64,000 nucleotides of DNA from Chondrosia reniformis. Lineage: Eukaryota > Porifera > Demospongiae > Chondrillida > Chondrillidae. Position 1 is the stretch's first letter, and every line of letters begins with the position of its first letter. The translations under genes were made by a program, and so were the position numbers. Below are positions 1 to 64,000 of this stretch, piece by piece. Below the pieces are notes generated by a model. The model had not been told where the DNA came from, made no database searches, and saw only the letters and a list, made by a program, of their open reading frames with translations. The stretch is from the NCBI GenBank assembly GCA_947172415.1, contig OX359191.1, forward strand, positions 7,053,130 to 7,117,129, in the 5' to 3' direction.

Positions 1-18
1 GCACAATCTACATACACA

Positions 19-53
19 GTACACACACAGTGACACACACATACACACACACA

Positions 54-84
<31 letters not shown>

Positions 85-105
85 GTGCACACACGGACGC
101 ACGCA
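19..105. repeat. (CA)n microsatellite
   Basis: Almost uninterrupted CA/AC dinucleotide run with a few T and G interruptions at the window's left edge. An open frame runs through it only because CACA repeats encode Thr-His. Confidence 0.95.
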
Positions 106-119
106 CGCACACATGCTGG

Positions 120-1278
120 CTGAGAAAGGGTCACAGACCGTGGAACTTTCTTTGGTCTATCCATGTGTCTATTTACTGTATATCAACACCCCTTTGTGTG
201 GGCACCCTGTGCCACACCCACTTTTTGCTAGGCACACACCCAGCTGACTCTCTGATCCCCAACCTTGGATGTTATTTGTCTCTCACCATTTGTGTTGATT
301 ACACATTCCAGGGGGTTCCCTCATTGCCCAGCCTGCCCAGGTCCTCCTGGTTGTGTTAACCACATTTTGACCATGAATATCATTTAAGTCTCCTGTCCAT
401 TGCAGCCCAGCACTACACCCACCAGTGGGCCCATGTCAGACACCCATCTGCCCTAAAGGTCACCTCGTGGAGGAGGTTAGCTTGGAATGGGTAGCAGGAC
501 TGGGTAAGTCTATGAATACTCTCAACTGCACTATATACATGGCCTTACATGGCCCTGGCCCTGCCCTTTCTACTGTTCACCACAGACATGTCCAATGATG
601 TTCCTAGTCTCCTTCCTGGATGGACACCAACTATGAACTATTTTCACACACATGCACACTTGCATGCACGTATGCAGAGACATGCACGCACACTCACACA
701 CGCTGTATAATTGGGTTAACTAGACGAATGCATAGCTTATGGGGTGAGCCTAATTGAGCAGTGCACGTGCAGAAGCTGTGGCGGCAATAAGCAGCAAGTG
801 ACGGCAACCACGGACAGCAGCACACACAATATGTAGCTGCCACTCTACCACCATGGATACATGACACCCTATACCCGCTATGCCTGCGTGCAAGAGCAAT
901 TTGCAACCCTAATGCTGTGCTTCAGCCAGCCCCTTTGAAGTGCGCCCTGAAACTGCAGCGCAAAATTGTACAACTGCAGTAGTCAATCATACGCCTCATT
1001 GCACAGCGTATATCATTGATAGTGAGCAGGGTTGGACTGCTGCTTTTGTTTCGTTCGATATAACGATCATTTGAAGCGCTCCGCTGGAAAAATTCAAAAC
1101 GATCGTGAACAGCGGTCATTTTTGCCTGCGAGCCATACGGGCCAGGCGTGTGTAACGATATTCACACCATTACATGCAAAATTGTAGTGGGCAGTCACAG
1201 CAAAAAATTGCCTGACACTCTACAGCCACAACTGGAACGAGAACAAATATGTATACTAAAGGAGGTGTGTCAGCTCAC
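120..1278. other. Gene-poor stretch downstream of the kinase exon
   Basis: No coding exon that I can recognise. The minus-strand exon ending at 1279 has a good GT donor (GTGAGC on the minus strand), so a further 3' exon should exist to the left, but I could not identify it here. Short open frames in this stretch have no recognisable motifs and no partner in the other tandem units. Confidence 0.5.
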
Positions 1279-2351
1279 CTTCTGAGCCACTGCCTGCTGA
1301 TCTCTCAACAACTGGACCTCGGCCTGCAGTGCTTGAATAGTTGCATTCTTCCCCCTAACTACCTCCTCATGTTGTCTGCATTCTGCCTCCTTGGTTGCCA
1401 ATTGCTCACTGGCCCTACTGTTCTGACTTCTCAGCTGTTGATTGTCAGCTTGCACGGTTCTCATAACAATATCCTTCTCCTTCAAAACCACATCCTTCTC
1501 TCTCAAAGCCTCATCCTTCTCTCTAATCACCTCATTCTTCTGTCTGCATTCTTCCTCCTTGGCTGACAACAGCTGGCGAAGTTGCTCAACAGGAGCAGCA
1601 ACATGGCCACCTCTTGGGAGGGTTGACTCGATGTGTCTCAGCTCTTGCACCAACATCACACTGGAGGGACGCTTGTCAGGTCTGTTCTCAAGACACTGGC
1701 AGACAATTGGCCGAAACAACTGCTTCTCTTGTGCAGTGAACTTCACAACATAATGCTCACGACGCTGGAGCTCATTCAGTGCAATGAGTTGGTCCCCTTG
1801 GTATCGATTGGGGGAACTAGGGTTGGGCCACTCATGGGCCAGAGTGGAGATAACGACATTCCCAAAGGAAAAGACATCTACGTAACTTCTTATTGTATCG
1901 TGGGGGATCGTGGAGAGCTTCGGGAGCCATGAATGCCAACGTGCCTTTCACGGAGGACTTTCGACTGAGGGCGGATGGGTTGATGGCAAGACTCATACCG
2001 AAATCGCTGACCTTGGCCACGAATGAGACCACGTTCAATAACACATTGTTGGGGCTCAGGTCATGATGGACAAGAGGAGGATTCTGGCTGTGGAGATACG
2101 CCAACGCTTGGGTCACCTGACGAAGGACGAATACCTTCTGATGGAGGGGGAACTCCTCCTTGCTGTGATCCTCCAAGTACGTGCGAAGACTGGTGTCCAT
2201 CTTCTCCATCACGAGCACTGGCAAGCGAGATCTTCCCTCCATAAACACCCCCAAGAACTGGACGACGCCGGGGTGACGAAGCTTCGACCACGTCATGCAC
2301 TCCGCCTCGAAATTGCTGATAAATTTGTCCGTTCCTCCGGGCGACTTGTTG
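1279..2351 (-). pseudogene. Protein kinase fragment (TK/TKL-like) with C-terminal coiled coil
   Basis: This is the kinase-derived part of the chimeric exon. Visible on the minus strand: alphaC-like FEAECMTWSKLRHPGVV, hinge region VMEKMDTSL, catalytic loop with HHD in place of HRD, the DFG motif, then after the 4-base frameshift DVFSFGNVV (the conserved Asp of subdomain IX) and the NRPDKRPS motif of subdomain XI. The tail has repeated EKDxxLxEKD heptads typical of a coiled coil. RPS and 'SPNN' style motifs fit the tyrosine-kinase-like group, but assignment below that level is not possible. The N-lobe ATP site is missing, so catalysis is unlikely even with the frame intact. Confidence 0.75.
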
Positions 2352-3442
2352 CATCTTCTGATAATGGAATGTCTACTGAAATCTGCTTGCTGAAATGACC
2401 TTTAATTCCATAGTGGACTGCACGATGAAGACTTTTCAACTGCTTGTCAGATAGGTCTGAGAGACACTTTATCAATTTCCCATGTATTGAAGTGTAGTTT
2501 TCTTTAAGCATAAATGCTTCTGGATATTTTAAGAGCTCCTTTTGATCCTCAAAGGATTTAATGACGGGTTTCCAGGTGTCAATCTCAGAGATGTTGGAAA
2601 GTGGAGGTGTTGGCTGAGCTACTGTAGCTGATGGGGGTGGGACTGGCTTGGGAGGTGTGGCATCTGAAGGGAGAAGGCCACCCAGTATATTTTATATATC
2701 ATTACAATTCCTATAGTGATTACCCTGTTGGCACATGCTTGAGATTGATCTGTGTGAGATTATGTGTACACATCAAAGCAAGAGAGTCAGTAGTGACACT
2801 AGATTACCTGGTTAGGTACTGAAACAAGCCTACCAGTTTCATGTCAACGTATATGAACTATTATAATGGTCCATATCATAACAATTACATAAATCTGAGA
2901 TTATTTTATGTATATATCCTCCAAGTCAGCTAAATGACTTACTTGCTAACTATTAGTTGACATACTATTAGTGAATTATTAATTTGAGTGAGGTCTTAAG
3001 CTAGAACTTGTATACTTTCGGCCTTACATCATGCACAGTTCTACGTATACAGGTTTGCATTTTTAATTGTCAATTACCGGCTGCCCTCTAATAAAGTGCT
3101 TTTAAACTTACTTGCTAAATATTTATCAATCATCTCCGCTAGTTCCAGATGATTACCGTGAGAAGAGTCTTCTTTGAGCTCAGCTGACAGAATCCTCAGC
3201 TTCTTCTCGCTCGGGTACTTTACCAACTGATCGTGAATACTCTTAACAAAAGATCTAATTTGTTGGGGAAGCAGCTGTCTAGGAGACAGATCTACACAAA
3301 GGCGGAGTAATGTAGATTACAAAAGAACTGATTAAATGAAACCATTAAAGTGCGTATCAGCTGTTAAAGGTTTGTGTATCAGTTCATTATCTGGTGCAAA
3401 TGATCGTAAGCTGCAGGTTTTCAACTCACCCCTTTTGGCCAT
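1279..3442 (-). pseudogene. Chimeric gene 0: ankyrin-gene 5' end fused to a kinase/coiled-coil 3' part
   Basis: Three exons: 3430-3442 (start MAKR), 3112-3291 (CARD-like, shortened) and 1279-2663. The first two and the start of the third match the 5' end of genes A-C. The match stops near 2351, right after the residues PLSED. From there the exon encodes a protein kinase from the alphaC region on: HHDLSPNNVLL catalytic loop, DFGMS, and APEAL. It then has a Glu/Lys-rich coiled coil (about 1280-1600) ending at a GTGAGC donor. The glycine loop and VAIK lysine are absent. The frame breaks twice: the domain read from the ankyrin-gene side ends in a stop just after the junction, and a 4-base CGTA insertion between 'KKL' and 'DVFSFG' (about 1878-1890) shifts the kinase. 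The CARD-like exon has also lost 45 codons in frame. I read this as a dead fusion made by duplication, not a working kinase. Confidence 0.8.
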
Positions 3443-3579
3443 CTTATATAAGCGTGCCACTCCCTTTAGACTATGTGTCTATATCTGTGTAAACACCGAG
3501 TGATCTATATATAGACCTTACTATGTTGAAGATATCTTTTTACTGTGTACAGAAATTGTCAGAGATTGCTGCACTATAC

Positions 3580-3890
3580 CCAATGGAAGCCTGTATGGCA
3601 ACTTCATAGAACTGCCTGAAATAAACAATATTCAGTGGTAAGTCACTTAGAATAGTGAAGTGTATATATGCAGTACAGACTTGCCTGTGAATCACTTATA
3701 ATTATTGTATGCACACAGACACAATATTCAGCGGAAAGAATAGAGAAGTGTATGCATTAATTAGAGACTTGCCTGTGAATCACTTCACTCAGTCTCTGAC
3801 AAAGAGATTTTCCAACTTGATGGGCCTTTGATCTGTGTACTATGGTTGCCATGACATCAACAGGTACTCCATTCAGTAGTATGTCAGAGA
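3580..3890 (-). pseudogene. GUF1: GUF1/LepA (EF4) relic, unit 1
   Basis: Two exon remnants on the minus strand: about 3773-3885 encodes [16 protein letters not shown], then KSLCQRLSEVIHR, ending at a GC donor; 3580-3615 encodes QFYEVAIQASIG after a good TTTCAG acceptor. Both match the C-terminal part of the translational GTPase LepA/EF4 (mitochondrial GUF1 in eukaryotes). The downstream C-terminal exons present in unit 2 are missing here, so this is a fragment. Confidence 0.7.
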
Positions 3891-6189
3891 TAAAGAAAGC
3901 ATATAGGCTTCTTAACTAAAGCTGAAAAGCATTAGTTAATATGGATTTTGCCAATTCTTATAAGTGTAAATGCATGTATTGTGTAAACAGAAAAAATAGC
4001 CTAGACTTACATGTAGTTTCAACTTGTAGAGTCGGATTTTACAATGAGCAGTTTCTCTTTCCTTTCCCCTACTCTGATCAGGTGTACAATGAGACAATCA
4101 GAGATTTGCTACTCCCATCAGGGCCCCTGAAAATGAGGGACGACAGAGGAACCTTAGTAGTCAATGGGCTCTCATTACATAAGGTACACACTTATAGTAG
4201 TGATTGATTGCACACAGATACGTATGTATGCTACCTCCTCTGCCCCTCCTCCACCCCCAGCCTCACGATGCTAATGAGCTCCTGGGCATGCTGGAGCATG
4301 GCAATAAGAACAGGACACAACACCCAACTGAAGCCAACGCAACCTCCTCCCGATCACATGCTGTGTTCCAAGTGCACATCTACCAGAAGCCTCGTACAGC
4401 TGGTCTGAGCACTGAAGTGAGAACTGCAAAGCTGTCCCTGATTGATCTTGCTGGATCAGAGAGGGCTACAGTCACATCTAACAAGGGAGCTCGCATAAGA
4501 GAAGGAGCTAATATTAACAGATCTTTGCTGGCACTGGGAAATTGTATCAATGCACTGGCAAACAAAAAGGTGGGCATTCTCAAGAATATATAATAGCAAC
4601 ATATGTATGTACGTATGTATGATGTAGCAATCATTCAAATGATATTTGTATTTAATTTCTTTGCAGAACAAAACTGGTTATGTACCTTACAGAGAAAGTA
4701 AATTAACCAGACTCCTGAAGGATTCACTAGGAGGATCGTGTCAAACTGTCATGATTGCCAATATTAGGTATGTAATTGTATGTACGTACTAATACATACA
4801 CAGGTACGTAGGTATTTGAGAATTCATACATACATAATATGACATTTAATGTTATGCAATTTTTATATTATATTTTATTTCAATTATTGCACATTTAATC
4901 AGACATGAATTGTTTTGTACTGTTTATCAATGTTATTGCTTTATTTGTGTTTAATGTAGTCCATCAGCACTGACCTTTGATGATACTTATAATACTCTGA
5001 AATATGCAGACAGAGCAAAACAGATCAAGTCACAAGTAAGAAATCTTAACTATGTACATCAACACAACATTGTGCACCTCAATATTTTTCCTTCCATATT
5101 CTTCTATTCTCCCTCCCTCTACCTCTCAGCTGGTTAGGAATGTGGTGAGTGTGGACTATCACCTGTCAAAATACAAGGAGATTGTGGAGGACCTTCAGAA
5201 GGAGATCACTCATCTCAAATCAAAGCTGGCAACTCATGGTCCCATTAAAGGAGCGTTTGATAAAGTAGAGGCAGCCAGATTAAAGGCATTGATATCAGAT
5301 GTGTATGGTTGCCATGGCAATGTTCGCAAGGAGCTGGCAGAGGCAGAGTGTAGTGGTGAACTGTTGAATGCAAAAAGAAAGAGAAGAGAGATTCTGTATG
5401 AAAGATGTGAAGCATTTAATATATCACAGGAAAGAAGAGATAATGTACGTATGTGTATTATATATGTGTGTGTGTGTACATATTTCTTGGTGTTATGTTA
5501 ATTCTTTAGCTACAAACTACATAGATATGTACATATATACGTATATAATTGTTTAAATTTACATTTAAGTGTACATGTGGCATGTTTTACTTGTACATAT
5601 GTATATAGATGAAGTGTCGAATAGTTGATCTAGAGGAAAAGATAAGAGCCATTGCTGCACAGAAGGAGGATCTTAGTAAACATCTCCATGACAACCAGGA
5701 TGAAATTTAAAAGATGCAAAATGAAGTTAAAGCAAGTCTGGCTAAGCGATCTGATTCCTTTGCACTGAGTGAATATGTATCCATGGTAACTAAAGCTGAG
5801 AAGCATCGCGTGGAAGGAGCTCACAGTAGAGTTCAAGTGAGATCTCTGAGAAAACTGGTGCAGCAAGATATGGACAGGAGCAACAGGTTAGCTTGGAGAT
5901 ACATTATATACTAACCTTACTCTATGTATGTACGTACATACCAGTATGTGTGTAGGTGCACACAGTATACAGCTAAATAGTGTGATTTCCATTTCTCTTG
6001 CAGATTACTAGCTTGCACAATTGGGTTTATCCAGGATGTGGAACCGTGCTTCAGTCAGAACACCATTCTCCTCAACAAGTATCGTGCTCTGGTGAGGCAG
6101 CTTCAAAGTGAGAAGGGAGTAGCATGGGCGGATGAGGACCAGGAGGCCCATGAGAGCACGTTTAGATCATCAGTCCAGTTGGATTCCCC

Positions 6190-6398
6190 TCCTGCACTCT
6201 CAAAGACCACATAACCTGCAACTGGTGACTCAAAGACCACTCCCCCTACATCACCTGCAGCTGGTGACTCAAAGAGCACTCCCCCTACATCACCTGCAGC
6301 TGGTGACTCAAAGAGCACTCCCCTTACATCACCAGCAGCTGGTGACTCAAAGAGCACTCCCCCTACATCACCTGCAGCTGGTGACTCAAAGACCACGA
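6190..6398 (+). repeat. 39-bp coding tandem repeat in kinesin tail exon
   Basis: A 39-base unit (13 residues, containing PTSPAAGDSK) is repeated about five times in K1. The paralogues carry fewer copies: two in K2 (about 19865-19930), three in K3 (about 37270-37390) and three, one shortened, in K4 (about 60920-61030). It is Ser/Thr/Pro-rich and probably disordered. Confidence 0.85.
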
Positions 6399-6874
6399 CC
6401 ATGCCAGTATGTATATATGTATGTACGTACATATAATAATAATAATTGCATATGTACGATACATTTCTCTTGTTGTAGGAGACAAACCTCCAGAAAGAGT
6501 AAAGTCAAAACAACCAAACTACTTAACTCTAACTAAAGCTGCTGCTTCAAAGAGATATGTCACTAAATCCTCTAGATATTCAAAACGGTTTGTATCACAG
6601 TATATATATGTATATGTATATGATAGGTTACTGTTGGCTGTCTTTAGGTATATACATATACGTACGTACGTATGTAGTATAGTCCATAAGTATTTGATTA
6701 ATAAAACACTACAATATTTCCTGTAATGTACGTACAGTAGATATGTATGGTTGACATCAGAATAAACAATAACAGAATAAAAATAGTTCTCCTATAAATT
6801 ATTATTATTCTTACTCTTATTATTATTAAAGTGCCCATGCATGTACATACATTAATTATAAGGTGTAGATAAAT

Positions 6875-6981
6875 ACCAACCAGTTCTGGTTAAGGGGCAC
6901 AGGGTTATACCTGGACATGTATAAATCATCGCCACTTAAGGCTACCAGGCTGTCCGCCCAGGTACATAGCCCGACTGCCTT
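6875..6981. other. GC-richer conserved block in kinesin intron
   Basis: A block of about 105 bases between kinesin exons 8 and 9, richer in G+C than its AT-rich surroundings. It recurs at about 21545-21655 (K2) and 38930-39035 (K3) with few changes and is absent from K4. I see no tRNA box motifs and no open frame. Its role is unknown; it may be an old repeat. Confidence 0.5.
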
Positions 6982-7149
6982 ATTATTTATTAGCAAAAAC
7001 CTGGATTAGGATATTTCATATTCTTTCTTTAATAATTCATATTCTTTCTTTAATAATGTACCTACTGTAGAGGTCACTTTGACAAAGAGAACTGTTACTC
7101 AATCTCATCTTCATTTCCAAGCAACAGAAGAACAGTTACAGAACATTGA

Positions 7150-7999
7150 ATAAGAGATGTTACATATATACATACAAAAATGAATTTTAAATAAATGTAT
7201 TATATATAGTCTTTAGATGATTGTTTATAATGCTTTCTTTTGTGTTGTACTACTGTTCTATTGTGTATAATTAAAGAATTTGAGATATCAATGTTTCAAT
7301 GATTAGCTTGAAAACATGTACTATAGCTACCCATTCAAGTATAGACAATTGCAAATTGACTAAAATACAAATGCAATTTATATGTAATTGCAAAAGATCT
7401 AGATATGCATACAGGGTAAGTTGCCATGCAATATTATTTATGAAATTAATGATTTATAAATTACTTCATGATCGATATCAGCATGAATAATTAATACCCC
7501 AATTTTCTTACATGTACATATATGAAGTGATAAGGATTGTTTGTTGTGATCATGATTTAATCCAGAGGTATTATTGAGCAACAGCAACATAAATTATTGA
7601 TAATAGAACGTTTCAACCCGTAGGTCTCCATCTTTTTATCATGTTTTTGCTGATGAAGACCTACGGGTTGAAACGTTCTATTATCAATAATTTATGTTGC
7701 TGTTGCTCAATAATACCTCTGGATTAAATGTACATATATATACATCTACTTTAGAGTTTAAAAGGCCTATAGAGAACTAAACCTAGGCCTATGAGAGCTT
7801 TGCAATTGGATGAGGATATATGCAAGAGGTTAACTTTTCTCTAATTTCTACTTCTCCACTAGGCCAGACAGCTGTTTGTATGTGTCGTGAAGATACAACT
7901 TCACTGTTTAGAATCAACCATAATCTTGTTCATTATACAATGATACAACACTTGATACAATTTATAAATAATGATCATACACTAATATGTATAACCAAA
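7150..7999. other. Intergenic region between K1 and gene A (converging 3' ends)
   Basis: AT-rich spacer between the plus-strand kinesin end and the minus-strand ankyrin gene end. It holds the foldback element at 7524-7727 and a diverged copy of the dispersed 'GFTEDQ' repeat at about 7755-7885 (minus orientation). The matching spacers are 21840-22699, 39202-39863 and 62653-63338. Confidence 0.6.
7524..7727. mobile_element. Foldback MITE with 69-bp perfect arms
   Basis: Arms 7559-7627 and 7657-7725 are perfect inverted copies around a 29-base loop. The element is flanked by an apparent 12-bp direct repeat (ATGTACATATAT at 7512-7523 and again from 7728). The same site at about 39570 and 63035 has a single uninterrupted copy of that 12-mer and no element, which identifies the insertion. 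Confidence 0.85.
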
Positions 8000-10900
8000 T
8001 TAAATGTTCCCTCTTGATCCAAATCCTCCTTCAGAAATAAGGTACTTCACTACATCTTTGTGTCCTTCCCTCCTAGCCAGTGTCAAGCAGTCCTTTCCAC
8101 TTGTATTAACATCAAACTTCTTTCTTCCAAATAAGGGCAATAAGTACTTGACAACTTGGAGATGGCCCTTATGACAGGCAATGTGTAGAGCACTGTTTCC
8201 ATACTACAAGATAATCACAATTATGAATATAAACATGAAAACAAACATATACAGTATGTTTTGGGTCAGTTGTCCAGATAGGACTTGCAATCGATAATCG
8301 GTAAAAAGGTTATTGCTGCATGGTTATGTCGTTCTAGTGGGAAAGTTTGTTCAAATGGTAGTAGTGAGTGCTAAACAATTACCGATTTCAATGTCCGGTT
8401 GAGACAACCGACCCAAAAAGTACTGTTTAAGTATAGATATGGTACACTTGTAGTTAATATGTAAATCAGGACCAGTATATCTACTTCAAATTGTTCACTA
8501 GACTATGGGGACGGCATATACTACTAATCATCAGTGGAATTTACATGTTTACATAATATTGCTGATCATGTTTATCTACAGCCAATGGGATGTATCTGAG
8601 AAGGTCACATGACACTTTTTTCTTAGTTAATTCAACCAAAGAAGAGTTGGAATAAACAGGTGACCTTCCAATCAAGTCAGTAGTGGAACTGGTGCCATTG
8701 AATCAGCACAAATGTTTAGGTTGGTAGACATTATACTCTACCACTTGTGGTCTAAATATTATATAATAATCACTACATACGGGTGCATGAGGTATTCAGT
8801 AACTATATATATAGGAAATCATTTTAGCATATCAGTGAGGAGATCAAATTTAAAGACAGAAGTCACAGAGACAAGCTAGTATTAGAAACTAGTATTTAGT
8901 TGTAATATTGTGTCACTGCAAGTTGCTGTGAAAGATAGTATTAGAAACTAGTAAATAATAAATAAACTTCTATAGAATTAACAAAAACTAAAAGATGTGT
9001 GTATTTTGACTAAGTTCTACAAATGTCTGTTACCTAATCACACTATAATAAATTGATTCTCTCTTATAAATACTATAAATAAAAACTATAAAAAGTGATT
9101 CTCTCTTATAAACCATCATATGTGACCCTTTCCACAGAAAACAGGGTAATCCTGTAAGTTATATAATTACACAAAGATACGTACTTTTGCAGCGTCAACA
9201 CAGTGTTCACAATTAATATCAACTAACACAGGTTGAATCGCTTAGCTCTTAACTTTATACTTAATGACTATGGTACGTATATGTACTATCCAACACTGAC
9301 TACTACAACACTGACTTGTTATACAGAGAAGTGTCTTACCTTGTCTTTGTGGTACACATTAGCTTTATGTTCCTCTGTCAGATGTTGTACTACTTGTAAC
9401 TGACCTTCCAGACAGGCTACCAGTAGAGCTGTGTCACCATCCTAAAGTAAGAAATATGTAAACTCATTAAAATCAGTTATAACACTTCAATCATTGAATC
9501 AGACAAGTGCTACACAGATAGATATAGTTCACAATATTATGCTGTTAAATTACATATTAACATAAACTACTTAAATCAAAAATATTAAAAGTCTTAAGTA
9601 ACTACAGTACGAACATGATCAGCCATTGCATGATCATATATTGGATATCTTTCAAGTGCTACATATGTATATCATCACTAGTTGCTATTTTATGATACGT
9701 ATATTACACCAACTAACAGTGTCAACCATTTGCCATCATATCAACATTGCATGTTGCAGGCCAAGGATTCACAGAAGATCAAGATAAAGAAAGGACAAAG
9801 ACTCCCAGGATCACTGATGAAGGGTGGAATTCCCAGAAACGGCTGTCTGACCCAGTGGAGAAGAAGATGAAAGCAGGGAAAAGAAGGAAGAAAAGACTCC
9901 TGTATCCTCATCCAAAGCTCTCTTCAGGTTTAGTTCCCCTATAGGCTCTTTTACAGAATAGGCATATAGTATGTAGGAAAATGGTATCTTAGATTTTTCA
10001 TGTACTAACAGACTTATTGGTTATTATACGTAGCTTAAATTAATCAACACTTTACAACTATTACATATTAATACTCACATTGCTTTCCTCTTCTAATTTG
10101 ACATGATGTGTATCAATTAAGCAACTGATGATGGCTTGTTTACCATACTTAGCTGCTAACATTAGAGGAGTTGCACCTTCCTGTGTACATAAGAAGGGAA
10201 ATATTTGAGATTGGAAACTTCAGCATACAACAAGTTATAGTTAACATCATTTAATTCCAAAGCCAAACACACATTATTGGTACTATTACAATATACACTT
10301 TATCAATTACTTTAATTTATTAATTAACATTGTTGCAGATCCTTATACACCTCATTGTACTTCAATGTAATACAATTAGTACATACAACTAGTAGGTATG
10401 AGTTTCGTATTGTTACTATTACAAATACTTAATATGTAATCACACTACTGTAGTTCACCATTCCTTATACAATTACCTCAATTACCTCACTATAACAATA
10501 TAAGAGACACTAACTCATTTCTTACCTTATTCCTTTCTTCAGAAGAGAACTTCAGTTCTTCAACAATGTGGCTCACCATTGCAGGATTGTCTTGTTCATT
10601 TCTACTGGCATAGTGAATTAGACTGTCTCCATATGCATCAACATCATGGAGTTTACCAGCTTCTATGAACTTTGGTAGTAGGAACTTCAGTACATCCACA
10701 TTGCCACTAAAGGCAGACCAGTGTAAGGCATTTACATCACCCTGGATTAGGAAGCATAAGACAGGAGCTTAAAGGTTTTTGATAAAGCAGTGATAAAGAC
10801 ATTCAGAAACACACTATATACTATACACTTGCACTATATCAACTCCTAAACAGTATTTTTTACATGTAAATTAGTGAGAATTTATGTCCAAACACTGGAC

Positions 10901-13900
10901 ACTAATATACTCAACATTACAGGGATATCATGGATACATGATTAAAAATGGCCCTTATGACAGGCAAAGTGTAGAGCACTGTTTCCATACTATAAGATAC
11001 ACATACGTAATTATGGATTTCAACATGAAAACAAACATACAAGTGTAACAATGGTGCACTTGTAGTTAATATGTAAATCAGGACCAGTATATCTACTTCA
11101 AATTGTTCACTAGACTATGGGAACAGCATATACTACTAATCATCCAGAATGGAGTGGAATTTATATGTTTACATAATATTGCTGATCATGTGACCTTCCA
11201 TCAAGTCAATAGTGGCACTGGTGCCTTTGAATCAGCACAAGTGTTTAGGTTGGTAGACGTTGTGCTCTACCACCTGTGGTTTAAATATTATGTTATAATC
11301 AATACATTGCTATCAATGCAAATGTGCCACTCAAACTGTAAACCAAACAATCAATATTCCACCCCACACTAACAACAGATCTACTTCAGATAAATGACAA
11401 ATATTGTGCTTTTGAAGCATCCAGTAAAGCAGAGCATTTGAGATTAAAGATTAAGAAAGTCCTTTGCAAAGTCCCATCAGGCTACACCCTTCTGAACTAA
11501 ATAAATAAACTCATATATAGAATTAACAAAAACTAAAAGATGTATTAATTTTTGACTAAGTTCTACAAATGTGTTACCTAATTAAACTATAAAAAATGAT
11601 TTTCTCTTATAAATCATCATATGTGACCTTCCACAGTAAACAGGGTAATCCTGTAAGTTATATAATACGTACAAAGATAATTTACTATAAAGTCCTGAGT
11701 GGCTAGGAAGGCTCATGCTGAATTTGATTTACTCGTAAACGCTAGCTGACATGAAAATGGTTCTCTTAAGGATACAAGAACTACTATATAAGTATAAAAA
11801 GCAGACAGATAGTGATAGGTCACGTGAAATACAATAAAGCATATGAACAAGGGGGAAAATAGGAAGTACAAGTCAATAATACATTGTACCTTAATCTGTA
11901 AAGTGACAAGTTCGTAAAATCAAATAATAGTAAGTTAAGTGTGATACCAATCCAATAGGGTGGTATAGATTCCTGGCATTGAGCCCCTTCCCCTATTGAG
12001 AGGGGCCTGCTCATGTTGGATATGACAGGACTCCAACAGGCAATGGGTCTGTGTGTGTGGAGGTGGGCATCTATCACTTTGGACAAGTCCATCTGGTGAT
12101 GTGAGACAAACACCTGTTCAACAAGTAATGAGGACAACACACCCTCATTCCTGAGTGCTCTCCGATGTTCTCCAAGGCGATGATCTAACGACCTGCCAGT
12201 CTGCCCAATGTAGGATTGTTGACACTCATTGCAAGGTATGCTGTAGATCACCTCTTTCCTTTTTTTTGAAGACAAATCCACAATGGACAAGGACCAACAT
12301 GCATGTAATTAACTCAGTTATCAGTTATCATTTGTTATGTCTCACTCTTCTTTCTTAGTTGTTTTTATAATAAAATATTCTATCAGTGATTATCGTCTAA
12401 TACAGTAGCAATGATAACCTCAAATAAACCTACAAGTTCTAACAAAGTCAATATTAATAATACCCGCACGTTCTATATAAGGATATATGTTATACATACG
12501 TATGTACTAGTGCAAATACTTAACATGTAATCACACTATTCTAGTTCACCATTCCTTATACAATTACCCCAGTTACCTCACTATAGCAATATAAGAGACA
12601 CTAACTCATTTCTTACCTTATTCCTTTCTTCAGGAGAGAACTTCAGTTCTTCAACAATGTGGCTCACCATTGCAGGATTGTCTTGTTTATTTCTACTGGC
12701 ATAGTGAATTATACTGTCTCCATATACATCAACATCATGGAGTTTACCAGCTTCTATGAACTTTGGTAGTAGGAACTTCAGTAAATCCACATTGCCACTA
12801 AAGGCAGACCAGTGTAAGGCATTTCCATCATCCTGGATTAGGAAGCATAAGACAGGAGCTTAAAGGTTTTTGATAAAGAAGTGATAAAGACATTCAGAAA
12901 CACACTATACCATACACTTGCACTTGTACTGTATGTTGTATTTATGCATGTGAGAACATCATACACTGGATACATATATACTCAACATTAGAAGGATTAT
13001 TTCAAGACTATATATATATGTATATATATTTTCCACTGAGTGACACTGTATTAGTTACCCAAAAATTACTTGAACTATAAATATATACAGTTACTTGCAC
13101 TAACACTCATCATCAGAAGGATTACAGAGAGAGAGAGAGTTAATTACACAACTCCAAATGCTAAGTGACCAAAGTCTTATCTTTGTCGGGAGACTGAAGT
13201 TAAATATCATTGAAAGACAACAAATGACTATTAGACAAGTCTATTTAAACGTAGCAGTCACTTTGGCCGTACCCTACTGGTAAGGAAACCTCAATTGTTT
13301 AACTCCAATAGTAATTATTGGCAGGTTTGCTACTCAAAATACATTACATGCTGTACTGATGAGCAAAAGAGAATATAGTCTGCATGCATTTGACTGAGTT
13401 GTGTGGCTTCTCCCTAAGTAACAAATCTGGTATCTACCAACACAAGTTGTATCCCTTAACACTTACCTACACTATATCTCTATACCCAATAAGTATATGT
13501 ATATTATCCAAAACTTACAGTACAACAATACTTACTTGTTATACAGAGAAGTGTCTTACCTTGTTCTTGTGGTACACATTAGCTTTACGTTCCTCTGTCA
13601 GATGTTGTACTACTTGTAACTGACCTTCCCAACAGGCTACCAGTAGAGCTGTGTTACCATACTAAAGTAAGACACAATGCAAATTTAATTAATCAAATTA
13701 ATACAGTCAATTGTTAAGAACTGTATATGTACATAGATACAAATGTAATAGAAATCATTAATAATGATACAATAATTAGTCACTAAACACTACAAATTGA
13801 TTATCATTGTTAATAGCCATAGACAGCTGTTTCCTTATTAGGACTCATCAATATGGCATACAATGGAAGTTTGAGTGCCTAGTCTGCTAATAAGTACTCC

Positions 13901-16900
13901 CAAAAGCAAAAAAAGCTTGTGGTTTCCTTATCAGCAGATAAGGTGGCTAGGGGGAGACTCTGGTTCCCATCAAGCGAACTTCGGTTCCACCCATTTGCTC
14001 ATTGCGCTCCTCAGGGGACATGAGTGGGCAGGGGTAATACCCAGAGTTCAATGATGATACTGATGCTTTAGGATCTGCGTTAGATCTTAAAGTTCCCCTA
14101 TTATTTTTCCCTAGGGTTTAACTGTTAGTGACTCCTGATCAGGTAAACGCTTTAAACTTGCAGTCTTTTCTCATTATATGCACTTTCAGTATATAATTCA
14201 TTTTATAATCTATACCATGTTAGAATTTATGAAGATATTTCAATTAATAATATATTCAAATTATCTATAATCCATAGTGTTTACAAGTTTCAAATATTTA
14301 CAAAACAACCTATGAGTTATTTATTGTACTATATTGGTTAAACTTATATACGTACATATGTAGTACAATAAATATACGTATATAGGTAACTAAAGAGTAA
14401 AAATTAATATATTTTCCATGTGTTCTTTACGTAGCACAGTACACTCACTGCATTTTCTTCTTCCACATTATGCCCTGCATCCAACAGGAGCTTCAAGACC
14501 TTCAAATCTCCACTTCTACCAGCTCGTAGCAAAGACTATTAGTTTTGGATCAAGTAAGGAATGATATTCTATCTGAATTATGAATTGAATGTAGATTATA
14601 CATAATATAAGTCTTATATACAATATGTATGTATGCATATGAATGTACACAAATACAGTCATGGCTGTTTAGTATGGCCTTTGATAATCCAGTTCCCTCG
14701 ATATCAGGCTGACTTTTCAGGGAAATAGGTCTTAATAGTATAATTTTGTACATGTGAAACCAGCCCTCGATTTACCTTTTGTATATCTACATACATATAC
14801 GAAATTGACAAGTTAATCTAATGCATATGAATATTAGCTGACCTACTGCCAAACGATTTTGGTCTGCAAAGTATGTTGATTTAGTATGTGCACTGGAAAT
14901 GTACTAGTCAGTGATAAAGTATTACTTTTAAAGTAGTGTGTGTTTTGTACTAAGAAAGAGCGCTTTGTTAGTTTATTCATACAATAATCTTACAATCATG
15001 GTTATGTCATGGTGTCAGGGTGACATTTTATAGACTTTCTTAATCCAGCAATGTTTGGAGAAACCAATGCAGTCGGATTGAACAGTCATGACTGTATACG
15101 TATAATCAATCAATCACACACATGGTGATCTGTATATATACTTTAATAAATGCACACTTTCAATTCCTTATATGGTCAATATTTATTGTAGTGGATGGGA
15201 ATGGAATAAGAACTGTACATCTGCAAAACCTACTCCTTTCTTCTTCTTTCTGGACAGAGATACTTCCTTCTTAGTAGCATAGTCCCAAAGTTCCTTCAAC
15301 TGTAAAAGTAGCTTTTCAAACATGTTTGAGACAATTTCAGAGTTAACTGTCACAGCTTTAATCACAGCATCACAAGTATATGTCTCCTTCAGTTCCTAGA
15401 AGAGGTGGAAAAGAAATTAAAATATTCTGCTAGCAGGACATAAAGCCTAAATGTACAGTTTTAGAAATGCATTTGTCACATGTTGGTACGTACGTACGTA
15501 CATGCATAAACACATTATTTCTATATAGACTACCTCAATACTGCCTTCTTCTGACTTCAGACTTTTCTTCAGATTAACCATCATTTTCAAATCTTCCAAA
15601 TCTTCCGATTCACTCAAACTCTTCATTTTCTCTTCAACTTGAGATAAAATGGCTGCCTTGGGTTCAATTTGCAGCTGGTATTTGTAGAACTTGTCTTCTA
15701 TCAAAGAAACCTTTCAAGTAAAGATGTGTGCATTAAGTAAATTCATAAATTACAAATAGCATTCCAAATATTATGTAAATCATTATTCACCTTACATAGG
15801 TAACAGAGGAGTGGCAGTGGTCACCATAGTAACTAGGTATAAGCTATATATATAATGTCTACATGCATATACAACACTATATAAATAAGTATCAGGTTGT
15901 ATATACTATATCCACAGACCCAAAGAATACAATTTGTACATTGTGTAGTCACTACTTACAACATCCTCCTCTGATAAAGTTTGCTTTTCTTCCTCTTTCT
16001 CACGACTGGATTTCTCTTCAAGTTGCCTCTTCAGTGACTCAACCTTCTCAACCAAGTCTACATCCACCAGCTGCAAACAGACACAGACAGGTTAATATTT
16101 ACATTAGTGAGGAATACAATCATTTAGAGTGAGTGTGCTACTGTCAATCTCACTTCTTCCAACTGCTTCACTTCTCCTATACATTTCAACAACTTTTCCC
16201 TTGTTCTCTTCAACTCGTTCTGTGACTGACTCAGTTCTTCTTCTTTGGCTCTCAATTTAGTCTTTAGAGCATGAAGCTCCACCATTGTCATGTGGTGCAT
16301 TCCCTCCATACTCTTCATCTCTGCCTTATGTTTCTCTCTGGACAGAGTTGGAGTTTTCTGAGTAAAGGAAATCACATACGACCTAACCATACAACCAACA
16401 GCTATGCAACTGAACCACAACTACTATGATAAGACCTTAATTGGAATAGTCAGTATTATACAATATAAGGTTTATAATGCATGTAGTTGATAAGTATAAA
16501 AATAATGTACTGGCAAAAGCAACAGACTAAATTGCTATAACTAATAATTCCTTGTATACCATATACTGTGGACATCACTGCTAAGACTATCACTGGGACA
16601 GAATCAAAGTGGTCCATACACTGATTTGGTGGGATAAACTTACCCAATATAATATGCAAGTGGGAGGCAAGAGATACAAAAATTTAATATGATGTTAATT
16701 GTCTTACACATGTAATGATGTACTCACTGAAGGAACATGTAGAGTTCCAAGTTGAACATCAATGGCAAAGTAGCCAAACACGATTGCCTTCTCAACTCCA
16801 AACTCTCTCAGCTGACACACATGTGACAGGAGGATTGGAGCAATCATCACCGCAGCCTCCTTCATCAGTCGGAACATCACCATGGTGCAGCCTTCAGCAA

Positions 16901-18415
16901 ATCCCTCAAAGAGAACTCGATCGATACCAAGGATTTCTATCAAGTAGAACTGCAAGCGAAACAGCTCAGCCAACATATACTGGCCTGGTTCCTGATTGAC
17001 TTTCAATCCCAAGTGGGCATGGTTGTCATCAGCAGGAAGCTCTGCTCTTTCCCTTTGAAACTTTCCTAGTGCTTCTGTGGCAAACTTGATAACATCAAAG
17101 TTGTGGTCAGAAATGGATTCCTTGAGAGCTTCTGTTTCTCCTATAGCCTTTGCAGCATCAGCAATCAGTCGCACATCCAAGGGACTGCTCCATAAGTAGA
17201 TGTAGTCGAGGATATCATCTTCTGATAATGGAATATCTACTGGAATCTGGCTGCTGAAATGACCTTTAATTCCAATGCGGACTTCACGACGAAGGCTTTT
17301 CAACTGCTTGTCAGATAGGTCTGAGAGACACCTTCCCAATTTCCCATGTATTGAAGTGTAGTTTTCTTTAAGCGTAAATGCTCCTGGATATTTTAAGAGT
17401 TCCCTTCGATCCTCAAAGGCTTTAATGACAGGTTTCCAGGTGTCAATCTCTGAGATGTCGGAAAGTGGAGATGTTGATTGAGCTACTGTAGCTGATGGAG
17501 GCAGGACTGGCTTGGGAGGTGTGGCATCTGAATTGAATTGAATTGAATTGAAATAATTTTATCCCAAAAAGGAATGGGTTACATAAAAGGCAAATGCCTA
17601 TAAACATGCTCCCCAGCAAAAGAAATATATATAGGAATCTAAGGATGAGTCAAGCACATACAATGCATACAATAATATATTTATATATATTTGCAAGAAT
17701 GTTGAGTAGTGGCATTAGAATAGTTAGGCACTGAAAGAAGCCCCAAATGACTGACCAGTTTCATGTCAACGTATATGAACCTATTCCAATATAATACCAT
17801 GCAATGGTCCATATCATAACAATTACATAACTTTGAGATTATTTCATGTATATATCCTTCTGGTAAATAACTTACTTGCTAAATATTTATCAATTAGTTC
17901 CGCTAGTTCTTTATGGTTACCACGAGAAGTGTCCTCCTTAAGTGCAGTAGAGAGATGTTTTAACTTCTTCTCATCCGGATCAACAACTAAAATCTCATAG
18001 AGAGCTTTGTTGGCTTTTCCTAATTCTGGTACCTGCGAACCAACTCGCTCCAGTTCGCTAGTAGTGATAGCACCGAGTTGATGAAGACGAGTTGACACTC
18101 TACGAACATCGCAGTTGTTTACCAACTGATCGTGTATTTGCTGGATGAAAGAGCTAATTTGGTCTGTAAGTAGCTGCGACGATTGCTCTACATATGTACA
18201 AACAGGAAAAGTTTAAGTTTCAAAAGTTGAGCGAATGCACCCATACAACTGCTGTAAAACTTAAAAATTACGTACGTACGTACTAGCACATCTGGAAAAG
18301 GTACTACATTATTCAGGGATATCATAATCAGTTACGTACGGACTCCAAAATACATACATGATATAGAATCTAAGAGACATGATGATCTCTAGACACACTA
18401 CCTACCTGCAGACAT
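8000..18415 (-). CDS. Gene A: CARD-like / coiled-coil / ankyrin-repeat protein
   Basis: Reconstructed exons in transcription order: 18406-18415, 17876-18187, 16728-17527, 16154-16357, 15960-16070, 15534-15710, 15234-15395, 14449-14535, 13560-13661, 12617-12832, 10526-10741, 10079-10180, 9340-9441, 8000-8203. All junctions are GT-AG. Phases agree and the total is 2805 bases, 934 residues. Start MSAEQSSQLL. Residues to about 105: a six-helix-like segment with GAITTSELERV that resembles a CARD/death fold. Residues about 105-374: an unrecognised, partly hydrophobic domain (EGCTMVMFRLMKEAAVM). Residues about 375-590: Glu/Lys-rich coiled coil. The rest: ankyrin repeats (ALHWSAFSGN, TPLMLAAKYGK, TALLVACLEGQ). 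Such proteins are usually cytoplasmic scaffolds or adaptors. Compared with B and C it has lost two 102-bp ankyrin exons next to a truncated Penelope element, and its C-terminus is four residues longer (ends GSRGNI). Function is unassigned. Confidence 0.85.
8251..8426. mobile_element. TTTTGGGTCGG-type MITE (gene A copy)
   Basis: About 176 bases with inverted ends of about 28 bases, ACAGTA then TTTTGGGTCGGTTGTCC at the left and the complement at the right. Homologous copies sit at the same intron position upstream of the last ankyrin exon in B (22936-23111) and D (63577-63753); C has only the left half. Confidence 0.8.
9752..9972 (+). repeat. Dispersed 'GFTEDQ' repeat, plus orientation
   Basis: About 200 bases starting CCAAGGATTCACAGAAG and ending near ACAGAATAGGCATA. 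Diverged copies occur in both orientations in unrelated introns: 20840-20980 (-), 30104-30232 plus 31434-31508 (+, split), 38235-38372 (-), 53742-53950 (+), 61950-62152 (-), with weaker ones at 7755-7885 and equivalents. One frame stays open in most copies (GFTEDQ, then KRLLYPHPKLS), but indels differ. I treat it as a non-autonomous repeat. Confidence 0.7.
10949..10989 (-). pseudogene. Relic of a terminal ankyrin exon
   Basis: Minus-strand YGNSALHFACHKGH after an intact acceptor is the beginning of the gene's last exon, broken off after 41 bases. The same relic sits in the same place in the cassette at 25534-25575 (B), 45571-45612 and 47702-47743 (C). Confidence 0.7.
11684..12267 (-). mobile_element. 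Penelope-like element fragment with GIY-YIG domain (gene A intron)
   Basis: Minus-strand frame with VIYSIPCNECQQSYIGQTG and RSLDHRLGEHRRALRN, the GIY-YIG endonuclease typical of the C-terminus of Penelope-like retroelements. After HLHTH the reading frame shifts: a CA expansion moves the expected CLLES, HIQHEQAPLNR ending into another frame. The left terminal repeat matches that of the copy at 48438-49320; the right part is cut off at about 12267, where sequence like 50519 onward begins. No reverse transcriptase is present. Confidence 0.85.
12268..12475. pseudogene. Tail of an orphan transmembrane exon (truncated copy)
   Basis: Matches 50519-50760 in gene C: the last codons and 3' flank of the plus-strand orphan exon described there (DEDKSTMDKDQH). 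The front of the exon has been lost in the deletion that joins it to the Penelope fragment, and a small insertion changes the frame after DQH. Confidence 0.6.
14656..15094. mobile_element. TA-flanked MITE, CAGTCATG ends (gene A copy)
   Basis: About 440 bases, flanked by TA on each side, with inverted ends CAGTCATGGCTGTT and AACAGTCATGACTG. TA target plus CAGT ends fit a non-autonomous Tc1/mariner element. Copies at the same intron position in B (29240-29696) and C (52891-53335) show it inserted before the units duplicated. Confidence 0.75.
17530..17556. repeat. (AATTG)n microsatellite next to a splice acceptor
   Basis: About four to five AATTG units directly upstream (minus strand) of the acceptor of gene A's exon 3. 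The equivalent positions in B and C have non-repetitive sequence, so the repeat replaced the usual intron end; the CAG acceptor is kept. Confidence 0.8.
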
Positions 18416-18794
18416 TTTGTCAGCCACGGCCACACCCATAAAATACCGAAGTCATGATTAGCTATAGGGATAGCTACCCACATGTTCAATGTCTTATATA
18501 TATATCAGTAATTATATGCAAGTTAACCCTCCTACTCACATATATATATAGATATACCACACTATGGTTAAATATAAAACTCAAGTTACTGTGGGAATGG
18601 CAATGCTATATATAAGTGACTAGCACATCTGGAAAAGGTACTATTACATTATTCAGGGACATCATAATCAGTTGTGATGCAATCATGTCTATTTACCTTA
18701 TAAGTAGCAGACAGTAAAATCAAATATGTGCAAAGAATATATAAAAAGATAATTAATAATACATGTAAGTTTATCATTCTTTCCGTTTCAATAC

Positions 18795-19412
18795 TCAGTC
18801 TGTTAAAAATGCGTCTTTAGGAAGTTCAATTTTTCCCAATTGCTTCATTCTCTTTTTGCCTTCTTTTTGTTTTTAAAGTAGCTTACGTTTCCTTGTAATA
18901 TCACCTCCATTCTATGGGCACAGAGTAATAATATTGAGACTGAAAGATGGCAACTCCTACACACACACACACTCTCACACTCCACCCACTCTCCCTTACA
19001 TACACCATTTCATTCACACATACAAACTAGATAGCAACCTTACACATTTAGCTGTTACATCTTTCCTGAGTGGTTTCACACTATGTATAAGAGAAGGTGG
19101 CAGCCATTACATGTCCATAAGGATCAGTATAACATGATAATTACAACAGAGTACTCACGTTTCCCTAGCAATGACCCTTCCACCAATGGAAGCCTGTATG
19201 GCAACTTCATAGAGCTGCCTGAAAGAGCACAGTATTCAGTGGTAAGAATAGAGTGGTGTACGCATTAGAGACTTGCCTGTGAATCACTTCACTAATGTCT
19301 TTGACAAAGAGATTTTCCAACTTGATAGGCCTTTGATCTGTATACTATGGTTGCCATGGCATCAACAGGTACTCCATTCAGTAGTATGTCAATCTTTTTG
19401 GTGACATCTTTA
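18795..19412 (-). pseudogene. GUF1: GUF1/LepA (EF4) relic, unit 2 (most complete)
   Basis: Four minus-strand exon remnants with correct splice sites. About 19277-19412 encodes [19 protein letters not shown] and [12 protein letters not shown], and then frameshifts. 19159-19218 encodes QLYEVAIQASIGGRVIARET. 19044-19080 encodes VKPLRKDVTAKC. 18795-18911 encodes GGDITRKRKLL, stop, KQKEGKKRMKQLGKIELP, KDAFLTD and the true stop. This is the conserved C-terminal domain of LepA/EF4, a ribosome-bound elongation GTPase that is mitochondrial (GUF1) in animals. The GTPase part is absent. A TAA at 18873-18875 replaces the usual Glu and one base is inserted near 19290, so it is a pseudogene. The first exon's donor is GC. 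Confidence 0.85.
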
Positions 19413-19663
19413 GAGATAAAGAAAGCATATAGAATTCTTAACTAAAAGCTGAAAAGCATTAGTTACCTTAAATATGGATTATGCCAATTCTCTATAAGTG
19501 TAATGCATGTTTTGTGTAAACAGAAATTAATAGCCTATATAGACTTACATGTATGTAGTACAGTGTAGTGTAGTTACTAACCTTACTATGTTTATATATG
19601 TACATACCAGTATGTGTGTAGGTGCACACAGTATACAGTGTGATGTTTCCATTTCTCTTGCAG

Positions 19664-21233
19664 ATTACTAGCTTGCACAATTGGGTTTATCCAGGATGTG
19701 GAACTGTGCTTCAGTCAGAACACCATTCTCCTCAACAAGTATCGTGCTCTGGTGAGGCAGCTTCAAAGTGAGAAGGGAGTAGCATGGGCGGATGAGGACC
19801 AGGAGGCCCATGAGAGCACGTTTAGATCATCAGTCCAGTTGGATTCCCCTCCTGTACACTCAAAGACCACATCCCCCACATCACCTGCAGCTGGTGACTC
19901 AAAAACCACTCCCCCTACATCACCCAGTAATTCAGAGGGTTCTCCCCTTTCTTCACCGAGTATACATTTGAAGAGTACATCTGTAAGAAGCAATACCACT
20001 TCATATCCACTGGCTTCAAAGCAGGCTGTACCTCCTAGTGAAATGTCAACCATGCCTCCTCCTAGCTCAGTGTCAAATCTACCGCAACCTCCTGCTAGCA
20101 TTATATCACCTCCCTCCAGCAGTGTCCTCTGTACACCAGTAAGGGTGACAGCACTCACCTCTTTCAGCTCCTTCACGCCCTCTCCAGCTGTGGCACGCCT
20201 CCTCAGCTCAATGAAGACCATGGGCCACTCCTCCTTCCGTAAGAAGGTCCCTGAAGCAGTTAGACCTGTCATCCAACCATTTGAGGAGAAGCAGAGAAGA
20301 GATGGCATCACACCAATTGGAAGCAGAAGTAACACTCAAAGGAAGACCACATTACACAACAGTGAACACTCTTTGAAGTCAAACACAGTCTCCAGTCCTG
20401 ATGATCTACCAAATAGTAGAATGGACCTTAGAAGCATGCCCATCCCAAAGCTGGCATTTGAGGACAACTTTTGCTCTCCAGATCCTCCTCCTTGTAAGTC
20501 AGGTGAGCGGCTGAATGAGACATTTACTGTGAATGAACACAAAAGTGGAGTTCTAAAGAGGTCACATGACTCTCATTCAGCTAGAAGAACATCCAAGAAA
20601 CACCAAAAACTTTTAAAGGTCTTAGGTATGGATTATTTAATTGTCATTTTAATGTTGTCAGTACCTTTTTCACCAGAGCTTCAATCAGAAAATGTTGAAA
20701 CCCATTTAACATCTGCTGCATTTTTACATAATAAAATATACATAGTTACCAATACGAGTGACCAATACATCAGGTATGTAGATATAATATGTTACTGTTA
20801 TATGCATATGTAAAAATAATCTAATGCACTACATGTTATGCCTATTTGTAAAAAAATAATTAAAAAGCCTATAGGGAACTAAACCTGGTGAAAGCTTTGG
20901 ATGAAGATACAGGAGTCTTGTCTTCCTTCTTTTGTACCACTGGGCTTTTTCTTGATCTTTTGTGAATCCCTGGCCATGCCAGTATGTATATACGTATGTA
21001 TGTACATACATATAATAATATTAATTGCATATACATGCACGATATACTCTTTCTCTTGGCTTGTTTTATGTACGTACATACATATATACAATATCATATG
21101 TATGATACATTTCTCTTGTTGTAGGAGACAAACCTCCAGAAAGAGTAAAGTCAAAACAACCAAACTACTTAACTCTAACTAAAGCTGCTGCTTCAAAGAG
21201 ATATGTCACTAAATCCTCTAGATATTCAAAACG
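19664..21233 (+). pseudogene. Kinesin-8 tail remnant K2
   Basis: Only the exons coding for the tail remain: 19664-20625 (RLLACTIGFIQDVELCF, coiled segment, then Ser/Pro-rich tail) and 21125-21233 (GDKPPERVKSKQPNYL). Upstream, the intron sequence before motor exon 1 runs straight into the intron before the tail exon near 19555, so all motor and neck exons have been deleted. The acceptor of the last exon (near 21754) has changed from TAG to TTG. The tail exon itself is open throughout its 962 bases. Without motor exons or a recognisable start it should not give a kinesin. Confidence 0.8.
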
Positions 21234-22203
21234 GTTTGTATCACAGTATATATATGTATATATATGTATATGATAGGTTACTGTTGGCTGTCTTTAGGTA
21301 TATACATACACGTACGTATGTACATAGTATAATCCATAAGTATATGATTAATATATCATTACAATATTTCCTGTAATGTACGTACAGTACGTCCTGTAAT
21401 GTACGTACAGTAGATATGTATGGTTGACATCAGAATAAACAATAACAGATCTAGAATAAAAATAGTTCTCCTACATATTATTATTCTCACTCTTATTATT
21501 ATTAAAGTGCCCATGCATGTACATACATTAATTATAAGGTGTAGATAGATGCCAACCACTTCTGGTTAAGGGGCACAGGGCTATACCTGGACACGTATAA
21601 ACCATCGCCACTTAAGGCTACCAGGCCGTCCGCCCAGGTACATAGCCCGACTGCCTTATTATTTATTAGCAAAAACCTGGATTAGGATATTTCATATTCT
21701 TTCTTTAATAATTCATATTCTTTCTTTAATAATGTACCTACTGTTGAGGTCACTTGGACAAAGAGAACTGTTACTCAATCTCATCTTCATTTTCAAGCAA
21801 CAGAAGAACAGTTACAGGACATTGAATAGGAGATGTTACATATATACATACAAAAATGAATTTTAAATAAATGTATTATATATAGTCTTTAGATGATTGT
21901 TTATAATGCTTTCTTTTGTGTTGTACTACTGTTCTATTGTGTATATATAATTAAAGAATTTGAGATATCAATGTTTCGATGATTAGCTTGAAAACATGTA
22001 CTATAGCTACCCATTCAAGTATAAACAATTGCAAATTGACTAAAATACAAATGCAATTTATATGTAATTGCAAAAGATCTAGATATACATACAGGGTAAG
22101 TTGCCATGCAATATTATTTATGAAATTAATGATTTATAAATTACTTCATGATCGATATCAGCATGAATAATTAATACCCCAATTTTCTTACATGTACATA
22201 TAT

Positions 22204-22407
22204 GAAGTGATAAGGATTGTTTGTTGTGATCATGATTTAATCCAGAGGTATTATTGAGCAACAGCAACATAAATTATTGATAATAGAACGTTTCAACCCG
22301 TAGGTCTCCATCTTTTTATCATGTTTTTGCTGATGAAGACCTACGGGTTGAAATGTTCTATTATCAATAGTTTAAGTTGCTGTTGCTCAATAATACCTCT
22401 GGATTAA
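22204..22407. mobile_element. Foldback MITE (K2-gene B spacer)
   Basis: Second copy of the element at 7524-7727, with the same 12-bp flanking repeat. Arms 22239-22307 and 22337-22405 have a few mismatches, so it has begun to decay. Confidence 0.85.
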
Positions 22408-22699
22408 ATGTACATATATATACATCTACTTTAGAGTTTAAAAGGCCTATAGAGAACTAAACCTAGGCCTATGAGAGCTTTGCAATTGGATGAGGATATA
22501 TGCAAGAGGTTAACTTTTCTCTTATTTCTACTTCTCCACTAGGCCAGACAGCTATTTGTATGTGTCGTGAAGATTGCAATACAACTTCACTGTTTAGAAT
22601 CAACCATAATCTTGTTCATTTTACAATGTTACAACACTTGATACAATTATACATCATGATCATACACTAATATGTATAGCTAAATTAAATGTTCCCTCT

Positions 22700-25600
22700 T
22701 CATTCAAACCCTCCTTCAGAAATAAGGTACTTCACTACATCTTTGTGTCCTTCCCTCCTAGCCACTGTCAAGCAGTCCTCTCCAAGTGTATTAACATCAA
22801 ACCTCCTTCTTCCAAATAAGGGCAATAAGTACTTGATAACTTGGAGATGGCCCTTATAACAGGCAAAGTGTAGAGCACTGTATCCATACTACAAGATAAT
22901 CACAATTATGAATATTAACATGAAAACAAACATATACAGTATGTTTTGGGTCGGTTGTCCAGACAGGACTTGCAATCGATAATCAGTAAAAAGGTTATCA
23001 CTGCATGGTTATGTTGTTCTAGTGGGAAAGTTTGTTCAAATGGTAGTCGTGAGTGCTAAACATTTACCAATTTCAATGTCCGGTTGGGACAACCGACCCA
23101 AAAAGTACTGTATAACTATAGATTGGTGCACTTGTAGTTAATATGTAAATCAGGACCAGTATATCTACTTCAAATTGTTCACTAGACTATGGGGACGGCA
23201 TATACTGCTAATCATCTAAAATGGAGTGGAATTTATATGTTTACATAATATTGCTGATCATGTTTATCTATACAGCCAATGGGATGTATCTGAGAAGGTC
23301 ACATGACTGACACTTTTTCTTAGTTAATTCAACCAAATAAGAGTTGGAATAAACAGGTGACCTTCCAATCAAGTCAGTAGTGGCACTGGTGGCATTGAAT
23401 CAGTACAAATGTTTAGGTTGGTAGATGTTGTGCTCTACCACCTGTGGTCTAAATATTATATAACAATCACTACATATGGGTACATTAGGTAGTCAGTACA
23501 TATAGGAAATCATTTTAGCATATCAGTGAGGAGATCTAGCTTAAAGACAGTAGTCATAGAGACAAGCTAGTATAAGAAACTAGTGCTTAGTTGTAAAATT
23601 GTGTGACTGCAAGTTATGCAAGATTATGTACAGTATTAAAAATAGTTATTTCAATTTTGCATCATCTCTCATCATGATGTATAAAGTTCAAATTTTGTTT
23701 CTCCACCAATTCTGGCCTAAATATTACATAAAAATCACTACATTGCTATCAATGCAAATGTGCCTCTTAAACTGTAAACCAATCAAGCAATATTCCACCC
23801 CACACTAACAACAGATCTACTTCAGAGAAATGACAAATATAAATATTAATTTCTATATATGTGCTTTTAAAGCATCCAGCATAAAGAATAGCATATGATG
23901 TATCCCATGATTATTATTGAAATTAAAGATTAAGAAAGTCCTTTACAAAGTCCCATCAGGCTACACCCTTCTGAACTAAATAAATAAACTCATATATAGA
24001 ATTAACAAAAACTAAAGATACATTATGACTAAGTTCTACAAATGTCTGTTACCTAATCAAACTATAATAAATTGATTCTCTCTTATAAATCATGTGTGAC
24101 CTTCCACAGTTAAAAGGGTAATAATAAGTAATAAGTTATAGCGTCAACACAGTGTTCACAATTAATATCTACCAACACAAGTTGAATCACTTAGCTCTTA
24201 ACTTTATACTTAATGACTATGGTACGTATATGTACTATCCAAACACTTGCTACAACAACACTTACTTTTTACACAGGATATCTTACCTTGTTCTTGTGGT
24301 ACACATTAGCTTTACATTCCTCTGTCAGATGTTGTACTACTTGTAATTGACCATATTGACAGGCTAGCAGTAGAGCTGTGTTACCATTCTAAAGTAAGAA
24401 ATATGTAAACTCATTGAAATCAGTTTTAACACTTCAATCATTGAAATTCATACAAGTGCTATACTGCTATATAGTTCACAATTATTATGTTGTTAAACTA
24501 CGTACATATTAACATAAACTACTTACATTTACATTTAACAAAATGTTAAACGTCTAACTACATTACATGATCAGCCATGGCATAACCATAATATCAACTT
24601 TGCTGTACTAACAGACTTATTGCTTATTATACATAGCTTAAATTAATCAACACTTTACAACTATTACATATTAATACTCACATTGCTTTCCTCTTCTAAT
24701 TTGACAAGATGTGTATCAATTAAGCAACTGATGATGGCTTGCTTACCATACATAGCTGCCTTCATTAGAGGAGTCACACCAACCTGTGTACATAAGAAGG
24801 GAAATATTTGAGATTGGAAACTTCTACATACAACAAGTTATAGTTAACATCATTTAATTCCAAAGCCAAACACACATTATTGGTACTATTACAATATACA
24901 CTTTATCAATTAACATTGTTGCAGATCCTTATACACCTCATTGTCCTTCAATGTAATACAATTACTACATACAACTAGTAGGTATGAGTTTCGTATTGTT
25001 ACTATTACAAATACTTAATATGTAATCACACTATTTTAGTTCACCATTCCTTATACAATTACCCCAGTTACCTCACTATAGCAATATAAGAGACACTAAC
25101 TCATTTCTTACCTTTCTCCTTTCTTCAGGAGAGAACTTCAGTTCTTCAACAATGTGGCTCACCATTGCAGGATTGTCTTGTTCATTTCTACTGGCAAAGT
25201 GAATTAGACTGTCTCCATATACATCAACATCATGGAGTTTACCAGCTTCTATGAACTTTGGTAGTAGGAACTTTAGTACATCCACATTGCCACTACAGGC
25301 AGACCAGTGTAAGGCATTTACATCATCCTGGATTAGGAAGCATAAGACAGGAGCTTAAAGGTTTTTGACAAAGAAGTGATAAAGACATTCAGAAACACAC
25401 TATATACTATACACTTGCACTATATCAACTCCTAAACAGTATTTTTTACATGTAAATTAGTGAGACTTTGTGTCCAAACACTGAACACAAATATACTCAA
25501 CATTACAGGGATATCATAGATACTTGATTAACAATGACCCTTATGACAGGCAAAGTGTAGAGCACTGTTTCCATACTACAAGATACATATACGTAATTAT

Positions 25601-28600
25601 GGATTTCAACATGAAAATAAACATACAAGTGTAGCAATGGTACACTTGTAGTTAATATGAAAATTAAGACTAGTATCTACTTCAAATTGTTCACTAGACT
25701 ATGGGGACGGTATATACTGCTAATCATCCAAAATGGAGTGGAATTTATATGTTTACATAATATTGCTGATCATGTGACCTTCCATCAAGTCAATAGTGGC
25801 AATGGTGCTTTGAATCAGCACAAATGTTTAGGTTGGTAGACGTTGTGCTCTACCACCTGTGGTCTAAATATTACATAATAATCAATACATTGCTATCAAT
25901 GCAAATGTGCCACTCAAACTGTAAACCAATCAATCAATATTCCACCCCATACTAACAACAGATCTACTTCAGAGAAATGACAAATATTGTGCTTTTGAAG
26001 CATCCAGTAAAGCAGAGCATTTGAAATTAAAGATTAAGAAAGTCCTTTGCAAAGTCCCATCAGGCTACATCCTTCTGAACTAAATAAATAAACTCATTTA
26101 TAGAATTAACAAAAACTAAAAGATGCAGGAATTTTTGACTAAGTTCTTCAAATGTCTGTTACCTAATCAAATTATAAAAAATAGATTTTCTCTTATAAAT
26201 CATCATATGTGACCTTCCACAGTAAATAGGGTAATAATAAGTAATAAGTTATAAAATTATAAAGATACTTTTGCAGCGTCAACACAATGTTCACAATTAA
26301 TATCTACCAACACAAGTTGAATCGCTTAGCTCTTAACTTTATACTTAATGACTATGGTACGTATATGTACTATCCAACACTTGCTACAACAACACTTACT
26401 TTTTACACAGGATATCTTACCTTGTCTTTATGGTACACATTAGCTTTACGTTCCTCTGTCAGATGTTGTACTACTTGTAACTGACCTTCCTGACAGGCTA
26501 GCAGTAGAGCTGTGCTACCATCCTAAAGTAAGAAATATGTAAACTCATTGAAATCAGTTACAACACTTCAATCATTGAAATTCATACAAGTGACACACAG
26601 ATAGATAGTTCACAATTATCATCTTGTTAAACTACGTACATATTAACATAAACTACATACATTTACATTTAACAAAAATGTTAAACGTCTAACTACATTA
26701 CATGATCAGCCATGGCATAACCATCATATCAACTTTGCATGTACTAACAGACTTATTGCTTATTATACCTAGCTTAAATTAATCAACACTTTACAACTAT
26801 TACATATTAATACTCACATTGCTTTCCTCTTCTAATTTGACAAGATGTGTATCAATTAAGCAACTGATGATGGCTTGCTTACCATTCTTAGCTGCTCTGA
26901 TTAGAGGAGTTGCACCATCCTGTGTACATAAGAAGGGAAATATTTGAGATTGGAAACTTCTACATACAACAAGTTATAGTTAACATCATTTAATTCCAAA
27001 GCCAACTACACATTATTGGTACTATTACAATATACACTTTATTAATTAACATTGTTGCAGATCCTTATACACATCATTGTACTTCAATGTAATACAATTA
27101 GTACATACAACTAGCAGGTATGAGTTTCGTATTGTTACTATTACAAATACTTAATATGTAATCACACTATTTTAGTTCACCATTCCTTATACAATTACCC
27201 CAGTTACCTCACTATAGCAATATAAGAGACACTAACTCATTTCTTACCTTATTCCTTTCTTCAGGAGAGAACTTCAGTTCTTCAACAATGTGACTCACCA
27301 TTGCAGGATTGTCTTGTTTATTTCTACTGGCATAGTGAATTATACTGTCTCCATATACATCAACATCATGGAGTTTACCAGCTTCTATGAACTTTGGTAG
27401 TAGGAACTTCATTAAATCCACATTGCCACTAAAGGCAGACCAGTGTAAGGCATTTCCATCATCCTGGATTAGGAAGCATAAGACAGAAGCTTAAAGGTTT
27501 TTGACAAAAAATGAGTTAGACATTCAGAAACATACTATAACATACACTTACACTTGTATTGTATGTTGTATTTATGCATGTGAGAACACTATACACTGGA
27601 TACATATATACTCAACATTAGAAGGATATCATGGATTATTTCATGACTATATATATATTTTCCACTTAGTGACACTGCATTAGTTACCCAAAAATTAGTC
27701 GAACTATACATATATACATTTACATGCACTAACACTCATCATGAGAAGGATTACAGATAGAGAGTTAATTACACAACTCCAAATGCTAAGTGACCAAAGT
27801 CTTATCTTTGTCGGGAGACTGAAGTTAAATATCATTGAAAGACAACAATGACTATTAGACAAGTCTATTTTAACGTAGCAGTCACTTTGGCTGTACTCTA
27901 CTGGTAAGGAAACCTCAATTGTTTTAACTGCAATAGTAATTATTGGCAGGTTTGCTACTCAAAATCCATTACATGCTTTACTGATGAGCAAAACAGAATA
28001 TAGTCTGCATGCATTCGACTGAGTTGTGTGGCTCAACCTTCTCCCTAAGTAACAAATCTGGTATCTACCAACACAAGTTGTATCCCTTAACACTTACCTA
28101 CACTATATCTCTATACCCAATAAGTATATGTATACTATTCAAACACTTACAGTACAACAATACTTACTTGTTATACAGAGAAGTGTCTTACCTTGTTCTT
28201 GTGGTACACATTAGCTTTACGTTCCTCTGTCAGATGTTGTACTACTTGTAACTGACCTTCCAGACAGGCTACCAGTAGAGCTGTGTTACCATACTAAAGT
28301 AAGACACAATGCAAATTAAATTAATCAAATTAATAGAGTCAAACAGTCAATTCTTAAGAACTGTATATGTACATAGATACAAATGTAATAGAAATCATTA
28401 ATAATGATACAATAATTAGTCACTAAACACTACAAATTGATTATCATTGTTAATAGCCATAGACAGCTGTTTCCTTATTAGGACTCATCAGTATGGCATA
28501 CAATGGAAGTTTGAGTGGCTAGTCTGCTAATAAGTACTCTCAAAAGCAAAAAAAGCTTGTGGTTTCCTTATCAGCAGATAAGGTGGCTAGGGGGAGACTC

Positions 28601-31600
28601 TGGTTCCCATCAAGCGAAATTTGCTCATTGCGCTCCTCAGGGGACATGAGTGGGTAGGGGTGATAATGATGCTTTAGGATCGACATTAGATCTTAAAGTT
28701 CCCCTAATATTTTTCCCTATGGTTTAATTGTTAGTGACTCCTGATCAGGTATATGCTTTAAACTTGCACTCTTTTCTCATTATATGCACTTTCAATATAT
28801 AATTCATTTTATAATCTATACCATGTCAGAATTTATGAAGATATTTCAATTAATAATATATTCAAATTATCTATAATCCATAGTGTTTACAAGTTTCCAA
28901 TATTTTTACAAAACAACCTATGAGTTATTTATTGTACTACGTATATTGGTTAAACTTATATACGTACAAAACATATGGCTAAAGAGTAAAAATTAATATT
29001 ATTTCCATGTGTACTTTATGTAGCACAATACACTCACTGCATTTTCTTCTTCCACATTATGCCCTGCATCCAACAAGAGCTTCAAGACCTCCAAATCTCT
29101 ACTTCTACCAGCTTGTAGCAAAGACTATTAGTTTGGGGATCAAGTAAAGAATGATATTTTATTTGAATCATGAAATGAATGTAGATTATACATAATATAA
29201 GTCTTATATACAATATGTATGTATGCATGTACACAAATACAGTCATGGCTGTTTAGTATGGCCTTTGATAATCCAGTTCCCTCGATATCAGGCTGACTTT
29301 TCAGGGAAACGGGTCTTAATAGTATAATTTTGTACATGTGAAACCAGCCCTTAGTTTACCTTTTGTATATCTACGTACGTATAATATTATGAAGTTGACA
29401 AGTTAATCTAATGAATGTTAGCCGACCTACTGCCAAACGATTTTGGTCTGCAAAGTATGCTGATTAAGTATGTGCACTGGAAATGTACCAGTCAGTGATA
29501 AAATATTACTTTTAAATTAGTGTGTCTTTTGTATTAGGAAAGAGCGCTTTGTTAGTTTATTCATACAATAATCTTACAATCATGGTTATGTCATAGTGTC
29601 AGGGGTGACATTTTATAGACTTTCTTAATCCAGCAGCCTCCTTAATCCAGCAATGTTTGGAGAAACCAATGCAGTCGGCTTGAACAGTCATGACTGTATT
29701 ACATATAATCAATCAATCAATCACACACACGGTGATCTGATACTTTAACAAATGCACACTTTCAATTCCTTATATGGTCAATATTTATTGTAATGGATGG
29801 GAATGGAATAAGAACTGTACATCTGTAAAACTTACTCCTTTCTTCTTCTTTCTGGACAGAGATCCTTCCTTCTTTGTAGCATAGTCCCAAAGTTCTTTCG
29901 ACTGTAAAAGTAGCTTTCCAAACTTGTTTGAGATAATTTCATAGTTAACTGTCACAACTTTAATCACAGCATCACAAGTATATGTCTCCTTCAGTTCCTA
30001 GAAGAGGTGGAAAAGAAATTAAAATATTCTGCTAGCTGAACAGAAAGCCTAAATGTACAGTTTTAGAAATGCATTTGTCACATGTTGGTATGTATGTATG
30101 TATGCCAAGGATTCACAGAAGATCAAGATAAAGAAAAAGACAAAGACTCCCAGGATCACTGATGAAGGGTGGAATTACCAGAAACGGCTGTCTGACCCAG
30201 TGGAGAAGAAGACGAAAGAAGGGAAAGAAGGAAAACAAGTATTTCGAATTTAAAAACTCGTGGGGCTGCCGCCCCCCGAATTAACTCGAACTACTTGGCC
30301 GTATCGTTGGCATTTAATATATATATTCGTAATACTAACGATTGAGGACGCTTAAGTGTCCTGAACATTATAAATAGCGACAGAAAAGCTTCGTTAACTA
30401 AAGCTTCCTAAACGCCGCCATTTGCAAAACGATGTATTGATGTATAAATTAAGTATTATAAAGTATTATAATAGTTGCGTATATATGAACCTGTATTAAA
30501 TATATATCGACGTATAAATAAAGTGTTATAATAGTTGCGTATCAACCCGTATTATATATATAGATATATACAGTGCAAGTTACAATATACTAAGGTAATC
30601 TAATATAATATAAATAAATAATTAAATAAATAAATAATATAATATAATTAATTAATTCATATGGCTCCAAGAAAGAACCTAAAAACAAAATGGGCATATC
30701 ATCATAAAGTTTAGGGTATAAAACTCATTTTAAATTAAGGGATTTTTGATTTAGGCCTCCGTTTGTTAGAAAACAGAGGACAAAGTCTGCATATAAAAGG
30801 CCATAGGACTATAGAAAACATATGGGAAATTTATATTGAAACAATGTGTTATATTAATAAAAATTATCAATTTGTCATATAACTGTGAAATCAACATATA
30901 TCATGGTACATGTGTATAAGAAATGTCTGGCGAAGTTTTGCTTAATTAAATGAGCAAAATAATCAAGATATAATGAAGAATTCAAAGTTACGATTGCGCA
31001 AGCTGGTGATGTATTGTGATGTTCTTCTATTGCGTCACCAACACCTTCGTATGTCGCTCGGTACACACATTTTGAGAATCTTGTGATGTTGCGAAAACGT
31101 CACCGCCTCGTTGCTAAAGAAGATCATCCTTTCGAGAATGGCTATGACAAGTCGACGCTCTCCTACGAGAAGGAGCTACCGAATAAGAGAGTTGTAGCGA
31201 AGGTTAGATAAAGCGTATTTGTATACGTTCATGCTAAGTTTAAGCCAAAAGTGTTGCTATATATATTGATGTAAAGAAATAAAAGAAATTCGTTTAGACG
31301 ACCATAGTAAAACTGTGGTACTTTAAGCTCCGTCATCTATATATATATATATATCTTTCCGTAACATGAAGCCATACAACGTAATCGGCAAATGAAAACA
31401 ATATAAGGGGCTGCCTGCGGCAGCCCCTAAAAAGACTCCTGTATCTTCATCCAAAGTTCTCTTCAGGTTTAGTTCCCCATAGGCTCTTTTACAGAATAGG
31501 CATAGCATGTAGGAAAATGGTATCTTAGATTTTTCATGCATAAACACATTATTTCTACTACCTCAATACTGCCTTCTTCTGACTTAAGACTTTTCTTCAG

Positions 31601-34267
31601 ATTAACCAAATCAGCCAAATCTGCTAAATCTTCCGATTCACTCAAACTTTTCATTTTCTCTTCCACTTCAGATAAAATGGCTGCTTTGGGTTCAATTTGC
31701 AGCTGGTATATGTAGAACTTATCTTTTATCAAAGAAACCTTTCAAGTAAAGATATGTACGTTAAGTAAATTCATAAATTACAAATTAGCATTCCAAATAT
31801 TATGTAAATCATTCGGTTATTATTCACATAGGTAACATAGGAGTGGCAGTGGTCACCATAGCAACTAGGTATAAGCTATATAATGTCTACATACACATGC
31901 AACACTATATAAATAAGTATCAGGTTGTATATATACTATATCCACAGACCCAAAGAATACAATTTGTACATTGTGTAGTCACTACTTACAACATCCTGCT
32001 CTGATATAGTTTGCTTTTCTTCCTCTTTCTCACGACTGGATTTCTCTTCAAGTTGCTTCTTCAGTGACTCCACCTTCTCAACCAAGTCTACATCCACCAG
32101 CTGCAAACAGACACAGACAGGTTAATACTTACATTGGTGAAGAATACAATCATTTAGTGTGAGTGTGCTACTGTCAATCTCACTTCTTCCAACTGCTTCA
32201 CTTCTCCTCTACATTTCAACAACTCTTCCCTTGTTCTCTTCAACTCGTTCTGTGACTGACTCAGTTCTTCTTCTTTGGCTCTCAGTTTAGTCTTTAGAGC
32301 ATGAAGCTCCACCATTGTCGTGTGGTGCATTCCCTCCATCCTCTTCATCTCTGCCTTATGTTTCTCTCTGGACTGAGTTGGAGTTTTCTGAGTAAAGGAA
32401 ATCACATACAACCTAACCATACGACCAACAGCTATGCAACTAAACCACAACTACTATGATAAGACCTTAATTAGAATAGTCAGTATTATACAATATCAGG
32501 TTTACAATGCATGCAGTTGACAAGTATAAAAATAATATTAAATAAGCCAGGAATATATAATATATACACATATAATATGACATACACATGGATTGAGTAC
32601 ATTAATACAAAATGTACTGGCAAAAGCAACAGACACAATTGCTATAACTAATAATTCCTTGTATACCATATACAGTGAACATCACTGCTAAGACTATCAC
32701 TGGGACAGAATCAAAGTGGTCCATACACTGATTTGGTGGGATAAACTACCCAATATAATATGCAAGTGGGAGGTAAGAGATACAAATATGGCACAGTCAT
32801 TAATTGGCACAAATTTAATATGATGTTAATTGTCTTACAAACATGTAATGATGTACTCACTGAAGGAACATGTAGAGTTCCAAGTTGAACATCAATGGCA
32901 AAGTAGCCAAACACGATTGCCTTCTCAACTCCAAACTCTCTCAGCTGACACACATGCGACAGGAGGATTGGAGCAATCATCACCGCAGCCTCCTTCATCA
33001 GTCGGAACATCACCATGGTGCAGCCTTCAGCAAATCCCTCAAAGAGAACTCGATCGATACCAAGGGTTTCTGTTAAGTAGAACTGCAAGCGAAACAGCTC
33101 AGCCAACATGTAGTCATGGGGATCTCGGTTGACCTTAATCCCCAAGTGGGCGTGGTTGTCGTCAGCATGAAGCACTGCTCTTTCCTTTGGAAGATTTCCA
33201 AGTAATTCTGTGGCAAACTTGACCACATTAAATTTGTGGTCAGAAAGGAATTCCTTGAGAGCTTCTGTTTCTCCTATAGCTTCTGCAGCTTCAGAAATCA
33301 GTCGCACATCCAAGGGACTGCTCCATTCAAAAATGTAGTCGAGGATATCATCTTCAGATAGTGGAATGTCTACTGGAATCTGCTTGCTGAAATGACCTTT
33401 AATTCCAGTGCGGACTGCACGATGAAGACTTTTCAACTGCTTGTCAGATAGTTCCAAGAGACACTTTCCCAATTTACCATGTATTGAAGTGAACTTTTCT
33501 TTAAGCGTAAATGCTTCTGGATATTTTAAGAGTTCCTTTCGATCCTCAAAGGCTTTAATGACAGGTTTCCAGGTGTCAATCTCTGAGATGTTGGAAAGCG
33601 GAGGTGTTGACTGAGCTACTGTAGCTGGTGGGGTTGGGACTGGCTTGGGAGGTGTGGCATCTGAAGGGAGAAAGGCACCCAGTATATATTATATATCATA
33701 TTTGAGTGAGGCTTTAAGCAAACAAGTAAACTTTCGGCCTTACACTATGCACATGTCTACGTATACAGTTTCTAAAGTAGGCAAGTTGCCTTTTGTAGGC
33801 TTTTAATTGTCAATTACCGGCTGCCCTCTAAAACTTACTTGCTAAATATTTATCAATCATCTCCGCTAGTTCCAGATGATTACCGTGAGAAGAGTCTTCT
33901 TTGAGCTCAGCTGAGAGATTCCTCAGCTTCTTCTCGCTCGGGTCAGTAACCAAGATCAGGTACAGAGCGCTGTTAGCCACTCTTGCCTCCTGTGTCCGCG
34001 AACCTATTCGCTGCAGTTCGCTATCTGAGATAGCCCCACGGTGGTGGAGTGAGGTAGATATTCTACCCACATCGCTGTACTTTACCAACTGATCGTGAAT
34101 ACTCTTAACAAAAGATCTAATTTGTTGGGGAAGCAGCTTTCTAGGAGACAGATCTACACAAAACCATCAAATCAAAGGAAATTAGGGAAGTAGAAGGCGG
34201 AGTAAGGTAGATTACAAGTGTACTGATTAAAATTACTGAATGAAACCATTAACTCACCTTCGGCCAT
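22700..34267 (-). CDS. Gene B: CARD-like / coiled-coil / ankyrin-repeat protein
   Basis: Exons in transcription order: 34258-34267, 33839-34153, 32861-33660, 32184-32387, 31990-32100, 31562-31738, 29836-29997, 29038-29124, 28192-28293, 27248-27463, 26818-26919, 26421-26522, 25112-25327, 24682-24783, 24287-24388, 22700-22888. Total 2997 bases, 998 residues, all frames open. Start MAEDLSPRKLL. The CARD-like domain has RGAISDSELQRIGSR. Then come the unrecognised 800-bp exon (SEDDILDYIFEWSSPLD, EGCTMVMFRLMKEAAVM), four coiled-coil exons and ankyrin repeats with two full 216+102+102 cassettes. It ends YLISEGGFE. A 1.2-kb insertion lies in the intron between coiled-coil exons 3 and 4, where it should be removed by splicing. 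Of the copies here, B has the cleanest exon set. Confidence 0.87.
22936..23111. mobile_element. TTTTGGGTCGG-type MITE (gene B copy)
   Basis: Same element and intron position as 8251-8426; ends ACAGTATG and CCCAAAAAGTACTGT. Confidence 0.8.
25534..25575 (-). pseudogene. Relic of a terminal ankyrin exon (gene B)
   Basis: Same broken exon start as at 10949-10989, upstream of the 216-bp exon's intron neighbour in gene B. Confidence 0.65.
29240..29696. mobile_element. TA-flanked MITE, CAGTCATG ends (gene B copy)
   Basis: Orthologous to 14656-15094, with the same ends and TA flanks; it has a short internal duplication (AATCCAGCA repeated near 29630-29655). Confidence 0.75.
30104..31508 (+). repeat. 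'GFTEDQ' repeat split by a later insertion
   Basis: The repeat runs 30104 to about 30230 and resumes at about 31434, as comparison with the unbroken copy at 53742-53950 in gene C shows. The break lies in the lysine-rich stretch before CTCCTGTATC. Confidence 0.75.
30231..31433. mobile_element. 1.2-kb unclassified insertion in gene B intron
   Basis: Absent from the matching position in gene C, so it is a real insertion. Near its ends lie GGGGCTGCCGCCCCCC (about 30264-30280) and a perfect hairpin GGGGCTGCC-TGC-GGCAGCCCC (about 31408-31428), giving inverted ends of about 11 bases. The interior is AT-rich with no long open frame; the best is about 60 codons ending at 31211. I could not define a target duplication. 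It is non-autonomous and its class is open. Confidence 0.65.
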
Positions 34268-34555
34268 CTTATATCTTAAGCGTGCTACTGCCGTTTAGGT
34301 ATAATCTATGTAAACACCGAGAGATCTATATAGAGAAGAACAGCTAGACATAAGTGGATAGATATGGATAGACCTTACTACGTACATTATTGAATGTTTG
34401 TTTACTCACTTTAGCCAGCTTTGAATGTCATCTCTTTTCTTTCTTCAGCAGGCACTGATCGTGACAAAGTGTTGTGGAGCATGTGAGCATCAGCTATACA
34501 TTAACCATCATTGAAGATATCTTTTAGAGATTGTCAGAGATTGCTACACTATACC

Positions 34556-34805
34556 CAATGGAAGCCTATATGGCAACTTCATAGAGCTGCCTGAAATAAA
34601 CAATATTCAGTGGTAAGTCACTTAGAATAGTGAAGTGTATATATGCATTAGAGACTTGCCTGTGATTCACTTAGAATTGTATGCACGCAGACACAATATT
34701 CAATGGTATTCAATTATTTCACTTAGTCTCTGACAAAGAGATTTCTAACTTGATAGACCTTTGTTCTGTGTACTATGGTTGCCATCTTTTTGGTGACATC
34801 TTTAG
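34556..34805 (-). pseudogene. GUF1: GUF1/LepA relic, unit 3
   Basis: Minus-strand remnants: 34556-34591 (QLYEVAI, then TAG in place of Gln, ASIG) and about 34700-34805 (KDVTKKMATIVHRTKVYQV), in which the [12 protein letters not shown] segment is deleted. It shares both lesions with unit 4. Confidence 0.65.
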
Positions 34806-35012
34806 AGATAAGGAAAGCATATAGGCTTCTTAACTAAAAGCTGAAAAGCATTAGTTACCTTAAATATGGATTATGCCAATTCTCTATAAGTGTAAATGCA
34901 TGTATTGTGTAAACAGAAAAAAATAGCCTAGACTTACATGTATGTAGTTTCAACTTGTAGAGTTGGATTTTACAATGAGCAGTTTCTGTTTCCTTTTCCC
35001 TACTCTGATCAG

Positions 35013-38000
35013 GTGTACAATGAGACAATCAGAGATTTGTTGCTCCCATCAGGGCCCCTGAAAATGAGGGACGACAGAGGAACCTTGGTGGTCAATGGGC
35101 TCTCATTACATAAGGTACACACTTATAGTAGTGACTGATTGCACACAGATACATATGTATGCTACCTCCTCTCCCCCTCCTCCACCCCCAGCCTCATGAT
35201 GCTAATGAGCTCCTGGGCATGCTGGAGCATGGCAATAAGAACAGGACACAACACCCAACTGAAGCCAACGCAACCTCCTCCCGATCACATGCTGTGTTCC
35301 AAGTGCATATCCACCAGAAGCCTCGTACAGCTGGTCTGAGCACTGAAGTGAGAACTGCAAAGCTGTCCCTGATTGATCTTGCTGGATCAGAGAGGGCTAC
35401 GGTCACATGTAACAAGGGAGCTCGCATGAGAGAAGGAACTAATATTAACAGATCTTTGCTGGCACTGGGAAATTGTATCAATGCACTGGCAAACAAAAAG
35501 GTGGGCATTCTCAAGAATATATAATAGCAACATACGTATGTACGTATGATGTAGCAATCATTTGAGTGATATTTGTATTTAATTTCTTTGCAGAACAAAA
35601 CTGGTTATGTACCTTACAGAGAAAGTAAATTAACCAGACTCCTGAAGGATTCACTAGGAGGATCATGTCAAACTGTCTTGATTGCCAATATTAGGTAATA
35701 CATATATACGTACGTATGTACATACATACATACTAATACATTCACACATGGTATGAGAATATTCATATGTACTTAAATATGGCATTAATGTTAATACAAT
35801 TAAAGTCATATAAACGTGCTTACATATTAAAATCATTTATTATAATTACCATTATAAATATAAATCATTTATTGCACATTTAATCAGACATGAATTGTTT
35901 TGTATATCAATGTTGTTGATTGTTATTGTAGTCCATCAGCACTGACCTTTGATGATACTTATAATACTCTGAAATATGCAGACAGAGCAAAACAGATCAA
36001 GTCACAAGTAAGAAATCTTAACTACGTAACTGTACATCAACACAACATTGTGCACCTCAATATTTTTCCTTCCATGTTCTTCTACTCTCCCTCCCTCTAC
36101 CTCTCAGTTGGTTAGGAATGTGGTGAGTGTGGACTATCATCTGTCAAAGTACAAGGAGATCGTGGACGACCTTCAGAAGGAGATCACTCATCTCAAATCA
36201 AAGCTGGCAAGTCATGGTCCCATTAAAGGAGCATTTGATAAAGTGGAGGCAGCCAGATTAAAGGCATTGATATCAGATGTGTATGGTTGCCATGGCAATG
36301 TACGCAAGGAGCTGGCAGAGGCAGAGTGTAGTGGTGAACGGTTAAATGCAAAAAGAAAGAGATGATAGATTCTGTATAGAAGATGTGAAGCATTTAATAT
36401 ATCACTGGAAAGAAGAGATAATGTACGTATGTGTATGTTTAAAGCTACATAAAATGTACGTACGTACCTACGTATGTATGTGTATATCCTGTGTATATAC
36501 ATACATATTTCGTTACATTTAAAGCTACATAATTTTTTTAGCTATATATAAACTATCAACTGTTAGCTATGAACTACATATGTACATATATACGTATATA
36601 ATTGTTTAAATTTACATTTAAGTATACATGTGGCATGTTGTACTTGTGTATACGTATATAGATGAAGTGTCGAATAGTTAATCTAGAGGAAAAGATAAGA
36701 GCCATTGCTGCGCAGAAGGAAGATCTTAGTAAACATCTCCATGACAACCAGGATGAAATTTATAAGATGCAAAATGAAATTAAAGCAAGTCTGGCTAAGC
36801 GATTTGATTCCTTTGTACTGAGTGAGTATGTATCCATGGTAACTGAAGCTGAGAAACATCGCGTGGAAGGAGCTCACAGTAGAGTTCAAGGGAGATCTCT
36901 GAGAAAACTGGTGAAGCAGCTGCAGCAAGATATGGACAGGAGCAACAGGTTAACTTGGAGATACAGTATAGTGTAGTTACTAACCTTACTATATGTATGC
37001 ATGTACATACCAGTATGTGTGTATATAGATTCACACAGTATACAGCTAAATAATGTGATGTTTCCATTTCTCTTGCAGATTACTAGCTTGCACAATTGGG
37101 TTTATCCAGGATGTGGAACCGTGCTTCAGTCAGAACACCATTCTCCTCAACAAGTATCGTGCTCTGGTGAGGCAGCTTCAAAGTGAGAAGGGAGTAGCAT
37201 GGGCGGATGAGGACCAGGAGGCCCATGAGAGCACGTTTAGATCATCAGTCCAGTTGGATTCCCCTCCTGCACTCTCAAAGACCACATCTCCCACATCACC
37301 TGCAGCGGGTGACTCAAAGACCACTCCCCCTACATCACCTGCAGCTGGTGACTCAAAGACCACTCCCCCTACATCACCCAGTAATTCAGAGGGTTCTCCC
37401 CTTTCTTCACCTAATTTACATTTGAAGAGTACAGCTGTAAGAAGCAATACCACTCCATATACACTAGCTTCAAAGCAGGCTGTACCTCCTAGTGAAATGT
37501 CAACCATAGCTCCTCCTAGCTCAGTGTCAAATCTACCGCAACCTCTTCCTAGCTCAGTGTCAAATCTACTGCAACCTCCTACTAGTATTATGCCACCTCC
37601 CTCCAGCAGTGTCCTCTGTACACCAGTAAGGGTGACAGCACTCACCTCTTTCAGCTCCTTCACGCCCTCTCCAGCTGTGGCACGCCTCCTCAGCTCAATG
37701 AAGACCATGGGCCACTCCTCCTTACGTAAGAAGGTCCCTGAAGCAGTTAGACCTGTCATCCAACCATTTGAGGAGAAGCAGAGAAGAAATGGCATCAAAC
37801 CAATTGGAAACAAAAGTAACACTCAAAGGAAGACCACATTACGCAACAGTGAACGCTCTTTGAGGTCAAACACAGTCTCCAGTCCTGATGATCTACCAAA
37901 TAGAAGAATGGACTGTGAATGAACACAAAAGTGGAGTTCTAAAGAGGTCACATGACACTCATTCAGCTAGAAGGACACCCAAGAATCACCAAAAACTTTT

Positions 38001-39201
38001 AAAGGTCTTAGGTATGGATTATTTAATTGTCATTTTAATGTTGTCAATACCCTTTTCACCAGAGCTTCAATCAGAAAATGTTGAAACCCATTTAACATCT
38101 GCTGCATTTTTACATAATAAAATATACATAGTTACCAATACAAGTAACCAATACATCAGATATGTAGATATAATATGTTACTGTTATATGCATATGTAAA
38201 AATAATCTAATGCACTACATGTTATGCCTATTCTTAAAAAAATAAATTTAAAAGCCTATATATAGGGAACTAAACCTGGTGAGAGCTTTGGATGAGGATA
38301 CAGGAGTCTTGTCTTCCTTCTTTTGTACCACTGGGCTTTTTCTTGATCTTTTGTGAATCTTTGGCCATCCCAGTATGTATATATGTACGTATAATAATAA
38401 TAATTGCATATATCTGTACATACATGCACGATACTCTTTCTCTTGGTTTGTTTTATGTACGAACATACATACATACATATGTATGATACATTTCTCTTGT
38501 TGTAGGAGACAAACCTCCAGAAAGAGTAAAGTCAAAACAACCAAACTACTTAACTCTAACTAAAGCTGCTGCTTCAAAGAGATATGTCACTAAATCCTCT
38601 AGATATTCAAAACGGTTTGTATCACAGTATATACGTATGTATATATGTATATGATAGGTTACTGTTGGCTGTCTTTAGGTATATACATACACGTATGTAT
38701 GTACATAGTATACGTAGTTCATAAGTATTTGATTAATAAAACACTACAATATTTCCTGTAATGTACGTACAGTACGTCCTGTAATGTACGTACAGTAGAT
38801 ATGTATGGTTGACATCAGAATAAACAATAACAGAATAAAAATAGTTCTCCTACATATTATTATTCTCACTCTTATTATTAAAGTGCCCATGCATGTACAT
38901 ACATTAATTATAAGGTGTAGATAGATGCCAAACAGTTCTGGTTAAGGGGCACAGGGTTATACCTGGACACGTATAAACCATCGCCACTTAAGGCTACCAG
39001 GCCGTCCACCCAGGTACATAGCCCGACTGCCTTATTATTTATTAGCAAAAACCTGGATTAGGATATTTCATATTCTTTCTTTAATAATTCATATTCTTTC
39101 TTTATTAATGTACCTACTGTAGAGGTCACTTTGACAAAGAGAACTGTTACTCAATCTCATCTTCATTTCCAAGCAACAGAAGAACAGTTACAGGACATTG
39201 A
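35013..39201 (+). pseudogene. Kinesin-8 (KIF18-like) copy K3, truncated and with stops
   Basis: Exons: 35013-35114, 35192-35500, 35594-35694, 35932-36007, 36108-36422, 36662-36948, 37079-38011, 38506-38614, 39123-39201. The C-terminal half of the motor is intact, with switch I SSRSH, DLAGSER and [17 protein letters not shown], and the neck/coiled exons follow. The N-terminal half with the P-loop is not present upstream. Two adjacent stops, TGA and TAG at 36363-36368, replace the Arg-Glu seen in K1 and K4. A 101-bp deletion near 37908 shifts the tail frame compared with K2 and K4. These lesions differ from those of K1, so each copy died separately or after duplication. Confidence 0.85.
38930..39035. 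other. GC-richer conserved block (K3 copy)
   Basis: Copy of the block at 6875-6981, with only scattered differences. Confidence 0.5.
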
Positions 39202-39863
39202 ATAAGAGATGTTACATATATACATACAAAAATGAATTTTAAATAAATGTATTATATATAGTCTTTAGATGATTGTTTATAATGCTTTCTTTTGTGTTGT
39301 ACTATTGTTCTATTGTGTATAATTAAAGAATTTGAGATATCAATGTTTCGATGATTAGCTTGAAAACATGTACTATAGCTACCCATATTCAAATCTAGAC
39401 AATTTCAAATTGACTAAAATACAAATGCAATTTATATGTAATTGCAAAAGATCTACTTAGATATATACATACAGGGTAAGTTGCCATGCAATTATTTATG
39501 AAATTAATGATTTATAAATTACTTCATGATCGATATCAGCATGAATAATTAATACCCCAATTTTCTTACATGTACATATATATACATCTACTTTAGAGTT
39601 TAAAAGGCCTATAGAGAACTAAACCTATAGCTAGGTCTATGTGAGAGCTTTGCAATTGGATGAGGGTAAGAGGTTAACGTTTCTCCTATTTCTACTTCTC
39701 CACTAGGCCAGACAGCTGTTTGTATGTGTGTGAATATTGCAATACAACTTCACTGTTTAGAATCAACCATAATCTTGTTCATTATACAATGATACAACAC
39801 TTGATACAATATATACATCATGATCATACACTAATATGTATAGCTAAATTAAATGTTCCCTCT

Positions 39864-42800
39864 TCATTCAAACCCTCCTTCAGAGATAAGGTACTTCACT
39901 ACATCTTTGTGTCCTTCCCTCCTAGCCACTGTCAAGCAGTCCTCTCCAAGTGTATTAACATCAAACTTCCTTCTTCCAAATAAGGGCAATAAGTACTTGA
40001 TAACTTGGAGATGGCCATTAAGACAGGCAAAGTGTAGAGCATTGTTTCCATACTACAAGATAATCACAATTATGAATATAAACATGAAAACAAACATATA
40101 CAGTATGCTTGGGTCGGTTGTCCAGACAGAACGTTGCAATCGATAATCAGTAAAAGGTTATCGCTGCATGGTCATGTCATTCTGTGGGAAAGTATAAGTA
40201 GAGATATGTTGCACTTGTAGTTAATATGTAAATCAGGACCAGTATATCTACTTCAAATTGTTCACTAGACTATGGGGACGGCATATACTGCTAATCATCC
40301 AAAATGAAGTGGAATTTATATGTTTACATAATATTGCTGATCATGTTTATCTATACAGCCAATGGGATGTATCTGAGAAGGTCGCATGACTGACACTTTT
40401 TCTTAGTTAATTCAGCCAAATAAGAGTTGGAATAAACAGGTGACCTTCCAATCAAGTCAATAGTGGCACTGGTGCCTTTGAATTAGTACAAATGTTTAAG
40501 TCGGTAGACATTGTGCTCTTCCACTTGTGGTCTAAATATTACATAATAATCATAATCACTACATACGGGTGAATGAGGTATTCAGTACCTATATACGTAT
40601 ATATCTATAGGAAATCATTTTAGCATATCAGTGAGGAGATCTAACTAAAAGACAGTAGTCATAGAGACAAGCTAGTATGAGAAACTAGTTTGCTTAGTTG
40701 TAAAATTGTGTTATTGTGTCTTATAAATCATGTGACCTTCCACAGTAAACAGGGTAATAATAAGTAATAAGTTATAAAATTATAAAGATTTTGCAGCGTC
40801 AACACAATGTTGTGACTGCAAGTTATGCAAGATTATGTACAGTATTAAAAATACTTATTTCAATTTTGCATCATCTCTCATCATGATGTATAAAGTTCAA
40901 ATTTTGTTTCTCCACCAATTCTGGCCTAAATATTACATAATAATCAATACATTGCTATCAATGCAAATGTGCCTCACAAACTGTAAACCAAACAAGCAAT
41001 ATTCCACCCCACACTAACAACAGTTCTACTTTAGAGAAATTACAAATATAAATATTAATTTCTATATATGTGCTTTTGAAGCATCCAGCATAAAGAATAG
41101 CATATGATGTATCCCATGATTAATATTGAAATTAAAGTCCTTTGCAAAGCCCCATCAGGCTACACCCATCTGAACTAAATAAATAAACTCATATATAGAA
41201 TTAACAAAAACTAAAGATACATTTTGACTAAGTTCTACAAATGTCTGTTACCTAATCAAACTATAATAAATTGATTCTCTCTTATAAATCATATGTGACC
41301 TTCCACAGTAAACAGGGTAATAATAAGTAATAAGTTATAAAATTATAAAGATACTTTTGCAGCGTCAACACAATGTTCACAATTAATATCTACCAACACA
41401 AGTTGAATCGCTTAGCTCTTAACTTTATACTTAATGACTATGGTACGTATATGTACTATCCAACACTTGCTACAACAACACTTACTTTTTACACAGGATA
41501 TCTAACCTTGCTTTTGTGGTACACATTAGCTTTACCTTCCTCTGTCAGATGTTGAACTACTTGTAATTGACCTTCCTGACAGGCTAGCAGTAGAGCTGTC
41601 TTACCATTCTAAATTAAGAAATATGTAAACTCATTGAAATCAGTTTTAACACTTCAATCATTGAAATTCATACAAATGCTATACTGCTATATAGTTCACA
41701 ATTATCATGTTGTTAAACTACGTACCTATTAACATAAACTACTTACATTTACATTTAACAAAATGTTAAACATCTAACTACATTACATGATCAGCCATGG
41801 CATAACCATAATATAATAGAGTTTCGTAATGTTACTATTACAAATACTTAATATGTAATCACACTACTGTAGTTCACCATTCTTTATACAATTACTCCAG
41901 TTACCTCACTATAACAATATAAGAGACACTAACTCATTTCTTACCTTATTCCTTTCTTCAGAAGAGAACTTCAGTTCTTCAACAATGTGGCTCACCATTG
42001 CAGGATTGTCTTGTTTATTTCTACTGGCATAGTGAATTATACTGTCTCCATATACATCAACATCATGGAGTTTACCAGCTTCTATGAACTTTGGTAGTAG
42101 GAACTTCAGTAAATCCACATTGCCACTAATGGCAGACCAGTGTAAGGCATTTATATCATACTGGATTAGGAAGCATAAGACAGAAGCTTAAAGGTTTTTG
42201 ATAAAGAAGTGATATAGACATTCAGAAACATATACTATATACTATACACTTGCACTATATCAACTCCTAAATAGTATTTTTTACATGTACGGTACGCGTC
42301 AAAAGTAAGGCTTATACTCGCGAGTTTCGAGTGCGAGTGCCTCGACGAGGCGAGTGCTAACGAGTGGCATTTATCTCGAGAGTTTAGCGAGGGCCAAATC
42401 GAGTGCGCACGACAGGCCCTGAAAGCGATAATGATGTGAATACGTAGGTGTCAGATTTTTTAATCACCATTCGAGAATCGAGTGAACGAAACGAGTGAAC
42501 GAAACGAGTGAACGAAACGAGTGAACGAAACGAGTGAACGAAACGAGTATCAAGTAATGGCAACCAGAAAGGAAAATTGGATATCAATCAAATGGATCGG
42601 GGGAAGATGTGATGGCATCGGTTACGACATCAACAAAAGGAACGTCAACACTAAGCCGCCATTCAAAATAGGGCAGATAGTTGAACTTAAGAAGCTCAAA
42701 GGAGCACGTCCTGGCCAAAAAGGAGAGATTATCAGAGCAGAAAAATCGTTATTAGAAGGCAAGTGCACCAAACGAAAAGTATCAGAACGTACCGAAAATG

Positions 42801-45800
42801 AAAATGATGTAGCGAACAAAGGAAAGCCGAAACAATTAAAAAGAAAGGGAAAGGATATTCCGGTTAGTTTGATATTTTAATTGAACTTGCGCAAAAATCG
42901 TAAATTCATACGTACGTATATATACGCATCCATTTTTAACAATGCAGAAATTTTTGAGTATTGCTACTGGCTGGAAACCTACTGTTGAATCAGAGTGCAC
43001 AGAGTCTAAAGAACTTAGTAGTGGAAGCGACATCATATCTGAAGAAGACTTTGATAAATTCTTGAATGAAGAAGAAGGAATGCAGGAAGGTCATGATGAC
43101 ATGGTTACTGAATTTATATCTGAAGAAATCCCACAAGATACATCAGATGATCATGAATGTGTGCCTACTCACCATTTGAGGGACATCACCAATTATGACC
43201 CATCTTCCAAGAAGGCAATTGAAAGTAATCAGTCACTACTTTCATCTCACAATACCAGTACAAATTTGGATATTGAGAAGACTACAGACATAATTATGGA
43301 TTATGTTCATGAAGAGCTACACGAGATTAAAGAGAGCTTCCATGCTCAACTTGAGGAACAACAGTCTACCTTCCAGAAAGCCATTCAGGAACTGCAGCAA
43401 AGAATTGGTTCTTTGGAGGAGAAATTAAACAAAGGAGCTAAAACTGACTCCATCTTGGAAACATCCATATCGAGGGCTGACAAGAGTCTTTCTGAATTCG
43501 ACGTCTTGAATACGTCTTCCATGTTTGCCGACGAAGATGTTTTATTAGCTATGACACACATACAGCCCAGGCCAACAAGGTGTAGACTGGCAAGAGAACT
43601 TATTAAAGCCAAGTTACCGACCCATCTAAGAGGGGTATCAAATTGTAATGGAAGTCAAGGAAAGCGGCCAATTGACTTTGGGCTACTACAGGCAGTAGAG
43701 AAGAAATGCTTTGCATATTTCCCCCTCACTCAAGTAGAGAATTATGCTTCAGCATGGCAAAGCTGCAAAGATTCAATTAACGAGTGGTGCCGGCGAATAA
43801 ATCGTTACAATAGGCTAGGTGGTAACAGCCAGACAGTAGCATGACTTACTATACTCTGACATATTTATATATTTTGGACATATTATACATATACGTATGA
43901 CATACGTATATGACACTGTATTATTCAGTATATATTTATATTTTTATTCTAAAAATGTTTAATATACAAGAGAAAATGACTGTATTATTAATTTAGTTAC
44001 ATTAAATAAATTATATATTATATAATACATAAAACCAAAAAATGTTAAGATATATGTACGTATGAACTATTCACCAGTTGGTCCTCCTTCACAGTCGATT
44101 ACCTTAGGAATAACCTTGTGCAAGTGGTTAATATATCTTGTACACAGATCTGGCGTCATCTTCTCTGCCCAGAATCTTTCAATGCCTTGCACTAGCTCTG
44201 CTTGAGTCAGTGGCTTAACTTTTCGGCAGAGAAACCTCTTCAGTTGAGCCCATACCTTCTCAATGGGATTTAGGTCTGGGCTTTCTGCAGGTGTTCTCCA
44301 CCAGTTAATCCCTGTCTTCCTCATCATTTCAGCTGCTTTCTTAGATGTATGCTTAGGATCATTGTCCTGTTGAAATCGTTCGATGTTAGGATGATCCCTT
44401 AAAAATGGTAATAATGCAGACTCCAGGATTTCTATATAAAAGTCAGCATCCATATTTCCAGTAAAGATTACTATGTTGGTTGGCCCTTCCATTGATATCC
44501 CGGCCCAAATGTGAACTTTCAAGGGATGCTTTGGTTTTGGCTTAAGCGGACGAGGCATATCTTTCTTATACCTGCACTTTGAGTAATACCTTGCCAGTTG
44601 TACCGTACTTTCATCCGTAAATACCACATCATGAAAATTGTCTCCTGTACCTAAAAGTTGTTTGCAAAATTCCAGTCTCTTTTCTTTGTTTTTCTGTCTA
44701 ATCATCTGACAGTATCTTGGTTTCGAGCAGATCCAATTTAGTTTTTCTTTTACTGCCCTTTGAATTGTTGGTCTCCTAATAAATTGTCCACTTTCTTTCC
44801 ACAATAGCTTTTGTAAATCAGTTGTAGATAGTTCATCATCTCTAAGAAGCCACTGATCTATCATTTTCTTCTGATCATCCTTTAACAACTCAGGTCTTCC
44901 ACTCCTTTTCGCATCTTCTAAGGTTTTGGTCTGTCGATACTTCTTAAGCAATCGATATATCGCCGAAATCGATACCTCAATTGATTCTTTAGCCAATTCT
45001 TTCCTGATTCGGCCATAAGAATAGGTATATTCGGTCGCAAGGACTACGACACGTTGTCTAGCATAAAGAGATAGTCTTGGCATAGCGGCGTCACTTCTCA
45101 AATCTCGAATTTCTCACCTAAAAACGTGTTGCTTTTAGCACTCAAAGCAAACGTATTTCCCCAATGATATTAGATCGAGGTGTAGTCGAGTGATGCTCGA
45201 GATTATTCGAGTAGATCGAGGTGTAGTCGAGTGATGCTCGAGATTTATTCGAGTAGATCGAGGTGTAGTCGAGTGATGCTCGAGATTATTCGAGTAATTT
45301 GCCCTCATTTCTCGAAATCGTCAACTAAACGTGTCGATTTACATCACTCGGTAATAGTCAATTTACCCCTCGATGGGCACCTTTCGAGATCGAGAATTTG
45401 TCGAGTGATCCTTCGAGGTTATCACTCGCCTTGTCGAGGCACTCGCACTCGAATCTCGCGAGTATAAGCCTTACTTTTGACGCGTACCGTAAATTAGTGA
45501 GAATTTGTGTCCAAACACTGGACACTAATATACTCAACATTACAGGGATATCATGAATACTTGATTAACAATGGCCCTTATGACAGGCAAAGTGTAGAGC
45601 ACTGTTTCCATACTACAAGATACACATACGTAATTATGGATTTCAACATGAAAACAAACATACAAGTGTAGCAATGGTACACTTGTAGTTAATATGTAAA
45701 TCAGGACCAGTATATCTACTTCAAATTGTTCACTAGACTATGGGGACGGCATATACTGCTAATCATCCAAAATGGAGTGGAATTTATATGTTTAGATAAT

Positions 45801-48800
45801 ATTGCTGATCATGTGACCTTCCATCAAGTCAATAGTGGCACTGGTGCCTTTGAATCAGCACAAATGTTTAGGTTGGTAGACATTGTGCTCTTCCACCTGT
45901 GGTCTAAATATTACATAATAATCAATACATTGCTATCAATGCAAATGTGCCACTCAAACTGTAAACCAAACAAGCAATATTCCACTCCACACTAACAACA
46001 AATCTACTACAGAGAAATGACAAATATTGTGCTTTTGAAGCATCCGTAAAGCAGAGCATTTAAAATTAAAGATTAAGAAAGTCCTTTGCAAAGTCCCATC
46101 AGGCTACACCCTTCTGAACTAAATAAATAAACTCATATATAGAATTAACAAAAACTAAAAGATGCAGTAATTTTTGACTAAGTTCTACAAATGTGTTACC
46201 TAATCAAACTATAAAAATTGATTTTCTCTTATAAATCATATGTGACCTTCCACAGTAAACAGGTTAATAATAAGTAATAAGTTATAAATTATAAAGATAC
46301 TTTTGCAGCGTCAACACAATGTTCACAATTAATATCTACCAACACAAGTTGAATCACTTAGCTCTTAACTTTATACTTAAGGACTATGGTACGTATATGT
46401 ACTATCCAACACTGATTACAACAACACTTACTTTTTACACAGGATATCTTACCTTGTCCTTGTGGTACACATTAGCTTTATGTTCCTCTGTCAGATGTTG
46501 TACTACTTGTAACTGACCTTCCTGACAGGCTAGCAGTAGAGCTGTGGTACCATTCTAAAGTAAGAAATATGTAAACTCATTGAAATCAGTTACAACACTG
46601 CAATCACTGTACTTCAGACAAGTGACACAGATAGATAGTTCACAATTATCATGTTGTTAAACTACTTACATATTAACATAAACTACTTACATTTACATTT
46701 AACAAAAATGTTAAACGTCTAACTACATTACATGATCAACCATGGCTTAACCATCATATCAACTTTGCATGTACTAACAGACTTATTGCTTATTATACCT
46801 AGCTTAAATTAATCAACACTTTACAACTATTACATATTAATACTCACATTGCTTTCCTCTTCTAATTTGACATGATGTGTATCAATTAAGCAACTGATGA
46901 TGGCTTGTTTACCATACTTAGCTGCTATTATCAGAGGAGTCACACCTTCCTGCGTACATAAGAAGGGAAACATTTGAGATTGGAAACTTCTACATACAAC
47001 AAGTTATAGTTAACATCATTTAATTCCAAAGCCAAACACACATTATTGGTACTATTACAATATACACTTTATTAATTAACATTGTTGCAGATCCTTATAC
47101 ACATCATTGTACTATAATGTAATACAATTAGTACATACAACTAGTAGGTATGAGTTTCGTATTGTTACTATTACAAATACTTAATATGTAATCACACTAT
47201 TTTAGTTCACCATTCCTTATACAATTACCCCAGTTACCTCACTATAGCAATATAAGAGACACTAACTCATTTCTTACCTTAACCCTTTCTTCAGGAGAGA
47301 ACTTCAGTTCTTCAATAATGTGGCTCACCATTGCAGGATTGTCTTGTTCATTTCTGCTAGCATAGTGAAGTAGACTGTCTCGATATACATCAACATCATG
47401 GAGTTTACCAGCTTCTATGAACTTTGGTAGTAGGAACTTCAGTAAATCCACATTGCCACTAAAGGCAGACAAGTGTAAGGCATTTAAATCACCCTGGATT
47501 AGGAAGCATAAGACAGGAGTGTAAAGGTTATTGACAAAGAAGTTATATAGACATTCAGCAACATAATATATATACTATACACTTGCACTATATCAACTCC
47601 TAAACAGTATTTTTTACATGTAAATTAGTGAGAATTTGTGTCCAAACACTGGACACTAATATACTCAACATTACAGGGATATCATGGATACTTGATTAAC
47701 AATGGCCCTTATGACAGGCAAAGTGTAGAGCACTGTTTCCATACTACAAGATACACATACGTAATTATGGATTTCAACATGAAAACAAACATACAAGTGT
47801 AGCATTGGTACACTTGTAGTTAATATGTAAATCAGGACCAGTATATCTACTTCAAATTGTTCACTAGACTATGGGGACGGCATATACTGCTAATCATCCA
47901 AAATGGAGTAGAATTTACATGTTTTCATAATATTGCTGATCATGTGACCTTCCATCAAGTCAATAGTGGCACTGGTGCCTTTGAATCAGCACAAGTGTTT
48001 AGGTTGGTAGACGTTGTGCTCTACCACCTGTGGTCTAAATATTACATAATAATCACTACATTGCTATCAATGCAAATGTGCCACTCAAACTGTAAACCAA
48101 TCAATCAATATTCCACTCCACACTAACAACAGATCTACTTCAGAAAAATGACAAATATTGTGCTTTTGAAGCATCCAGTAAAGCAGAGCATTTAAAATTA
48201 AAGATTAAGAAAGTCCTTTGCAAAGTCCCATCAGGCTATATCCTTCTGAACTAAATAAATAAACTCATATATAGAATTAACAAAAACTAAAAGATGCATT
48301 AATATTTGACTAAGTTCTACAAATGTGTTACCTAATTAAACCATAAAAAATGATTTTCTCTTATAAATCATCATATGTGACCTTCCACAGTAAACAGGGT
48401 AATCCTGTAAGTTATATAATACGTACAAAGATACTTTACTATAAAGTCCTGAGTGGCTAGGAAGGCTCATGCTGAATTTAATTTACTCGTAAACGCTAGC
48501 TGACATGAAAATGGTTCTCTTAAGGATACAAGCACTACTGTATAAGTACACAAAGCAGACAGATAGTGATAGGTCACGTGAGATACAATAAAGCATGAAC
48601 AAGGGGAAAAATAGGAAGTACAAGTCAACAATACATTGTACCCTAATCCGTAAAGTGACAAGTTGGTAAAATCAAATAATAGTAAGTTAGGTGTGATACC
48701 AGTCCAATAGGGTGGTATAGATTCCTGGCATTGAGCCCCTTCCCCTATTGAGAGGGGCCTGCTCATGTTGGATATGACAGGACTCCAACAAGCAATGGGT

Positions 48801-51800
48801 CTGTGTGTGTGGAGGTGGGCATCTATCACTTTGGACAAGTCCATCTGGTGATGTGAGACAAACACCTGTTCAACAAGTAATGAGGACAACACACCCTCAT
48901 TCCTGAGTGCTCTCCGATGTTCTCCAAGGCGATGATCTAACGACCTGCCAGTCTGCCCTATGTAGGATTGTTGACCCTCATTGCAAGGTATGCTGTAGAT
49001 CACCTCTTTCCTTTTTCCCTCTGGAACAGGGTCCTTCGGATTGACCAGCTCTTGCCTCAGAGTTTGGAAGGGACGGAGGGTGACATTGATGGCCAGGGTG
49101 TCAGTATCTGCAAATGGACTGTGATAGCCCATGGATATAAGGGATGGTCACTGATGCCCGTGCTGTCCGTTCCTCAGCATGGCTGTTGTATCTCACGTGA
49201 CCTATCACTATCTGTTTGCCTTTTGTACTTATAAAGTAGAAGAAGGCAGCCATAGGTTGGTGAAATGTCTAAGAGAACCATTTTCATGTCGGCTAGCGTT
49301 TACAAGTAAATCGAATTCAGAAAGATACTTTTGCAGCGTCAACATAGTTCACAATTAATATCTACTAACATAAGTTGAATAGCTAAACTCTTACCTATAC
49401 TATCTCTTTATACCTAATGACTATATATGGTATATGTACTATCCAACACTGACTTGTTATACAGAGAAGTGTCTTACCTTGTTCTTGTGGTACATATTAG
49501 CTTTACGTTCCTCTGTCAGATGTTGTACTACTTGTAACTGACCATAATGACAGGCTACCAGTAGAGCTGTGCTACCATTCTAAAGTAAGAAATATTTAAA
49601 CTCATTGAAATCAGTTTTAACACTTCAATCATTGAAATTCATACAAGTGCTATACTGATATATAGTTCACAATATTATGTTGTTAAAACATAAAGTACTT
49701 AAATTTATATATAAAATGTTAAAAGTCACAAGTAACTACATTACATGATCAGCCATGGCCCTCACTTGTTGGATATCTTTCAAGTGCTACATACAAACTA
49801 GTATATCATCACTAGTTGATATTTCTATGATATGTTACACCAACTAACAGTGTCAACCAGATACCATATCAACTTCACATGTACTAGTAAGATTCATTGG
49901 CAGTTATTTAATGTATAGCTTTAATAAATACAAATATTACATATTAATACTCACATTGCTTTCCTCTTCTAATTTGACATGATGTCTATCAATTAAGCAC
50001 ATGATGATGGCTTGTTTACCATACATAGCTGCCTTCATTAGAGGAGTTACACCATCCTGTGTACATAAGAAGGGAAATATTTGAGATTGGAAACTTCTAC
50101 ATACAACAAGTTATAGTTAACATCATTTAATTCCAAAGCCAAACACACATTCATTTATTGTTTACAATATATACTTTATTGATATAAACATTGTTACAGA
50201 TCCTTATACACATCATTGTACTTCTAAAATTATAACTAGTACATACAAATAGTACATACGTACAACTAGTACATACCAATAGTACATACAACTAGTAGTT
50301 ATATATGAGTTTCGTAGCATTAAGAGATGATTGGTATGTAAAGACTTGAAAAGAAATTTAAAACATATAATCTTTTACAGTATGTCTACCCCTCCCTCCC
50401 ACCTTTAACTCAAAATAATGAAGTGTCAAAGTATGATTTAACAATTATAACTTCAGAAATGTCAGGGACTGGAATAATGACAAATGAGAAAATAGAGGAT
50501 CTCTTTGTCAACTTGGATGAAGACAAATCCACAATGGACAAGGACCAACATGAAATTAACTTAGTTATCATTTGTTGTGTCTCACTCTTCTTTCTTAGTT
50601 GTTTTTATAATAAAATATTCTATCAGTGATTATCATCTAATACAGTAGCAATGATAACCTCAAATAAACCTACAAGTTCTAACAAAGTCAAGATTAATAT
50701 CCACACATACTATGAGTATACTAATTTGTCCTATTTTAAGGATATATGTTATACATACGTATGTACTAGTGGATATAGCAAATACTTAATATGTAATCAC
50801 ACTATTTTAATTCACAATTCCTTATACAATTACCCCAGTTACCTCACTATAGCAATATAAGAGACACTAACTCATTTCTTACCTTACTCCTTTCTTCAGG
50901 AGAGAACTTCAGTTCTTTAACAATGTGGCTCACCATCGCAGGATTGTCTTGTTTATTTCTACTGGCAAAGTGAATTATACTGTCTCCATATATATCAACA
51001 TCATGGAGTTTACCAGCTTCTATGAACTTTGGTAGTAGGAACTTCAGTAAATCCATATTGCCACTAAAGGCAGACCAGTGTAAGGCATTTCCATCAACCT
51101 GGATTAGGAAGCATAAGACAGAAGCTTAAAGGTTTTTGATAAAGAAATGATATAGACATTTAGAAACACACTATACCATACACTTGCACTTGTACTGTAT
51201 GTTGTATGTATGTGCATGCAACATTGAGAGCATATACTGGATACAAATATGTATACTCAACATTAGAAGGATATCATGCATTATTTCATGACTATATTTT
51301 CCACTTAGTGACACTGCATTAGTTACCCAAAATTACTTGAACTATAAATATATACAGTTACATGCACTAACACTCATCATGAGAAGGATTACAGATAGAG
51401 AGTTAATTACACAACTCCAAATGCTAAGTGACCAAAGTCTTATCTTTGTCGGGAGACTGAAGTTAAATATCATTGAAAGACAACAAATGACTATTAGACA
51501 AGTCTATTTTAACGTAGCAGTCACTTTAATGGTACTCGACTGGTAAGGAAACCTCAATTGTTTAACTGCAATAGTAATTATTGGCAGGTTTGCTACTCAA
51601 AATACATTACATGCTGTACTGATGAGCAAAAACAGAATATAGTCTGCATGCATTCGACTGAGTTGTGTAGCTCAACCTTCTCCCTAAGTGACAAATCTGG
51701 TATCTACCAACACAAGTTGTATCCTTTAACACTTACCTACACTATACCTCTATACCCAATAAGTATATTATCTAAACACTTACAGTACAACAATACTTAC

Positions 51801-54800
51801 TTATTATACAGAGAAGTGTCTTACCTTGTTCTTGTGGTACACATTAGCTTTACCTTCCTCTGTCAGATGTTGTACTACTTGTAACTGACCTTCCTGACAG
51901 GCTAGCAGTAGAGCTGTGTTACCTCTCTAAAGTAAGACACAATGCAAATTAAATTAATCAAATTAATAGAGTCAAACAGTCAATTCTTAAGAACTGTATA
52001 TGTACATAGATAAAAATGTACATAGATACAAATGTAATAGAAATCATTAATAATGATACAATAATTAGTCACTAAACACTACAAATTGATTATCATTGTT
52101 AATAGCCATAGACAGCTGTTTCCTTATTAGGACTCATCAGTATGGCATACAATGGAAGTTTGAGTGGCTAGTCTGCTAATAAGTACTCCCAAAAGCAAAA
52201 AAAGCTTGTGGTTTCCTTATCAGCAGATAAGGTGGCTAGGGGGAGACTCTGGTTCCCATCAAGCGAAATTTGCTCATTGCGCTCCTCAGGGGACATGAGT
52301 GGGTAGGAGTGATAATGATGCTTTAGGATCGACATTAGATCTTAAAGTTCTCCTAATATTTTTCCCATGGTTTAATTGTTAGTGACTCCTGATCAGGTAA
52401 ATGCTTTAAACTTGCAGTCTTTTCTCATTATATGCACTTTCAGTATATAATTCATTTTATAATCTATACCATGTCAGAATTTATGAAGATATTTCAATTA
52501 ATAATATATTCAAATTATCTATATAATCCATAGTGTTTACAAGTTTCAAATATTTTTACAAAACAACCTATGAGTTATTTATTGTACTATATTGGTTAAA
52601 CTTATATATGTACAATAAATATGGCTAAAGAGTAGAAATTAATATATTTCCATGTGTACTTTATGCAGTACAATACACTCACTACATCTTCTTCTTCCCC
52701 ATTATGCCCTGCATCCAACAAGAGCTTCAAGACCTCCAAATCTCCACTTCTACCAGCTTGTAGCAAAGACTATTAGTTTGGGGATCAAGTAAAGAATGAT
52801 ATTTTATTTGAATCATGAAATGAATGTAGATTATACATAATATAAGTCTTATATACAATATGTATGTATGCATATGAATGTACACAAATACAGTCATGGC
52901 TGTTTAGTATGGCCTTTGATAATCCAGTTCCCTCGATATCAGGCTGTCTTTTCAGGGAAACGGGTCTTTAATAGCATAATTTTGTACGTGTGAAACCAGC
53001 CCTTAGTTTACCTTTTGTATATCTACATATACGAAATTGACAAGTTAATCTAATGAATGTTAGCCGACCTATATACTGCCAAACGATTTCGGTCTGCAAA
53101 GTATGTTGATTTAGTATGTGCACTGGAAATGTACTAGTCAGTGATAAAGTATTACTTTTAAATTAGTGTGTACTAAGAAAGAGCGCTTTGTTAGTTTATT
53201 TATACAATAATCTTACAATCATGGTTATGTCATAGTGTCAGGGGTGACATTTTATAGACTTTCTTAATCCAGCAGCCTCCTTAATCCAGCAATGTTTGGA
53301 GAAACAAATGCAGTCGGCTTGAAAAGTCATGACTGTATTACATATAATCAATCAATCAATCACACACACGGTGATCTGATACTTTAACAAATGCACACTT
53401 TCAATTCCTTATATGGTCAATATTTATTGTAATGGATGGGAATGGAATAAGAACTGTACATCTGCAAAACTTACTCCTTTCTTCTGCTTTCTGGACAGAG
53501 ATCCTTCCTTCTTTGTAGCATAGTCCCAAAGTTCCTTCGACTGTAAAAGTAGCTTTCCAAACTTGTTTGAGACAATTTCAGAGTTAACTGTCACAGCTTT
53601 AATCACAGCATCACAAGTATATGTCTCCTTCAGTTCCTAGAAGAGGTGGAAAAGAAATTAAAATATTCTGCTAGCTGAACAGAAAGCCTAAATGTACAGT
53701 TTTAGAAATGCATTTGTCACATGTTGGTATGTATGTATGTATGCCAAGGATTCACAGAAGATCAAGATAAAGAAAAAGACAAAGACTCCCAGGATCACCG
53801 ATGAAGGCTGGAATTACCAGAAACGGCTGTCTGACCCAGTGGAGAAGAAGACGAAAGAAGGGAAAAGAAGGAAGAAAAGACTCCTGTATCTTCATCCAAA
53901 GTTCTCTTCAGGTTTAGTTCCCCATAGGCTCTTTTACAGAATAGGCATAGCATGTAGGAAAATGGTATCTTAGATTTTTCATGCATAAACACATTATTTT
54001 TACTACCTCAATACTGCCGTCTTCTGACTTAAGACTTTTCTTCAGATTAACCAAATCAGCCAAATCTGCTAAATCTTCCGATTCACTCAAACTTTTCATT
54101 TTCTCTTCCACTTCAGATAAAATGGCTGCCTTGGGTTCAATTTGCAGCTGGTATTTATAGAACTTGTCTTTTATCAAAGAAACCTTTCAAGTAAAGATAT
54201 GTATGTTAAGTTAATTCATAAATTACAAATTAGCATTCCAAATATTACATAAATCATTCAGTTATTATTCACATAGGTAACAGAAGAGTGGCAGTGGTCA
54301 CCATAGCAACTAGGTATAAGCTATATAATGTTTACATGCACATGCAACACTATATAAATAAGTATCAGGTTGTATATATACTATATCCACAGACCCAAAG
54401 AATACAATTTGTACATCGTGTAGTCACTACTTACAACATCCTGCTCTGATAAAGTTTGCTTTTCTTCCTCTTTCTCACGACTAGATTTCTCTTCAAGTTG
54501 CCTCTTCAGTGACTCCACCTTCTCAACCAAGTCTACATCCACCAGCTGCAAACAGACACAGACAGGTTAATACTTACATTGGTGAAGAATACAATCATTT
54601 AGTGTGAGTGTGCTACTGTCAATCTCACTTCTTCCAACTGCTTCACTTCTCCTCTACATTTCAACAACTCTTCCCTTGTTCTCTTCAACTCATTCTGTGA
54701 CTGACTCAGTTCTTCTTCTTTGGCTCTCAGTTTAGTCTTTAGAGCATGAAGCTCCACCATTGTCATGTGGTGCATTCCCTCCATACTCTTCATCTCTGCC

Positions 54801-57800
54801 TTATGTTTCTCTCTGGACTGAGTTGGAGTTTTCTGAGAATAGGAAATCACATACAACCTAACCATACGACCAACAGCTATGCAACTGAACCACAACTACT
54901 ATGATAAGACCTTAATTAGAATAGTCAGTATTATACAATATCAGGTTTATAATGCATGCAGTTGTGGTTGACAGGTATAAAAATAATATTAAATAATCCA
55001 GGAATATAGAATTATATATACATAGTTATGACATACACATGGATTGAATACATTAATACAAAATATACTGGCAAAAGCAACAGACACAATTGCTATAACT
55101 AATAATTCCTTGTATACCATAATATAGTAGACATCACTGCTAAGGCTATCACTGGGACAGAATCAAAGTGGTCCATACACTGATTTGGTGGGATAAACTA
55201 CCCAATATAATATGCAAGTGGGAGGCAAGACATACAAATATGGCACAGTCATTAATTAGCACAAATTTAATATGATGTTAATTGTCTTACACATGTAATG
55301 ATGTACTCACTGAAGGAACATGTAGAGTTCCAAGTTGAACATCTATGGCAAAGTAGCCAAACACGATTGCCTTCTCAACTCCAAACTCTCTCAGCTGACA
55401 CACATGTGACAAGAGGATTGGAGCAATCATCACCGCAGCCTCCTTCATCAGACGGAACATCACCATGGTGCAGCCTTCAGCAAATCCCTCAAAGAGAACT
55501 CGATCGATACCAAGGATTTCTATCAAGTAGAACTGCAAGCGAAACAACTCAGCCAACATGTACCGACCTGGTTCTTGATTGACTTTCAATCCCAAGTGGA
55601 CGTGGTTGTCACCTGCAGGAAGTTTAGCTCTTTCACTTTGAAACTTTCCAAGTGCTTCTGTGGCAAACTTGATAACATCAAAGTTGTGGTCAGAAATGGA
55701 TTCCTTGAGAGCTTCTGTTTCTCCTATAGCCTTTGCAGCATCAGCAATCAGTCGCACATCCAAGGGACTGCTCCACAAGTAGATGTAGTCGAGGATATCA
55801 TCTTCTGATAATGGAATGTCTACTGGAATCTGGCTGCTGAAATGACCTTTAATTCCAGTGCGGACTGCACGACGAAGTTTTTTCAACTGCTTGTCAGATA
55901 GGTCTGAAAGATAGTTTCCCAATTTCTCATTTATTGAAGTGAACTTTTCTTTAAGCGTAAATGCTTCTGGATATTTTAAGAGTTCCTTTCGATCCTCAAA
56001 GGCTTTAATGACGGGTTTCCAGGTGTCAATCTCAGAGATGTTGGAAAGTGGAGGTGTTGACTGAGCTACTGTAGCTGATGGGGGTGGGACTGGCTTGGGA
56101 GGTGTGGCATCTAAAGGGAGAAGGCCACCCAGTATATCAGAGAGTACGGTAGTACTCTCTAAGTAGGAATGGCCGGAAAAAAAAAATGGCCGCCCTATCC
56201 AATGTATTAGCAATCAACACCTCATTAATCGCCAACGAAGCGATTTTCGGTTATATTCGGTTATTTGCAGCGATTAATGCACGCTTTCCTAAATGCCAAA
56301 ACATGTTTCGACGCTCTACACGCTCTATAACGTTCAAAAAGCGGCTAACTAGGAATAGACCCACTTCCAAAATTCATTTTTTCTTCTTCTTCTTCTTCTT
56401 CTTCTTCTTCTTCTTCTTCTTCTTCTTCTTCTTCTTCTTCTTCTTCTTCTTCTTCTTCTTCTTCTTTTATTGAATAGACTAGCGCTAATATGCGAGCTTA
56501 TGCGGGCACGTACTAGTTATAAATCGTCATAAATATTTCGGAACTAGGGAATAGACCGCCCTAAATCTGAATGCGCTCTACAATAAGCATGTTAATTGTG
56601 AAGAGCGAAAATTGTGGTCTTCTCGGACGCCATTTTTTAATTAAGAGATCATGGTTTTCGGCATATTTCTCTTGTCTAAGACGTTATTTTGAGATCTTCG
56701 CCAAGAAAACTTTCAAATCAATTTAAAACAAGTAATATTAAGAGGAAAAAAGGGGGAATACAAGTAAATAAAAAACATTTACAAAAATGATGTTAGAAGT
56801 AGTAATGGCAGTGTTCACTAATACATCTGCAAAAAGTATCGAAACAAGACACTGATTATATGATAAGGCTAATCATACAGAAGTTGCATATATACTGAAA
56901 TTTAAGTAACTTAACCATACACTTCTGTGTTTGGGCGCACCATTCCTACTTAAGGTTAGTGCGCCCAAACACAGAAGTGTATGGTTAAGTTACTTAAATT
57001 TCAGTATATATGCAACTTCTGTATGATTAGCCTTATCATATAATCAGTGTCTTGTTTCGATACTTTTTGCAGATGTATTAGTGAACACTGCCATTACTAC
57101 TTCTAACATCATTTTTGTAAATGTTTTTTATTTACTTTATTATATATCATTACAATTCCTATAGTGATAACCCTGTTGGCACATGCCTGAGATTGATCTG
57201 TGTGAGATTAGTGGTGTACACATCAAAGCAAGAGAGTCAGTAGTGACACTAGATTACCTGGTTAGGTACTGAAACAAGCCTCCCAGTTTCATGTCAACAT
57301 ACATGAACTGGCTATCCCAATGCAATGGTCCTATCCTCCAAGTCAGCTAAATGACTTACTTGCTAACTATTAGTTGACATACTATTGCTGAATTATTAGT
57401 TTGAGTGAGGTCTTAAGCTAGAACTATATAGTATACTTTCGGCCTTACATCATGCACAGTTCTACGTATACAGGTTTGCATTTTTAATTGTCAATTACCG
57501 GCTGCCCTCTAATAAAGTGCTTTTAAACTTACTTGCTAAATATTTATCAATCATCTCCGCTAGTTCCAGATGATTACCGTGAGAAGAGTCTTCTTTGAGC
57601 TCAGCTGACAGAATCCTCAGCTTCTTCTCGCTCGGGTCAGTAACCAAGATCAGGTACAGAGCGCTGTTAGCCGCTCTTGCCTCCTGTGTCCGCGAACCTA
57701 TTCGCTGCAGTTCGCTATCTGAGATAGCCCCACGGTGGTGGAGTGAGGTGGATATTCTACCCACATCGCTGTACTTTACCAACTGATCGTGAATACTCTT

Positions 57801-57961
57801 AACAAAAGATCTAATTTGTTGGGGAAGCAGCTTTCTAGGAGACAGATCTACACAAAACCATCAAATCAAAGGAAATTAGGAAAGTAGAAGGCGGAGTAAG
57901 GTAGATTACAAGTGTACTGATTAAAATTACTGAATGAAACCATTAACTCACCTTCGGCCAT
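39864..57961 (-). CDS. Gene C: CARD-like / coiled-coil / ankyrin-repeat protein (longest)
   Basis: Exons in transcription order: 57952-57961, 57533-57847, 55311-56110, 54629-54832, 54435-54545, 54007-54183, 53475-53636, 52683-52769, 51825-51926, 50883-51098, 49955-50056, 49478-49579, 47278-47493, 46848-46949, 46453-46554, 41945-42160, 41507-41608, 39864-40052. Total 3315 bases, 1104 residues, frames open. Domain order as in A and B, with three ankyrin cassettes. The third has lost its first 102-bp exon in a deletion near 41820. Introns hold the 3.2-kb transposon, a Penelope fragment, an orphan exon and a 1-kb insertion with a perfect palindrome. The donor after 41507 is GTTAGA, not the GTAAGA of its paralogues, but still usable. 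The heavy load of insertions makes its 18-kb transcript much longer than that of A or B. Confidence 0.83.
40100..40197. mobile_element. Half-deleted TTTTGGGTCGG MITE (gene C)
   Basis: Left part of the MITE at 8251-8426; the right half with the second inverted end is missing. Confidence 0.65.
42290..42365. repeat. Left terminal inverted repeat of the transposon
   Basis: Matches the complement of 45414-45489. The first 35 bases are identical; the inner part is rich in CGAG motifs and has several mismatches. Confidence 0.9.
42480..42548. repeat. 13-bp subterminal tandem repeat
   Basis: Five copies of GAGTGAACGAAAC just upstream of the BEN-gene start codon; each carries the CGAG core that also fills both transposon ends. 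Confidence 0.9.
42557..43844 (+). CDS. Transposon-borne coiled-coil / BEN-like protein
   Basis: Two exons, 42557-42862 and 42948-43844, joined by an 85-base GTTAGT...AATGCAG intron at codon boundaries (phase 0); together 400 residues. Start MATRKENW. Residues about 35-60 (FKIGQIVELKKL, GQKGEII) resemble a small beta-barrel of the KOW/SH3 kind. An acidic region follows, then a coiled coil at about 223-265 (HEELHEIKES, QRIGSLEEKL). Residues about 313-388 look like a BEN domain: CRLARELIKAKLPTHLRG, GKRPIDFGLLQAV, then WQSCKDSINEWCRRINR, with the C-terminal W...C...IN..CR pattern of that family. BEN domains bind DNA and act in chromatin or viral DNA regulation. Here a role in binding the element's CGAG-rich ends or regulating the transposase is inferred. 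The product could instead be two separate frames if the intron is not used. Confidence 0.75.
44067..45101 (-). CDS. Tc1-family DD34E transposase
   Basis: 344 residues, close to the usual Tc1 length. N-terminal helix-turn-helix pair (YARQRVVVLATEYTYSYG, SISAIYRLLKKYRQTK), a GRP motif (KRSGRPELL) at about 66-73, then the catalytic core: D163 in VVFTDES, D246 in QQDNDPKHTS and E281 in ESPDLNPIEKVW. There are 34 residues between D246 and E281, the Tc1 signature. It should bind the terminal repeats and move the element by cut and paste into TA. A downstream ATG (MPRLSL, six codons later) is an equally good start. No stops or frameshifts are seen. Confidence 0.93.
   Translation of the reverse strand: MRSDAAMPRLSLYARQRVVVLATEYTYSYGRIRKELAKESIEVSISAIYRLLKKYRQTKTLEDAKRSGRPELLKDDQKKMIDQWLLRDDELSTTDLQKLLWKESGQFIRRPTIQRAVKEKLNWICSKPRYCQMIRQKNKEKRLEFCKQLLGTGDNFHDVVFTDESTVQLARYYSKCRYKKDMPRPLKPKPKHPLKVHIWAGISMEGPTNIVIFTGNMDADFYIEILESALLPFLRDHPNIERFQQDNDPKHTSKKAAEMMRKTGINWWRTPAESPDLNPIEKVWAQLKRFLCRKVKPLTQAELVQGIERFWAEKMTPDLCTRYINHLHKVIPKVIDCEGGPTGE
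45172..45295. repeat. Three copies of a 42-bp subterminal repeat
   Basis: Each unit contains TAGATCGAGGTGTAGTCGAG and TGATGCTCGAGATTATTCGA; one unit has an extra T. They lie between the transposase start and the right inverted repeat, so they may cover its promoter. Confidence 0.9.
45571..45612 (-). pseudogene. Relic of a terminal ankyrin exon (gene C, cassette 3)
   Basis: Same 41-base exon start (YGNSALHFACHKGH) as at 10949-10989, just outside the transposon's right end. Confidence 0.65.
47702..47743 (-). pseudogene. Relic of a terminal ankyrin exon (gene C, cassette 2)
   Basis: Same relic again, one cassette upstream in gene C. Confidence 0.65.
48438..49320 (-). mobile_element. Penelope-like element fragment with inverted terminal repeats
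   Basis: Flanked by the 11-bp direct repeat AAAGATACTTT (48427-48437 and 49321-49331), a target duplication. Inner ends are inverted repeats of about 110 bases (48472-48590 against about 49190-49320). The minus-strand frame reads TLRPFQTLRQELVNPKDPVP, then VIYSIPCNEGQQSYIGQTG, which is the linker and GIY-YIG endonuclease of Penelope-like elements. One Cys of the usual PCNEC is Gly here. The same CA-expansion frameshift as in the gene A copy breaks the C-terminus, so the lesion predates the duplication. There is no reverse transcriptase. Confidence 0.87.
50381..50629 (+). pseudogene. Orphan plus-strand exon with a C-terminal membrane segment
   Basis: After a good acceptor (TCTTTTACAG) there are 82 codons and a stop: YVYPSLPPLTQNN, an acidic stretch (EKIEDLFVNLDEDKS), then a hydrophobic segment (INLVIICCVSLFFLSCF) and a short end. 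It looks like the last exon of a single-pass membrane protein, but no other exon of it is in this window and it lies in an intron of gene C on the opposite strand. I do not recognise the family. A truncated copy is at 12268-12475. Confidence 0.5.
52891..53335. mobile_element. TA-flanked MITE, CAGTCATG ends (gene C copy)
   Basis: Orthologous to 14656-15094 and 29240-29696. Confidence 0.75.
53742..53950 (+). repeat. Dispersed 'GFTEDQ' repeat (gene C, unbroken)
   Basis: Same intron position as the split copy in gene B (30104-31508). It serves as the empty-site reference for the 1.2-kb insertion there. Confidence 0.75.
56389..56468. repeat. (TTC)n microsatellite
   Basis: About 26 uninterrupted TTC units: a pure polypyrimidine tract on the plus strand, polypurine on the strand of gene C's transcript. 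Confidence 0.95.
56762..57137. repeat. Perfect 179-bp palindrome
   Basis: Arms 56762-56940 and 56959-57137 are exact inverted copies by eye, with an 18-base spacer. Each arm includes GTGTTTGGGCGCAC or its complement next to the spacer. Confidence 0.9.
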
Positions 57962-58258
57962 CTCTTATATCTTAAGCGTGCTACTGCCGTTTAGGTATAA
58001 TCTATGTAAACACCGAGAGATCTATATATAGAAGCTGGACATAAGTGGATAGATATGGATAGACCTTATTACGTACGTACATTATTGAATGTTTGTTTAC
58101 TCGCTTTAGCCAGCTTTGAATGTCATCTCTTTTCTTTCTTCAGCAGGCACTGATCATGACAAAGTGTTGTGGAGCATGTGAGCATCAGCTGTACATTAAC
58201 CATCATTGAAGATATCTTTTTACTGTGTACAGAGATTGTCAGAGATTGCTGCACTATA

Positions 58259-58510
58259 CCCAATGGAAGCCTATATGGCAACTTCATAGAGCTGCCTGAA
58301 ATAAACAATATTCAGTGGTAAGTCACTTAGAATAGTGAAGTGTATATATACATTACAGACTTGCCTGTGATTCACTTAGAATTGTATGCACGCAGACACA
58401 ATATTCAATGGTATTCAATCATTTCACTCAGTCTCTGACAAAGAGATTTCTAACTTGATAGACCTTTGTTCTGTGTACTATGGTTGCCATCTTTTTGGTG
58501 ACATCTTTAG
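58259..58510 (-). pseudogene. GUF1: GUF1/LepA relic, unit 4
   Basis: Nearly the same as unit 3: QLYEVAI, TAG, ASIG at 58259-58295, and the shortened KDVTKKMATIVHR exon at about 58415-58510. Confidence 0.65.
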
Positions 58511-59237
58511 AGATAAGGAAAGCATATAGGATTCTTAACTAAAAGCTGAAAAGCATTAGTTACCTTAAATATGGATTATGCCAATTCTCTATAAGTGTAA
58601 ATGCATGTATTGTGTAAACAGAAAAAAATTACAAGTATGTAGTTTCAACTTGTAGAGTCGGATTTTACAATGAGCAGTTTCTGTTTTCTTTTCACTTTCT
58701 GACCAGGTGTACAATGAGACAATCAGAGATTTGCTGCTCCCATCAGGGACCCTAAAAATGAGGGACGACAGAGGAACCTTGGTGATCAATGGGCTCTCAT
58801 TACATAAGGTACACACTTATAGTAGTGATTGATTGCACACAGATACGTATGTGTGCTACCTCCATCCTCTCCCCCTCCTCCACCCCCAGGCTCACGATGC
58901 TAATGAGCTCCTGGGCATGCTGGAGCATGGCAATAAGAACAGGACACAACACCCAACTGAAGCCAACACAACCTCCTCCCGATCACATGCTGTGTTCCAA
59001 GTGCACATCCACCAGAAGCCTCGTACAGCTGGTCTGAGCACTGAAGTGAGAACTGCAAAGCTGTCCCTGATTGATCTTGCTGGATCAGAGAGGGCTACGG
59101 TCACATCTAACAAGGGAGCTCGCATGAGAGAAGGAACTAATATTAACAGATCTTTGCTGGCACTGGGAAATTGTATCAATGCACTGGCAAACAAAAAGGT
59201 GAGCATTCTCAAGAATATATAATAGCAACATACGTAT

Positions 59238-59392
59238 TGTACACCTGGTCAGAAAGTGAAAAGAAAACAGAAACTGCTCATTGTAAAATCCGACTCTACA
59301 AGTTGAAACTACATACTTGTAATTATAGGCTATTTTTTCTGTTTACACAATACATGCATTTACACTTATAGAGAATTGGCATAATCCATATT
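59238..59392. repeat. Inverted duplication replacing kinesin exon 3
   Basis: Complementary to about 58569-58713, including the exon 1 splice acceptor and first bases. The inverted copy keeps a TAGCCTA stretch that the source has lost but K1-K3 have, so it preserves an older state of the source. Confidence 0.88.
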
Positions 59393-61949
59393 AGGTAATA
59401 CATATCCTGTATCTTCATACATATGTACGTACACACTAATACGTATACACATGGAAATACATATAGGTTACGTGTATATGAGAATTGATACATACTTAAA
59501 TATGGCATTAATGTAAATACAATTTAAGTCATATAAACATGTTTACATATTAAAATCCTTTATTATAATAATTAGGATTATAAATGTAAATCATTTATTG
59601 CACATTTAATCAGACATGAATTGTTTTGTATATCAGTGTTGTTGCTTTGTTTGTGTTTATTGTAGTCCATCAGCACTGACCTTTGATGATACTTATAATA
59701 CTCTGAAATATAGAGACAGAGCAAAACAGATCAAGTCACAAGTAGGAAATCTTAACTGTGTACATCAACACAACATTGTGCAAGTCAATATTTTACTTCC
59801 ATGTTCTTCTACTCTCCCTCCCTCTACCTCTCAGTTGGTTAGGAATGTGGTGAGTGTGGACTATCACCTGTCAAAGTACAAGGAGATTGTGGATGACCTT
59901 CAGAAGGAGATCACTCATCTCAAATCAAAGCTGGCAAGTCATGGTCCCATTAAAGGAGCGTTTGATAAAGTGGAGGCAGCCAGACTGAAGGCATTGATAT
60001 CAGATGTGTATGGTTGCCATGGCAATGTACGCAAGGAGCTGGCAGAGGCAGAGTGTAGTGGTGAACTGTTGAATGCAAAAAGAAAGAGAAGAGAGATTCT
60101 GTATAGAAGATGTGAAGCATTTAATATATCACAGGAAAGAAGAGATAATGTACGTACGTATGTGTATTATATATGTGTGTATACATATTTCTTGGTGTTA
60201 TGTATATACGTATGCATTATGTTTAATTCTTTAGCTACAAACTACATACATATGTACATATATAATTGTTTAATTTTACATTTAAGTATACATGTAACAT
60301 GTTTTACTTGTACATATGTATATAGATGAAGTGTCGAATAGTTGATCTAGAGGAAAAGATAAGAGCCATTGCTGCGCAGAAGGAAGATCTTAGTAAACAT
60401 CTCCATGACAACCAGGATGAAATTTATAAGATGCAAAATGAAATTAAAGCAAGTCTGGCTAAGCGATTTGATTCCTTTGCACTGAGTGAGTATGTATCCA
60501 TGGTAACTGAAGCTGAGAAACATCGCGTGGAAGGAGCTCACAGTAGAGTTCAAGTGAGATCTCTGAGAAAACTGGTGAAGCAGCTGCAGCAAGATATGGA
60601 CAGGAGCAACAGGTTAGCTTGGAGATACAGTATATACTAACCTTACTATATGTATACGTATGTACATACAGTATGTATGTGTAGGTGCACACAGTATACA
60701 GCTAAATAGTGTGATGTTTCCATTTCTCTTGCAGATTGCTAGCTTGCACAATTGGGTTTATCCAGGATGTGGAACCGTGCTTCAGTCAGAACACCATTCT
60801 CCTCAACAAGTATCGTGCTCTGGTGAGGCAGCTTCAAAGTGAGAAGGGAGTAGCATGGGCGGATGAGGACCAGGAGGCCCATGAGACCACGTTTAGATCA
60901 TCAGTCCAGTTGGATTCCCCTCCTGTACACTCAAAGACCACATCACCTGCAGCTGGTGACTCAAAGACCACATCCCCCACATCACCTGTAGCTGGTGACT
61001 CAAAGACCACTCCCCCTACATCACCCAGTAATTCAGAGGGTTCTCCCCTTTCTTCACCTAATTTACATTTGAAGAGTACATCTGTAAGAAGCAATACCAC
61101 TCCATATCCACTGGCTTCAAAGCAGGCTGTACCTCCTAGTGAAATGTCAACCATGCCTCCTCCTAGCTCAGTGTCAAATCTATCACAACCTCCTGCTAGC
61201 ATTATGCCACCTCCCTCCAGCAGTGTCCTCTGTACACCAGTAAGGGTGACAGAACTCACCTCTTTTAGCTCCTTCACGCCCTCTCCAGCTGTGGCACGCC
61301 TCCTCAGCTCAATGAAGACCATGGGCCACTCCTCCTTACGTAAGAAGGTCCCTGAAGCAGTTAGACCTGTCATCCAACCATTTGAGGAGAAGCAGAGAAG
61401 AAGTGGCATCACACCAATTGGAAGCAGAAGTAACACTCAAAGGAAGACCACATTACGCAATAGTGAACACTCTTTGAAGTCAAACACAGTCTCCAGTCCT
61501 GATGATCTACCAAATAGTAGAATGGACCTTAGAAGCATGCCCATCCCAAAGCTGGCATTTGAGGACAACTTTTGCTCTCCAGATCCTCCTCCTTGTAAGT
61601 CAAGGGACCCACTGAATGAGACATTTACTGTGAATGAACACAAAAGTGGAGTTCTAAAGAGGTCACATGACACTCATTCAGCTAGAAGGACACCCAAGAA
61701 TCACCAAAAACTTTTAAAGGTCTTAGGTATGGATTATTTAATTGTCATTTTAATGTTGTCCGTACCCTTTTCAACAGAGCTTCAATCAGAAAATGTTGAA
61801 ACCCGTTTAACATCTACTACATTTATACATAATAAATTATACGTATGTAGTTACCATTACATTAGATATGTAGTACGTAGATATATATAATATGTTACTG
61901 TTATATGCATATGTATAAATAATCTAATACACCACTTTCTTACATGTTA

Positions 61950-62152
61950 TGCCTATTCTTAAAAATACATTAATAAGCCTATAGGGAGCTAAACCTGGTG
62001 AGAGCTTTGGATGAGGATACAGGAGTCTTCTCTTCTTCCTTCTTTGTACCGCTGGGCCAGACAGCTCTTTCTGAGAATTCCACCTTTCACCACCAATGAC
62101 CCTAGGATTCTTTGTCATTTCTTGATCTTTTATGAATCCTTGGCCATGCCAG
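61950..62152 (-). repeat. Dispersed 'GFTEDQ' repeat in K4 intron
   Basis: Minus-orientation copy, complete at both ends; shorter versions with an internal deletion occupy the same intron of K2 (20840-20980) and K3 (38235-38372). Confidence 0.7.
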
Positions 62153-63338
62153 TATGTATATATGTACATATAATGATAATAATAATAATTGCATATGTAT
62201 GAAACATTTCTCTTGTTGTAGGAGACAAACCTCCAGAAAGAGTAAAGTCAAAACAACCAAACTACTTAACTCTTACTAAAGCTGCTGCTTCAAATTTAAA
62301 GAGATATGTCACTAAATCCTCTAGATATTCAAAACGGTTTGTATCACAGTACGTATATATGTACAGTATTACTGTTGGTTGTCTTTAGGTATATGTATGT
62401 AATTATAACTCATTAATATTATAACTCACTATATATAAGCCTTATATGTATGTAGTACATATAAGGTATACATATACACATACACATAACATACAATACA
62501 TATGTAGTACAGTCAATATAGAATAATATCTGCATCATGATGATGCATTTCTTTAATAATGTACCTACTGTAGAGGTCACTTGGACAAAGAGAACTGTTA
62601 CTCAATCTCATCTTCATTTTCAAGCAACAGAAGAACAGTTACAGGACATTGAATAGGAGATGTTACATATATACATACAAAAATGAATTTTAAATAAATG
62701 TATTATATATAGTCTTTAGATGATTGTTTATAATGCTTTCTTTTGTGTTGTACTATTGTTCTATCATGTATATATAATTAAAGAATTTGAGATATCAATG
62801 TTTCGATGATTATATAGCTTGAAAACATGTACTGTAGCTACCCATTCAAGTATAGACAATTGCAAATTGACTAAAATACAAATGCAATTTATATGTAATT
62901 GCAAAAGATCTACGTATATAGATATATACATACAGGATAAGTTACCATGCAATATTATTTATGAAATTAATGATTTATAAATTACTTCATGATTGATATC
63001 AGCATGAATAATTAATATCCCAATTTTCTTACATGTACATATATATACATCTATATACTTCAGAGTTTAAAAGGCCTATAGAGAACTAAACCTAGGCCTA
63101 TGAGAGCTTTGCAATTGGATGAGGATATATGCAAGAGGTTAACTTTTCTCTTTACATTTCTTCTTCTCCACTAGGCCAGACATGTACAGCTGTTTGTATG
63201 TGTCATGAAGATTGCAATACAACTTTACTGTTTAGAATAAACCATAATCTTGTTCATTATACAATGATACAACACTTGATACAATATATACATCATGATC
63301 ATACACTAATATATATAACCAAATTAAATGTTCCCTCT

Positions 63339-64000
63339 TCATTCAAACCCTCCTTCAGAAATAAGGTACTTCACTATATCGTTGTGTCCTTCCCTCATAG
63401 CCACTGTCAAGCAGTCCTCTCCAAGTATATTAACATCAAACTTCCTTCTTCCAAATAAGGGCAATAAGTACTTGACAACGTGGAGATGGCCATTAAGACA
63501 GGCAATGTGTAGAGCACTGTTTCCATACTACAAGATAATCACAATTATGAATAAACATGAAAGCAAACATACGTATACAGTATGTTTTGGGTCGGTTGTC
63601 CAGACAGGACGTTACAATCGATAATCGGTAAAAAGGTTATCGCTGCATGATTATGTTGTTCTAGTGGGAAAGTTTGTTCAAATGGTAGTTGTGAGTGCTA
63701 ACCGATTACCGATTTCAATGTCAGGTTGGGACAACCGACCCAAAAAGTACTGTATAAGTATAGATATGGTACACTTGTAGTACTAATCATCCAAAATGGA
63801 GTGGAATTTACATGTTTACATAATATTGCTGATCATGTTTATCTACAGCCAATGGGATGTATCTGAGAAGGTCACATGACTGACACTTTTTTCTTAGTTA
63901 ATTCAGCCACAGAAGAGTTGGAACAAACAGGTGACCTTCCATCAAGTCAATAGTGGCACTGGTGCCTTTGAATCAGCACAAATGTTTAGGTTGGTAGACG
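63339..64000 (-). CDS. Gene D: 3' end of a fourth ankyrin gene (partial)
   Basis: The last exon, 63339-63527, encodes YGNSALHIACLNGH, then HVVKYLLPLFGRR and the ending YLISEGGFE, 63 codons with the stop. It is nearly the same as the last exon of gene C. The acceptor is intact. The rest of the gene lies beyond the window; 63528-64000 is the intron, with the MITE at 63577-63753. Confidence 0.85.
63577..63753. mobile_element. TTTTGGGTCGG-type MITE (gene D copy)
   Basis: Complete copy with both inverted ends, in the same intron position as in A and B. Confidence 0.8.

Follow-up and report, generated by a model that had tools for sequence, protein, structure and literature searches.

Among transposons, Tc1/mariner elements are the standard example of a one-gene design, and the Sleeping Beauty tools are built on them. 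Tc1 transposases, which have HTH domains of their own, normally require no partner protein. In the accessible text of PMC7325037, Tc1 elements have a single open reading frame and average about 1300 bp in length. The PIF/Harbinger elements employ two element proteins, and the accessible part of PMC2836001 describes the Myb-like ORF1 protein as binding the ends and as needed for the nuclear location of the transposase, which is of another type and is without an obvious binding domain there. The ciliate TBE and Tec elements are of DD34E Tc1/mariner type and have more than one open reading frame, but the partner is either a zinc finger/kinase protein along with a 22-kD ORF or else a site-specific recombinase, and the parts consulted of PMC7325037 and PMC4724952 mention no BEN partner. 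BEN domains are known mainly from animal regulatory factors such as BANP, BEND3, NACC1, and Insv, which are encoded by host genes.

The element considered here lies in the genome of the kidney sponge Chondrosia reniformis, for which 117.37 Mb, 14 chromosomes, and a mitochondrial genome are given in the accessible text of PMC12181767. The window, by which we mean the whole 64-kb stretch analysed, sits on contig C3 of an assembly of 117,379,552 bases in 15 contigs. The element shares with the Tc1 family the TA target, inverted ends starting with TAC[AG]GTA, the DD34E domain, the HTH N-terminus, and the existence of short gene-less copies having the same ends, whereas its length of 3.2 kb and its two genes differ from the single-ORF organisation of about 1.3 kb. 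Like PIF/Harbinger, as far as the available text on that group goes, it has two proteins of which the second is of a DNA-binding type, as predicted here, but the partner is BEN rather than Myb-like, and the sponge transposase has HTH matches. It has in common with the animal BEN factors the BEN fold and, in CTCGCGAG, the core of the BANP site, whereas the sponge BEN gene is a transposon part. No paper describing a Tc1 transposon with a BEN gene was found in the literature searched, judged from listings and excerpts in a collection with few subscription journals and without Repbase or Dfam; a preliminary description of the locus likewise knew of no named Tc1 family with such a partner. We can conclude that the element is real and that it is a new, two-protein form of Tc1 transposon. 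Its features are as follows.

42288..42289, no strand: left TA target-site copy, where each of three paralogous empty sites has just one TA
42290..42361, plus strand: left terminal inverted repeat (77-nt arms, 95% complementary), with CTCGCGAG at 42317-42324
42475..42548, plus strand: left subterminal tandem repeat with a 13-nt unit, CGAGTGAACGAAA (direct repeats)
42557..42862, plus strand: accessory gene exon 1, small beta-rich N-terminal domain (A2 alignment; low-confidence model)
42863..42947, plus strand: predicted intron GTTAGT...AATGCAG, GT..AG, 85 nt (intronless P0001 aligns over the junction)
42948..43844, plus strand: accessory gene exon 2 with stop, predicted coiled coil and C-terminal BEN domain at about 43524-43817 by the A1 profile (profiles, model of P0001)
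44067..45083, minus strand: DD34E Tc1-type transposase, 338 aa, with stop (Pfam, Sleeping Beauty match, triad alignment)
45171..45296, no strand: right subterminal tandem repeat, three copies of a 41-42-nt unit, TCGAG/CTCGAG-rich (repeat comparison, sequence)
45418..45489, minus strand: right terminal inverted repeat (77-nt arms), with CTCGCGAG (45455-45462) embedded in TCTCGCGAGT
45490..45491, no strand: right TA target-site copy (empty sites)

The body of the element spans 42290-45489 (3200 bp) between the TA at 42288-42289 and the TA at 45490-45491. It has inverted arms at 42285-42361 and 45418-45494 with 95% complementarity, each measuring 77 nt rather than the 35 bases that had been claimed for the ends; in four further elements, the terminal inverted repeats are mismatch-free for 25-42 nt from the tip. 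The surroundings form a duplicated region, in which three other copies of the flanks are present without the insertion. These paralogous empty sites, at 10471-11268 (96%), 47223-48022 (95.5%), and 25057-25851 (95%) in comparison with the joined flanks, all have a single TA at the junction, across which the alignments continue, and they provide direct proof of insertion at TA. The intact, TA-flanked ends and the 3.2-kb size of the preliminary description are thus borne out.

The transposase reading frame is open at 44070-45083 on the minus strand (338 aa without the stop codon). Its best Pfam matches are to DDE_3 at 1.8e-18 (67.3 bits, cut-off 28.6) and, in the N-terminus, to HTH_32 at 2e-9 (38.3 bits, cut-off 33.7), and it matches Sleeping Beauty SB100X at 3.4e-20; the match to HTH_Tnp_Tc3_2, at 20.3 bits, stays below the cut-off of 31.5. 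The catalytic triad D157, D240, and E275 does not vary among 17 aligned sequences, that of the window included, and the 34 residues between D240 and E275 define a DD34E enzyme, which was correctly called complete. Relatives recovered with the transposase profile number 2255 at E 1e-10 or better in a large protein set; a search of viral contigs found none, and prokaryote contigs contain nine distant transposase-like loci (L058-L066).

The convergent accessory gene has a predicted product of 400 aa, with the coding part of exon 2 at 42948-43841. One relative in the genome, L013, encodes the same type of protein without an intron, and a public protein, P0001, is 99% identical to it, an identity at which both are probably from the same species. 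The splice predicted at 42863-42947 is supported because this intronless relative aligns across the junction, in keeping with the earlier claim of a spliced second gene. P0001 is also the only accessory homologue that came up in the large protein set, among the top candidates scored by a search that needed shared exact words. In the N-terminal domain, W13, G20, and G39 are invariant in the A2 alignment (n=10). The domain may weakly resemble SH3/Tudor folds; its structure models are poor and of low confidence, and the N-terminal domain of L027 matches Tudor-knot at E 0.081, under the cut-off. Residues 150-209 are one long helix in the model of P0001, which has a low mean confidence of 57.9 (mostly 75-88 in the BEN part), and the coiled coil of the accessory protein is predicted from this helix of its relative, as the preliminary description had it for a 400-codon gene. 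Pfam scans of the lineage's accessory proteins found no zinc finger/kinase or recombinase domain.

The BEN assignment, for which a match to the Pfam profile had been proposed as the check, depends on the inclusion of relatives. The window protein alone reaches 12.4 bits (E 0.19) against Pfam BEN (PF10523), where the cut-off is 23.2, and 0.46 against BEND3 in the PDB, and to this extent the expected match did not appear. Its siblings L025 and L031 exceed the Pfam cut-off, the nine-row A1 profile, which includes the window and L029, matches BEND3 at 4.5e-11 and BANP at 2.1e-5, and the first 14 matches listed in a fold comparison on a relative are all BEN. With these relatives included, the predicted BEN identity of the accessory C-terminus is firm by profile and by fold, in favour of the preliminary description.

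Contig C5 carries another complete copy in which neither reading frame is interrupted, its two proteins being 98% and 99% identical to those of the window. Both genes are enclosed by two ends in twelve elements of 2.6 to 3.8 kb (the window, the C5 copy, L012, L013, L033, L034, L035, L036, L040, L046, L047, and L055). Some of these copies have one gene broken, and the BEN match of L055 is marginal. The family has at least 126 transposase matches, with 119 of 337 candidates scored; 43 are long (at least 300 codons) and were examined individually, and 83 are shorter and were compared by coordinates only. Among the matches listed, a BEN gene beside the transposase is clear for 40 of the 43 long ones, marginal for one, and absent for two. 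Genome searches place a BEN match within 3 kb of 24 of the 43 listed, and the remaining 19 were read individually: six have BEN by the A1 profile (L028, L037, L039, L040, L041, and L029, itself a row of that profile), the N-terminal exon is present in L038, with a BEN match lying immediately beyond the locus at C6:3615109, and the last twelve (L046-L057) comprise nine with a BEN match at E up to 3e-4 in a small ORF set, L055 with E 0.027, and the decayed L051 and L053, in which none was found. The copies checked therefore agree with the expectation that both genes travel together.

Seen from the other side, 18 of the 20 Pfam BEN matches over the cut-off in the whole genome have a family transposase no more than 3 kb away; random places gave a mean of 0.12 and a maximum of 2 in 2000 trials. 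Uniform BEN searches within the same distance, among the matches listed, were positive for 25/43 long and 33/83 shorter family matches. Outside the listed family, none of 36 DDE_3 matches has a BEN match within 3 kb, only six of them spanning at least 400 bases, and nine control loci of other Tc1-like type (L042-L045 and L070-L074), most of them decayed, showed no BEN at E 0.1. These controls are weak: the 36 matches are mostly short, the nine loci mostly decayed, and at least one of them, L074, belongs to the family, being a decayed member with 54-73% identity to L029 and without BEN. The control L042 carries a stray N-terminal exon and a family end.

Maximum-likelihood trees were obtained for the transposases of 20 elements plus an outgroup and for 19 BEN sequences. 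Three supported groups are common to both: the window pair, a clade with divergent genes (L027, L032-L035, plus L038 where present), and an MVYS clade (L028, L029, L037, L039-L041). The other six (L024-L026, L030, L031, and L036) form no single supported group in both trees, and the deep branching is not firm. On both trees a single change accounts for the divergent gene arrangement, as it does in 100% and 98% of 200 bootstrap replicates. Transposase and BEN distances are correlated with a Mantel r of 0.944 (n=18), or 0.921 with near-copies removed (n=13), a level not attained in any of 20000 permutations. Two old pairs, whose synonymous sites are near saturation, have a low BEN dN/dS of 0.10 and 0.13; synonymous sites of other pairs are beyond saturation. 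Young copy pairs mostly have dN/dS of about 1 or above in both genes, with few changes, as is expected for copies after insertion. A long co-inheritance of transposase and BEN gene is well supported.

Although the window BEN match is weak by itself, as would be expected if one element had captured a host BEN gene by chance or if unrelated genes happened to stand side by side, the C5 copy, the twelve two-gene elements, the 40/43 listed matches, and the concordant distances leave such an origin with practically no probability, and a chance neighbour or one-off capture is ruled out by the genome-wide association together with the agreement of distances. The phenomenon is wider than one element: a large, old two-gene lineage is present in the Chondrosia reniformis genome, the one genome from which all data derive.

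The ends themselves contain motifs that bear on the role of the partner. The octamer CTCGCGAG occurs twice in the 64-kb window, where 0.02 occurrences are expected, and both lie in the element, at offset 29 of either end (offset 0 being the T of TA). L017 and L020 keep it at the same offset though their ends otherwise differ, and with ATTT following it there, the reverse strand reads AAATCTCGCGAG. Genome-wide, 28 of the 43 ACTCGCGAGAT sites are in family ends (26 inside genomic matches, the others at L017 and L020). For the BEN protein BANP, the accessible part of PMC10206803 gives TCTCGCGAGA as the sequence bound in ChIP experiments and AAATCTCG as the best array 8-mer; the right-end context TCTCGCGAGT matches the BANP site at 9 of 10 positions. 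BANP oligomerisation, partly via a coiled coil, matters for choosing unmethylated DNA in the part of PMC11472053 available. A host BANP-type promoter as the cause of CTCGCGAG is not favoured, the TCTCGCGAGA decamer being found at 6 genomic places versus 18 for the reversed control. Other palindromes occupy about the same place in L012 (CTCGATCGAG), L035 (ACGGAATTCCGT), L027 (TCCGCGGA), and L038 (GCAGATCTGC). Palindromes of at least 8 nt at offset 18-48 are present in 9/16 first ends (1.9 expected; 0/2000 shuffles) and absent in 7/16 (L013, L033, L036, L037, L040, L047, and L055). A stricter end set gave 6/13 against 1.6 expected, with 1/2000 shuffles as high, and dropping L038 as well gave 5/12 against 1.5, with 11/1500. 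Both the offset range and the parallel with BANP were picked post hoc, and related ends are not independent, which lowers the odds of end binding a little. We read the palindromes as candidate sites at which an oligomeric partner would bind the ends, with a specificity that varies among lineages.

A mechanism of the following kind could be envisaged. The transposase would cut the element ends and insert at TA, and the accessory protein would oligomerise through its coiled coil, its BEN domain possibly binding short sites in the element's own ends (CTCGCGAG in the window's family). It might then contact the transposase and help it to assemble at the ends in transposition, as might be compared with the Myb-like partner in Harbinger. 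A putative role as a second DNA-binding subunit or regulator, as initially suggested, fits the evidence, and end binding appears the likeliest of several functions; that the protein is a DNA-binding partner acting at its own ends to help the transposase is a tentative reading, to which we give slightly less than an even chance.

A transcriptional role is possible but less probable, in which the ends double as promoters of the convergent genes and the BEN protein is a brake or activator, or a shield against chromatin silencing. BEN proteins are mostly chromatin or transcription factors in the accessible text of PMC11472053 and PMC10206803, the end sites are upstream of each gene in the convergent element of the window, and the divergent L033 and L034, whose genes start mid-element, are without the end palindrome. 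However, L027, L035, and L038 of the same divergent clade keep the palindrome with no gene starting there (one end being seen for L027 and L038), and the gene-less copies L002, L003, and L005-L008 keep the site at both ends, which is what a site required for movement would do, although all of them appear to be young copies. It is unlikely that the protein has some other protective or guiding role, countering host silencing or directing insertion to certain chromatin via its N-terminal domain, with no end binding. The recurrence of this domain across the lineage, the weak, sub-threshold Tudor-knot match of L027, and the many ends without a palindrome would accord with such a role, but the N-terminal models are poor and a chromatin ligand has no positive evidence.

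That a second DNA-binding protein has been kept over long divergence suggests that the Tc1 group can run as a two-protein system, and it raises the question of whether the partner contributes end binding, regulation, or an effect on chromatin. It is also possible that the BEN chromatin factors have a connection with transposons. The broader proposal, that transposons with this gene pair go far back in animals and that some animal BEN regulators come from them, is based on the 18/20 matches beside transposases and on a candidate fusion at L069, and we consider it rather improbable. L069 (C3:8964306-8965631) is present as a single copy with an open frame of 442-454 aa; a search of 5 kb found no family ends, and the gene may be a domesticated fusion of a transposase HTH with the BEN partner, judging from its predicted domains; if so, both proteins would work on the same DNA. 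By Pfam alone it has a weak BEN match (C3:8964531, below the cut-off) and a weak HTH match. Residues 16-74 score 26.9 bits against the transposase HTH profile, compared to 5.5 for the best of 200 shuffles, and the C-terminal half matches BEN at 59.3 bits.

The loci L002, L003 and L005-L008 of the Chondrosia reniformis genome are short, MITE-like copies, in which the same ends as those of the two-gene window element are separated by approximately 0.6-0.8 kb, and these copies are probably mobilised in trans. A piece of the transposase start is retained in the L002 copy. Another short copy bearing the ends of the window element's family was found at L054:4217-5091, with a further family member close beside it. 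At L017 (C12:2277291-2280767), two different accessory genes are represented by their N-terminal exons, which lie on opposite strands, and this locus apparently consists of two elements that are overlapping or nested.

A single-copy open gene at L069 (G000:C3:8964306-8965631) combines a transposase-like HTH with a BEN domain, and could be a domesticated fusion of the two. The BEN-type gene at L067 (C5:2078000-2083000), which has no family transposase close by, is adjoined by a reverse-transcriptase-like ORF identified by reading the translation; this gene may belong, as its accessory gene, to an element that is more distantly related.

The window itself (1-64000) is a patchwork of duplicated 1-3 kb segments with 90-96% identity, as exemplified by the pair 27144-30233 and 50779-53873, and ORF families recur in the copies of these segments.
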